From Antedon mediterranea (Eukaryota; Echinodermata; Crinoidea; Comatulida; Antedonidae): 64,000 nucleotides of DNA. Where the stretch lies: positions 25,401,001-25,465,000 of the forward strand of contig NC_092674.1 in NCBI RefSeq assembly GCF_964355755.1. Direction: 5' to 3'. This document shows, piece after piece, positions 1 through 64,000 of the stretch; the first letter of the stretch is position 1; every line of letters begins with the position of its first letter. The position numbers were made by a program, and so were the translations under genes. The notes under the pieces were generated by a model. The model saw only the letters and a program-made list of their open reading frames with translations, was not told the DNA's origin and ran no database searches.

Positions 1-225
1 AAATTTGTCTTTTCAAAACTTTAATTAACGACTAACCGTGGCCTTATTACAAAGCTAAATCAAAACAAGAGTTTTCGGGCTAGAGCAAAACTATTATCAT
101 CAGTGCAAGTTAGAGTACTTGGACAAAGTAGATAGTATAAATAGACAAGCGCTGCTTGAGTGGACTTGAATAATTATAATAAAAAAGAGTTAATAAAAAG
201 TCTTAATCTTGATTAAAGTTCTTAC

Positions 226-288
226 CTTGGCTTCGGTTAGCAAAATCAGGCAATACCAAAAAATGACGGTACCTTTGAAGATCTTCAT
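226..288 (-). CDS. Signal-peptide exon 1 of a secreted-protein gene continuing beyond the left edge
   Basis: Read on the minus strand, this exon starts at ATG (286-288) and encodes 21 residues: Met-Lys, a hydrophobic core (VIFWYCLILL), then TEAK. It ends in phase 0 at a GTAAGA donor. It is nearly identical to exon 1 of the decayed C4-like gene at 13716-13778 and similar to exon 1 of the genes ending at 35333 and 44321. The remaining exons would lie to the left of base 1 and are not visible. This implies the gene cluster continues outside the window. It could also be an orphan exon left by the segmental duplication. Confidence 0.6.
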
Positions 289-354
289 TTTCTTGTTGGT
301 TCTTGGTTTGTACACCTTTAAAGCTGATGTAATGAAAATGTAAAACGTATTCTG

Positions 355-362
355 TTTTTATA
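355..362 (-). promoter_or_regulatory. TATA box upstream of exon 1 (copy A)
   Basis: TATAAAAA on the minus strand, about 70 bases upstream of the ATG at 288, preceded by TAGTAGGCC. The same arrangement occurs in copy B. Confidence 0.45.
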
Positions 363-1920
363 GGCCTACTAACAGCAGGTGCGCGGTCAGTAATTGGTGC
401 TAGGTGTTGCAAAATAAATAAAATCATATTTCTAATAATATTGAAAATTAGTGTTCAAATAATATTTCTAATTAAAAACTAATCTGATTTAGTTATTGAA
501 TACAAAAATGTGTACTGTTCCAGTTACATAATATAGTGTGTGTTTTGAAAGCTGGCCAAATTTCGTTTTTCCTCGAATATTTACTATTCAAAATAACAAA
601 TCTAAAAATTTCACTCTAATTGGTTGAGTATTACTTTCCCGGAATTACTAGGGTCTAGGTTACTCGTAGTTCTTTTTCTGTTGGTACTCTTTTTGATATT
701 CGTCGATGCAGAACAGAATCTTCTTTTCAATCATAATAATATATCCCACTTGTCACCAGAATCTGGAATAACTTACCCGGTGAAATTCGCAACAAGATAT
801 TTCTGTTAGTTAGTTAAACTATCTCAGTACTTATTTTTTTTAATAGTTTTGATGTTGAAAATGTGTGTCACCTTTTTGGAAGATGCTTTAATTGTAAAAT
901 GTAATTTTTTTGTGCTCTTTTCTGGGTTGACCAACTAGCATAGATGTTTAGCACCTGTTTGGTCTTTCCTTGCCGTTTATATTTTGTTTTTTTTTTCTAT
1001 GTATGGCAGAAACTGAATAAAATAAAAAAATTAATAAAATATTTGGGAACATCACTACCATGGGTACATCACACTTGTTTGTCAAACTAGTTTGATAGTG
1101 TATTAGACGGAGCTTTATAAGCTTAAAATTTTTTTCTTCACAGTGATATAATATATATATAAACGGTAATTAAGTAATGTTCATACCATTAATGTCTCAT
1201 TAAATAATACCGTATGATTTACATCGCAGACGTTTGTACTAATTCAGTAACAAGTGATGATTTGAATTGATAAAGTTTTGCATAAGAAGCATCTAAAATG
1301 TTTTAAATAAGCGTGTTTCCACCTGAAATTTCATCAGAACAGAAATTACATAGGATACATAATCACAAAAATGTGATTGAAACATTATAAAAATCTTAAA
1401 ATGTAAAAAAAAACACAAAAAAATGTATTAATAAAATATGTATTTTCTAAAATGGTGTCGCTCTGCTCTTTGTATGATTTTTTGAAGGGTTGATTACAGT
1501 ATGTCAAACCTTTTCTGACTAAGGTTATACCACATCAGATTAACTAGGGAACATTTCACTCATCCCTGTACCAAAGATTGTATAGCGCCGCTATACAATC
1601 TTTGCTTTAACCTTGTTATTTTATTATCTGTAGGCTACTCAAAGTAACCAGTTTGTTCAAAAACACATTGCTTTCTTCTGTGATGTTTAGATCACCCGGT
1701 TTCTAGGTACTGTATGTTGTGAATAAACAGTAATTAAAATGTGAATAATTGTAATGATCATGGCATCTGTGATACCGCGAAAACTGCCAAAGTGGCTATG
1801 GATGAATGCAAATTCCAATGAGGCCTTTTTAACTGTTTGCATGTCAGTGTACTGTTATTGAACTGATATAGCCTTAGTTTATTTTGAATATACAAACGAC
1901 TGAACAACCACAACAAATTA

Positions 1921-2517
1921 CCGTAAAACCTCGAAAAGAAGCCCGTTTTTTTATTGCTCTTGGGTGGGCTTCTTTTCGAGATGGGCTTCTTTTCGAAAGT
2001 ACTTTTGCAAACTGTAGAGGGGGCTTCTTTTCGGAATGAATGCTGTAAATTTTGTGAATTTCTACTACAAACTATAATATGACTTGAGACATTTTTTCAA
2101 CCATGAAATTATGTTTAATATACCAATTAAAAAACAATATAAAAAGCAAAAAACAGTCCTATGATTCACCGTCAAATACACTCATTTCGTTATCATCGTC
2201 ATAAATGTATGATAAACACGATCATACATATTAATTATTATCATCAGTCTTCATCACAAGTATCTGGCATTAAATTATCCTACTACAGTAACTCTTAATG
2301 TTTGTATTGTTTATTTCTGTTCCTTTGACTCAGTTGAACCTATATTGTAGTCTATCTCGAAAAGAAGCCCATACTATCTTGAAAAGAAGCCCAGGGGCTT
2401 CATTTCGAGATGGGCTTCTATTCGAGAGTACTTTTGCAAACTGTAGAGGGGGGCTTCTTTTCGAGATGGGCTTCTTTTCGAGGTTAAGCCCATGGGCTTC
2501 TTTTCGAGGTTTTACGG
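1921..2517. mobile_element. Nonautonomous TIR element with TA target duplication (mariner-like)
   Basis: The 597-bp element has inverted ends starting CCGTAAAACCTCGAAAAGAA and is flanked by TA on both sides. The duplicate locus at 15650-15670 shows the intact empty site (AAATTATACG), which proves insertion into copy A. Internally the motif GGGCTTCTTTTCGAGA and its complement recur many times, mostly clustered at the two ends. There is no transposase ORF. TA duplication is typical of Tc1/mariner MITEs; the family assignment is inference. Confidence 0.85.
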
Positions 2518-3477
2518 TATACGAATAATGAACGAATAATTAATGTTTCTCTGAAAGGCTTACTTGCGAAAAGTAGGTAAGTGGGGCCGTTTTACAGCGG
2601 TCTTTAATTGGAGAGAGTCTTTAACTTGATAAAGACACTGTATTTGGGAATATCACTACCATATTTGGGTACATCACACTTTTTTGTCAAACTAGTTTGA
2701 TAGAGTAGACGGAGCTTTATAAGCTTAGAATTTTGTTTTCTTCATAGTGATACTGAGTTTTTTTCTAAACGGTAATTATGTAATTGCCATACCATAATGT
2801 CTCATTAAATAAAACCGTAGTTCACCCGGTTTCTAGGTACTGTATGTTGTGAATAAACACAATAATTAAAATTTGAATAATTGTAATGATCGTGGCATCT
2901 GTGATACCGCGAAAACTGCCAAGGTAGGTAAGCGGGGCCGCGGTACAGTGGTCTTTTATGGGAGGGAGTCTTTAACTTGAGGGAGACAATTTATTTTTAG
3001 TCGTGTGCAACGCAACATATGTCGGTCTGTTGGTCGGTCGGTCAGTAAACACTAATTCAAATTTGAGCACGCGACTGCAGCCATGTACAGTATATGGCCT
3101 TGTTTAAGCACGTGAAAGAAAACAAAGTCAAGTGGATAGAATGAATGCAAATACAAATGATGCCTTTTAAACTTTCCGCGTGCCAATATTTATTGAACTT
3201 ATATAACCCTAAATTATTTTAAATATTCAAACTTCTGAACAACCACAACAAATTTAAGAAATATTATTGGTTTATTATTTCAACCAATATTTACTTTTGT
3301 ACCAAAATAACATGCATCATATTTTTAGGCCAAATTGCAAGAATCGCAACCCTAGTAATGGTGCCGATTCCGTGAAAGTAATTTTTTTAGATTTATTTTG
3401 AATAGTAAATATTCGAGGAAAACTAAAATTTGGCCACCTTTCAAAACACACACTATATTATGTAACTGGAAAAGTAC

Positions 3478-5116
3478 CTGGGGCGGATCCAGAGGGGGGG
3501 GGGGGGGTCCACGGGGTCCGGACCCCCCCTAAATTTTAAGGGTGCCCTTTTTTTAGAGGTTCAATATTTTATTCGTGTGACATATTTGTGTGTATATTAG
3601 TATGCACAGAGTAAGCTACACTAACCCCAAAAATAAAAACAGAAATTTATCACAATGAGCGCGATGTTAAGTTACGGCGGCCGATCAAAGAGCATTGTGA
3701 GAGGTGGTGACGCGTGATGATCTCTACTTAAACTTCTAAAAATAGATCGTTTCGCATACTACAGAGGGCGCATGTAAACTTTTTACGATTCAACTCCGCG
3801 TACGTTACCATGCGTGCTCTGTCATTGACGCGATTATTTGTCCATTGGTAAACACATTTTTATGTATTATTATTCTGAAAATAATTGAACTGTAAACATA
3901 ATTCTTTTGAGTATTTGTTTATTTACATATCATTCCATCAGATCAACTATTTTTTATTTCCATTACATCCAACCAAACATGTAAAAAATGTAGTTAAAAT
4001 ATCGTACTATCTACCGCGTACGACCATACGCGGTAGATTGTTTACTCAAAAATCATCGAACGGTCCTTACACTATACTATTCAACCTTGTTTTTGTAGTT
4101 GAGCCTCTCATGACCTGGGATTTGTTTGTCTTCCTACGCCAAGATAATATAGTTTTACAAGCCATGTGCTTTTTTCTCTGAGAAATATTTATTATAAGTG
4201 CCAAAAAAATGTTTTTTTCTCGATATGAAGCCTTTATTATTCAAATCTTTTAAAGAAAAATCACACATACCATAAAGAAGGATCATTTATTTCATTTTTG
4301 AAACAATATTTGTGAAAATTACGTGAGGCTCAATTATCGTAAGCCAATCAAAGCTGAGCTTTCCCGCGATCGGCAGAGCTCACGGTTGACTGATTTTGGA
4401 TTCTGGCTATTTTGGATTGGTGGACGCGAATCACCCACAGCGGAATGTTTTCTCTCGCGTGTACCAAGAAGTCACGTGATCTCTCTGTACTGAACGGTAC
4501 ACTACACAAATTTAGAGCAATGAATTTGTACGAATTCCGTTAAATCATAGAGATATTATATAATATCTCTATGGTTAAATAAACAACTCTATATATTTTA
4601 TAAACATTTAATAACATATTTTATTGATATTTCCAATGTTGATATATAAAAGAAATTACTATTAAACGTAATTATATGTAATTATTTTAGCGAAAAATGG
4701 CGCAATTTGTTTACAACGTTCGTGGCTAAAAACGATCATTTTCGGCAATGTTTTAGACCCTATATTTCGAAAACTACAAGTCAGATTTTCGTAATTCTTT
4801 CTTTATTGGAATATTGAAACAAAATACCAACAGATAATGTTTAAATTGGTTGAAAAATAACAACTTTTAATTTTGCATCGTTATCCCTGCTAATAAAGTG
4901 TCATTTCCGGCGAACTAGAAAGGTGCCATTTATCATGAATTTTGCGTGCGAGAGTGCCATTTCCGGCCATCTAAGTGTGTCCTGTAACAAAATTCGCTTC
5001 GCCACAACCCCCACCATGGGGGGGGGGGGGCTGTGGCTCAAATACTCAATATCTGATGTGCCCTTTTTATCGGCGGACCCCCCCCCCCCTCTCAAAAATG
5101 TCTGGATCCGCCCCAG
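3478..5116. mobile_element. 1.6-kb TIR element (CTGGGGCGGATCCAGA ends), AGTAC target duplication
   Basis: Perfect 16-bp terminal inverted repeats, CTGGGGCGGATCCAGA and TCTGGATCCGCCCCAG, bound the element. They are followed inward by G-rich (left) and C-rich (right) homopolymer tracts. A direct AGTAC lies immediately outside each end (3473-3477 and 5117-5121). Copy B lacks the element and has AGTACCGTAC at this point. I see no convincing transposase. Internal palindromes occur near 4010-4040 and 4540-4575. Similar ends bound 47778-48322. The ends resemble those of some hAT MITEs, but the 5-bp duplication does not fit hAT, so the superfamily is left open. Confidence 0.85.
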
Positions 5117-5615
5117 AGTACACATTTTCGTATTCAATAACAAAACTAAATCAGATACATTTTAATTATAAATATTAGAGTAGGCCTATTCAAACTTCTA
5201 ACAAATCAGAAAAAACAAATTTGTGCGTGTATAGGTGTATTAATTCAACCGGTATTAACTTTTGTATCAAAATAACATGCATCATTATTTTTGGGCCAAA
5301 TTCCAAGAACGACGACCCTAGTAATGGCGCCGATTCCGAGAAAGTAATACACAACCAATTAGAGTGAAATTTTAGATTTTATTTAAATAGTAAATATTTG
5401 AGGAAATCAAACATTTGGAATTGGAATTATGGCACAAAGGTGCATGAACCATGTTTTATCTGCCACGTTTCTAAACAAATATTCAAAGTATTCAATAACA
5501 AAACTCAGATACGTTTTAATTATAAATGTTAGAGTAGTATATAAGTAGTATTAGTTTCAATATAATTATATTCGACAGGCTATACAGGGCCTTCAGTATA
5601 CTTGTTTCTTTCTTA

Positions 5616-5812
5616 AGCGTGGTTCCCACTAGAACGCAACGCAACGTAAAGCAGCGACGTATCGACGCAAAGTGTTGTATTGCGTAATCACAAGTGGGAA
5701 CTGACATGCAACAGTGCTGGAAACATCGCAGGTTTGATTTCACGCAGGCGGGGGCAAAGACAATTATTGGAAGGGAATTTTCTTACGTTGCGTAGGTTGC
5801 GTTACGTTGCGT
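5616..5812. mobile_element. AGCGTGGTTCCCACTAG MITE, right terminus lost
   Basis: The left end AGCGTGGTTCCCACTAG follows TTA. The interior is rich in ACGCAACGTAACG and its complement, as in the complete copy at 15096-15306. No matching right terminus is present. Confidence 0.6.
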
Positions 5813-6196
5813 AACAATGAAAAGACGTCGTCGATAATGAGGTGGTGCACACATTTGAGAGAGAGATAACGTATACTGTAGGCATAAAATTGACCATGTG
5901 TATCATACTTTTACCTTTTTATTACTTATTGGTAATTGTCCGCCAATCAATATAAACACTGTGTTTCTTCTTACTCCATTGGTCATCCCATTCCGAAATT
6001 TTGAAGCAATAAGAAAAATGGCCTATGCTCAAGACAGTTGTTATGGGCACAATAAATTAAAATACGATGAAAGTTCTTTCTAAATTGGTCAACTTTATTA
6101 ATGCCATAGCTTGAGCGCCTTTCACCGATCGAGCAACTTTCTATGAGAAGAAGAAGTCGTGTCACATAAGAATATAATAAACGGCTCTGATTGTTA

Positions 6197-6311
6197 AGCT
6201 TTGGTTCCCACTAGGGCGTACCGCGTAATTTTACCAATCACAAGCTATGGATAATCCAAACTGATGCTTGTCATGGTCAACTCGCTTGCGTTGTCTAGTG
6301 GGAACCAAGCT
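6197..6311. mobile_element. Short MITE, TTA target duplication (PIF/Harbinger-like)
   Basis: The inverted ends AGCTTTGGTTCCCACTAG and CTAGTGGGAACCAAGCT are flanked by TTA on both sides. The element is 115 bp and noncoding. A 3-bp TWA duplication is the PIF/Harbinger hallmark. Its ends resemble those of the larger 15096-15306 family. Confidence 0.75.
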
Positions 6312-6424
6312 TTAGCGCTATCTGCCATTCATTTTAATACTGCACGCCTTTATATTGGGACCGGTAGTGATATTTATTTCCGTACACAAGTCCTCGTCAT
6401 GAAACATCACAAAATAAACATGAA

Positions 6425-6684
6425 TATTCATTAGTCATATCCATATCCAAGGTGTGATGTAAGAATTGAGCTAACTACAATTCGCTAATGCGAACAATGC
6501 TTTCTGTTGAGCCGTCTGTTTTTGTCCAATCGATTAGACAAATCCCATGAGCAACTTATTTTTACTTTATGGTGATAATAGTGAGAGAGATTATTTAGAG
6601 GGTTAGGTTTTAGTTATATTTAGGAAGTAGTTCGGCTATCTTTCACATAAGTGGTCCCCAACTTATGTACGAAAAAAAAATCGC
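6425..6684. repeat. Half copy of the long-hairpin repeat seen at 48476-48905
   Basis: It shares the segments around AGCCGTCTGT, TTCGGCTATCTTTCACAT and CCCCAACTTATGTACG with the right half of 48476-48905, ending in the same poly-A plus TCGC terminus. Noncoding. Confidence 0.55.
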
Positions 6685-6811
6685 GACCCCGTAATCCAAC
6701 TGTGTTTCACGTACAGTAAGCCTTATGCGAAATTTTGTAACTAGACTGGAGAGATTTGAATGAAACCTAGCCACAATGACCCTAACTCATGATTTTGTTT
6801 TCACGAAACAG

Positions 6812-8500
6812 TATGCTAAGACAGTACCGAAACCATCAGTAAAATCAAGCATTTCGAGAAGAAACGTAACTGATGTTTCCCATGAAGATGAGAGTGTTTG
6901 GCCATTTTCAACGAATGGAAACATGTCGAAGAAATTTTTCCATATTCCCGTACAACGGTTGTAGCAGTGAAAGACGGTATCAAGGTATATGCATGTACAT
7001 ACAACTGATTTCGAAAAAAGTAAAACGCAATGGCTGATGTAAATCGGAATTTGAATCATAATATAAACTTGTTGTATATATAGCATGATAATTTAAATTT
7101 TCCAGATCAAGGTTATCGCCTGTAATGTTATCTGGTAATCGTTACAAACAGTATCAAAGACCTAGTCCAGGATTCGCTGTAGCACCACGTCTGCGTCTGC
7201 CAAAGAAACCAGTACCACAACCTAAAGGAGCCAGGTCAATGCCTGGCTCTTCAATTATTCGTTATAACAGACAGCGAGGTGGTCACCCACAGTTAAAGCC
7301 CCATTCCCTACGTTTTTTAGATCTATTTTAAGATCACAAACTATATTTAATGTAAAAATAATACTATATGGTCCTATTGCGATAACTTTTTTCGTCTTTA
7401 AACGGTTAAAAATGTGAAAAATAAATCGATTCTAATAATTATAGAGGCCCGCTATAAATCCCAAAATGCATTGCGCGCGGATTGATATTTTTGTTTTTCA
7501 CCTGTAATTCGCCCACTTTTCGATCGATCGTGAAGCCAAAACAAATGGAAGACTCCTAACTTTTCAGCGAAAATACCGGGTTTTCCCTAATTTGTATCAA
7601 CGGAGTCAGGCAAAAATAGAAAGACAATTAATGCAGCAACTATACAACGTCAGGCTAGGTATATAGCTAGCGTACGATGTTCGTACGTTATCGATGTTTA
7701 CCAGCTAGGCCTACAAAACTAAGCCTAGCTAGGCTAGGCCTAAGACCGTCCACGAGAGGTCGATCGCCGCGAGCTACTTAGGTAGTGCATTGTTTCTCAC
7801 TTTTTATCATAATTTACCATAAAACGTAAATTTAAGACAAGGAATGACATGGTTTAATGTTTTTAAAGTGATATATATGTATTATTTTCCAAAAAACGTC
7901 CAAAATTGCAGGGAAGGGGTCTTTAAGGTGAGTTTCAGTACAAGCATGTACCTTTAACTGTCATGAAACACGTATAGAACGCCGTTACTTCCTTCTTCGG
8001 CTCTTTTACCATTACGTTCGGCACTTTCACCATTTCATACGGCTCTGGTAAAAGAGCCGTATAAAATGATGAAAGAGCCAAATGGTAAAGGGCCGAATGG
8101 TAAACGAGCCGAATAAGGCAGTAACGGCGTTCCATAGACACGTCTGAGACTGCAGATGACCAATAAGCATAAACACAATGTCTAAAATAAAATCATTGGT
8201 CGTCGAAAAAACAATAAAAATGCATAATTACAACCTGTTTAGTTACCATAGGCATAATATTAAAAGGATGCTGATCAGTATTATCTTTATTTAAACAGCC
8301 GGTCACTGCCAACTCCAACAATCACGACGCCCAGGTCACATTGTAGAACTAGTACAAACTCTTCTGATGCCTTCCAAGAAGGCAGGCTTCAAAGTCGATT
8401 ACCCGCTCGGCGCGAAAGACTTTTGTCAGCAAGGGAACCCCACAACGAAGGTCCAAGGATAGTATATACTTTTGGAAATATGCAAGTGTATGAAGACTGA
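6812..8500 (+). CDS. Candidate terminal exons of a plus-strand gene, product unrecognised
   Basis: Three consecutive plus-strand open segments have compatible splice signals. The first, 6812-6957, follows TTCACGAAACAG and ends in phase 2 at CG|GTTGTA. The second, 7106-7234, follows TTTTCCAG; it completes an Arg codon and ends in phase 2 at AG|GTCAAT. The third, 8299-8500, follows TTTAAACAG and runs to TGA at 8498-8500. If the second donor is not used, the second exon stops at 7331 instead. The protein is Ser/Pro/Arg/Lys-rich (for example PRLRLPKKPVPQPKG), looks disordered and has no domain I recognise. An AATAAA follows at 8768. The donors are weak, no start exon was found, and the whole model is tentative. 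Confidence 0.33.
7977..8132. mobile_element. Hairpin MITE with GAACGCCGTTACT ends
   Basis: The ends GAACGCCGTTACT and AGTAACGGCGTTC are inverted. The interior is a tandem/inverted array of GGCTCTTTTACCATT and AATGGTAAA-GAGCCG motifs, so the whole 156 bp folds into a near-complete hairpin. Target duplication is unclear. Confidence 0.7.
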
Positions 8501-9780
8501 AGGCCATTTATAAGTAATTAATATTATTATAATGTAGATATATTTTTAAAATCTTAGCCTTTAAACCGCCATGGAAGGACCGAGAGCCTTCCAATATCAT
8601 TCGTGCAATATAATAGGATAGGCTTAAGTTAGAAAAAAAATACAACTTATAACCACAATAATTCCCCTGTCGTAATCAGCTCCACAGTCGAGACCGAAGC
8701 CAATTAAACGTGCTATAAGCCTAAACAAAAATCATGTTTTGATGAAAAAATGATTCATATTGAAAAAAATAAACCCATTCAACCTATTCAATATCTATTA
8801 AAGCGGAAGTAAATAATATAAATAATAAATTAAAGCTATAATAAAGATGATAATATATTGAAAGCAATTAGAGGCCATGGTAGGGCAAATACATTGTGTA
8901 GAAAATCGACGAATCTGGATTCAAATAATATATAGACTAAATGCAAGGAATGTTTGGGGGAAAAAAATGATCGATACTGGAAACCGGTTTACAGTAGTTT
9001 ATAGTATAAACACATAACCATGTGCATTAATAGAGATAGTCTATGCAGTTTATATCAACGTAAGAACAGACGGCTGGATTAAAAAACAACCAAGACGTTT
9101 CTTATGGAGACTAACCATTCAAAATTTCAAACCGTAGTAAAATCACGAGACAGAGCTGCTCAGTCTTAAATGTAAGTATACTTGTTTTAGAGAAACTGTT
9201 ATTTATTATGATGTAATAATAATAATAAATGAATATTTATATAGCGCCGGTATCCTCCACCCATGTGGCGCTCATGGCGCTTTGTGCATTAACAACGTGC
9301 GAGAACATCAGCGAATAGCGACGTCTTTAGGTTGGTCTTGAAACTGTTTAGACTAGTTGAGCATTTAACTGTTGCTGGTACTGTATCTAAGTTTATTCAG
9401 GTTTCCGTGACAATCCAGCACTTAGTAAAGTGATAGTGGGATGTATTTTAAGGCATCTATTTATATTCGGTCGTCATCGAAATTGTTCAACCCAAAAATA
9501 CAGTATGGTAGTTTGTTCCATTTTAAGCAACGGTGTATGGAACGCGAGAAGTGCAATAAATGATTATTTGTTTTCTTCAGGTAGTCGTTGTTAGCGTAAC
9601 AATAATGGTATATAGAACGCGAAAAATGCAGTAGAACGATTATTTGATATTTTCTGTACTCGCTGTTGATAGTCATTTAGTTCATTATTTTGTTGTTACA
9701 GGCCACTATGCTTATGTGTATTTGTTCTGAATTATGGTATAATAACAGTATGTGATTAATAATATTTAATTGAAGTTGTA
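8501..9780. other. Noncoding stretch, AT-rich with 3'-flank repeats
   Basis: No supportable coding sequence. 9165-9780 resembles 18260-18640 and 40165-40535, the downstream flanks of the other C4-like exons. 9210-9360 contains a repeat of the ATTTATATAGCGC type. Confidence 0.4.
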
Positions 9781-9784
9781 TTAT

Positions 9785-9790
9785 TTTATT
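9785..9790 (-). terminator. Poly(A) signal AATAAA of the decayed C4-like gene
   Basis: TTTATT on the plus strand, 289 bases downstream of the stop at 10079. The surrounding sequence is conserved at 18633-18638 and 40532-40537, the same position relative to two related exons. Confidence 0.45.
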
Positions 9791-9872
9791 GTTCAAAATA
9801 CATCAATAACTAACTCGTGAGGCCATTTCAGTTTCAGAGGAACTTATTTTTATTTCGCCAACTATACGCTAA

Positions 9873-10038
9873 AGCTTGTTACACAAAGCAATAGCATCAT
9901 CTACCGTATATTTTGAATAATGAATATCATTTGTTAAGAAAAATGTATCCAGTATAGCTTGTTACACAAAGCAATAACATCATCTAACGTATATTTTGAA
10001 TAATGAATATCATTTTTTAAGAAAAATGTATGCAGTAT
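9873..10038. repeat. Two-copy 83-bp tandem repeat in the 3' UTR/flank
   Basis: The unit beginning AGCTTGTTACACAAAGCAAT and containing TTTTGAATAATGAATATCAT occurs twice in direct succession. Single copies lie at the equivalent places at 18718-18780 and 40617-40690. Confidence 0.75.
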
Positions 10039-11014
10039 AGGCCTAATTATAGCCTCAAAATCATAAGAAGATAGTATCTTATCTTGTGCACACAACGCAT
10101 GATAACTCGTGGTTATCAACATATGGCGGACATTTGAGTGACCCACATTTTCCGACGGCAGGATAGATTACAAAGCCATTTTTATCCATTTTTGAATTAT
10201 CCCTACTTTGAGGAGAGCCGTCGACGCAAAGGTATTCATGGGTGGCCTTGTGATGAGTACAACCACCCATTAATAAACCTTCGTACTCCTTGGTCCAGCC
10301 TTCAGGGCATGTACGTTTAGCTGGGATCATTATACTTGCTGATCAACCTTTTGCTAGACACACTGCGCAAGCTGGATCCGTGTCATGTACGTCATTCCAC
10401 TGAGGGTATTGATCGGACGCCGTTTGGTACTCAGCACCATACACTTCAGCCCTATGAGAGCCGTTCGCCACCATTCGCTCGTCGTATTCAGGTTTCTCGG
10501 GTAAACACAGTGGGTTTGTACCAGCTCCAGTTTGCATAAAGTGCCCTCCTCCAAGATACCCTAAACATTATTATTCAAAACAGTAAAACAATAAACGTGG
10601 TAATCATAATGTAAGGTGTAACAAAATTGTCGGTGCCCAAATCCGACGCAACCATACAATTGCGGCCTAGAAATAGAATCTGCTTTTCATGTTGTAGTTG
10701 AGTATTTTAACAAGCCGACACTTGTTATTACTTGATAATAGAGACTTTACGAAACACGACGGGAAGCCACAGGACGGTGCGATCATGAATAATTTATGCA
10801 TGAGCTTTAACAAAGTAGGCGGAGCTTAGTGTGAAATTCCGTCGTCTTAACTTTTTGAGGACGATAAAGTTGCCATTTTCCCGTTTACGGAGAACGAATT
10901 GAACAAATATACATATAACCTTAAATATACAGTTCAAATTACACTTAAACGTTGAAAAAATATTTGAACTTAAAATTTAATTGTTTAACGAAATAACATT
11001 TTTATTGGGTTAAA

Positions 11015-11185
11015 ATGGCTGTGTTAAAAGCAATACATTCTGCGAGGCGTTTGAATTCGATGCTCCTAGCTAGGAAGGCCTATGCTGTTCCACCAGAGCT
11101 AAGCGATTCAGAAGGGCCCACGCCGCAAGACACGGGAGGGGGAGAGGGATACTATCGGTCATCGTCTTCACGCAAGGGCTCGTAA
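11015..11185 (+). CDS. Small intronless ORF, 56 aa, product unrecognised
   Basis: The ATG at 11015 opens a 57-codon frame ending with TAA at 11183-11185. The first 25 residues (starting MAVLKAIHSARRLNSMLLAR) are basic, Ser/Leu-rich and lack acidic residues, resembling a mitochondrial presequence. The remainder is acidic/Gly-rich and then ends SSSSRKGS. Base composition is clearly GC-richer than the surroundings. An AATAAA lies at 11392-11397, about 205 bases downstream. It sits in the intron between exons 3 and 4 of the opposite-strand pseudogene. It could be a genuine small nuclear-encoded mitochondrial protein, a processed gene copy, or a first exon. No homolog comes to mind. Confidence 0.4.
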   Translation: MAVLKAIHSARRLNSMLLARKAYAVPPELSDSEGPTPQDTGGGEGYYRSSSSRKGS

Positions 11186-12702
11186 CTAATAAAACGGCTA
11201 TGTTGACTGTATATGATTTTGCGCTCTAGCGAACACAAGATATATTCATCGTCCTCCCCTAACCGTCGTTAGTTAAAAGTCCTTTAAAGTGAGGTGGACG
11301 ACCCAAGGTGAAATGCGCTGGTGACGTTCGGGAAGTTTAAAGGCAAGGAGAGAGGGAGGGGCGATGAAACCGAAAATAAGTATAAAGTGTAAATAAAAAT
11401 AATGTTCAAAACAACATTTTATCACAAGTTTTATGTAAATTCATAATTTACATTTTGTTCAACCTTTTATATATACTGTACACATAGGCCTAGTACTATG
11501 GGTTTGAATGGTGGATCTTATGAATAATAATGCTGTTTGTGATTTTAAAATTAATAACATTGATTTATTTTCACTTACCAACGTATACGATTTCTGAAGA
11601 ATTTGGGGTGCAGTCCTTCCGACCCCAATGAATATACTCAACATAATTGTTAATGTTATTTGTAAAAGCTGTAAATAATAAATTACATTATACTGACAAC
11701 AGATATTCCTTCAAAAATCATTACTTTTAAGGCTGTAATTGTGAAATAGAATTAACTGTAAACTTGTTACCAAATGTAATGCGAAATAATTTGACCAACC
11801 ACGATCTACTTTAATCGCATTGGAACGATATAGAGTCATGTTACCCCATCAGAGCCTACACAATACACTCTAGGGTAAGGGTTAGAAGGCAGAAATTTTG
11901 CTGGATAAGGGACCTTGGTGGCCCCGAGCCTCCAGATCTGCTTCTGTAATAATTGTGTAATAAATCAAATTCCATAACTTATTAATTTTGTAATAGTTTT
12001 AGAGCAAATTACGTCACAACGTATACACGCTTAGAATTTTTCAGAGGTTATAATTATTAATTTTGTAATAGTTAAGAACAATTCTCATAACTTATTCACT
12101 CTTAGAATTTTTCAGAGGTTTATATAAATTTCAGGGGTCTGGGTGATTATAAAATAGGATATTCTCCGTGTACAAATGGTTTAGAGATGAGAATAACAAA
12201 GAACACGTGGTCTTAAAACTCGATAACTAATTGAAAATGATATATTTTTTTTTAATTATTAAGGGCAATGTCACAATTAGATAATTTTTATTGTCTAAAA
12301 AAAAAACAAATATCAACACACAACACGCTTACCTTTGTCACCGAAAAGGAAATTCCGGATTACTCCGCCATTGTTTTTAGAGGCCTTTATAATAATAATT
12401 AATATAAAATATTATGATTAATTTAATTCTTCACCATCCATAAGATAATTAATTTCAAGTATATATAAATGTGTCTTTTTAAAACTTTAATTAACGACTT
12501 ATCTAGCCGGTCGTGTCCTTATTACAAATGATTTCGATAAACTGCAGAAAAACGTGCACAATGGTCAAATTTGTTTTAATTACGAACATGTATTATTATA
12601 ATTTGCCTTGCCTGTGTAAGAAAGACATAATAATTATTCATATAAGAGAAATTATTTATTTTTCATTAAGAAATGTTACATATTAATACATGGATAGAAG
12701 TA

Positions 12703-13252
12703 TAGATGTATTGTCCCTTGAAACACACAAAAATGAAGGTCAAAATATACTAAATTTTAATTGGCCATATCAAAGTAATATTAAAGTTATTCACTTTAAG
12801 TCGAAAATTCGAGCCAAAAACAAAAATTTTATGTAATTAACAGCTAAATTAATTTGATTACATTTCTTCTGGAAAATAGTCACGAGCAAAAGTAAACAAA
12901 GATTTCAAACAGTAAGTATACATTATGCATGATGTTAATTAGGATTGTTTACAACTCTTCATGGTTGAGAAGGTGTTTTCACACAGATCGCGAGGAAGTT
13001 TTATGATTATGCATACAGAGTAGCCAAATAAGCGCATTGCATTATAAGATATGTTTTGATCGAAAACTTTGACTGGAAGTCAAAGTTATTTTTTGAACCA
13101 AAAAACGTCTGTATTTCAGTTAAATGATTTTTTTTTTGACTAATTTTTGGTGAAAGTTATTAACTATTATGATACTTCAAAATGACCCACTTTTTTTCGA
13201 AATCTTTTTATTTTTATTTTTTGGGAATTTGACAAAGGGACAATACATCTTT
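12703..13252. mobile_element. TIR element with GATGTATTGTCCC ends
   Basis: The left end GATGTATTGTCCCTTG and right end AAAGGGACAATACATC are inverted. The interior is AT-rich and noncoding. It is the same family as 51632-51984. It occurs only in copy B of the duplication, but copy A has a larger deletion here, so its insertion time cannot be read. Confidence 0.7.
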
Positions 13253-13844
13253 AACTTTTCAGTTTTTGAATAAAGTGTATAATAGGCCTATAGGCTAATA
13301 ATGGGGTTTTTGGACTTTCTCGGATGCATGTACAATTTTGATATGACTCTAAAATACATTTTGTGATTATATAGCCATTAGTATAAACCAGACTACATAA
13401 AATATAACAATATAATATAATATAATAAATCCAAAGGCAAATTACTGAAAATAATGAAAATGCTGTGGGTATCAGTGGCTGGATCTCAATGGAGATACAA
13501 AATAAAATAAGCGAAAAGCTAAATCAAAACAATAAAATAAAACAGCCAGAAAATTTAGCAGTTTTCGGGCTGGGGCAACACTATTATCATGAGTGAAAGT
13601 TAGAGTACTTGGACAAAGTAGATAGTATAAACAGACAAGCGCTGTCTGAGTGGACTATGATAATTTTAATAAAAAAGAGTTAATAAAAAGTCATAATCTT
13701 GATTAAGGTTCTTACCTTGGCTTCGGTTAGCAAAATCAGGCAATACCCAAAAATGACGGTACCTTTGAAGATCTTCATTTTCTTGTTGGTTGTTGGTTTG
13801 TACACCTTTAAAGCTGATGTAATGAAAATGTAAAACTGATTCTG

Positions 13845-13851
13845 TTTTATA
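13845..13851 (-). promoter_or_regulatory. TATA box upstream of exon 1 (copy B)
   Basis: TATAAAA on the minus strand about 70 bases upstream of the ATG at 13778, conserved with 355-362. Confidence 0.45.
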
Positions 13852-15095
13852 GGCCTACTAACAACAGGTGCGCGGTCAGTAATTGGTGCTAGGTGTTGCA
13901 AAATAAATAAAATCATATTTCTAATAATATTGAAAATTAGTGTTCAAATAATAATATTTCTAATTAAAAACTTATCTGATTTAGTTATTGAATACAAAAA
14001 TGTGTACTGTTCCAGTTACACAATATAGTGTGTGTTTTGAAAGGTGGCCAAATTTCGTTTTTCCGCGAATGTTTACTATTCAAAATAACAAATCTAAAAA
14101 TGTCACTTTAATTGGTCGAGTATTAACTTCCCAGAATTACTAGGGTCTAGGTTTTTGCAAAGCTTGGCCCAACAATACCATCACCATTATATTCGAAAAC
14201 CACAACGTGTTACTCTGTTGGTACTCTTTTTGATATTCGTCGCTGCAGAACAGAATCTTCTTTTCAATCATATATATCCCACTTGTTACCAGAATCTGGA
14301 ATAACTTACTCGGTGAAATTTGCAACTTAGATATTTCTGTTAGTTACTTCTTTTAAAACCAAATTATTAAACCATCTCAGTACTTATTTTTTAAATAGTT
14401 TTGATGTTGAAAACGTGTGTCGCCTTTTGAAGATGCTTTAATTGTAAAATGTAATTTTTTTGTGCTCTTTTCTGGGTTGACCAACTAGCATAGGTGTTTA
14501 GTATCTGTTTGTTCTTTCCTTGCCGTTTATATTTTGTTTATTTTTTTCTATGTATGGCAGAAATTGAATAAAATAAAAAAATGAAATATTTGGGAACACC
14601 ACTACCATATTTGGGTACATCACACTTTTTTGTCAAACTAGTTTTGATAGTGTAGACGGAGCTTTATATAAGCTTAGAATTGTTTTCTTCATAGTGATAC
14701 CGAGTTTTTTCTAAACGGTAATTATGTAATTTTCATACCATCAATGTCTCATTAAATAATACCGTATCATTTACACCACAGACTTTTGTACTAATTCATT
14801 AATCAATGATGTTAGAATTGATAAAGTGTTGCATGAGAAGCATTTAAAATGTTTTAAATAAGCGTGTTTCCACCTGAAATTTCATCAGAACAGAAATTAC
14901 ATAGGATACATAATCACAAAAATGTCATTGAAACTTCATAAAAATTATCAAATGTAAAAAAAACACACAAAAAACAGTATTTATAAAATATGTATTTTCT
15001 AAAATGGTGTCGCTCTGCTCTTTGAGATGCGCAAACGCAGTTTTTTCTGATTTTTGGAAGGATTGATTACAGTATGTCAAACCTTTTCTGACTAA

Positions 15096-15306
15096 GGCGT
15101 GGTTCCCACTAGCGACGCAACGTAACGCAACCTACGCAACGTAAGAAAATGCCCTTCCGATAATTGTGTTTGCTCCCGCCTGCATAAAATCAAACCTGCA
15201 ACTTTACAGCACTGTTCCGTTGTCGGTTCACACTAGTGATTACACAATACAGCACCTTGCGTCGATACGTCGCTGCGTTGCGTTGCGTTCTAGTGGGAAC
15301 CACGCT
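15096..15306. mobile_element. 211-bp MITE with GGCGTGGTTCCCACTAG ends, TWA target site
   Basis: The inverted ends (GGCGTGGTTCCCACTAG and CTAGTGGGAACCACGCT) enclose repeats of GCAACGTAACG. Copy A of the duplication (about 1520-1530) has the empty site CTGACTAAGGTTATA. TAA flanks the left end and TAATTAA follows the right end, so a 3-bp TAA duplication with a few extra bases fits best (PIF/Harbinger-like). Related fragments lie at 5616, 36548 and 37849, each preceded by TTA or TAA. Confidence 0.8.
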
Positions 15307-16925
15307 TAATTAAGGTTATACCACATCAGATTAACCAGGGATCATTTCACTCGTCCCTGTATTAACCTTGTTATTTTATTATCTGTACTCAAAGTAACCA
15401 GTTTGTTCAAAAACACATTGCTTTCTTCTGTGATGTTTAGATCACCCGGTTTCTGGGTACTGTATGTTGTGAATAAACAGTAATTAAAATGTGAATAATT
15501 GTAATGATCATGGCATTTGAGATACCGCGAAAACTGCCAAGTGGCTATGCAAATTCAAGTGAGGCCTTTTTAACTGTTTGCATGTCAGTGTACTGTTATT
15601 GAACTGATATAGCCTTGGGTTATTTTAAATATACAAACGACTGAACAACCACAACAAATTATACGAATAATTAACGAATAATTAATGTTTCTCTGAACTT
15701 GCGAAAAGTAGGTAAGCGGTGCCGTTGTACAGCGGTCTTTAATTGGAGAGAGTCTTTAACTTGATGGAGACACCCGGTTTCTAAGTACTGTATGTTGTGA
15801 ATAAACACAATAATTAAAATGTGAATAATTGTAATAATCGTGGCATCTGTGATACCGCGAAAACTGCCAAGGTAGGTAAGCGGGGTCGCGGTACAGCGGT
15901 CTTCAATTGGAGGGAGTCTTTAACTTGAGGGAGACGATTTATTTTTAGTCGTGTGCAACGCGACATTACAGCTCACTATATCGGTCTGTAGGTCGGTCGG
16001 TCAGTAAACACTAATTTAAATTTGAGCACGCGACTGCAGCCATGTACAGTATGGCCTTGTATTGTTTAAGCACGTGAAAGAAAACAAAGTCAAGTGGATA
16101 GAATGAATGCAAATACAAATGATGCCTTTTAAACTTTCCGCGTGCCAATATTTATTGAACTTATATAACCCTAAATTATTTTAAATATACAAACTTCTGA
16201 ACAACCACAACAAATTTAAGAAAATATTATTGGTTTATTATTTCAACCAATATTTACTTTTGTACCAAAATAACATGCATCATATTTGTTTGGCCAAATT
16301 GCAAGAATTGCGACCCTAGTAATGGCGCCAATTCCGTGAGAAAGTAATTTTAGATTTATTTTGAATAGTAAATATTCGAGGAAAACTAAAATTTGGCCAC
16401 CTTTCAAAACACACACTATATTATGTAACTGGAACAGTACCGTACACATTTTCGTATTCAATAACAAAACTAAATCAGATACGTTTTAATTATAAATATT
16501 AGAGTAGGCCTATTCAAACTTCTGACAAATCAGAAAAACAAATTTGTGCGTGTATAGGTGTATTATTTCAACCGATATTAACTTTTGTACCAAAATAACA
16601 TGCATTATTTTTGGGCCAAATTCCAAGAACTACGACCCTAGTAATGTCGCCGATTCCGAGAAAGTAATACACAACCAATTAGAGTGAAATTTTAGATTTG
16701 ATTTGAATAGTAAATATTTTAGGAAATCAAACATTTGGAATTGGAATTATGGCACAAAGGTGCATGAACCATATTTTATCTGCCACGTTTCAAAACAAAT
16801 ACACTAAAACTGGAAGAGTAGGCCTACACATTTTGTATTCAATAACAAAACTTAGATACGTTTTAATTATAAATGTTAGAGGAGTATATAAGTAGTATTA
16901 ATTTTCAATATAATTATAATATTTT

Positions 16926-17389
16926 TAAGTAGTTTATATATACTGCTTTTACGGATTTTTTTTAAAGCTTTTCTAACTTTACAAGTCCTTGATTGACAGC
17001 GAAGTGTTTAAGATGATATCGTGTTGCTGAACTTCCGACAGCATAATAAAATTAAAATAAACTCGAGTTTGATAAAAAAAAAAAAACATTGTTGGTTCGT
17101 TGTTACGCCGAACAACCTCATCAGTTAAATGAAATACGGTCTTTTAGACGACACCTTCTGCCTGTTTAACAACGAAGTAGAAGCTAACAAATTCCATCGA
17201 TTCCTTAACTCAAGACACAATAATACAACTTTACAACAAAGAAATAAATAACAAATACGATTTCTGTAACATCAGTATTTAGGAAGAAAACTTACAGTGG
17301 TCTCTTTTTAGGATATTTTAGTTTCTGTCCCATGTTGTATAAAACAAGATTAGTCAATATCCTGTTAGATAGACTGTACAAAATGCACT
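16926..17389. other. Noncoding spacer
   Basis: AT-rich with a poly(A) run near 17074-17088. It may be an eroded 5' continuation of the LINE fragment that follows. No supportable gene. Confidence 0.3.
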
Positions 17390-18054
17390 TATATTACCTA
17401 GAATAGCGTATGCTATCACAGTATGGGGTGCTACTTCTGCTACAAATTTAAACCGTATACATATTCTTCAGAAAAAAGCACTTAGAAATATTTGTCATGT
17501 TCATTTTATGCATCCTTCTCATCCACTTTTTATTTCGACCCAAACATTAAATATTTTTTACCTTTATACGAAACACACTGCTATATTTATGTATCAATAT
17601 AAACATAATCTATTACCTGAATCATTTAATAACTTATTTAGTACATCTGCCTCATTCCATAATTACTCAACTAGAAACAGGTCAAACTACTGTCCACAAC
17701 TAAAACGCACCAAAGTCGGACAGCAATGTATTTCCTACCAAGGAACACATATTTGGAATAATTTAACAAACTATATAAAACAATCCCCCACTTTAAGTTT
17801 GTTTAAACAGAGATTAAAGCAATATTATAACAATAGAAATATTTAAGTTAAGTAAATCACATTATGTTATTTTGGTTTGTTCTTTTTTGTTTGTACTAAT
17901 TGTTTGATCTTTTTTTTTAGGGTTACATGCTTAAAGCACTTGTGCCTATTTTGTATCCCATTCTATTATCTTATTATTTGTATTGTATTTGTATATGTTT
18001 TTATTTTGATTATGGAATAAAAATGTCGATGAAGTGAATTCATAAAAAAAAAAA
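17390..18054 (+). mobile_element. LINE 3' fragment (reverse-transcriptase C-terminal region)
   Basis: An open frame from about 17391 to TAA near 17846 contains the typical post-RT sequence of CR1/L2-type LINEs: YAITVWGATSATNLNRIHIL, QKKALRNICH, then a variable block with YSTRNRSNY and IWNNLTNYIKQSPTLSLF near the end. A short AT-rich 3' UTR follows, with a terminal A-run at 18044-18054. The element is 5'-truncated. Confidence 0.75.
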
Positions 18055-18799
18055 ATCAATAATACTTGGATATGTTTACTTAAGTTAACACCCACAAATT
18101 TAGGACGTCAATCGCTATTATGCTAACAAACAAACAACGCAAGTGCTATACTTAGCAAAAATGAACGCAAGAACAGACAACGTCACGACAAAGCAGAAAT
18201 GAACGTATGTTTTGGAGAGGCTAACTATAAATTTAAACCTTGGAAACCACGAGACACAGCTAGCCGTTTTAAAATGTAGATAAATACCGGAACTTTAGGC
18301 CCTATATTTATTAGGTAACGTATCAAGTTTATTTAGGTTTTTGTGACAATGTTTTACCAGCAGTAAAGTGGTATTGGAATGCTATAGGTCATAGACATTG
18401 TCCAACTATGATGTACTGTACACAGTACGGAATCTATGCCATTTTTAAAAGAATAAAATTATTTATGGAGCGCATAAAGTTTAATAATTTAGTATTGGTT
18501 TCCTTTGGTAGTCGTTGTTGATAGCCATTTAGTTCATTAATTTTGTTATTATAGGCCTACTATGCCTATGTGTATTTGTTCTGAATTGTATAATAAAAGT
18601 ATGCGATTAATTGTTTCTTGAAGTTGTGTTATTTTATTGTTTAAAATACATCAATAACTAACTCGTGAAGCCATTTTAATTTCAACCCTGGTTTTATTTC
18701 GCCAACTATGCGCTAAAGCACAAAGCAATAGCATCATCTACCGTGAATAATAGATATCATTTGTTAAGAAAAATGTATCCATATATGATAGTACTTTTA

Positions 18800-19015
18800 T
18801 ATATATAACACATAAATAACTTCCTGTCATTTGATTGGACGAATTTTGGTCATATGGCGTGTAATAGTACGCACTATTAAACGATCGTTTAATAGTACTT
18901 GTTTTCGTGTACTAAATAAAAATTCTTTTCGCGTTTTGAAAAATATTTTGTTTTATACTATTGCTTTTGAAATACAACAGCGCCACATATTTTGTACTTT
19001 CACGGCGATTTGAAT
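18800..19015 (+). repeat. Repeat family 'X' (ATAAATAACTTCCTGTCATTTGATTGG)
   Basis: Shares CCTGTCATTTGATTGGACGA, GCGTG-AATAGTACGCACTAT and the palindrome AACGATCGTT with 56405-56590 (same orientation) and, inverted and shorter, with 33906-33990. Noncoding dispersed repeat of unknown class. Confidence 0.55.
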
Positions 19016-19522
19016 GTTATGATAGAAGTACATTTCTGGAAAGATATATATACTAATTTAGATCAAAAAGGCATTTAAATTAGCTTTAGATCGTTTTTAG
19101 GATTTTGATTAATAAATGGGAACATCTCTACAAGACATGAAATCGTTGGAAAAAATATAATTAGCCTAGATGAGTTCCAATTGTCTGTCGAAGTTATGCC
19201 TTTCAGCCAAGCTAGTATAGGTCTAGCCTAGGCATGTTAGTAATAAGCTAGGCCTAGCCTAGGCGTTTTAGCCTTGCTAGACCTAGAAATGTTTGGTCGT
19301 TTGTTGACATAATTAGCACTAAAGTACCGGATATTTATATGGATAAAATCCATATAAATATAACATTTATTACAATATTAAAAACCAAATGTGACGCTTT
19401 TAATCAATGTGAATTAAAAATAGGCCTTGTCTAGGCCAGGCTAGGACTACCTTTTATTTGATTCAAATGACAGGATCGAATCTATGTAGATGTTATATAA
19501 AACAAATAAATGTTTTATATTC

Positions 19523-19644
19523 GTGTAATGGTCCAAATAATGGCATTTTGGTGAATGATGAAATGTTAAATATCAACTAGGCTTTGCCTCATTGATATAT
19601 AACCTTTCATAATTCACCTCATCCCATTATTTGTACCATTACAC
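19523..19644. mobile_element. 122-bp hairpin MITE
   Basis: The end GTGTAATGGTCCAAATAATG pairs with CATTATTTGTACCATTACAC, and pairing continues inward through GGTGAAT/ATTCACC. Noncoding. Confidence 0.65.
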
Positions 19645-19667
19645 TCATAAACATTCATTATTTGTAT

Positions 19668-20084
19668 AATATTGTGCATACAACGCATGGTAACTCGCGG
19701 CTATTACGGTGGATATGTGAGTGAGCAACCTACTCTGATGGCAAGAACAAAAAGGCATTGTTGTTGCTTGAATTACCCTTGGTTTGGGAAGACCCAACAG
19801 AATGCATAATCATGTGCAGTTGTCTAGCCTTCAGGGCATGTACGTTTAGCTGGGATCATAATACTTGTTGGCCTTTTGCCAGACATACTGCGCAAGATGC
19901 ATCCTTCTGAAATGGGTGACCCCAAGCGTATTTTCCTCCACTTGACGCTGCCGCTATTTTACGTTCGTCCATTCATATCTATTCGCCCTAAACAGCCATT
20001 GTAATCGGTTGAGAAAGTTGAAAAACACAGTGTTTTAATTGTACCAGCTCCATAATGTGAATAAGTGCCCTCCACCAAGATATC
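19668..20084 (-). pseudogene. Relic of the C4-like terminal exon
   Basis: Minus-strand similarity to exon 4 of the C4-like genes is clear. It has the acceptor-side GGATATCTTGGTGGAGGG, the AGTATTATGATCCCAGCTAA region, and the 3' part preceding the TGT-ATGCAC end. It is shorter than the intact exons (482-491 bases), carries several frame-breaking deletions, and has lost the terminal stop. Its downstream flank (18600-18790) matches the 3' flanks of 10079 and 40746. No exon 1-3 partner was found. Confidence 0.8.
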
Positions 20085-20277
20085 CTAAAATAAATAACAC
20101 TGTGGTCGAATGGATTAAAATATAATAGTTCTTCAACTAAATTTAGTTTGTTGTAATCAATGGACTCGTTCAGGCTTAGTTTGCCCGCTAAGTTGACTTA
20201 AAACCACTAACTTTGGTAACCAGCTTATCCGGGTATATTACAACACCTGAACGTACCCAATATCATGTTTACTTACT

Positions 20278-21234
20278 AAAGCCGATTTTCCACTAGGCGA
20301 ATTTGTTCGCGCGAATCGAAAGCGTCATGCTATGCACATGCGTATTCTAGTTTCTGTCTGTCATACTCCTTTCTGCAACGAATTCTAGTTCCTTTGATTT
20401 TTCGCTGCAGCGAAATTTAATAGTTCGAATTGTTTCTGCTTTTTGCCTCGGTATAACTTGGACACAGAAAAAGACATTAAAAGAAGAAAATCACTAGCAG
20501 CTATGGCATATAACAAGGTGAAGTCGTCGCTAGAACACAAAACGATGTCTATAGACGTGAAATCCCGTTTGTTTGACGCATACATAGCAAGTATTTTCTT
20601 ATGTAACAGTGAACTCTGGGTACTAAACAAAAAATTACAAGAGAGTATAGATATATATCACAGGAAAATGTTGCGAAAGATGATAGATATTAAATTAACA
20701 GATAGAGTGTGTAACACGAAAATATACAAGATAACAAAACAAGAAGAATGGAGTAAAAGAATTAAACGGAGGAGACTAAAATGGTATGGACACATAATTA
20801 GATTACCGGATGATACCCCAATCAAATAAACAATGAAGGAAACTAACAGGAAAGTAAAACGACCCGTAGGAAGACCAAGAAATAACTGGATGAATCAAAT
20901 ATAGAAAGACTTACAAGGACAAGTAGACACTAACACAATAACAAACCATCCTGCCATAAACAGAAAAAAATGGAAACAAATTGTGGAAAGCGTAATGTCG
21001 GAAGACGGAAAACAGTTTTGCGAAGAAAAAAAAATTGCCCAATCAATTCAATTGAATTAGAGCTCAAGAAATGAGCTATGACGCTTTCATGAGCACTCAT
21101 GCGAATCGAAAAGCTCAGAAGCCACGCGAGGAGCATAAACGTCGCAGCTATTCGCTCATGTAGTGGAGGCGATTTTTTTCTCTTCGAAACATTGGATTGG
21201 CGCAAACAAATTCGCTTAGTGGAAAATGGGCTTT
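20278..21234. mobile_element. TIR element with a LINE fragment nested inside
   Basis: The left end AAAGCCGATTTTCCACTAGG and right end AGTGGAAAATGGGCTTT are inverted. The subterminal GCGAATTTGTTCGCG and GCGCAAACAAATTCGC continue the pairing. The 20440-21060 segment in the middle is an RTE-like LINE fragment, so the element without it would be a short MITE of roughly 0.3 kb. Confidence 0.7.
20440..21060 (+). mobile_element. LINE fragment (endonuclease-reverse transcriptase C-terminal region)
   Basis: The frame 20452-20829 has the RTE-like C-terminal pattern: DIKRRKSLAAMAYNKVKSSL, SRLFDAYIASIFLCNSELWV, HRKMLRKMIDIK, and RRRLKWYGHIIRLPDD. Two stops follow within KRPVGRPRNNWMNQI. It is 5'-truncated and inactive. 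Confidence 0.8.
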
Positions 21235-21467
21235 ACATACGACTTTCTGAAGATGTAAGCTTGCAGTCTGTCTACCCCAATTCTGTAAATAAAAAACAGT
21301 ATAATAATAATTGACCGAGATTTTAAAGTTAAGGCTTTTTATATTATCCAGACCGAAAGAGTGGAATCTCCGAGCAACTAGATGTCCACCCCCATTTTGG
21401 TTTGGGATGTGGTGGAGAGTAGGCCTACGTTAAAAACAAGTGTGCTATTTCCGAGAATCTAGAGGTG

Positions 21468-22282
21468 CTATATTTTAAAGAAAGTGAAGGCGTGTAAATT
21501 ATATTGAAAATGATGATACATACTATATAGTTCTACTTCACAAAGAGTGAGAGGTTCCCTTCCTTGAAGATATACACTGACGTACTGTCCTGTAATTGGT
21601 GGACTACACACAATTTCAATAGGATTTGTACGAATCATGGATGTCGATAGAGTAGCTCCACATTGGTCATTTCCTTTATCAAAAGGTGGAATGTTGTTGT
21701 TCCCAACACGAACTTTTGCACCTTTCAGTCTATTACCTAGTTAGTTAGACAAAATGGACATATCGGGTAAATATAATTATGTTTAAAAGATGTCTTTAAA
21801 AAAAGGATAAAAATAACTAATAAAATATAATAGTAAAGTTGTAAAATTACGTTAAATGTTTTTTTTTATTTTTGCTAAAATGTTTTAACTTGTTCTTACC
21901 ACAACAGTCTTCTCTGTTATATATCACAATCTTTGAAATAGGAATGGGTGATCCTAAATCAACATACCACCAAGGATCTTTAGAATTAGAGTCTTTGGAA
22001 AAATTAAACAAATCAGTTACTTCTATTCAGTCATTTTACAATTTATTCTGGCTTTAAAAGTGTAATAATAAACGATTTCGACTAAGATAAAATATAATAA
22101 TAAATACGAAAATATGGTATAAAATATGTATATCCATGTTTCATTGTACTTACGGGTGTGGGTACACGTCTTTTTCCAAAAGTTTCCGTCGGTTTTTCCA
22201 TCGATGGCTCTACCAGCAACAGCTCCAGAACCATGTGTAGAAATCTGTTTAGCTCCTTCAAAATCTGTCACTCTCACATTCA
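21468..22282 (-). CDS. F-lectin domain, unit 6 in protein order, with C-terminus
   Basis: Exons 22154-22282 (129), 21900-21992 (93) and 21468-21736 (269, terminal). It is the most diverged unit: VTDFEGAKQISTHGSGAVAGR, then SKDPWWYVDLG and LQGREPLTLCEVELY, followed by a unique tail (SMYHHFQYNLHAFTFFKI) and TAG. The donor that ends the other units is missing, so the reading frame runs to its own stop. The fucose motif is retained (the His may be either of two, giving X25 or X27). Confidence 0.8.
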
Positions 22283-25200
22283 CTAAAATTCAATTCGCAA
22301 AAATGTAATACAGTTTTATTATTCTATGCAAAATAATTTAATAATAAGAAGGATAGTACTAAATATTTTCTGAGACTATTCTATACAATTTCGTAAGAGA
22401 AGTTTTCTACCTCCTGTAACCCCTCCGACTTGAGCCTTAATGGAGTATTCACGTTTAATCAACAATCGAAACATTTATTTCATTATAAATTCTCTTAGAT
22501 AATAGGTAGTTTATCGATTCAACATGTATGCGTTATTGTCAATCCTACTAATTTTTTTTTGTAATTGTGTAAATATTCATTTTATTACAACTTCAATTGT
22601 TTTATTTGTCAATGGCTACATCTCTGAATGTATGTCATTTTACCTTTAGGTCTACTAGATGGTGTAATTTATTCATTAAAATGCCCTTTATCCCTTGTCT
22701 GACACGTGACTATGCAGTTTAAAATTGCAGTGAATGGGCATTTTCTATCACTGGTCGCAATGTTAAAATTTGATTACAACCTTCTCTTACTCATATTATT
22801 GCATTTCGCATAACACTCGATTTAACTACCACAATGTAATATAAAACATTTTACATTCGTAAAATAGCACGGTCAATATAATGGGCATTATAAAGACAGT
22901 AGTCACAATTTTGAATAATTTAGTCACCGCCAAACAAAATAACATATTGGTTTAATAAATCATGTTTACACGACCGTCTATGGCACAGTTTTACTGTTGC
23001 ACCCCATCCCACCACGATTTACTTTTGATTTAGGCTTTAAATTATACATTCTTACTTCTATCTGTAAATAGTTCTACTTCACAAAGAGTGAGAAATTCCC
23101 GTCGAGGAAGATATACACTGACGTACTGTCCTGTGATTGGTGGGCTACACACAATTTCAATAGGATTTGTACGAATCATGGATGTCGATAGAGTAGCTCC
23201 ACATTGGTCATTTCCTTTATCAAAAGGTGGAACGTTGTTGTTCCCAACACGAACTTTAGCATCTCTCAGCCTATTACCTAGTTAGTTAGACAAAATGGAC
23301 ATATTGGGTAAGTACAATTATGTTTAAAAGATATCTTTAAAAAGAATAAAAGTAGCCTAACTAGTAAAATATAATAGTAAAGCTGTAAAATTACGTTAAA
23401 TGTTTTTTTTTTTATTTTTGCTAAAAATGTTTTAACTTGTTCTTACCACAACAGTCTTCTCTGTTATATATCACAATCTTTGAAATAGGAATGGGTGATC
23501 CTAAATCAACATACCACCAAGGATTTCCAGAATTCTCTATGAAAAATTAAACAAATCAGTTATTTCTCTATTAGTCATTTTACAATTTATTCTGGCTTTA
23601 AAAATGTAATAGTAAACTTTTTCGACTAAGATCTAATATAATAATAAATACGAAAATATGGTAACAAATGTGAATATCCATGTTGCATTGTACTTACGGG
23701 TGTGGGTACACGTCTTTTCCCCAAATTTTCCGTCCGTTTTTCCATCGATGGCTTTACCAGCAACAGCTCCAGAAGAACCATAATTAGAACTCTGTTTAGC
23801 TTCTACAAACTTTGTAACTTTCACGTTTACTAAAATTAGAAACCATAATACAGACGTTTTATTACACCGTGCAAAATAATTACAGTGGAAAGACATAGTC
23901 AACGGTATACATACCTGCGACGTCTTATAAAACAAAATATGCATTTTATTACAACTTCAGTTGTTTTATTTGTAAATTACAATATCTCTGAATGTGTGGA
24001 ATTTTACCTGTAGGCCTACTAGATGGTGTAATTTCTTCTGTAATTATTTCTCCGCCTTTAAAAAATAAATACATTTTTTTTTAATTTTGTAAATATGCAT
24101 TTTTTCTACTTATTTGTAAATTACAATATCTCTGAATGTGTGGAACTTTACCTGTAGGCCTAGTATTGTGTATAATTTCTTTTATTTCATGAAAATGTCC
24201 TGTATCCCTTGTCTGACACGTGACTATGCAGTTTAAAATTGCAGTGAATGGGCATTTTCTATCACTGGTCGCAATGTTAAAATTTGATTACAACCTTCTA
24301 TACTCATATTATTGCATTTCGCATAACACTCGATTTAACTACCGCAATGTAATATAAAACATTTTACATTCGTAAAATAGCACGGTCAATATAATGGGCA
24401 TTATAAATACAGTAGTCACAATTTTGAATAATTTAGTCACCGCCAAACAAAATAACATATTGGTTTAATAAATCATGTTTACACGACCGTCTATGGCACA
24501 GTTTTACTGTTGCACCCCATCCCACCACGATTTACTTTTGATTTAGGCTTTAAATTATACATTCTTACTTCTATCTGTATATAGTTCTACTTCACAAAGA
24601 GTGAGAAATTCCCGTCGAGGAAGATATACACTGACGTACTGTCCTGTTATTGGTGGGCTACACACAATTTCAATAGGATTTGTACGAATCATGGATGTCG
24701 ATAGAGTAGCTCCACATTGGTCATTTCCTTTATCAAAAGGTGGAACGTTGTTGTTCCCAACACGAACTTTAGCATCTCTCAGCCTATTACCTAGTTAGTT
24801 AAACAAAATGGACATATTGGGTAAGTACAATTATGTTTAAAAGATATCTTTAAAAAGAATAAAAGTAGCCTAACTAGTAAAATATAATAGTAAAGCTGTA
24901 AAATTATGTTAAATGTTATTTTTATTTTTGCTAAAAATGTTTTAACTTGTTCTTACCACAACAGTCTTCTCTGTTATATATCACAATCTTTGAAATAGGA
25001 ATGGGTGATCCTAAATCAACATACCACCAAGGATTTTCAGAATTCTCTATGAAAAATTAAACAAATCAATTACTTCTATTCAGTCATTTTACAATTTATT
25101 CTGGCTTTAAAAATGTAATAATAAACTTTTTCGACTAAGATCTAATATAATAATAAATACGAAAATATGGTATAAAATGTGAATATCCATGTTGCATTGT

Positions 25201-28200
25201 ACTTACGGGTGTGGGTACATGTCTTTTTCCCAAAGTTTCCGTCGGTTTTTCCATCGATGGCTTTACCAGCAACAGCTCCAGAAGAACCATAATTAGAACT
25301 CTGTTTAGCTTCTACAAACTCTGTAACTCTCGCATTCACTACAATTCAATTCGCAAAAATGTAATACAGTTTTATTATTCTATGCAAAATAATTAGAAAA
25401 AACGAAACAAATATTAAATTATTAACGCTAGCCTATACATCTGGAACGTATATATTATAGTAGGGTCTATAAGGATAGTACTAAATATTTTCTGAGACTA
25501 TTCTATACAATTTCGTAAGAGAAGTTAACTTTTCTACCTCCTGTGACCCCTCCGACTTGAGCCTTAATGGAGTATTCACGTTTCCCTACACCACCATTTA
25601 TATTGTGTACTTGGTTGTCAGCCAATTTAGTATGCAAATTACCACCAACCCATCTGACCGAAGAATCTCCTCCATAATTGTATGTTAACACTCCTGTACC
25701 AAATGACCATCCAATCATATCGCCGGATTCTACTGTAATTCGTTCACTTTCAGGTATTCTATAAGTAACTTCTTTGTTAGCGTCACGTGCAGCTGGTATG
25801 TTATTGATACCCACAATCTTAAATTTCGAGTTTGAACCTTCTATCTGCCTAAATACAATAGCTTTAAATGCTGATTTTGTTTTGCCTTGGTATGACCAAC
25901 TTGTAACTTGGCCACTACAAGAAAACATTTGATCTAGCGCTACCATTGTCCAGCCATTACTATCAGGACCACCACGATTTTTAACTTGCCAACCTGCACT
26001 GCAATAGTCAGCTGTAAAATTAATCAACAATCGAAACATTTATTTCATTATCAATTCTCTTAGATAATAGATAGTTTATCGATTCAACATGTATGCGTTA
26101 TTGTCAATCCTGCTAATTTTTGTAATTGTGTAAATATGCATTTTATTACTATTTCAGTTGTTTTATTTGTCAATGGCTACATCTCTGAATGTGTGCCATT
26201 TTACCTTTAGCCTACTAGATGGTGTACTTTCTCTTATTCATGAAAATGCCCTGTATCCATTGTCTGACACATGCAGTTTAAAATGAATGGGCAACAAAAA
26301 CATGTTTACCATTACATTTTGGTATTTATCATTTCATCATATCCGCAGCGCAAAAGCCCGATTGTCGCATTTTCACTCGATTTTGCCCTCTATGAAAAAA
26401 ACCTTTTTCCAATCGCGCCTATATAAATAATATTGTTTGTTTGTGTTCGTTCTTTTAAAAAGGACAAAGGAGTCCGATTGCTCATTAACTTTGTTGCACT
26501 TGTGTGTTTTAGCTCACAAGTTTGTGATAGGATTGCTACCTACTTAAAAATATTGTAAATAAACAAAATTATTCAAGTAGTGAAGTGAAGTTATAAGTAC
26601 GCAAATAAAAACAAAATCAAAGTGCCCCAACCAAATAAAAAATAATGAATATAAAAATTATTATAATTAACGAACGAACGAAAAACTCACAACGCATGCA
26701 ACGTTTGTTGAACATCAACCTAGGCGTACATAAAAGTAACACTTACAGTGAAAATCTACTAGTTTTTACTATGTCACGTACAATAAACAAAGGTTGAAAA
26801 GGCATGTATTAAGATGAGAAAAGACTATAAACCATAATACTGTGAATTTAAAAAAAAAATATTATCATTTCATCATATCAACACAAATTCAGTAGGCTAT
26901 AGGCCTATACCCACCCGTAAAACTTAGGGAAGGTAGGCCTATATCATATTAGAATAAAAAGATTAATAGAGTTTCCACATATAAATCCCAAAACAATTTT
27001 TTTCCGAAAGAATGAACCACCACCAATGATTTGGTTCAGCTTACGTTCACAATTGTAGTAAACCCGCATGTATTTATGGGTTCCTCTGCATGGATCTCCG
27101 AACACAGAATTAGACGCGGGAATTGTACACTGTTGTTTTCCTTCACAACGTCTTGTTATCTCGTTTTCTGCACTCCTTGCGGAACAATCAGTGTTTTCCG
27201 TCGGTCCGTTGGGACACACGAGGCTATTGCTGCGACCGTAAAAACCATAGTAGATCTTAAGTGAATGATGTGGTTCGCAGGAAATAGTTCCAGTTTCCCC
27301 TTCACATGTATTAATCTGCGATAATCCTACAAACAAATATTTCATTATTACTAACAAGTTCTACATACCTGTAGGCCTACTAGATGATGTAATTTCTCTT
27401 ATTCATGAAAATTCCCTGTATCCCTTGTCTGACACGTGACTATGAGGTTTAAAATTGCTGGTAAATGGTCATTTTCTATCACTGGTCGCAATGTTAACAT
27501 TTTATTACAACCTTCTCTAACTCATATTATTGCATTTCGCATAACACTCAATTTTACTACTGCAATATCATATAAAACATTTTACATTCGTGAAATAATA
27601 AAAGTAGCACGGTCAATATAATGGGCATTACACATACAGTAGTCAGAATTTTGAATAATTTAGTCACCACCAACCAAAATAGCAAATTGGTTTAATAAAC
27701 CATGTTTACACGACCGTCTATGGTACATTTTTACTTTTTGAAATGTAGTTTAAAACCTTCCCGGTACAATTGCGATCATTTGACACCCCATATGTATGGT
27801 AACATGCAGACATTTGTATAACGAACAAACATCGAAAGTGGGGAAAAGTGGGCGATTTTTACCACATTTTGGCCTCTAACTTGGATCCTAGATGGCAGAT
27901 GATGTTCAAATATAGTTTAGAACTTTCCGGTACAATTGGGGTCATTTTGATACCCCATAATTGAAGGTAAAACATTTGTATAACAAACGAACAAACAAAC
28001 AAACACACAAACGTACAAACTCTCTAACTTATAAAATAGATAGTATAAGGATAGTACTAAATATTTTTTTAGACTATTCTATAAAATTTAGTAAGAGAAG
28101 TTAACTTGTCTCACCCCCTGTAACCCTTTCGACTTGAGCCTTAATGGAGTATTCACGTTTCCCTACACCACCATTTATATTGTGTACTTGGTTGTCAGCC

Positions 28201-31200
28201 AATTGAGTATGCAAATTACCACCAACCCATCTGACCGAAGAATCTCCTCCATAATTGTATGTTAACACTCCTGTACCAAATGACCATCCAATCATATCGC
28301 CGGATTCTACTGTAATTCGTTCACTTTCAGGTATTCTATAAGTAACTTCTTTGTTAGCGTCACGTGCAGCTGGTATGTTATTGATACCCACAATCTTAAA
28401 TTTCAAGTTTGAACCTTCTATCTGCCTAAATACAATAGCTTTAAATGCTGATTTTGTTTTGCCTTGGTATGACCAACTTGTAACTTGGCCACTACAAGAA
28501 AACATTTGATCTAGCGCTACCATTGTCCAGCCATTACTGTCAGGACCACCACGATTTTTAACTTGCCAACCTGCACTGCAATAGTCAGCTGTAATATTAA
28601 TCAACAATCGAAACATTTATTTCATTATAAATTCTCTTAGATAATAGGTAGTTTATCGATTCAACATGTATGCGTTATTGTCAATCCTACTAATTTTTTT
28701 TTGTAATTGTGTAAATATTCATTTTATTACAACTTCAGTTGTTTTATTTGTCAATGGCTACATCTCTGAATGTGTGTCATTTTACCTTTAGGTCTACTAG
28801 ATGGTGTAATTTATTCATTAAAATGCCATGTATCCCTTGTCTGACACGTGACTATGCAGTTTAAAATTGCAGTGAATGGGCATTTTCTATCACTAGTCGC
28901 AATGTTAAAATTTGATTACAACCTTCTCTAACTCATATTACTGCATTTCGCATAACACTCGATTTCACTACCGCAATGTAATATAAAACATTTTACATTC
29001 ATGAAATAGCACGGTCAATATAATGGGCATTATAAATACAGTAGTCACAATTTTGAATAATTTAGTCACCGCCAACCAAAATAACAAATTGGTTTAATAA
29101 ATCATGTTTACACGACCGTCTATGACACAGTTTTACTGTTGCACCCCATCCCACCACGATTTACTTTTGATTTAGGCTATAAATTATACATTCTTACTTC
29201 TATCTGTATATAGTTCTACTTCACAAAGAGTGAGAAATTCCCGTCGAGGAAGATATACACTGACGTACTGTCCTGTGATTGGTGGGCTACACACAATTTC
29301 AATAGGATTTGTACGAATCATGGATGTCGATAGAGTAGCTCCACATTGGGCATTTCCTTTATCAAAAGGTGGAACGTTGTTGTTCCCAACACGAACTTTA
29401 GCATCTCTCAGCCTATTACCTAGTTAGTTAGACAAAATGGACATATTGGGTAAGTACAATTATGTTTAAAAGATATCTTTAAAAAGAATAAAAGTAGCCT
29501 AACTAATAAAATATAATAGTAAAGCTGTAAAATTACGTTAAATGTTATTATTATTTTTGCTAAAAATGTTTTAACTTGTTCTTACCACAACAATCTTCTC
29601 TGTTATATATCACAATCTTTGAAATAGGAATGGGTGATCCTAAATCAACATACCACCAAGGATTTCCAGAATTCTCTATGAAAAATTAAACAAATCGGTT
29701 ATTTCTCTATTCAGTCATTTTACAATTTATTCTGGCTTTAAAAATGTAATAATAAACTATTTCGACTAAGATCTAATATAATAATAAATACGAAAATATG
29801 GTAACAAATGTGTATATCCATGTTGCATTGTACTTACGGGTGTGGGTACATGTCTTTTTCCCAAAGTTTCCGTCGGTTTTTCCATCGATGGCTTTACCAG
29901 CAACAGCTCCAGAATAACCATAATTAGAACTCTGTTTAGCTTCTACAAACTTTGTAACTTTCACGTTTACTAAAATTAGAAACCATAATACAGACGTTTT
30001 ATTACACCGTGCAAAATAATTACAGTGGAAAAGACATAGTCAACGGTATACATACCTGCGACGTCTTATAAAACAAAATATGCATTTTATTACAACTTCA
30101 GTTGTTTTATTTGTAAATTACAATATCTCTGAATGTGTGAAATTTTACCTGTAGGCCTACTAGATGGTGTCATTTCTTCTGTAATTATTTCTCCGCCTTT
30201 AAAACAAAAAATTAATACGTTTTTTTGTAATTTTGTAAATATGCATTTTTTTCTACTTATTTGTAAATTACAATATCTCTGAATGTGTGGAACTTTACCT
30301 GTAGGCCTAGTAGATGGTGGATAATTTCTCTTATTTCATGAAAATGTCCTGTATCCCTTGTCTGACACGTGATTATGCAGTTTAAAATTGGAGTGAATGG
30401 TCATTTTCTATCACTGGTCGCAATGTTAAAATTTGATTACAACCTTCTCTAACTCATATTATTGCATTTCGCATAACACTCGATTTAACTACCGCAATGT
30501 AATATAAAACATTTTACATTCGTAAAATAGCAAGGTCAATATAATGGGCATTATAAAGACAGTAGTCACAATTTTGAATAATTTAGTCACCGCCAAACAA
30601 AATAACATATTGGTTTAATAAATCATGTTTACACGACCGTCTATGGCACAGTTTTACTGTTGCACCCCATCCCACCACGATTTACTTTTGATTTAGGCTA
30701 TAAATTATACATTCTTACTTCTATCTGTATATAGTTCTACTTCACAAAGAGTGAGAAATTCCCGGCGAGGAAGATATACACTGACGTACTGTCCTGTGAT
30801 TGGTGGGCTACACACAATTTCAATAGGATTTGTACGAATCATGGATGTCGATAGAGTAGCTCCACATTGGTCATTTCCTTTATCAAAAGGTGGAACGTTG
30901 TTGTTCCCAACACGAACTTTAGCATCTCTCAGCCTATTACCTAGTTAGTTAGACAAAATGGACATATTGGGTAAGTACAATTATGTTTAAAAGATATCTT
31001 TAAAAAGAATAAAAGTAGCCTAACTAATAAAATATAATAGTAAAGCTGTAAAATTACGTTAAATGTTATTTTTATTTTTGCTAAAAATGTTTTAACTTGT
31101 TCTTACCGCAACAGTCTTCTCTGTTATATATCACAATCTTTGAAATAGGAATGGGTGATCCTAAATCAACATACCACCAAGGATTTCCAGAATTCTCTAT

Positions 31201-34171
31201 GAAAAATTAAACAAATCAGTTACTTCTATTCAGTCATTTTACAATTTATTCTGGTTTTAGAAATGTAATAATAAACTTTTTCGACTAAGATCTAATATAA
31301 TAATACGAAAATATGGTATAAAATGTGAATATCCATGTTGCATTGTACTTACGGGTGTGGGTACATGTCTTTTTCCCAAAGTTTCCGTCGGTTTTTCCAT
31401 CGATGGCTTTACCAGCAACAGCTCCAGAAGAACCATAATTAGAACTCTGTTTAGCTTCTACAAACTTTGTAACTTTCACGTTTACTAAAATTAGAAACCA
31501 TAATACAGACGTTTTATTACACCGTGCAAAATAATTACAGTGGAAAGACATAGTCAACGGTATACATACCTGCGACGGCTTTTAAAACAAAATATGCATT
31601 TTATTACAACTTCAGTTGTTTTATTTGTAAATTACAATATCTCTGAATGTGTGGAATTTTACCTGTAGGCCTACTAGATGGTGTCATTTCTTCTGTACTT
31701 ATTTCTCCGCCTTTAAAACAAAAAATTAATACGTTTTTTTGTAATTTTGTAAATATGCATTTTTTTCTACTTATTTGTAAATTACAGTATCTCTGAATGT
31801 ATGGAATTTTACCTGTAGGCCTACTAGATGGTGTAATTTCTTCTGTAATTATTTCTCCGCCTTTAAAAAATAAATAAATACATTTTTTTTGTAATTATTT
31901 TTGTAAATATGCATTTTTTCTACTTATTTGTAAATTACAATATCTCTGAATGTGTGGAACTTTACCTGTAGGCCTAGTAGATGGTGTATAATTTCTCTTA
32001 TTTCATGAAAATGTCCTGTATCCCTTGTCTGACACGTGACTATGCAGTTTAAAATTGCAGTGAATGGGCATTTTCTATCACTGGTCGCAATGTTAAAATT
32101 TGATTACAACCTTCTCTAACTCATATTATTGCATTTCGCATAACACTCGATTTCACTACCGCAATGTAATATAAAACATTTCACATTCGTAAAATAGCAC
32201 GGTCAATATAATGGGCATTATACATACAGTTAGTCACAATTTTGAATAATTTAATTACCGCCAAACAAAATAACATATTGGTTTAATAAATCATGTTTAC
32301 ACGACCGTCTATGGCACAGTTTACTGTTGCACCCCATCCCACCACGATTTACTTTTGATTTAGGCTATAAATTATACATTCTTACTTCTATCTGTATATA
32401 GTTCTACTTCACAAAGAGTGAGAAATTCCCGTCGAGGAAGATATACACTGACGTACTGTCCTGTGATTGGTGGGCTACACACAATTTCAATAGGATTTGT
32501 ACGAATCATGGATGTCGATAGAGTAGCTCCACATTGGTCATTTCCTTTATCAAAAGGTGAAACGTTGTTGTTCCCAACACGAACTTTAGCATCTCTCAGC
32601 CTATTACCTAGTTAGTTAGACAAAATGGACATATTAGGTAAGTACAATTATGTTTAAAAGATATCTTTAAAAAGAATAAAAGTAGCCTAACTAATAAAAT
32701 ATAATAGTAAAGCTGTAAAATTACGTTAAATGTTATTTTTATTTTTGCTAAAAATGTTTTAACTTGTTCTTACCACAACAGTCTCCTCTGTTATATATCA
32801 CAATCTTTGAAATAGGAATGGGTGATCCTAAATCAACATACCACCAAGGATTTCCAGAATTCTCTATGAAAAATTAAACAAATCAGTTATTTCTCTATTC
32901 AGTCATTTTACAATTTATTCTGGCTTTAAAAATGTAATAATAAACTTTTTCGACTAAGATCTAATATAATAATAAATACGGAAATATGGTATAAAATGTG
33001 TATATCCATGTTGCATTGTACTTACGGGTGTGGGTACACGTCTTTTTCCCAAAGTTTCCGTCGGTTTTTCCATCGATGGCTTTACCAGCAACAGCTCCAG
33101 AATAACCATAATTAGAACTCTGTTTAGCTTCTACAAACTTTGTAACTTTCACGTTTACTAAAATTAGAAACCATAATACAGACGTTTTATTACACCGTGC
33201 AAAATAATTACAGTGGAAAGACATAGTCAACGGTATACATACCTGCGACGTCTTATAAAACAAAATATGCATTTTATTACAACTTCAGTTGTTTTATTTG
33301 TAAATTACAATATATCTGAATTTGTGGAATTTTACCTGTAGGCCTACTAGATGGTGTCATTTCTTCTGTAATTATTTCTCCGCCTTTAAAACAAAAAATT
33401 AATACGTTTTTTTGTAATTTTGAAAATATGCATTTTTTTCTACTTATTTGTAAATTACAATATCTCTGAATGTGTAGAATTTTACCTGTAGGCCTACTAG
33501 ATGGTGTAATTTCTTCTGTAATTATTTCTCCGCCTTTAAAAAATAAAGAAATACATTTTTTTGTAATTTTGTAAATATGCATTTTTTCTACTTATTTGTA
33601 AATTACAATATCTCTGAATGTGTGGAACTTTACCTGTAGGCCTACTAGATGGTGTAATTTCTTCTGTAATTATTTCTCCGCCTTTAAAAAATAAATAAAT
33701 ACATTTTTTTTGTAATTTTGTAAGTATGCATTTTTTCTACTTATTTGTAAATTACAATGTCTCTGAATGTGTGGAATTTTACCTGTAGGCTTACTAAATG
33801 GTGTAATTTTTTCTGTCATTCTTTCTCCGCCTATAAAAAAGGAAATAAAAAAAGAAAAGAAAATACAACACAACACAACAATGTAATTAAATGCGTTTAT
33901 GTAAAGAGATCTCGTACTATTGCACGCCATGTGACCCACAATCGTCCAATCAAATGACAGCCGGGAATTTATTTGGGTGTTATATAATAGATACTTACTG
34001 GAGGGAGTAGTTGTTTCCCCAACATTTTTTGTACAATTCTGTTTAGCCTCTAAAAAATGTGCCACTGAAATTACAAAATGCATTTTTCTATTACTACAAG
34101 AAAACCTTTATAGATACCATTATAATAACCATTATTTTCATTTTACCAATCATACTACTATATTCAGTATC

Positions 34172-34228
<57 letters not shown>

Positions 34229-35333
34229 AATGTACCTCGTAAAGATAATGTATTAAAGATAGTCCCTCAAATAACATGAACAATTAAGATTAAAAAAGGC
34301 TTTGAATAGGCCATTTCGCAGTTTTAATAAAGAGGAAAAATAAAAAACTTAAAAAAACAACTTTTTCAACAATTAAATTCAACCAAAAATCTACTGACTT
34401 CCAGTCAATTTGAATATTTAAACATTTACCAGCTCATGTCGGTTGGTTGGTCGGTCGGTAAACACTAACTTGAGCACGCGACTGCAGCCATGTATATGGA
34501 ATTGTTTGCTTTAAATTATTGATTTTTCAGGTAAATCTTTTTTTTTTCTATCCAATTTTTGGTCAAAGTGACTACTTCTAGAACCTTTACATCGATTGTT
34601 GACAAAGTTAATTTATTTTTAAATGATAACTAGGGTGACATTAGTTCAGACTGACTAACTTAAAAGGCAAGCAAAGCGTTTGCGAAACATAGTAGAGAAT
34701 ACTCTATTTGTACTTATTTATTTTCTGTTATTAGATCAAGAAAATAATTGTTTAGACACTTTTCTGAAAATTAAAGATAACATTTTTATAATTTAGTGAA
34801 AGATAGTGAAAATCTGTCAAGTTTGTGAATAATAATTCAAAATACAATGTTTATTTACTCTCAAAAGCAATGTGCAGGAAAAGAAAATAAAGGAAATAAG
34901 ATAGTAATGTTCTAAATCACATAAATGCAAACTTACATTTGGCGCCGAAAAAGAAGTTCCAGGTCAATCCGCCATTTTTCACTTTGGCCTTTATAATAAT
35001 TATAATTTGAAATATATAATTATTAGTTTAGAAAACTGGTCAGGGAGATAGGAAGATATCAAAATATTCAATTATATATTTTTAAGAAAATAAGCATATA
35101 ATACGTCGAAAATTAGACAGACTTACATAAGCAAATGTCAGTAATTGGCAAACTTAGAGTTTGGCAAGAAAAGTATAGACTAAGTCTTACGCAAGCAAAC
35201 GTCTAAGTGTGCGAACAACTAAAGTTTCCTACTGTAGACTAGGCTTAAGACTATGTGGCCTTACCGATATCTTTGCTTCCGTTAGCAAAATCAGACAACA
35301 GACTAAAACGACAGTACATTTTAAGATCTTCAT
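21468..35333 (-). CDS. Secreted multi-lectin: 6 F-lectin, 1 rhamnose-binding lectin, 2 unclassified 158-aa domains
   Basis: I assembled about 33 exons on the minus strand from consensus splice sites. Exon 1 is 35265-35333, exon 2 34937-34988, exon 3 33999-34064, followed by linker micro-exons, F-lectin units of three exons each, two 474-base exons, one 282-base exon, and a terminal exon with TAG at 21468-21470. The total is 4512 bases, exactly 1504 codons, with no internal stop in the exons checked. Exon 1 ends in phase 0 and every later junction is phase 1, so all modules are symmetric and interchangeable. Exon 1 encodes a signal peptide (MKILKCTVVLVCCLILLTEA). No transmembrane segment or GPI signal was seen, so secretion is likely. 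Exons 1-2 are homologous to those of the C4-like genes, so the gene is a chimera. Some modules may be alternatively spliced. The product should bind glycans multivalently; this is inferred from the families. Confidence 0.8.
22416..22463 (-). pseudogene. Remnant of a third 158-aa domain exon
   Basis: The last 48 bases of the 474-base exon (ending KREYSIKAQV) and its donor (G|GTAGAA) are preserved, joined directly to the sequence that normally lies upstream of the acceptor (TTTCGATTGTTGATT). The acceptor and about 430 exon bases are deleted. It would therefore be skipped, joining unit 5 to unit 6. Confidence 0.8.
22560..22900 (-). repeat. Intronic duplicated spacer with defective linker exon
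   Basis: The same spacer recurs after each block (22640, 24145, 26205, 27365, 28780, 30295 and 31960). It carries the 3' half of a linker micro-exon (TCTAGTAGGCCTACAG|GTAAA or variants) whose acceptor half is replaced by a shared unrelated sequence (CATGAAAATGTCC). Because all share that junction, the defect predates the block duplications. Confidence 0.65.
23056..23829 (-). CDS. F-lectin domain, unit 5 in protein order
   Basis: Exons 23698-23829, 23447-23536 and 23056-23277. Carries DGKFGEKTC in place of DGNFGKKTC, and ends VELFTDR instead of VELYTDR. Fucose motif intact. Confidence 0.85.
24008..24055 (-). CDS. Linker micro-exon
   Basis: 48 bases, phase 1-1, encoding GGEIITEEITPSSRPT, between F-lectin units 4 and 5. 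A defective copy lies at about 24147. Confidence 0.7.
24569..25338 (-). CDS. F-lectin domain, unit 4 in protein order
   Basis: Exons 25207-25338, 24957-25046 and 24569-24790. The domain begins VNARVTEFVEAKQ; its first exon has the intron type shared with unit 6 (GAATTG-AATTGTAG acceptor) rather than that of units 1-3 and 5. Fucose motif intact. Confidence 0.85.
25538..26011 (-). CDS. Unclassified 158-aa domain, second copy
   Basis: 474-base exon, phase 1-1, donor G|GTAGAA. Differs from the first copy by only a few residues (for example HTKL for HTQL, NSKF for NLKF), so the duplication is recent or subject to gene conversion. Its flanking introns are also duplicated. Confidence 0.75.
27045..27326 (-). 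CDS. SUEL-type rhamnose-binding lectin domain
   Basis: A single 282-base exon, phase 1-1 (acceptor TTTGTAG, donor C|GTAAGC), 94 codons. It has the family's Cys spacing and both signature regions: the YYGFYGR near the N-terminus (YGR motif) and ASNSVFGDPCRGTHKY near the C-terminus (DPC/KY motif). Eight Cys are visible, as expected for four disulfides. Known members bind L-rhamnose or galactose. It sits between the two copies of the 158-aa domain. Confidence 0.9.
27735..28045. repeat. Dispersed repeat ending in AACAAACAAAC
   Basis: Two tandem related halves contain CCGGTACAATTG and CATTT-GATACCCCAT, then an AACAAACAAACAAAC tail. It resembles the 3' tail of a non-LTR element or SINE. It lies in the intron between the first 158-aa domain exon and the rhamnose-binding exon. 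Confidence 0.5.
28115..28588 (-). CDS. Unclassified 158-aa domain, first copy
   Basis: A single 474-base exon, phase 1-1 (acceptor TTACAG, donor G|GTGAGA), encodes a Cys-poor, Gly/Ser/Val-rich, probably all-beta domain. Key segments are DYCSAGWQVKNRGG, SNGWTMVALDQMFSCSG, VTSWSYQGKTKSAFKAIVFR, SGDMIGWSFGTGVLTYNYGG and GKREYSIKAQV. Only two Cys are present, close to the N-terminal third. I do not recognise a named family. The alternation of aromatic and Gly residues suggests a jelly-roll or lectin-like fold, but that is a guess. It is about 97% identical to the copy at 25538-26011. Confidence 0.75.
29198..29969 (-). CDS. F-lectin domain, unit 3 in protein order
   Basis: Exons 29838-29969, 29586-29675 and 29198-29419. 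Fucose motif intact. This unit has Ala in place of Ser in the segment before DKGNDQCGAT (TGGGCA codon context on the plus strand near 29349), otherwise nearly identical to the other units. The next exon downstream is the 158-aa domain. Confidence 0.85.
30149..30196 (-). CDS. Linker micro-exon
   Basis: 48 bases, phase 1-1, encoding GGEIITEEMTPSSRPT, between F-lectin units 2 and 3. A defective copy follows at about 30299. Confidence 0.7.
30719..31484 (-). CDS. F-lectin domain, unit 2 in protein order
   Basis: Exons 31353-31484, 31107-31196 and 30719-30940. Same 148-codon structure as unit 1, with H-X26-R-E-D-C-C-G-N-R intact. The last exon ends in phase 1 at A|GTAAGA. If it were not spliced the frame would stop after Ser-Lys-Asn-Val, so an early-terminating isoform is possible at every F-lectin unit that has this donor. 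Confidence 0.85.
31663..31860 (-). CDS. Two linker micro-exons
   Basis: 31813-31860 and 31663-31710, both 48 bases, phase 1-1, encoding GGEIITEEITPSSRPT-type (second with variant I-S-T-E-E-M). They lie between F-lectin units 1 and 2. A further defective copy near 31966 has lost its acceptor half. Confidence 0.7.
32386..33157 (-). CDS. F-lectin (FTP) domain, unit 1 in protein order
   Basis: Three exons: 33026-33157 (132), 32774-32863 (90) and 32386-32607 (222), together 148 codons, all phase 1. The domain runs from VKVTKFVEAKQSS through AVAGKAIDGKTDGNF, CTHTQ, NPWWYVDLG, a DCCGNR turn and YLPRREFLTLCEVEL. The fucose-site signature of F-type lectins, H-X(24-26)-R-X-D-X(4)-R/K, is present: the second residue of THT is the His, 26 residues separate it from Arg, and R-G-D-C-C-G-N-R completes the motif. 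Fucose binding with Ca2+-stabilised fold is expected from the family. Confidence 0.85.
33336..33830 (-). CDS. Array of four 48-bp linker micro-exons
   Basis: Exons 33783-33830, 33634-33681, 33486-33533 and 33336-33383 are each exactly 48 bases, phase 1-1, with acceptor TTTAAAG or TTTATAG and donor GTAAAA. Three encode GGEIITEE[IM]TPSSRPT and the first a variant (GERMTEKITPFSKPT). The repeat period is 148-150 bp, so exon and intron were duplicated together. The products would be 16-aa Thr/Ser/Pro linkers suitable for O-glycosylation. Other intact copies lie at 31813-31860, 31663-31710, 30149-30196 and 24008-24055. Confidence 0.75.
33906..33990 (-). repeat. Fragment of repeat family X in the multi-lectin intron
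   Basis: Inverted relative to 18800 and 56405; shares the CAATCGTCCAATCAAATGACAG region. It ends 8 bases from the donor of exon 3. Confidence 0.6.
33999..34064 (-). CDS. Multi-lectin exon 3: truncated F-lectin start plus linker
   Basis: 66 bases, phase 1-1, acceptor AATTTCAG and donor GTAAGT. It encodes AHFLEAKQNC then TKNVGETTTPS. The first half matches the start of the F-lectin exon 1 (VTKFVEAKQSS), so it looks like an F-lectin exon cut short and turned into a linker. An inverted fragment of repeat family X (33906-33990) lies only 8 bases from its donor. Confidence 0.7.
34173..34225. repeat. (AT)n microsatellite
   Basis: About 26 uninterrupted AT repeats in intron 2 of the multi-lectin gene. 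Confidence 0.95.
34937..34988 (-). CDS. Multi-lectin exon 2: GG-WNFFFG module
   Basis: 52 bases, phase 0 to phase 1, encoding AKVKNGGLTWNFFFGAK. The same 52-base exon (61 bases in one gene) occurs as exon 2 in every C4-like gene here: 12333, 42684, 51133 and 57184. The invariant part is W-N-[FL]-[FL]-F-[GD]. I recognise no named domain. Confidence 0.8.
35265..35333 (-). CDS. Multi-lectin exon 1: signal peptide
   Basis: Encodes 23 residues, hydrophobic from position 6 to 17, ending TEAKIS before a GTAAGG donor in phase 0. It is closely similar to exon 1 at 44253-44321 (same length, CCLILLTEAK shared) and to 13716-13778, which marks common ancestry with the C4-like genes. Confidence 0.8.
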
Positions 35334-35409
35334 TTTCATTAGTAGTTTTCAGTACATCTTCAAACGAATGAATTTGATGGAATGTGAATGTACAACCGAT
35401 CCTGTTTTG

Positions 35410-35417
35410 TTATATAT
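35410..35417 (-). promoter_or_regulatory. TATA box of the multi-lectin gene
   Basis: TATATATA about 80 bases upstream of the ATG at 35333, similar in placement to those upstream of 288 and 13778. Confidence 0.4.
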
Positions 35418-35419
35418 AC

Positions 35420-36544
35420 TGTACCAGTAACTTTCTAACAGATGTGGAGTATTATTTTACGTTATATTATTTTCATTTTATTACTGTTTATATGGCAAAA
35501 TAATCAAAATTAGATTTCTTATTATATTGCAAACCAATGTAATGTCTGTATTTTGTATTTGTTTTTAGTTTTATTATTTAATTTATTTTTATAATGCCTA
35601 AATTAAATGCACGTGTACCGTTCCAATAATTGTAAAGTTTTTTTTAATGAATTTACAGTACATATTTTGTACATAAGTGCTATAAAAAAAACAAATAAAT
35701 ATGAAAAATATATATAAATATAAATATTAGTATTGATACAGATGGTTCTAGACAATAAAACTCAAGAATTAATTCTTATTTTACGATTTTTTTTATTAGT
35801 TTATATTGCGTTATAGAGCGCATAGTATAAACATTATTTAATAATAATTTTGTGTTGATTTGATGTGGAAAATATGATAATTATGTATTATAAAATATTT
35901 TATAGGGCCTATGTATATATAAATTCACAACGAAAAAAAAAACAGTATGGTTCTTTGTGTTTAAAATAAAATTAAAAACTTCAAACGTATGAGAGTAAAT
36001 GCCGCTAGACAATTCCATAAGTTATTATTAAGTTATATTTATTATTATTATTTTAATAAAGATTTGCTTAAATCTATTACTAGTACATTCGCATTTTATT
36101 TATATATGATATTAAAATGCGATAATTGTTAAAATTTCTAGTGTTGAAATCCAAAGTTTAAAATTTTCAATTGTTATGATAAACAAACAAGCAAAGCAAA
36201 CATCAAAATACAGAAAATGTTATATTATTAAATTCAATTAATTTAATTATTAATAAGTATTAAATGTGTACTCGTGTGGGTCGACTAGTACATTTGAATT
36301 GTATTTATGTAGGTTTACTGTTTATTATGATTATTTGTTTAATGTTGTCATATTGGTGAGCCGAAGACCCGACATCACAAAGTTACGTAACCCAGCCGTG
36401 ACCATCTTAAACTCTTCGTGTAGATTATTGATAGGTCAGAGTTGGTTCGCTTCCTTGATCTGTAAACTCTGTATGTTCGAATAGATATGTCAGTATTCGA
36501 TATTGGGGAAAAACCGATGTAGAAACAGGCGAGTCATTCGTAAC
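35420..36544. other. AT-rich spacer upstream of the multi-lectin gene
   Basis: No gene seen. 35620-35830 is related to 44580-44720, 44870-45010 and 47450-47600 (CCAATGGAAAATTATATAG and TTGATACAG-GGCTCTAGA motifs), that is, to the upstream flank of the C4-like gene at 44321. This extends the homology of the two genes past exon 1. Confidence 0.5.
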
Positions 36545-36547
36545 ATA

Positions 36548-36775
36548 AAGCGTGGTTTCCACTAGAACGCAACGAACGTAACGCAGTGACATGACGTATC
36601 GACGCAAAGTGTTGTATTGCGTAATCAAACGTGGGAACCGACGCCGATGCAACAGTGCTGCAAACATCACAGGTTTGATTTCACACAGACGGGGGAAAAC
36701 ACAATTATTGGAAGGGAATTTTCTTACGTTGCGTAGGTTACGTTACGTTACGTCGCTAGTGGAAACCAATCTTTC
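36548..36775. mobile_element. AGCGTGGTTTCCACTAG MITE
   Basis: Left end AGCGTGGTTTCCACTAG after TAA; right end CTAGTGGAAACCA. The interior has the GCAACGTAACG motifs of the 15096-15306 family. Slightly degraded. Confidence 0.65.
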
Positions 36776-36794
36776 CACCAATAAACCAATAACA

Positions 36795-37607
36795 TTGTCT
36801 GGGCCAACACTTACCCTTCAAACATCATTAAACTCTCTATCCTACAAAAAAAAGCTATCAGGACTATATCTGGCGCTCATCCACTGTCACATTCCTCCCA
36901 CTTATTCTCCAAACTCAATCTTCTCAAACTCTCGGACATTAACCTATCCCAGCAAGGTGTCTTTGTTTTTTGGCCACTCACTCACTTCTCCCTTGCCATC
37001 TAAACGGCCTTTTCGCTCCTAATAATACCGTTCATAAATATTATACTAGAACAAGAAATAACATATATATCCCTAACCATAACACCAATTATTTTCAACA
37101 TAGCATTAGATATTCTGGACCTCTATTGTTTAACAATTTACCCCCCTCAATTTCCTGTGCTGCCAACCGCTATTCATTTAATAATAACATAAAAAATTAC
37201 CTTTTGTCTCATTACTGATCGATATGATTGATATGGTCGTTTTTTCCATGTTCCGTGACTTGCTATCTTTATTATTCAATTGTCATCATATTCGCTATAT
37301 GCCATGCAGCTGTACTTTTTTCTGTTCTTTTTTTATTTTTTATTCCAACTTTTATCTACTGGTTTTATATATATTTTGTATTTCTTTATTGTCTAATTAA
37401 TTTATTTTCTTTATTTATATATTTTTTTTTTTTTTTTTTCTTCTCTTATTTAAATATTTTGTAAAGGCAATCCCGTCACAAGATTGTAATCTTTTTGGGA
37501 TTTGCCTTCGTCCATTTTCTTGTTTTATCACTTGCCATTTTGTTTTTGTTACTTTTGTCTTTTGGACGTGAATAAATGTTCCTTGAATTGAATTGAATTG
37601 AATTGAA
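36795..37607 (+). mobile_element. LINE 3' fragment ending in (GAATT)n
   Basis: Frame pieces read NIIKLSILQKKAIRTISGAH and then, after a frameshift, YYTRTRNNIYIPNHNT and SGPLLFNNLPPSI, the usual C-terminal signature of CR1/L2-type LINEs. The 3' UTR ends in a (TTGAA)n microsatellite at about 37588-37607. 5'-truncated, frame broken. Confidence 0.7.
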
Positions 37608-37675
37608 TCTTTAGAAAATAATTCGAATGGTTTTTTTTTTATCTTTTGTGGTATTCCCACCATCTTTATAATTCT

Positions 37676-37795
37676 CAAAATAGCCCTATATCAGGGGGAT
37701 TACCTTCATCTGATAGGACAGTAAATTCATTTACTATTGGTAATCCTTGGCCACCTAGCCTAAAGACATTAAATAAAATAAAATAAACAATAACT
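37676..37795 (+). mobile_element. 3' part of a tRNA-derived SINE
   Basis: Matches the 3' tail of the full SINE at 60960-61315 (GGTAATCCTTGGCCAC and CTAAAGACAT shared), ending in A-rich AATAAAATAAAATAAAC. The tRNA head is missing. Confidence 0.65.
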
Positions 37796-37848
37796 GGAAG
37801 TGGCTTACGAAATGTGAAAAATGACGGTAATTTTTTTAAGCTTTAAGC

Positions 37849-38010
37849 GTGGTTCCCATGCCCACTAGAGCGCAACGTAACGTAACGACGGCGTGGCGTA
37901 ACAGTGCTGCAAACATCGCTACGGGAAATCAAATCAGTTTGATTTCACGCAACAACGCAATTCAAAAGAAACTGCGAAAACATAGTACTGCACGTGCGTG
38001 CCTACCGCAG
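37849..38010. mobile_element. Degraded AGCGTGG MITE fragment
   Basis: AGCGTGGTTCCC after TTA, with ACGTAACGTAACG and the GTGCTGCAAACATCGC block of the 15096-15306 family. The right terminus is missing. Confidence 0.5.
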
Positions 38011-38018
38011 TGTTCTTA

Positions 38019-38536
38019 TTCTTATTCTTATTCTTTTATTGCCAAATATAAAATACATGAAAAACACGACATACAAAAAAATAACAAACAATAGAACCAA
38101 CTGACCAACTGAGTGAGCTGGCATGGGACACAAAAGCGAACCTAATCACTATGACTTAAAGCCTGTGTTCCCCACTCACCCAGTTTCACAAGCAATGATT
38201 ATACCATCTTAAAATATAATATATCAAAATTCCAAAGCTAAGTTTAGATCATAAAATAAAATATATATATAAAAAGCATTTTAAATTATATACATAGGCC
38301 TAATTATTATCGGAGAACAAATTTATTTTAAGTTTAGCAAGGAATGTAGGGAAATAATCCAATAGCAGGGAATCTTTCACTTCATCATGGATGTCTTCCC
38401 ACAGTCGCGGGAAGACATGGATAACTGAGCGATGCAAACAGTTGGTCCGTGTATACAAATGCTTGAAACTTAAGGTTTCTTGACGTCGAGTATTGATTTT
38501 TATGTCCTGTAGGCGAGTCTGTTGTATCCCGGACAT
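38019..38536 (-). mobile_element. LINE 3' fragment ending in (GAATAA)n
   Basis: Minus-strand frame 38300-38536 reads RTNCLHRSVIHVFPRLWEDI and LLLDYFPTFLAKLKINLF, a LINE post-RT C-terminus. The 3' UTR runs down to a (TTATTC)n tract at about 38019-38039. Confidence 0.6.
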
Positions 38537-38547
38537 CTACTCAACCT

Positions 38548-39500
38548 ATGTCAATCTGCGACTATGAAGAGGCCGACTCCAGGATGTGCATTCACATTGA
38601 TGATGCCTTAAAGAAAGGTAGCAGGGTTATTTTGGTGCGTACAGTTGATACTGATGTCATTTTTATCCTGGTTGGTATTTTCTGCAATATAATAGCATGT
38701 TATCCTGGTACGTGTATCTGGGTCGCATTTTTAAATATAAATACCATCTGCCATAACCTAGGAGAGGATAAGTCAAGAGGGCTGCCAGTTTTTCATGCAT
38801 TTACTGGGTCCGATACTACATCCCAGTTCTTCGGAAAAGCAAAACACTCTGCATGGGAGACGTGGAACTCATTTCCAGCAGTCACAGAAGCCTTTCTTTT
38901 CATGGCACATCACCCTTTCAAATCTCTAGGAGTCAACTCATCTCAATTCCAGTTGCTAGAGGAGTTTACATGTCATCTATACGACAAGACAAGTACTTTA
39001 AGAAGTGTTACTAAGCTAAGACAAGATCTTTTTTCAAGAAAGGCACGGACAATGGACATTCCTCCTACACAGGTAAGGGGAGCTTCCATATAATTGTCAA
39101 TTGTGGTTTAATAATTTATTATCAGGTTCATTTTTTTCTTTCATTAAAAGGTAACACCAATCTTTAAATTGTTTATTGTAGGATGCACTTTTAGAGCATT
39201 CCAACAGATCATCCATACCAAGCAAGCATTTGGACCACCAGTCTACAGCCACAGCAGAATGCTCCATCACCAGAAGACTTTGGTTGGACTAAAACTGGCA
39301 CTACATGGACACCAGTCTGGACCATATATACTACCTGAAGCATACAAGGCATGTGGGGAATTGCTGAAAAGTGTGGCTGCAAAAAGTTGCCTTTTTGCTC
39401 AGGGAACTGTAAGGGCCGTTCAGCAGGTCTTTCTTGCAGTGGTCTTTGTTACCCATGCCGTGGAACTTGTTTGTCATCGATCAACTCCGTACCATTATAA
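38548..39500 (+). pseudogene. Fragment of a transposon-associated protein of unknown function, frame broken
   Basis: The first exon, 38548-39072, encodes EEADSRMCIHIDDALKKGS, VRTVDTDVIFILVGIF, GLPVFHAFTGSDTTSQFFGK, W-E-T-W and TSTLRSVTKLRQDLF, ending MDIPPTQ in phase 0 at GTAAGG. A short intron (39073-39181) with a TTTATTGTAG acceptor follows. The next segment opens with DALLEHS but then needs several frame changes to read FGWTKTGTTWTPVWT and a Cys-rich tail (KCGCKKLPFCSGNCKG, CSGLCYPCRGTC). This family is widespread in cnidarians, echinoderms and fish as multi-copy uncharacterised proteins, probably mobile-element borne. No 5' part is visible here. Confidence 0.7.
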
Positions 39501-40745
39501 GTGTTTGTTTCCAGATAAATAATTTCATAAAAGTAAAGTTGATAATCACCTCCATGTATTGTTATGGATGCTAACGCCATAATTGTCAGTCAAATGGTCT
39601 TTTGTCTGTTTACTTACTCCAGTGATTATTGAGCCAAGTTTGATACAGTATATGTTTTATATACTTTTTTTCAGTGGTTCCTAATATTATGTTAAAGGAA
39701 AGTAACTGGTACAGGATAAATATATATTAGTAGTTCTATTACAAAAATGAATGTTGTTGTTCTTATAACTACAATGTTCATAACATAGCACAATATTGGC
39801 GCGTTTTGATTGAAATCCCCTTCAATATGACAGAAAATTACATTATTTGACCTATATATTCCGTTTGAAGAGAAATCATATATTTTGTATATGTGTATTG
39901 CAATGTACATGTCATGAGTTTTAATTTGATACCAAACTTGGTATGTATAGGCCTATACAGTACAAAGATTTAAGTTGTCACTTAATTACGTAATACTAAA
40001 AAAAGGGCGTGGTCTAAATGACGTCGTTAAATTGTTCCGATTTTTGGGCACCCCTTCTAGGATTGTTAGATATACCCTAAAGATAGTTTGTGCCAAATTT
40101 GGTGCTTTTGTCACAAAGTGCACTAAAAAAGTGATAAGTTACCCTGCTATTTTCGTCACGTCTTAAAATGTAAGTATAACACTCGTGTTTTTAGAGAAAC
40201 TGTATTTATTATGTCCTGTACTATATATTGATTCAGGGTTTCGTGAAGTTTACCAGAAGTAAAGTGATACTGGAATGTATACGGCATATCGGTTCTCACA
40301 TTGCTTGTTCAACTAGGAAACGCAGCGTATGTAATTTTCATTTTAAAAATAACAAAGATTTATGGAAAGCGGAAAGTGCAATAAATGATTAATTGTTTTC
40401 TTTCGTAGTTGTTGTTAATAGCCATTCAATTTGATATTGTTTTTGTTATATATACTTATAATATGTATTTATTCTGAATATTGTATAAATAAAAGTATAT
40501 GTAATTAATTGTTTCTTGAAATTTGTATTGTTTTATTGTTCAAAACACATCAATAACTAACTCGTGAAGCCATTTGAGTTTTAACCTCTCTTTTTATTTC
40601 GCCAACTATACGCTAAAGTGTGTAACACAAAGCAATAGCGTCATCATCTACCATGAATAATTGATATCATTTGTTAAAGAAAATGTATCCAGTGAGTAGG
40701 CCTTTGTAGCCTCAAAATCAAAAACGAGATACCAGTAGTACCTCA

Positions 40746-43700
40746 TTATCTTGTGCATACAACGCATGGTAACTCACGGTTGTTTACATACGGCGGACAT
40801 TTGAGTGTACCGCATACTCCGACGGCAGGATAAAGCAAAAAGCCGTTATGGTTTGTAGCGGAATTATCTCTAGATTGGGGAGAGCCATCGACGCAAAGGA
40901 ATTCATGTGCGGCTTTATGATCAGTTTTACCACCCATTAATAGACCTTCGTATTCCTTTGTCCAGCCTCCAGGACATGTTCGTTTAGCTGGGATCATCAT
41001 ACTTGTTGATCTGCCTGTTGCCAGACATACTGCGCAAGATGGATCATTTTGATATAGGTGACCCCACGGAGCATATATTTCTCCCCCACTTGGCGCTGTT
41101 TGATACTCGGCCCCAAATACTTTAGCCCGGGCAGATCCTGTCGAAAACAACTGGTCATTGTAATCTGGCGAGGATGGCAAACACAGTGGGTTTGTACCAG
41201 CTCCAGAATTTGTATAGTGTCCGCCGCCAAGATATCCTTTAAAAAAATCAAAATGTTGAATGTTGCGCGGTCTGTTGCTTTTATTATAATTTTATATAGG
41301 CATAAATGCAATCATTGTAAGCCTATATTTAAATTTTATTATCATACATGTAAATATAATATAAATAATGTAGTTAATTATAATTATATTTCAAGTATAA
41401 GAAAAGGTTCATCTGTATGAATATAATAAGTAGAGAAAGACATATTAATATATTATTTATAGACAGTATTCTACTGTGTTAATTTTTTTTGTTTGTTTCA
41501 TATTGTGATCAATTATCGGATAGGTAAATAAGCCTGAACACGACCAATATCATTTTACTTACCAATATATACGACTTTTGAAGACTTTGGGCAGTCCTTC
41601 CGACCCCAATGATTATACACAACATTGGAACTTGCCAAAGTGATGCCTGATGAAAATTCTGTAAAAAAAAATTTAAAAAAAACAAAACAAAAAACACGTA
41701 TACTATTATTTGAATTTGATCAATCCCACTCGATGAGGTGATACTGTAAGGACGGACGCGAAACACAAGTAAATTAATCAATCACAATCGACAAGAAGAA
41801 ATTCGATTATACGAACTATCGTTTGTGGTTGGTCAATTTGTGTGCTTACGCGTTTCGTCCTTTTTATTCGAATCCCCTTCGTCATGATTTGGCAGTCCGC
41901 TGCAGGACATATCTCTCTTCTAAAGCTCTCCATCTGCTTCTATGTTTTGCAACCAGTTGTATTGAGGTTTGCCTATTTTCCTTTTCCCTATCATTGGTTG
42001 CCAAATTATAATTCTTCTTGTCCATCTATCTTCCTGGATTTTTGCAACGTGGCCTTCAAATCATCACTTTGTATCAATTGCTTGAAGCAGGGCTCTTGTT
42101 TTTTTATCTTTCTCTTATTTCTTTGCATGGTATCTTGTACATTATTGCTATACCAAGCATTCTCCATTCCGTAGCATACGGGGTAGATCTTAACTAATCC
42201 TTGTTTTTTCTCGGTTAGTCTCCGCGTTGCTGTCATTTTCCGTGCGAGAATAATTTTCGAACATTTTCTTTCTGAGGCACATTATTATATATTATAACCT
42301 ATTATTTGAATAGTTGCAAGGATGTCTTTGAATCTGCCAAACGCTCGGCATCCTGTTATAATTCTGTCTGTAATGTCTTTGGATTTCTTTGATAGGCTGA
42401 TAGGTTTGCTATAAGTTGTTAACTGTTTAAATGTTTGGATTTGTGTCAGAGTTGGTCATAAATTTGGTTTTCCCTTATAATTTTAAACTCAATTTCTTGC
42501 CTTATTCATTTATCCTTTTTAATTGATCTTTGTCCCACGCTTGAAAGAGTATGAACCTAATTTCATTAGACTATAATTTTGAAGATAGTGAAACTATTAT
42601 TGTAGTCTATTAAGATATCTCAAATAAAAAGAAATAGTACTGCTCTTACTAAATTAATCATCAGAAGATAAGGTTAAGCCTACCTTTGCCGCCGAAAAAG
42701 AAATTCCAGATTACTCCACTCTTGTCCTCAGTGGCCTTTATAATAATTAATATAAAATATATAATATTTACTTTAGGCTGATGTTGACGTATTAAAGTGT
42801 AAAATGAAATAAATACTTTTAACACATATAATTTATTTATTGCGGTATATACAAATAATAAATAAATTACAAAGCAATAGCTACGAGCTAAGCATGTAAG
42901 TTGTAAGTGTATGAAGATCATGATGGACACATTTCAACAATGCAAAAATTCAAATGCACAAAAATGCGGCTTATATTGATTATAATGAACTATTTAATGT
43001 TGTATTATATTTGTTATTTTATTCTTAAAGAAAAACAGCAATGAACACCGCCACAGGTTGGATATACAACAAAACAAGGCCATATACATGGCTGCAGTCG
43101 CGTGTTCAAGTTAGTGTTTATGACCGACCGACCAACCGACCGACCGATATAGTGAGCTGTAGAGTCGCGTTGCACACGCGACTAAAAATAACTTAAACAG
43201 TCACATTTGTCACAACATCTATATAAATCAGCATGTCATTGTCGATTAAGTGGTAGCGGCAATACATTTTTAATCTGATATTCAAAATTAAGTAGACTAT
43301 ATAAATTTATTGAATAATTTAGGAAAGATGCTTGCTACTATAAACTATGCTTAATTTAGAGTTAACTTAAACTTAGAGTTTGCTAGAGATTCCGAACTAA
43401 AGTTTGCTAGTGTAGACACATTACACTCACGGTTTGTAAACCTCGAGAATTGACAAACTTAGAGTTTATTAGAGTTTCTGAACTAAAGTTTGCTACTGAG
43501 ACAAGTTTACACTCACAGTAGTTAAACCTCGGGAATTGGCAAACTGAAAGTTTGCTAGAGATTCTGAACTAAAGTTTGCTAGTGTAGACAAGTTTACACT
43601 CACAGTTTGTAAACCTCGGGAATTGGCAAACTTAGAGTTTGCTAGAGATTCCGAACTAAAGTTTGCTAGTGTAGACAATTTTGAACTCACAGTAGTAAAC

Positions 43701-44321
43701 CTCGGGAATTGGCAAACTTAGAGTTTTATACAGATTCCGAACTAACTATTGCTAGTGTAGACACATTTACACTCACGGTTTGTAAACCTCGAGAATTGAC
43801 AAACTTAGAGTTTATTGGAGTTTTTGAACTAAAGTTTGCTACTGAGACAAGTTTACACTCACAGTAGTAAACCTCGGGAATTGGCAAACTTAGAGTTTGC
43901 TAGAGATTTCGAACTAAAGTTTGCTAGTGTAGACACATTTACACTCACGGTTTGTAAATCTCGGGAACTGACAAACTTGGAGTTTGCTAGAGTTTCTGAA
44001 CTAAAGTTTGCTACTGAGACAAGTTTACACTCACAGTAGTAAACCTCGGGAATTGGCAAACTTAGAGTTTGCTAGAGTTTCCGAACTAAAGTTTGGTAGT
44101 GTAGACAAGTTTACACTTAGTAAACCTCGGGAATTGGCAAACTTAGAGATTTCTAGAGATTCCGAACTAAAGTTTGCTAGTGTAGACAAGTTTACACTGA
44201 ATAAACCTCGGGAATTGTCAAACAAACAAACAAAATGTTGCATTATTCTTACCGGTACCTTTGCTTCCGTCAGCAAAATCAGACAACAGACACAAATGAC
44301 GATACAATTGAAGATTTTCAT
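40746..44321 (-). CDS. C4-like secreted Cys-rich protein, 235 aa, intact
   Basis: Four exons: 44253-44321 (23-aa signal peptide, phase 0), 42684-42735 (ATEDKSGVIWNFFFGGK, phase 0-1), 41563-41658 (SSNVVYNHWGRKDC block, phase 1-1) and 40746-41236 (terminal domain), 708 bases with no stop. The C-terminal domain has YLGGGHYTNSGAGTNPLCLP, GAEYQT, CAVCLATGRSTSMMIPAKRT, GGWTKEYEGLLMGG, FLCVDGSPQSR, GFLLYPAVGVCG, KCPPY and PCVVCTR-stop. This is the noncollagenous domain of 'short-chain collagen C4-like' proteins of sponges, cnidarians, molluscs and deuterostomes. The collagen triple-helix region is absent. Function is not established; an extracellular structural or binding role is likely. A conserved AATAAA (40532-40537) lies 209 bases past the stop. 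Confidence 0.85.
41850..42540 (-). mobile_element. Degenerate LINE-like fragment
   Basis: Minus-strand pieces such as SKDITDRIITGCRAFGRFKD and MTATRRLTEKKQGLV resemble the C-terminal part of endonuclease-reverse transcriptases, with several stops. Lies in the intron between exons 2 and 3 of the 40746-44321 gene. Confidence 0.4.
43361..44222. repeat. Satellite of about 86-bp units in intron 1
   Basis: About ten units built on GTTTGCTAGAGATTCCGAAC, TAAAGTTTGCTAGTGTAGAC, AAGTTTACACTCACAG and AAACCTCGGGAATTGGCAAAC. Spacing of the GGGAATTGGCAAAC motif is about 80-90 bp or twice that (171-173), implying a dimeric higher-order unit. A single diverged unit lies at 35140-35235, just upstream of the splice donor side of the multi-lectin exon 1. 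The ORFs seen here on both strands are satellite artefacts. Confidence 0.9.
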
Positions 44322-44429
44322 TTTTCTTATAGTTGTTGGTTTGTACACCTTCAGAGAAAGGATGTGCGAATGTACAACTGACTCTGTTATTATTATGTAA
44401 TGGACTGTTAATTTTGAACATGTGTGCAT

Positions 44430-45060
44430 AATAAATTTATTTTAATATAGGTATATTTAGCCTATTGATACGCAAAATAAGTAATAAAAATAAAATCAAA
44501 TATTCGATTATGTAATTTTTTGTATTTTGTGTTTGTACATCTTATTTATTTGTGTTATTAATACAGAATCAATTCCTAAATTATACAAAAAATATACCGC
44601 CCTAATGAAAAATTATATAGAAACCAAAGTCGTACTTCAAATATTGATACAGATTGCTTTAGACATTAAGCAAAAAAAATCAATTATTATTTTATGTTAA
44701 TTTTTTTTTAATATTGCTGTACGCTTAGCGCATATGTACAAACATAATGATTAAATAATAAATATTAATAACTAATAATTTGAATCGAATATGCAAACTA
44801 TAATTAGTATGGTTATGTATATTAGAAATAATTGAACAAAATGTCATAATACAGATGATATATTATACACAAACGTACCGCTCCAATGGAAAATTATATA
44901 GAAACCAAAGCTTCAAATATTGATACAGGTGGCTCTAGAAATTTAGCAAAGAACAAATCAATTATTTTATAAACGTCATTTTTTTAAAATATTGTTGTAT
45001 ACTTGGCGCATATGTACAAACGTAATGATTTAACTAGAATTTAATTCGTCACTTTGACGA
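44430..45060. repeat. Repeated upstream-flank sequence
   Basis: Two tandem-like copies (44580-44760 and 44870-45030) of a sequence also found at 35620-35830 and 47450-47610, containing AAATTATATAGAAACCAAAG. Noncoding. Confidence 0.6.
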
Positions 45061-45064
45061 ATTA

Positions 45065-46591
45065 TAGGTGATCATTTTTATCATTTTACTGAAATTAATT
45101 TTTTTTAAACATGCACGTACGTTAACATACGATCGGAAAATATTGATGTATGCCATCCTATTATACGCTTATAGTGCTGAGTTGTGCCTATTATATGCCA
45201 TATACAATATGTACAGTACATACTGTATATCTATATACAGTGTAGCATAGGTGAAATTACGGGACACACATCATGTTCAAATTTTTTGGTATGATGGAAT
45301 TATCAAAATAAACTCGAAGATGACAATTTCGAAAGATAATGAATTGAGCAAATAAATATAAGAATTGGAAGAGAATTTGGCACGTAGAAGCGCTGTGCGC
45401 GCTCTTTGAAATTTGTATAACTTTGACGAAAAAGATGAAAAAACTACTTTTTAACTTCAACTGGCCATATGTTAACATCACAACATCCGATAGGCTTGAT
45501 TTTTATATGAATTCATATCTAAATTTCAGCTTTCATAATAAATTATAGTCATCAAGGTAACCTTCAATTCTGAAGAGCTGTAAGATATTCAAATTTACGG
45601 CGAAGGTGAAATTACACGACCTACGTTATTCAAGTTTTATTACGTGATGACGTTTAAAAATGAAAATATTGGCAACTCATGAGTAACATAATTGGTTGAG
45701 GTAGAACATATTAAAAATTAAAAGAAAATCGATCACAGATAAGCAAGTTGCGCTCTGTTGAATATGGTGGTCTATGACAAAAGAGATAAAAACACTATTT
45801 TTAAAATTCATGTGGCCAAATGATGACGTTGTACCATTTTGTACGTCTAATGTGTATATACACTTATATCTACAACTCATTGGCTTCCATAATAAGTTAA
45901 AAAAATTAGGGGTCACTTTCCATTCTGAAGAGTTATATTCATTTTTAAAAGGCCTTATTTTTTAGCACTTTTGTACAATTAATGTGCGCATTTTGTCATT
46001 TTTAACGTGCTCGTATAGCACTATTTTAAGTCGAAATAGACTCAAATTTGGTGAATGTACTAAGGAAGATGAGTAGAATGTAATTTGTACAAAACATTAG
46101 TATTTTTTACGCTTCCTATGTACGCACGCGCAAAAACGTGTTTTTGCGCAGTAATTTTTTAAAACACGCAAATGGCCTAATTCATGCTCTAAATTGATCA
46201 AAACGTAATTTTGAGCTTTTTTAATTTTTAACGCGCGATTTCACGCGCATGACCCAAAGTGCACGTGCGTTTCTATTTGCTAATATTTTTACCCTTGGCC
46301 TGAACCTTACGTGTAGTGAATTTTATTAATATGTGATAATGAATTATGGAGATATGATTGATAATGTGATTTCACAAAATGGCGTATAAATAACGTCACG
46401 GGTGAGTGATCACGCTCAAAAGATTATTAGGACTAAGTTACAGTATTTGAAAGACATTGTGAAATTTTGGTAATCATTGACATTTAACTTTTTGAGATAT
46501 TTGTTACACAAAAAGTGTACAGAAAGAAGAAAAATATTTTAATGCAAGTACAATAACAATAGGTGATCATTTTATTCTAAATGATCACCTA
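45065..46591. mobile_element. Possible 1.5-kb TIR element (TAGGTGATCATTT ends)
   Basis: TAGGTGATCATTTTTA at the left and AAATGATCACCTA at the right. The right terminus is itself a palindrome (AGGTGATCATTTTATTCTAA...ATGATCACCT). The interior is AT-rich and noncoding, with two related GGTGAAATTAC segments (45250 and 45604). Target duplication not resolved. Confidence 0.4.
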
Positions 46592-46785
46592 ATAATAAAT
46601 AACTAATGATTTGGATCGAATATGTAAACTATAATAAGCAGCACATGGTTACGTATGTCATACAGATAATTTAAAAAGGTCACCATAGGTTAATAATGTT
46701 AGCTGTTGTACTTTAAACATATTCTATGAAACAGTTATATCTTTCATTGCCTGGTTCGGTAATTTAAATGAAGAAGAAAGGGCTC

Positions 46786-47400
46786 ATTAGAATTATTAGC
46801 ATCAAATATAATTGGTTGTACGGTTAATGATTTAAGATACCTTTATGAAAAATAGGTCCTAAGTAATTTAATTAAAAATTTAGAAGATAAGAAACACCCA
46901 TTACAAGTCAGGCCGGCTTACAGACTCCTAGAGCTGATACGTCAAGAAACCGACTGTCATTTGTACCAAATTCCAAGCATATTTTTAACTTAAAGATTGT
47001 ATATAATAAATAATAATAATGTCTCATTAGAATTACTAAGATAGCATCCAATAAAATTGGTTGTACGGTTAATGATTTAAGATATCTTTATGAAAAATAG
47101 GTCCTAAGTAATTTAATTAAAATTTTAGAAGATAGAAACATCTATTACAAGTCAGGCCGGCTACGGGCTCCTAGAGCTGATATTCAAGAAACCGACTGTC
47201 ATTTGTACCAAATTCCAAGCATATTTTTAACTTAAAGATTGTATATAATAAATTTTAATGAATATTTTTTATTGTAATTTTTTTTCTATGTAGGCCTATG
47301 ACGTAATTGTGAATGTTTTGTTTGTTTTACCATATTTTCTGTCGAGGAAACAATTTTTTCATGCACACATTTTTATATATGGAACAAATAAAGATTTGAT
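46786..47400 (+). mobile_element. LINE fragment, internally duplicated
   Basis: A segment with IGCTVNDLRYLYEK then KILEDRNIYYKSGR and ETDCHLYQIPSIFLT occurs twice (from 46786 and 47022, period about 236 bp). It resembles the far C-terminus of an RT element. It is followed by a 3' UTR with AATAAA and a GATTTGATTTTTGATTT end at about 47387-47410. Confidence 0.6.
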
Positions 47401-47639
47401 TTTTGATTTAAATTGTTTAAAACGTCAAAATACAGATGATAAATTATACACAAACGTACCGCTCCAATGGAAAATTATATAGAAACCAAAGTCGTACTTC
47501 AAATATTGATACAGGTGGCTCTAGATATTAAGCAAAAAAATCAATTATTTTATAAATGTTAGTTTTTTTTAATATTGCTGTATACTTAGCGCATGTGTAC
47601 AAATATAATTATTTAATAATAAAATAATATTTGGTTATG

Positions 47640-48470
47640 TACAAAGAATCAGTAACGAAGTACTATGGCTCTTTGGCCATACCAAAAATAACAGAAACAA
47701 TAAGAAGACGACTGGCATTTTCTGGACACTGTCTTCGCAATAAAGAAGAAATTATTTCAGATGTTCTGGCAGCAACTCAGGGGCGGATTTAGAGGGGACA
47801 GACTTTTTCAATTTCCACGTGGGCTCTGCTATGCGTAACCGACCTTTGCTTCGGAACACTTTACGTCCGTGTGTCCCAGAGAGGTGTGAAAATTCAACGC
47901 AACTCAAATCGTCGTAACGTTACGTCGACAGAAAAACATGCTTTAGGCTATATGGTTTATCGCAAATAGCTTGATTTTTCGAAGAGCGAACAAAATACAC
48001 GATGGGAAGGGTTTTGGAGCAATCGTCACGACGCGTACGTACAGACAATAAATCACGTACGTACGCGTTTTGACGTTTGCTCCCAAGCCATTACCATCAT
48101 TGTGTCGCCCACGCTATTTGGGATAAACCTAATTGGCAAGAGAAAAAAACCACTTTCGTATATTAAATATTATATATAAAACCCACTATAATCAGATAAT
48201 AAGAATCGCGTAAGATGCTATCTCCAGGCGTCTACTGTAGAAGAAAATTTGTCCAGACCGCCTAGACGAATATTTTTCCATGTCGGCACCCTCTTTATCA
48301 AAATCCTAGATCCGCTCCGCTGTGGCAGCCAAAACATGGGCTTGCAAAACAAGGAAGGCCAGCACTCACATACATTGATGTACTAGAGACGGATACTGAT
48401 ATGCAGAGAGAGAGAGAGGAACTGGCTGTCACAATGGCACAATGGAAGTTGTGGAAGTTCGGGTATGTCC
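47640..48470 (+). mobile_element. RTE-like LINE fragment split by another element
   Basis: 47640-47777 reads RRRLAFSGHCLRNKEEIISD and VLAAT. 48323-48470 resumes as QPKHGLAKQGRPALTYIDVL and MAQWKLWKF. The two halves fit the continuous C-terminal segment of endonuclease-reverse transcriptases, so 47778-48322 is an insertion. Confidence 0.7.
47778..48322. mobile_element. CAGGGGCGGAT TIR element inserted in a LINE
   Basis: Left end CAGGGGCGGATTTAGAGG, right end CCTAGATCCGCTCCGCTG, imperfect inverted repeats related to the ends of 3478-5116. Its position between two halves of a LINE ORF supports insertion. Noncoding. Confidence 0.65.
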
Positions 48471-48475
48471 CGGAC

Positions 48476-48905
48476 GCGATTTTTTTTTTCGTACATAAGT
48501 TGGGGACCCCATGTGAAAGATAGCCAAACTACTTCCTAAATATAACTAAACCTAACCCTCCAAATAATCTCTCTCTCACTATAAAGTAAAAGAGTAGCTC
48601 ATGGGAGTCGAACCCCATACATCGACATGTAAAGTCCATAGTCTTATTCACTCGACTACACAGACGGCTCGACAGAAATCGTTTACATTAGCGAATTGTA
48701 GTTAGCTCGATTCTTACGTCACACCTTATGGATATCGCTAATGCAAACGATTTCTGTCGAGCCGTCTGTGTAGTCGAGTGAATAAAAGCTACTTCTTTCA
48801 CTTTATAGTTATAGATTATTTAGAGAGTTATGTTCAGTTATATTTAGGAAATAGTTCGGCTATCTTTCACATGGGTCCCCAACTTATGTACGAAAAAAAA
48901 ATCGC
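48476..48905. mobile_element. 430-bp long-hairpin repeat with a tRNA-like segment
   Basis: The ends GCGATTTTTTTTTTCGTACA and TGTACGAAAAAAAAATCGC pair, and pairing continues almost end to end. On the minus strand, 48590-48670 resembles a tRNA (GTCTGTGTAGTCGAGTGAAT near the 5' side and GGGGTTCGACTCCC as a B box). This suggests a SINE-like unit duplicated in inverted orientation. A half copy lies at 6425-6684. Confidence 0.65.
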
Positions 48906-49588
48906 TAAGTAAGTCAGTTTTACATACGTCAATTGTCGCTCAATCTCTTTGTGCCTACGTTCGTTGCGTTGCGTCCAAGTTGGAATCAAGCTTTAACGAC
49001 GAAGAAGACAGAGACGAGTCAAGAAGAGAATTAAAAGCAAGATATTTTTCTTCCACAACACAGATTTAATAACTTTTTATAGTATAGAACTCATTGTATT
49101 CTAATATAGGTACAGTAGGACCTATATTAAGTTAGTAAAGTTATAGTAGTATTGTGCAGTTCTGTACTTATGTCAGATAATGTACCGTAATGTTACAATT
49201 GTCCCCCTAAAAATAAAATAAAATTGTCGTTTAAATTTACCTGAAAAAACTGTAATTTAAAGCAAAAAAATAGTCCAAATTGTCTATCAGGCAATGGTTT
49301 TTTGTTAAATTTAACTTTCTTTTTTTGTCTTTTTATAAGTGAAATCATTATTTTTGTTTGTTTTTTTAAAAGTGCAAAAGTGACCGGAAAACGAGCGTTG
49401 GTCTTATGGCCATCCACACCAACAATTGTAAATCTTAAATTATTAATTTGAAATTGTGAATAAATTGATACTCGAAATTGAGAGGAGACATAAAGATACT
49501 GGAAATAAATTTAAAACACTGCAAAACAAATCATGTAACACAACAACAACATTCTCTAACCCTACCCATAACCACTATGTCATGGTAA
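48906..49588. other. Spacer with truncated repeats
   Basis: 48955-48998 is a MITE end (TCAAGCTTTAA side). 49195-49400 is a truncated relative of the 51632-51984 TIR element (TTGTCCCCCTAAAAA). No gene seen. Confidence 0.4.
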
Positions 49589-52294
49589 TTACCATGTGCA
49601 AACAACGCATGCCAACTCGTCGTTGCCAACGTACGGTGGACATGGGAGTGACCCACATACTCCGACAGCAGGGGAGAGCAAAAAGCCATTCTGGTTTGAC
49701 GAGGAGCTCGGCCTTGCTTGAGGATTTGCATCGACACAAAGGTGTTCATATCCGCTTGGACGACCACCAAGGGAACCCATTAACAAACCTTCGTACTCTT
49801 TGGTCCAGCCTTCAGGGCATGTACGTTTAGCTGGGATCATCATACTGGTCGAGCGACCTCGCGCCAGGCAGACCGCACAAACTGCATCCCAGTCATTCAT
49901 GCCACTCAACGGAGCGTAAGAGCTGGTATCATACTCAGCACCATATACTCCTGACCGTCCGCTGGAGGCTCCACTCGCTATCAAGCCGGTATTGTATTCA
50001 GGCGACTCTGGTAAACACAGTGGCTTGGTACCAGCCCCATGTTGTGAATACAAACCTCCACCAACATATCCTAAAATTGTAAAATAAATTACGATGTAAA
50101 TGTATACATCAATCTTACATTAATTTGTTCATAATAAATACTGAATAATATTACCTTAAAACAAGATTCCTTTCAGGAAAAAAACGTAAATGCCCAGTTT
50201 TAACGCATATTTTCCATGTTAAATTTTCCAATTTTAATTTTATTATTTTGCAGGATTTCACAATCAGGTTTAAGAAAAAAAACTATTTAGTGAACCAGTT
50301 CACCGGGGTAACACCCTACTCTTCTTTAAAGTGCACACAGGTTATAACTGTGTACACTGGACCTACGGTTTATAGTCCTTATCCGAGAAGACTTGTTCCA
50401 CCACCAGAACTACTGTAGGAGCGAGTCGGCCTCGAACCCTTGCCGATGTTGTTGGCTTTTTAGGTACAGTAAACGGCGCCCCTTAACCGCTCATCCATTT
50501 GACTCTTTAACCTACCAGTATATACGATGTCTGAAGAATCTGGAGTGCAGTCAGTTCGTCCCCAATGAGTGTACGCAACACTGGAATTTTTCATCTGCCT
50601 CTCTTGGCATTCATTTGGTGTTTGAGTGTCTTCTGTAAATGAAGTAATATTGTATTTATAGAGTTTCATTTTACGTTTTAGTTAATCACAAAAGAGTTTA
50701 TTGTAAAAGTATTCACTACCAATTTATAGCCCAATCCTATAGATGCGAGGTGAGAATTTGATTTTTAGTAGGGAGCTTCGATTTCAGACGACCTATGACC
50801 TAGCCATGACGTGTCATCGGTCGTCCTCTGAATCTAGAAACCATCAAAACTGTGTCGAGGAATAAGAAGCACGTCCTAAGTTTCCCGCATGCCCACATAT
50901 GTTTCTAAGCTCCCTATTTATTAATAATTAATATAAATATGGATTTTGTGATGCGCTAAATCCATGTTTGTGCCCATACATGGACACGATGACGTCATAT
51001 CACTACCATATTTGGACACATCACACTTTTTTTGTCACATAAATTTTGATAGTGTAGACAGAGATTTATACTGTAGGCCTCCTGATTCCAGTCTCTGTAA
51101 TGTACATATAAACAAAATCATGAAAACTTTACCTTCTTCGTCGAAAAATAAATTCCAGACATTTTGCCCGTCATCGTCAGATCCCTTTAAAATAATTATG
51201 ATAACATTATAAAATCATTTTTTTTATTCATGAACCTTTTACTTTTTTTGTGAAAGTAAATATATGGCATTATATTAACTACTACATTAAATATTTCATA
51301 TCATAACGTTTTCAGTGTCACTTTAATGATTTTAAAAGTGGATCACATTATGAAATTATGAATACAATTTTAGCAAAAACAATAATGTAAAACCAACTTA
51401 GTGAATAAAATTTGGATCCCAAAAAAGAAAAAAAAAGAAAATAACTATTTATATGGTCCAGTAAGAAGCAATTAATGAACAACGATTTTACTATTTCTAT
51501 TTGAGCTTTAAAAGTGTTTATTTAATTTTAAAATGTATAGTTAAATGTGTGTGTTTGTTGTGTTAACATACTGTACATCCATAATTACCCCTGGTCGAAT
51601 ATCATCAAATCCAGATATTTTTTGTATTCATTTAAAGATATATTGTCCCCCTAAAAAAATATTTTTTATAATTTTTTTGTTGAATATGTTATTTTAATAT
51701 CACATAATAGTTATTCACTCTCACAAAAAATTGGGTCTGAAAAAAATTTATTTACCTGAGAAAAATGTAATTTAAAGCAAAAAATGGTCAAATTGTCTGG
51801 AAGACAATGAGTTTTTGGGTAATTTAACTGTTTATTTTGTCTTTTTATAGGTGAAATAATTTTTTTTCTCCGTTTTTTTTCTTATGGAAGTGAACAACTT
51901 CATTAAAACTGCAAAATGGCCTATTCAAAGTCCGATTTTAAAAATCTTTATTTTTCATGATTTTGGGGGACAATACATCTTTAACTGTGAGAACCAGGTG
52001 CGAATCAAAGATGTTGAAAGTGGGAACGTAAACATTGTCAAATGAATTGTTGGACCCAACAACATTATTGTTCTATCTTTTACATTGTAATTTTCAAAAT
52101 TTGGGAAGCTTTCAGTCCGCCTAATATTGACTACCGTACTATTTTCAATCTCACAGAACAATACACATACCATACTTTTCCCCTTCTTCTTCCTAACCCA
52201 GAACAAAAATGGTTTCAAAATGCGTATAACTTACCTGTGTCTGATGTACAAGAAGCAGGAAAGAGAAAACCAAAATGGTTGTATACTTGAACAT
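49589..52294 (-). CDS. C4-like secreted Cys-rich protein, 236 aa, intact
   Basis: Four exons: 52235-52294 (signal peptide, MFKYTTILVFSFLLLVHQTQ), 51133-51184 (GSDDDGQNVWNLFFDEE), 50516-50632 (SSVAYTHWGRTDCTPDSS block) and 49589-50070 (terminal Cys-rich domain ending CVVCTW), 711 bases, phases 0, 1, 1. Exon 3 is longer than in the other genes (117 bases) and includes an extra Cys. Exon 2 is unusually acidic and lacks the FG after WN-LFF. The donor of exon 3 is followed within 10 bases by a SINE (50284-50507). A TATTTAAATA sequence about 80 bases upstream of the ATG may be the promoter. Family and caveats as for the 40746-44321 gene. Confidence 0.85.
50284..50507 (-). mobile_element. tRNA-derived SINE, 3'-truncated
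   Basis: On the minus strand it begins with a tRNA-Leu/Ser-like head: CAAATGGATGAGCGGTTAAG (A box) and AAGGGTTCGAGGCCGACTC (B box). The body follows (GGACTATAAACCGTAGGTCC, CTTTAAAGAAG). It matches 60960-61315 over the head and body but lacks the 3' tail. The internal pol III promoter looks intact. Confidence 0.85.
51632..51984. mobile_element. TIR element with TTAAAGAT-TATTGTCCCCC ends
   Basis: Left TTAAAGATATATTGTCCCCC, right GGGGGACAATACATCTTTAA. 353 bp, AT-rich, noncoding. Family also at 12703-13252 and, truncated, at 49195 and 34280-34410. It lies in intron 1 of the 49589-52294 gene. Confidence 0.8.
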
Positions 52295-52379
52295 TTTTAT
52301 TTACCCGTCACTATCTTTACCGTCTGCAGATTAAATGTTATGTGCGGACCCTTAGAAGAAGTGGATCTATTTAAATAAT

Positions 52380-53712
52380 ATGTACCCTAAATTGAACTTC
52401 CCAAATACAAATGAAACAGGAACATTATTAACCAAATAGTCGTGTTTTCTAATTTATGTTACAAAACAGTTTATGGACAATACAGTTATTAATTATAAAG
52501 CAACAACCCCCTACTTTGTTTGAAAGAACTTCTGTTGTTTAGCGTATATACCCAAGAGAAATTGTTGCACCCCTGCTGATGTGAAGTCTACCTTTGGCCA
52601 GAATACATGATGCGCTCTTGCTTCATTTTTGCTGACCATCTCCTCAGAGAATTGTGTATTATTTTCTCGTAAATTACATTAATATGTGTGTATCGATTAT
52701 GCCGGTAAATAATTAGGCCGTGTTTCCGCAGCCAAAATACAAAAAAAAAATTATTGGTTAATTTTTTAACCAATCATGTTATTAATTGAAAAATATAAAG
52801 CGCGTATGGTCAGTTATTACCAAACATCCAATCACAACGCAACAATTTGTCCTTCGGATCAAAAGTTAAAAATTATCGCATTTATCCGATAATTATCCGA
52901 CTTGAATGAGAAACTTATCGGTATGTAAGTGGAATCGGTTAAACCCTGTTTCCACAGGCAGTTTATCGATTAATGTTTGGCATCGGAAAGACAGCATTAG
53001 ATAAAGTAGACCTATATTATTATATCATTCTAAGACGGTTGAAATTTGATCAGTTTCCATTTTTGTGGGAAAATATGTTTGTAGTCAGTACAGTACAGTG
53101 GTAGTTTCAATGACACTGGTTTTTAAGCGTATGATAGGTTGGATTAATGTCAATAAAGTTATCATCCAATTTGACTAAAATGTAGGAATCTAGGAAACTC
53201 TCGCAACCATGCTTTACTGGTCATTGTTTTAGGGGCTATTGTTCTAGTTTGCATTGTTCTTATGGAATACATTCCACAAGAACAATACTGTATGCATTGG
53301 CTACTTGTTTGTTGAACACAGCTAACATCAGTATAGTGTGCGTGAAGTATCCAAAATTCCATAAGCAATTATTGTACTTAACTACTACTCTGTAAGAAGG
53401 TAAAGTTGGCCTACAGTTTGAATATTCTTGTAACACAATCTTTGGTGAGTTATCTATACGTTGTATTACTTGTTGACTAGATGTTGTAGAATGCGCTACA
53501 GGATTGTGTCCGGTAATGGTTTACTGTTTAAGCCACTCTGAACCACACACTAGGATATCGCTATGATCGGTCTACTAGGCCTACTAGGCCTACATATCTT
53601 GGTTTATTTGTTTCATCCATGTCATACGTATGTTGGTTTAGCCTATTAGTTATAAAAGCTTGGTTATTGGTTTACTTTACTTGTCTTACCTAAATGAATA
53701 TGCATGGTGTTA
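52380..53712. other. Noncoding spacer
   Basis: AT-rich; no supportable exon. TAGGCCTA palindromes cluster near 53570-53595. Confidence 0.35.
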
Positions 53713-53903
53713 AGGGCCTTTCACACCTGTTCCGGCACGGTTCCGGTCCGGCGAATCGAACACAAATGTTTCGTTTTTACGACGCTCCACGCGGCCAAGC
53801 ACCAATCGATATGCGCGTAGCCGCGTGAAAACGAAACATTGACGTTCGATTGGATTTGCCGTCGCCGGACCGGAACCGTGCCGGAGCAGGTGTGAAAGGC
53901 CCT
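53713..53903. mobile_element. 191-bp PIF/Harbinger-like MITE
   Basis: Inverted ends of more than 40 bp starting AGGGCCTTTCACACCTG, with a TTA on each side (3-bp TWA duplication). The interior also pairs (GAAACATT/AATGTTTC). Unlike its surroundings it is GC-rich and little diverged between arms, suggesting a fairly recent insertion. Confidence 0.85.
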
Positions 53904-55582
53904 TTATTTATGTTCAGGCTATTATTTGTCATGCTCTTGATTATATATTATAAAGAATGGCAAGAATGAGAAGCGCACTTTGTGACAGCGCACCCCGCGC
54001 GTCAATTCAAATACTATTTTTGCTTGGTTACTTGTGTTGCGCTTACGTCATTGCGTTTTGTCAAAGAGTGGGAACCAGCTTAAGTAATTTGACCAATCAC
54101 GATGCGATGGGTCATCCAAACTGTCGCCTATGATTGGTCAACTCACTTTGCATACAAGTGGAAACAAAGCTTTAATTACTACCGTGTATATTTAGGTCTT
54201 TAATTTGTATAAAAATGTGATATATTTATTACGTTTACAAACAATGGACAAATAAGACATATGTTGCTAAATACGATGAACAAATTTATTTATTTATTTA
54301 TTCTGTCTTTATCTGAATGACACTTTCAGTGCTAAAGCATTGATTTACAAAGTGGTTCAGTAGAGAACATTAAAAATATAATAAAAATAATTCAAACACC
54401 AACTAACACAGTAATTTACATTAGTACACACATTTACTAACTACCTACCCATGTATTGAAACAATTGAGAAGTATTTGCATTTAACGAACACTATCTTCC
54501 ATACTGAGTATTCTATGCGCATCTGCCATTTTGTGACGCAAATCAGAGCTCATGAATGTTCTATTTGCGCGAATAGATCCGATCCACCCAAATAGATCCG
54601 ATTCGCCCGAACAGATCCGATCAGCCCGTCGGCGTTGTTGTTTTCTATCGGGTTAAGACAGAAATCAGGAATAGTGCATGAACCTTATAACTATTTTTTA
54701 TGAAAAAGGTTAATTACAAGATAGCTAAATATAACTTAACCTAACTCTTTAGATAGTCTCTCTAAAATATTTCAAACCCAGTGGCCATATTCACCATTCA
54801 CAATAGGCTAAGGGAAACACTTAAATCCTTAAAAATCTCCTATCTAAATGAATACAATTTAAGAGAAATACTTAAATATTTATTGAATTAAGTGAAATAC
54901 TTAGTTTTAAGTCTTCAAACTGAAGCATAAATACCACTCGTCCAAGCATTTCGGCCTGGCGTAACCCTTTGACACGATGTTGGTCCGCGTCCATCTAATT
55001 TCCTAATTCATGCCATAACATCATATGGAAAAAAATAATGCCGCCCGCATAATGGAAAAGGATTTATCTCGGCATTTGGTGAGATTGTCAATACTAGGGT
55101 ATGATATCTGCGTGACACATTATCTCACAAATAATTTTTTCTTCAGTAGATTTATTTATTTTTCTGTGTAAACATTTAAAATTAACTAAAGAGAAACTGA
55201 AAAAAATACGTAAAATACAATGTTTTGTATTCAAACAAATTGAGATCTAGCATAACCACATCAATTCTATATGGAACATTTAAAAAACAATGAACAAAAA
55301 TAAAAATACATGTATGGATATTGTCATTCATATATCTGTTCAACTGGACTTACCTGGTAATAATATAACAGCCAACATTCCATCATTCAGCCTGATGATA
55401 CGACCTACATAGGTTGTGACGGCGTCGGGTTATTATAAACAAGTAAAGTCCAGTTGAATAGATTTATCCTTCTAAACTTAACCTGACAGTGTTTAGAGTG
55501 CAAGTTAGAACACTAAGCACGCGCACGCTACAGGTATGAGTATTAAATGTAGTGTATTTTGATAATTTCACTTTCCCATATT
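53904..55582. other. Spacer with repeat debris
   Basis: 54067-54175 holds a MITE related to 6197-6311 (GTGGGAACCAGCTTAA and AAGTGGAAACAAAGCTTTAA). 54285-54420 is a 3' end of a repeat with a (TTTA)n tract. 54565-54635 has GATCCGAT-CGCCC repeats. No gene seen. Confidence 0.4.
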
Positions 55583-57947
55583 TTACCATGTGCATACAAC
55601 GCATGGCAATTGGGCATCATTTGTGTATGGTGGACATGGGAGTGACCCACATATTCCAACGACAGGATAGAGCAAGAATCCGTTCTGGTCTGCTAAGGAA
55701 CCATGCCTAGCTTGAGGAGTTCCATCAACGCAAAGGTAGTCATGTCCACCACTATGCGTATGATGGCTACCCATTAATAAACCTTCGTATTCCTTTGTCC
55801 AGCCTCCAGGACATGTACGCTTAGCTGGTATCATCATACTGGTCGACCGACCTTGCGCCAGACAGACCGCGCAAATTACATCGTGGTCATGCATGTCATT
55901 CAAAGGAGAATATGAAGTGGTTTCGTACTCGGCACCATATAGATTTGTCCGACTACCAGTAGTCGATTTCAAATCGTCATTGTATTCAGGTACATCTGGT
56001 AAACACAATGGATCTGTGCCACCTCCATGGTGTGAATAGTGTCCTCCGCCGACATATCCTACAGGTTTAATAAATCATCATCATTAATTTTGTTTAAGCA
56101 AATTAATCAATTAGATTGCCTTGTGAATGTAAACCGTAACCCTGTGCTTGATATTGTTATTGAAAGTATTGTTTCTTTTTAAGACTGCCACTGTCTTATC
56201 ATTGTAAGCCTAATTAAATTTCATAATTTACCTACCAGTATATACGATGTCTGAAGAATCTGATGTGCAGTCAGTTCGTCCCCAATGAGTGTACACAACA
56301 CTGGCATTTCTCGTTTCACACGTCATTTGCTTCCCTTTGCAACTATCTTGTGGCCTGTATTCTGTCATTATAAGTTAAAAAGTATAAAATTAATGTTTTA
56401 TATATCACCTAAATAAATTCCTGTCATTTAATTGGGCGATTGTGGGTCACATGGCGTGCAATAGTACGCACTATTTAACGATCGTTAAATAGTATTTTTA
56501 AATCTGTTCGGGTTTGGAAAATATTTGTTTATACTTATATTGCATTTAAAATACAACAGCCCCACCTAGGCTATATAAGAATTGTTTACTGTATGACGTC
56601 AGAATATAGAATACACAGTAATTTTAATTGCCTTCATAAAGCATAATGTCTACTATACATTTGTTTTCTTTTCGAATTTGTTTAATGAAATGTCAGTAAT
56701 TTACTTTTATTGTTAATTCGAAGTCTCTATAAGTTCACTCTCAAATACGAATGACCAAACATAATTATGTATATTTCAAAGTACATACAAAATCTAAGAT
56801 AAATCTGAGTATAGTGACAATATCTGCTCGTGGTCGTATTCATATGTCTGAAGTTGTTAAGGAGACCATTTTTTTTATTTCATACTTCCAATATTGGTAG
56901 GTAAATTATTTGTATTGAGGCTGTAGTTTGGGGGTTGACGTGCTTGTTGCCTTCCAATTCCAAGGTCCAGGGTTCAATCCTGACCTAGTGCCAGGGTTGT
57001 AACTCACGACTCTTTCAACTCCACTTCCTAAGCCTCAGATGAGAAATAGTTTATAAGCACGATATATTATAAAACAGTTTATCCATCCTCCTGTAATTGG
57101 CCTGTGTGGACCCTTTCTCAGAGCTTTCTACAAACGTTTATTGCCCAAGAAAAACGTTATAATTAAAGAAATTAACAACTTACCCTTGTCACCGAAAAAG
57201 AAATTCCACACTCGGTTTCCATCATTACCTTCGTCTTCACGTCCCTTTGTAATTATCAAATAAATAGTATAGTTTTAAACTCATCGAAATTCGTCACCGC
57301 GATAATGCTGAGATAATTAAATAAAACGGTATAATGAGAGGCACTCCCAATCGGATTTGAATAAAAACAGCCCCAGACAGATATATAGTAAGATTGTGCG
57401 GCATTGTATACCGTAGTATAGCTTGTGTTTCTTCTTTGAAAAATAGATCTTTTATGACACCGCATTTCAAGAGCGTCCCTTTTTAAGGTCTTCAGAACGG
57501 CTTGGTACTAATAATATTACAGTAAGGATACAGATGCTGTACTAAATAAACCGAGACAAATACTGATACATGGAATAAACTAATGCATACTGTAGCTACT
57601 GTAATAATGTTCATATTAAGTGCAGTCTCCATAGTTGCAACTGTAAACAAAAGAAGGTTTTTTTCTAAACCAGCCTGTCCAGAATTGTTATTAGATTTCT
57701 TAAACCACCTTCGTTTAACTGTGCAAACCAGGAGCAGATCCAAAAATGTTGAAATAGTGGGAGCCTAACAAATTATGAGAAAGACATTCTTGGATGCGCC
57801 TATGCAAAATGATATTATTTTTATTGGGATTGACTGCTGTAATAGCCAACTATGTTGTATATATACGACAAAACTTACCTCTGTTTGTTGTCTTGTTAAG
57901 GATAACAGGCAGAAAACTGCAACCGCCGTATACTTTGAAATTCTCAT
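55583..57947 (-). CDS. C4-like secreted Cys-rich protein, 243 aa, intact
   Basis: Four exons: 57879-57947 (23-aa signal peptide, MRISKYTAVAVFCLLSLTRQ), 57184-57244 (61 bases; acidic GREDEGNDG then NRVWNFFFGDK), 56236-56361 (Cys-rich start, then SVVYTHWGRTDCTSDSSDIV) and 55583-56058 (terminal domain with YVGGGHYSHHGGGTDPLCLP, GAEYETTSY, CAVCLAQGRSTSMMIPAKRT, GLLMGSHHTHSGGHDYLCVD, CPPYTNDAQLPCVVCTW), 732 bases, phases 0, 1, 1, no stop. It is closest to the 49589-52294 gene (both have two additional Cys or Glu-rich changes in exon 3 and end CTW). Confidence 0.88.
56405..56590 (+). repeat. Repeat family X
   Basis: ACCTAAATAAATTCCTGTCA, then ATGGCGTGCAATAGTACGCA and AACGATCGTT, as at 18800-19015. 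It lies in the intron between exons 2 and 3 of the 55583-57947 gene. Confidence 0.55.
56905..57160 (+). mobile_element. tRNA-derived SINE, second family
   Basis: Head with TGTAGTTTGGGGGTTGACGT (A-box-like) and CAGGGTTCAATCCTG (B box), followed by a body with TAATTGGCCTGTGTGGACCC. Not the same as the Leu/Ser-type SINE. Confidence 0.6.
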
Positions 57948-57999
57948 TGTAGAAAATTGGAAAATTCACCTGAAATAACTTCTTTGCCTTTATAGTTTG

Positions 58000-59383
58000 A
58001 AGTGAAAAAAAATGCAATCGGATCTATTTTAAATACTCTTTAAAATAAAGGGAAATTCCCCAAAATGTTTTCGTTCAAATGCTGTGTATTTATGCATTTC
58101 TTGATGGACAAGGTATTATTATTGAATAGTGTACATATTTGTCTCCAGAAGAAAAAAGGAAATTGTTTATTATAACCTATATAATTATTTGAGTTGTGAA
58201 AAATGTTAAACCCGGAAGGCGCATTCCTTTTCAAACAAAAAAGCTTTTAAAAAACAGGTGAGTATATTAATACCTCTGAGATAGGTATTCATTTAAACCA
58301 ATCAAGTCGCCGTGGTTTCTATAAACGGGGAATTTCGGAAAATCTAGAAAAAATCCCTTAAGTTTTTATTGTACAAAACCATCAACACACTTTATAAAAT
58401 TAATGAAAACATTCAAAAGGGTTAGGAGGGGATTAGGAGGAACAATATACCACCATTTTGTTTACAAATTATTTATATCTGTATACACTTCAGTTATGTT
58501 AACTCAACTAATCTTCTATCATAAAGTACAAGAAATGTAACTGTGTTCAATCTTGTAAAAAAAACATGTATTATTATACACAAAAGGTGGATTTCATAAA
58601 CGTCACACTACACGACCACGGTGGCACAGTTCCAAAAGACCACAATGGATGATGTGAAAATTCAAACTTTTCAAACTGGCTTGGCTCTGTCTACACCTAT
58701 CAAACTAGTTGAAAAAATGTGATTTACCCAATTATGGTAGTGATATGTAATGTAGATATGTAATAAGTGAATGTTTTAAGGTTTTTTATTTATGTATGTT
58801 TTTAATTGTATGGTACGATATCTAATTTTATTAAGATGTTTCTATTTTTATAGCAATTTTAACTAATTTTTAGTCATTTGTAATACATTTCATTTCAGTC
58901 CATGACTGTCGTTTTGTAATATATTTTTATATACCGAATAAATAAAAATAAAAAAATGTCAATAATCGGTATAATATTCGGGTATTTTCAGGGGTTTAGG
59001 ACAGGTGTTGCTCGCGCGTTAAGAGCCACAATCCTTTAACGTTATGTTTCGTTATTTTATTGTGTTTTTTTTATTTGTTAAAACATTGAAATAATTAACA
59101 GTTAATTCATATCTAAATACAATTACTTTATTATGAATATCTTTTTTAAAATACATACGGTTAATTCGATACGTAAGAAGTATATACAATTGTCCGTACT
59201 ATTCAAAATGTGATTAACCTGAACTCATCTGATTCAGTTGTTAGCCTTATGTGGTTCAGTGAGCTAAGTCTTAAGCATGCTGATGATATGTGAGGTTTCA
59301 GAGGGTTGTGACCGCGTTAGTTAGTATTGTTCTACCGTTAATTGTAATGCTTGTTTATACGATGACTTTGGACATTGAAGGAA
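58000..59383. other. Noncoding spacer between gene families
   Basis: 58640-58745 carries an inverted copy of a repeat also at 1045, 2645, 14590 and 51000 (CACTACCAT...GGTACATCACA, TCAAACTAGTTTGATAG). 58780-58965 looks like a LINE/SINE 3' tail ending in AATAAATAAAAATAAAAAAA. Confidence 0.4.
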
Positions 59384-60438
59384 TTACCAATATGTTCCTC
59401 CACCACCACCGCCTCCACCTCCGCCACCGCCTCCCCCTCCTCCACCGCCTCCTCCTCCACCGCCTCCTCCACCGCCTCCTCCTCCACCGCCTCCTCCGCC
59501 ACCGCCTCCTCCTCCACCACCGCCTCCTCCTCCACCACCGCCTCCTCCCCCACCACCACCAGAACCAGTTTTACATCGTCCACGTCTACATCTTCCACGT
59601 AATTCTATAAGCGTTTGGAGTCCTCGAAGTACTTGCGTTTCCGTGTCTTCGTACTTCTTTTCTAGCGCCTTCTCGAGTTCCCTTTCAAGTTTGAAATCCT
59701 TGATTAATAAAAATGGAAATTGAAAAAATTCAAAGGTGAAATAAATACATGTGTACACTAGTAATACCAATAATGGAGACTTTTTACCTAAATATTGATG
59801 CAGAACAAGGAAATCATCGTAAAAGTAGCGTAAGAACCAAGCTTAAGTAACTTGTTCTATGACAAGCAATCGCTCGCTCTTTATTGTGGCGTAATCTGCA
59901 GGCAGAAGTTGATCGTATAATCATATCTTTCCATAACTTATCAATGAATTTTTAAAAGGCATAACAAATAAAGATTTTGCTGCAACAATTCAAATAAGCT
60001 CTCAGAAACTGGGAAAACGACACTGCGTGGCAAGAGACTGAAAGTCGGCAGAGGGCGCGCTATTTAATATTTAATATTGAAGATACCGTTGACTCGAGAT
60101 TTGTGTGACGTCATCAATACATCGATTGTTTTATAATCATAGGAATGGCCTGTTAGAATGTACCTATACTTACTATACAAATTCAGCAAAATAACTTAGA
60201 ATCTGTGGATGTTATTTCACAAACAAACACAACAGAAGCAAAGCATCAATCGTCCAAAACATGCAATACTTAGAACTTTGCCTAAGAACAGGCAACAGAA
60301 CTAGGAAAGATTGAGAAAGTAACTTACTTCGAGTTCTCTTCGTTCGTATTCATCGTCTCTATTATCGGCTGGGTATGCCGCGGCGCACACTATCATCAAC
60401 GCCAGGCAGACCAGAGTACATTTACTCCGAGAAGCCAT
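59384..60438 (-). CDS. Secreted polyglycine protein, 141 aa
   Basis: Two exons, 60328-60438 and 59384-59698, joined in phase 0 (donor GTAAGT, acceptor TTAATCAAG). The first encodes a signal peptide (MASRSKCTLVCLALMIVCAA) and an acidic start of the mature protein (YPADNRDDEYERRELE). The second starts with a charged, helix-prone segment (LERELEKALEKKYEDTETQ), then a basic Cys pair (RGRCRRGRCKTGS), then 55 consecutive Gly and a TYW C-terminus. The Gly codons are a mixture of GGA, GGT and GGC, so the tract is not a simple trinucleotide expansion. Role unknown; structural, adhesive or antimicrobial roles are possible. The basic two-Cys segment could be a processed peptide. Confidence 0.75.
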
Positions 60439-60959
60439 CCCAAAAAAAACAGTAACTTTATCTGTGATGAGAATTCCTCAGCAGCTCGATCACTTTGTGA
60501 TGTTTGGTGTTCGGCGCAGACGATAAATAAGTTGCGCGTCTATACCAAATCAACCAATCAACGACTCGTTCTTTACAATGACAAAATATATACCTAGATT
60601 TGAACAATTACCACTTCAACGATGTTTGTTATAAACTTACAAACTTAATTCAGTACTAAACATACAGTGATATTTACCTTCTTCGGACACTCCTTCCCGG
60701 CTATTAACATAATATTTATTTTTTTTTAAGGGTAGGCTTGGCCAATATTTATTTTCATTTACCGAATACTGAGCTGAGGTATGTTCTTTGACTTTTAAAG
60801 GTGCCCTATATTCTTTGATTTATAAATGGATAATGATGATTTTTAAAGAATGAGAGTGCATCTTCTACAAACATTTTCATTATTTAAATTGATAGCTACT
60901 CTTCCTGTTTTGTGCTTGTTGTAAATCACGACGATTATATAAGGCTACTGTCGAAAAAA

Positions 60960-61315
60960 TGTATTTATTATTTTTTTTTTATTTTATGTCTTTAGGCAAT
61001 GTGGCCAAGGATTACCAATTGTAAATTAATCACTGTCTTATCAGATAGGTGGTAGTCCCCCTAATACAGGGCTATTTTGTGAACCAATTCACCGGGGTAA
61101 ACCCCTACTCTTCTAGAATAATAAACTAGGTTCTTTAAAGTGCAAACAGGTTATAACTGTGTACACTGGACCTACGGTTTATAGTCCTTATCCGAGAAGA
61201 CTTGTTTCACAACTATAACTAGTTGCGAGTCGGCCTCGAACCCTTGCCGATGTTGTTGGCTCTTTGGGTACGGTAAACGGCCCCTCCCTTAACCGCTCAG
61301 CCATTTGAAAATTAG
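60960..61315 (-). mobile_element. Full-length tRNA-derived SINE
   Basis: Head: CAAATGGCTGAGCGGTTAAG (A box, close to tRNA-Leu/Ser) and AAGGGTTCGAGGCCGACTC (B box). Body: GACTATAAACCGTAGGTCCA and CTTTAAAGAACC. Tail: GGACTACCACCTATCTGATA and TGGTAATCCTTGGCCACATT, ending in an A-rich run (60963-60990). Truncated relatives are at 50284-50507 and 37676-37795. The body resembles those of widespread metazoan SINE superfamilies; the assignment is not certain. Confidence 0.85.
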
Positions 61316-62665
61316 TGAGATAACAAGTTTCTACAACACTTTTTTACACCACTCGTCAAACCGATTTCATGTCAATGTAGGCATACATAGGCCTACATAA
61401 ATCTTCTGCTCTGATTTTAGCATGCACTTCCATAAATATACGCATGTTATATACGGTTTCACGCAATGTAGCATAATCAGTAGACCTAGTATCTCAAAGG
61501 CAAATACATAATATCGTGTGGGTGGTTGTGTTGAAAGCACCTAAGTGAAGTAGGCCCAAAGTTCATGTTATACTGTTATCTCTTTTGTAATCAAGGTTTA
61601 CATATGTATTTGTTAGAATAAATAACGTCTCGGACAAGGTACATATGGTTAACATTTATACATTATGTGTTGTTTTATATTTCGGTTATGTAATAGAACT
61701 TGTTTGTCGACGATGAAATTTGAAGTAACAATGGTTATGAATATGAACGGTGTAGAAAATAACATTCCATATTCTAATCTATGGAAATGTGCTCTTTCTC
61801 TATAAATTGATCATTTGTCTGTGTTTTAGTTTTAACAATATCAATTTGGTCAATCGATAAGTACATCATAAAAAGTAAATGCCAATTTACACAGATGAGG
61901 GGTAACGGTAATGTAAATATAGAATATGTTATTCCTTATGACCGTTTACACTCAACTCGGAGCGACCGTTCGGTTCCCCGCTCTCTCAGGATAGTTACAA
62001 ATTCTACGTGGTTTTTCCGCTTACCGTTACCGTTCCTCTGTGTAAATTGGCCAAGTCAAGTTATGATATTTTTACAATGTTTTCAGCGATTACTTAAAAA
62101 TATAAACAAAAATGTCTGTTTCAATTATGGAATTGAATTCCGATTATAAAATTTTGATAGTAAATTGATACGGCCATTTAACACATTAAAAATAGCATGC
62201 AGCTCCAAAATGTTGAGTGAGTGGACGCTAAAAGTACACTATATAGACTGATTGAGTTGACCTTTCCACCAGACGAACGGGATAGACCCCCTTGCCCCGG
62301 TTGCACTTTTGTTTCGTCGTAAGCGTAGAAATCATGAACTATTCATTATTTGTATCCGCTGGCCAGAAACAATAATCTGTCCCAAATACCTTCTTAATGC
62401 GAAAGAAAAAACTAAATTCGTGGGGAAAGCATGCACATTCAATAAGGTAGAGGAATATATTTAATCGTTTCCGCATCTACGAAAAGAAACTAAGAATACA
62501 AATCAAGACAAAATATGAGTCGAACTTGGTATTTTTTTTCCACTGTTCATTATAGGCCTACGGTACATTATAAATAATAACATTTAATAGTAATTTATTA
62601 ACTATGAATTATGTATATATTTTATTAAATAACAAAACATTTAAATCGTTCATAAGTATGGTAAA
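61316..62665. other. Spacer between the two glycine-rich genes
   Basis: No coding sequence is supported. 61880-62055 has imperfectly paired ends (CCAATTTACACAGA...TCTGTGTAAATTGG) around GGTAACGGTAA/TTACCGTTACC, a likely MITE. Confidence 0.45.
61881..62053. mobile_element. Hairpin MITE
   Basis: CCAATTTACACAGA at the left, TCTGTGTAAATTGG at the right, continuing inward with GGTAACGGTAA/TTACCGTTACC and a GAGCGACCGTTC centre. Noncoding; the ORF across it is an artefact. Confidence 0.65.
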
Positions 62666-63380
62666 TTAGGCTATTTCCATTGGTTTCCATTTCTGGAGTT
62701 CATAATCTATGGAACGTCGATGATCGTGTCCTTTTTTACTTTTTCCTCCTTTGCTTTTGCCTCCTTTGCTTTTGCCTCCTTTGCTTTTGCTTCCATGGTC
62801 ATGGCTCTTTGACCCTTTGCTTTTGCTTCCATGGTCATGGCTCTTTGACCCTTTGGTTTTGCCTCCATGCGTCTTTCCTCCATGGTCATGACTCTTTCCA
62901 CCATGCTCATGGCTCTTTCCTCCATTATCATGGCTCTTTCCTCCTCCATGTTCGTGGGTTTTTCCACCATGCTCGTGACTTTTTGACCCTTTACTTTTAG
63001 ATCCTTTGCTTTCTGATCCTTTGCTCTGTGATCCCTTGCTTTTCTTGGATCCACTTCCATGACTGTGACATTCATTGCTTTTACTCTTTTTCGAACTCTT
63101 TCCTCCACTCTTTGAACCTTTGTGTTTATGACAGTCGTTGTCATCATCGTCTGAATCGGGTGGTGGTTTTGGTTTCTGAGTTGTTACTGGTTTCGGTTTC
63201 TTGGTTTGTGGTTTCGGTTTTTCTGTTACTTCGTTGCCACCATCACCGCCATTGTCACCTCCTCCGCCACCGCCTCCTCCTCCTCCTCCACCGCCGCCGC
63301 CACCACCACCTCCACCGCCACCACCGCCGCCGCCACCACCACCGCCGCCTCCACCGCCACCGCCGCCTCCACCACCGCCT

Positions 63381-63415
<35 letters not shown>

Positions 63416-63625
63416 TCCTCCGCCACCTCCACCACCACCTCCTCCTCCACCTCCTCCGCCACCTCCTCCACCACCACCTCCTCCGCCTCCTCCTCCTCCT
63501 CCTCCTCCTCCACCACCACCGCCACCTCCAAATCCACCTCCTCTTCCACGTTTTTGGTTAAGAATTGCGATCAAACGTCTCGTTGCAAAGAATTTTTCAT
63601 CTTCCTCATCGTCTTCTGATGATTT
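62666..63625 (-). CDS. Polyglycine, His/Lys-rich repeat protein, 5' end outside the window (at least 319 aa)
   Basis: An exon of 960 bases opens after TTGATTTACAG at 63626 and is in frame from its first base to TAA at 62666-62668. Order: acidic KSSEDDEEDEKFFATRR, then LIAILNQKRGRGGGF, then 91 consecutive Gly encoded by mixed GGA/GGT/GGC codons. Next is a Lys-Pro-Thr linker (EKPKPQTKKPKPVTTQKPKP), a DSDDDDND cluster with single Cys, and a long Gly-Lys-Ser-His array of units such as KSHDHGGKSHEHGG and KGSKSHDHGSKSKG. It closes with RRSIDYELQKW. The phase-0 entry matches the phase-0 junction of the polyglycine gene at 59384-60438, so a signal-peptide exon beyond 64000 is expected. The His array could bind metal ions. 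No homolog recognised. Confidence 0.75.
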
Positions 63626-64000
63626 CTGTAAATCAATACATCATTTTTAAAAAAGATTTATATATGAAATCACCAAAATGTCATAAAAAAGATTTATGCG
63701 CGTACATAATACATTTTACCAGAGGTTATTTTTAAATCAAAATGTAATCAAAATCAGTGGTGCCACTGATCAATATATATATATATTACATAATGTTTAC
63801 ATGTACACATGTAATCTGGGCTCCAGACGGAGTTTTGTCTTAATATTAGTAAAAATATATATATTTTTGCACATATGGCGTTTCATACGTGTATTACTTG
63901 AGTTTCAGACAAAAATCGCGGTCGAAATAAAAACAAATAAATAAAAAAAAGACAATAAATACAGACTTGGGGCAAGTCTAGTACTAATGTTTATTGATAG
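63626..64000 (-). other. Intron upstream of the polyglycine/His protein
   Basis: AT-rich, with an (AT)n tract near 63770-63785. No exon with a convincing donor was seen; the first exon probably lies past the right edge. Confidence 0.4.

Follow-up and report, generated by a model that had tools for sequence, protein, structure and literature searches.

A predicted lectin gene in the C4-like array

The window, the whole 64-kb stretch of Antedon mediterranea DNA that was analysed, carries on its reverse strand a predicted multi-lectin gene with neighbours that NCBI records name short-chain collagen C4-like. NCBI protein models exist for three of these neighbours, genes A, D and E. We rebuilt the lectin gene from the sequence and obtained 32 exons without an internal stop, with a coding sequence of 4512 nt from the family ATG at 35333, the one that aligns with the neighbouring C4-like genes, or 4518 nt from the first ATG at 35339, ending at 21468. 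Intron 1 is phase 0 and the other 30 of 31 introns are phase 1. This model reproduces the 32 exons, 4512 nt and phase-1 junctions after exon 2 of a preliminary description of the locus. GT-AG boundaries at 31/31 introns are a property of the model, since the exon patterns demanded AG and GT at their ends (with the end of domain U copy 1 shifted by one base), whereas the open frame is an independent test. The features of the lectin gene, from its third exon onward, are as follows.

35339/35333 to 21468, reverse strand: predicted chimeric lectin gene, 32-exon model
33999 to 34064, reverse strand: exon 3, 66 nt, its first half like the start of an F-lectin A exon (by inspection)
33336 to 33830, reverse strand: four 48-nt mini-exons encoding GEIITEEITPSSRPT-type linkers (gene model)
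31860-31813, 31710-31663, 30196-30149 and 24055-24008, reverse strand: four further 48-nt mini-exons (gene model)
32386 to 33157, reverse strand: F-lectin unit 1, three exons (units 1 to 5 from exon pattern, model and unit alignment)
30719 to 31484, reverse strand: F-lectin unit 2
29198 to 29969, reverse strand: F-lectin unit 3
28115 to 28588, reverse strand: domain U copy 1, one exon, 474 nt (model; no Pfam match)
27045 to 27326, reverse strand: SUEL (rhamnose/galactose-binding) domain, one exon (Pfam, model and PDB match)
25538 to 26011, reverse strand: domain U copy 2, one exon, 474 nt (model; no Pfam match)
24569 to 25338, reverse strand: F-lectin unit 4
23056 to 23829, reverse strand: F-lectin unit 5
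22427 to 22456, reverse strand: what a deletion left of a third domain U exon (KREYSIKAQV), without its acceptor (sequence comparison)
21468 to 22282, reverse strand: F-lectin unit 6, which diverges most from the others; it ends in the read-through stop at 21468 unless a possible donor at 21520 is used (model)

Along the model the domain content is a signal peptide, a WNFFFG exon, mini-exons, six F-type lectin domains, one SUEL domain and two copies of domain U. This agrees with the six F-lectin, one SUEL and two unclassified domains listed previously. The eight in-frame 48-nt mini-exons and the third U exon remnant are additions to that list.

One F-lectin unit, typed from its exon peptides, matches PF22633 (3e-22) and PF00754 (6e-16), and PDB sequence matches include FBP32 (1.3e-41) and the lectin 1k12 (8.8e-26). 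In a tree of 50 domains from 11 chosen proteins plus the window, the units form one clade with five domains of the Antedon protein P0007 (support 100/99). The fucose motif HX26RXDX4[RK] is present in five of the six units, and in unit 6 with one extra residue. An F-lectin review prints this motif as HX24 (PMC5712786); the His-to-Arg spacing in the units equals that of 1k12 in the alignment. The hhDG of the cation motif occurs in 6/6 units, followed in 6/6 by Lys where the motif asks for N, D or S. Fucose binding by the units is predicted. The SUEL exon matches PF02140 over profile positions 1-80 of 80 (5.8e-22) and PDB entry 5h4s (1.7e-54), and by inspection carries YGR and DPCRGTHKY, which correspond to the YGR and DPC...KY motifs of the SUEL, or rhamnose-binding lectin, domain.

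The analysis also brings out the unnamed domain U. Neither 474-nt exon matched a Pfam family at E ≤ 1, and no PDB sequence matched domain U even at E 10. Its predicted structure, examined for an F5/8C- or CBM-like fold, is of middling confidence and matches others only at the level of common beta-sandwiches. Among proteins of 230-729 aa, three relatives were found at 61-63% identity, two of them from a brittle star, while pattern matches in viral contigs (3) and prokaryotic genome contigs (51) yielded 0 confirmed relatives. Domain U was found here in the crinoid, the brittle star and one further record, in two of these with lectin-type or discoidin modules. The two U exons differ at 7/474 sites and their flanks at 18/316 (p 0.0014), so the exons are conserved relative to their own flanks.

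C4-like sequence on both sides of the lectin exons

The lectin exons lie between two sets of C4-like sequence on the same strand.

35340 to 35418, reverse strand: core promoter/5' UTR block common to C4-like genes A, B and C (blastn and alignment)
35418-35410, reverse strand: TATA-like sequence TATATATAA, from its position within the promoter block
35265 to 35339, reverse strand: exon 1, signal peptide, with family ATG at 35333 and an extra in-frame ATG at 35339 (model, blastn and alignment)
35121 to 35163, reverse strand: 43-nt piece in intron 1 matching an 86-bp repeat expanded in gene A intron 1
34937 to 34988, reverse strand: exon 2, 52 nt, WNFFFG motif, phase-1 end (model, blastn and alignment)
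21234 to 21281, reverse strand: decayed C4-like exon 3 of the recipient gene, the best place in 34900-18000 for four paralogous exon-3 queries
20277 to 21235, no strand assigned: inverted-repeat element at the end of C4 exon 3, with 44-bp ends that are 89% complementary
19666 to 20089, reverse strand: decayed C4-like exon 4 of the recipient gene, with eight frame-breaking indels relative to gene A (blastn and alignment)
18353 to 18781, reverse strand: C4-like 3' UTR of the recipient gene, with AATAAA at 18698 and 18638 common to genes A and B
40746 to 44321, reverse strand: C4-like gene A, which is open and closer to the recipient than the other paralogues, with exon starts at 44321, 42735, 41658 and 41236

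Homology to the C4-like neighbours spans exons 1-2 and ~75 bp upstream. In blastn, the exon 1 region (35416-35260) matches 44399-44248 at 76% (E 1e-22) and the exon 2 region (35031-34934) matches 42776-42681 at 79% (E 1e-16), with further matches of the exon 1-2 region to 13848-13713, 292-223 and 12425-12328. The homology of these exons to the neighbouring genes, proposed earlier, is therefore beyond chance. Like the C4-like genes, the lectin gene has a signal peptide and a WNFFFG-type exon, a motif that by inspection is exact in four, variant in four and missing in three of 11 protein-database matches. The predicted product of the lectin gene has no C-terminal C4-like domain; exons 3-4 lie decayed downstream.

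These downstream remnants, which the preliminary description did not include, comprise C4-like exon 3, exon 4 and 3' UTR in the same order as in the C4-like genes. For exon 3, at least 1 of 300 shuffles reached the score in two of the four queries, and the agreement of the queries does not amount to four independent tests because they are paralogues. Base 20276, immediately after the inverted-repeat element, begins a match to the gene A intron 3 donor that 0/500 shuffles equalled. Where the lectin gene ends is uncertain: CTATATA|GTATGT (21521/21520) is a possible donor for splicing to the remnant of C4 exon 3, and between the stop at 21468 and position 19458 there is no AATAAA, although variants occur.

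The product of gene A, the only neighbour scanned, matched 0 Pfam families at E ≤ 1 and has no run of at least three Gly-X-Y triplets; it shows neither the collagen repeat nor the Pfam C4 domain by which the collagen or type IV collagen C4 (NC1) family would be recognised. The proposal that the lectin gene came under the control of a matrix-gene family is thus unsupported, and we dropped the label "matrix gene", which was based solely on the database name. A study of Exaiptasia reports higher levels of two genes with the name short-chain collagen C4 in its adhesive pedal disc (PMC6626399); as the basis for a role in bioadhesion, this is too thin to rank.

Probable origin and coding state of the predicted chimera

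The phase of the recipient intron fits exon shuffling. C4-like intron 2 is phase 1, with the codon split G|AA in the annotated proteins P0124 and P0129, and 30/30 introns after the start of exon 2 are phase 1 in the lectin model, as expected from the phase-1 exon shuffling invoked before. The earlier idea of a lectin cassette joined to a C4-like 5' end stands insofar as the lectin exons follow a C4-like core promoter block, signal-peptide exon and WNFFFG exon, with every cassette junction in phase 1. It is refined in that the cassette sits where C4-like intron 2 is expected, with recipient exons 3-4 and 3' UTR decayed downstream. Our preferred reading, to which we assign a probability of roughly 0.64, is that the cassette entered C4-like intron 2, the recipient 5' end drives the predicted lectin gene, and exons 3-4 decayed. 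Such an insertion is class 1-1 exon shuffling of the classical kind.

Both halves of the recipient rank the paralogues alike. Exon 2 with its flanks is most similar to gene A (.78), then B (.73), E (.61) and D (.58), and the exon 4 remnant follows the same order (A.70, B.65, E.63, D.61). Therefore, the cassette most likely lies in the phase-1 intron 2 of a single C4-like gene, as judged from these similarities. If exons 1-2 and exons 3-4 instead came from different C4-like genes, through unequal crossing-over or deletion around the lectin gene, the shared rank order would not be expected and a second event would be invoked where one suffices. The array is tandem and fast-changing, with genes B and C 97% alike (179/185) at their 5' ends, but we consider such a two-gene origin rather improbable. 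It concerns origin only and is compatible with an expressed chimera. Insertion breakpoints within intron 2 were sought by intron alignment and could not be located; the position at which the match stops beyond exon 2 is uninformative on the insertion point because intron 2 of gene A and that of gene B do not align with each other.

In the intron 2 insertion that we favour, lectin exons flanked by phase-1 introns would have entered intron 2, itself phase 1, of a single member of the tandem array. Exon 2 would then read in frame into the lectins, and the new gene would therefore use the recipient core promoter, signal peptide and WNFFFG exon. Recipient exons 3-4 would have become dispensable and decayed, aided by insertion of a mobile element, while within the cassette units would have multiplied and been lost with the frame kept. 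We infer that exon 2 is spliced to exon 3 because of the frame, the splice sites and the intactness of exons 1-2. These exons and their splice sites are intact and open, and the exon 4 remnant carries eight frame-breaking indels relative to gene A. The lack of frameshifts in exons 1-2 is a weak signal (2.0 expected, P 0.135), and their dN/dS relative to gene A is about 0.7, on few sites.

The same contrast between intact exons 1-2 and decayed exons 3-4 counts against the lectin exons being one or more independent genes, nested with their own start sites in the intron of a C4-like pseudogene of which exons 1-2 are a leftover. Exon 3 and the A exons of units 1, 2 and 5 are each entered by an open frame with an ATG, and in units 1-5 an in-frame stop follows four codons beyond the donor of the C exon, so short three-exon products are conceivable. 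The protein searches covered 828-2633 aa and, for domain U, 230-729 aa; the matches listed included no long annotated protein of this kind, as nested genes would predict. By inspection, however, the hydrophobic stretch before those A exons is a translated pyrimidine-rich acceptor, and units 3, 4 and 6 lack such an ATG frame. Moreover, in units 1-5 the C exon finishes at a phase-1 donor, and the mini-exons have both splice sites. We therefore regard nested genes as unlikely. Since an ATG open frame precedes three of the six A exons, each unit might also be transcribed separately, which was likewise judged less likely.

F-lectin unit exons vary at 45/435 sites and unit introns at 44/318 (p 0.17), and the variable exon sites spread over codon positions (11/16/18), so there is no measurable coding constraint between units. 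Purifying selection among the F-lectin units, sought by exon/intron and dN/dS comparison, was not found; dN/dS of unit 6 against the others is 0.59-0.88. The alignment of unit 6 also has a 4-nt gap at the start of its B exon, offset by an acceptor one base away, and length differences that are not cleanly multiples of three. Together with the deleted U exon, these features would suit a non-expressed pseudogene or dying gene whose frame is open only through the youth of its copies. Against this, the 32 modelled exons have no stop or frameshift, units 1-5 have identical exon lengths despite intron gaps of 1, 2 and 4 nt, the U exons are conserved compared with their flanks, and ligand motifs are kept in 6/6 units, with the one extra residue in unit 6. 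A pseudogene is, in our judgement, improbable.

If the insertion into intron 2 produced an expressed gene, its predicted product would be secreted and ~1500 residues long, combining six fucose-binding sites with one rhamnose/galactose-type domain, two beta-rich modules and Thr/Ser/Pro linkers; the best hydrophobic 19-mer beyond residue 30 scores only 0.81. Such a protein would bind fucose-bearing glycans at high avidity, perhaps those of microbes, secretions or gametes, and may serve in recognition or adhesion. It is doubtful, though conceivable, that the cassette took over everything a C4-like gene needs for expression, from the core promoter through the secretion and WNFFFG exons to, perhaps, the old exon-3 acceptor and poly(A) signals as a 3' end. 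The WNFFFG exon might then mediate assembly with the C4-like neighbours. With all modules 1-1 and nearly identical, individuals would differ in their number of lectin domains, giving a recognition or adhesion system that changes fast, much like oyster bindin.

Novelty and relation to known lectin proteins

The lectin locus is a well-preserved example of exon shuffling, with recipient, insertion and decay visible together. The recipient, captured 5' exons, cassette and discarded 3' exons are still adjacent, beside open paralogues that show the prior state, and the steps and timing of domain shuffling are therefore testable with crinoid genomes and transcripts.

To look for the F-lectin architecture elsewhere we scored 7989 candidate proteins of 828-2633 aa, of which 192 passed and the best 120 were examined. 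Among the matches listed from the protein database in this size range, none had the architecture of the lectin gene. The preliminary description knew of no described protein with this exact order, and within the searched length limits none appeared among the matches listed. The absence of an annotated protein of this architecture counts against the chimera, as neighbouring genes are annotated. Nor did the matches listed from open-licence PMC, by title and start of abstract, include a description of the lectin protein or of a C4-like/F-lectin chimera. Mosaic proteins with several F-lectin domains, in some cases joined to other lectin types, have been described before; within the reach of the searches, only the domain order and the origin appear new.

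Poly-F-type lectins (Antedon P0007, Branchiostoma P0004 and P0005, Xenopus P0001, and FBP32) likewise have tandem F-lectin domains, and P0007 also has Thr/Pro-rich linkers (by inspection), together with C-type lectin domains. They differ from the lectin gene among the matches listed in having no WNFFFG-type motif in the first 200 residues; the motif was found there in 0 of the best 120 of 192 F-lectin matches and in none of the three domain U relatives. Branchiostoma lanceolatum P0030, like the lectin gene, combines F-lectin-type and SUEL domains in one chain. In contrast, it has one F-lectin domain (counting profile matches of at least 95 positions), WSC and other domains, another order and another origin.

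Oyster bindin, as PMC5712786 describes it, is a sperm acrosomal protein under positive selection, with one to five tandem F-lectin domains and with recombination and alternative splicing. By comparison, the predicted lectin gene has a wider domain set and no selection detected on its units. The Antedon short-chain collagen C4-like proteins P0124, P0125 and P0129 share the core promoter block, signal peptide and WNFFFG exon with the lectin gene, which lacks their intact C4-like C-terminal domain and has only decayed exons downstream. None of the three domain U relatives has SUEL or F-type units like those of the lectin gene. Two of them, P0121 and P0122 from Amphiura filiformis, are 63% identical over domain U; in P0121, domain U alternates with F5/8 type C (discoidin) domains and there is no SUEL domain, whereas the lectin gene pairs domain U with F-type lectin and SUEL domains.

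The lectin gene model and its predicted product

The lectin gene was reconstructed through unit homology and splice sites as a 32-exon frame on the minus strand (35339-21468). Because the exon patterns demanded AG and GT at exon ends, and the end of copy 1 of the unnamed domain U was shifted by one base, the model presupposes its splice sites and the open frame is what is tested. This frame spans 4518 nt, and it is also open over the 4512 nt in the preliminary description when counted from the ATG that aligns with neighbouring genes. Of the 31 introns, the first has phase 0 and the remaining 30 have phase 1, in agreement with the junctions reported after exon 2. Donors read GTRAG in 22/31 introns, and all eight mini-exons have a weaker GTAAA donor. 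AATAAA is absent between the stop codon and 19458; the 3' end may be read in two ways.

The predicted product starts with a signal peptide, followed by the segment AKVKNGGLTWNFFFGAK and short exon 3. Mini-exon repeats (16 residues each, rich in Thr, Ser and Pro) accompany six F-type lectin domains of three exons each, and a U-SUEL-U block, in which SUEL is a rhamnose/galactose-binding domain, lies between units 3 and 4, reproducing the six F-lectin, one SUEL and two unclassified domains first described. The top hydrophobic 19-residue window past residue 30 reaches only 0.81, and therefore no membrane segment is expected. In the proposed working, transcription would start from a captured promoter of the short-chain collagen C4-like family, exon 2 would be spliced into the lectin exons, and the product would be secreted. 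Six sites with flexible linkers between them could then bind fucosylated glycans multivalently, SUEL would add a second specificity, and possible targets include microbes, the animal's own secretions and gametes. However, although NCBI-derived proteins of the same C4-like array are present in the database searched, a search over lengths of 828-2633 aa gave no such protein among the best 120 of 192 matches, although one nearly identical to the model should have headed the list, and this counts against the chimera.

Probably captured and decayed exons of a C4-like gene

Features in the window around the lectin gene
62669-63640, minus strand: open frame in which KSHEHGG/GSKSKG repeats come after a long Gly-rich stretch
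59361-59631: second triplet array, of the type in 62669-63640
43335-44209: array of tandem 86-bp repeats within the first intron of C4-like gene A, with a piece also in the first intron of the lectin gene
36548-36753, 5615-5812 and 15100-15310: three copies of a dispersed repeat of ~200 bp
20277-21235: inverted-repeat element after the exon-3 remnant, with 44-bp inverted ends, enclosing a plus-strand open frame (20398-20829)
10082-13781, minus strand: C4-like gene B, whose exon 4 is interrupted by an in-frame stop (AKG*SAS)

The homology of exons 1-2 to the C4-like neighbours is borne out: genes A, B and C share exon 1 and the ~75 bp before it, where a TATA-like block lies, whereas the similarity of exon 2 and its adjoining intron bases is to genes A and B. 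The repeat piece shared with gene A is 43 nt long. Downstream of the cassette, all four paralogous exon-3 queries, which are related to each other, had their best match in 34900-18000 at one site (21281-21234 or 21281-21237); shuffling over 1.36 kb gave p 0.003-0.007. The open frame inside the adjacent inverted-repeat element may resemble a retrotransposon polyprotein tail. From base 20276, next to the element, a match to gene A starts at the intron 3 donor, with 0/500 shuffles as good. Compared with gene A, the exon 4 remnant (20089-19666) carries 8 frame-breaking indels, whereas four comparisons among genes A, B, D and E showed zero, and the recipient 3' UTR (18781-18353) has two poly(A) signals common to genes A and B. 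Identity follows the order A>B>E>D for exon 2 and likewise for the exon 4 remnant. Read most simply, this is a single C4-like gene whose intron 2 contains the lectin cassette.

Gene A, the closest paralogue, has exon starts at 44321, 42735, 41658 and 41236, and its 235-aa product is 99% identical to P0124, 'short-chain collagen C4-like isoform X2 [Antedon mediterranea]'. Residues VP, encoded where exons 1 and 2 of gene A meet (exon 1/intron 1 border ~44253), are missing from P0124, consistent with use of an alternative donor lying 6 nt upstream. By inspection, the Antedon proteins P0125 and P0129 are the counterparts of genes D and E. The 5' ends of gene B, which may be a pseudogene given its in-frame stop, and gene C, at the window's left edge, are 97% identical (179/185). 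Among 11 protein matches, WNFFFG is exact in four, variant in four and absent from three. Because the gene A product matched no Pfam model and at no point has three or more Gly-X-Y triplets in a row, a matrix function cannot be deduced from the name of the family. The C4-like 5' exons ahead of the lectins and the decayed exons 3-4 support the chimera of the preliminary description; the control by the matrix-gene family that it proposes is unsupported.

Apparent turnover of lectin units and constraint on domain U

In a tree of 50 domains from 11 chosen proteins and the window, with at most four domains each from Xenopus and Branchiostoma floridae, the six F-lectin units and the five units of the Antedon poly-F-lectin protein P0007 formed one clade (support 100/99). 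Among units 1-5 exon divergence is 1.1-2.7% and intron divergence 1.9-3.4%; for unit 6 against the others the corresponding values are 6.9-8.5% and 9.6-10.6%. Four mini-exons precede unit 1, two precede unit 2, one precedes each of units 3 and 5, and none precedes units 4 and 6; a deletion between 22456 and 22455 has removed a third U exon. From these unit divergences, uneven mini-exon numbers and the deletion, cassette modules seem to have been gained and lost as whole 1-1 steps.

Variability was not significantly lower in exons than in introns, either among units 1-5 (19/444 vs 18/321, p 0.40) or among all six units (45/435 vs 44/318, p 0.17; variable sites by codon position 11/16/18). The units, as recent copies with exons about as variable as introns, therefore offer no proof of coding constraint. 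Exon lengths do not differ among units 1-5, but their introns show gaps of 1, 2 and 4 nt. Unit 6 has an A exon that is shorter by 3 nt and, in the model, a B exon that is longer by 3 nt; a 4-nt alignment gap at the B exon start is absorbed by an acceptor one base away. All six units retain the ligand motif, which in unit 6 is one residue longer.

The two U exons (474 nt each) differ at 7/474 positions and their flanking introns at 18/316 (p 0.0014); by this comparison U exons, unlike F-lectin unit exons, do give evidence of coding constraint. When 5.8 billion proteins were searched within lengths of ~230-729 aa, three of 26 candidates proved to be relatives of U, two from Amphiura filiformis at 63% and a third at 61%. 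In P0121, an A. filiformis protein, U alternates with discoidin domains. The predicted structure is all-beta (pLDDT 67), with structural matches that reach the level of common beta-sandwiches and do not decide the fold. The most fitting description of U is a beta-rich domain, still without a name, that accompanies glycan-binding or discoidin modules.

Relation to class 1-1 exon shuffling

Two annotated paralogues have C4-like intron 2 in phase 1, with the codon split G|AA. This agrees with the rule, given in PMC3927616, that class 1-1 insertion requires a phase-1 recipient intron. The chimeric locus is real and its mechanism is already known; the traces that the probable shuffling event has left at this locus are unusually complete.
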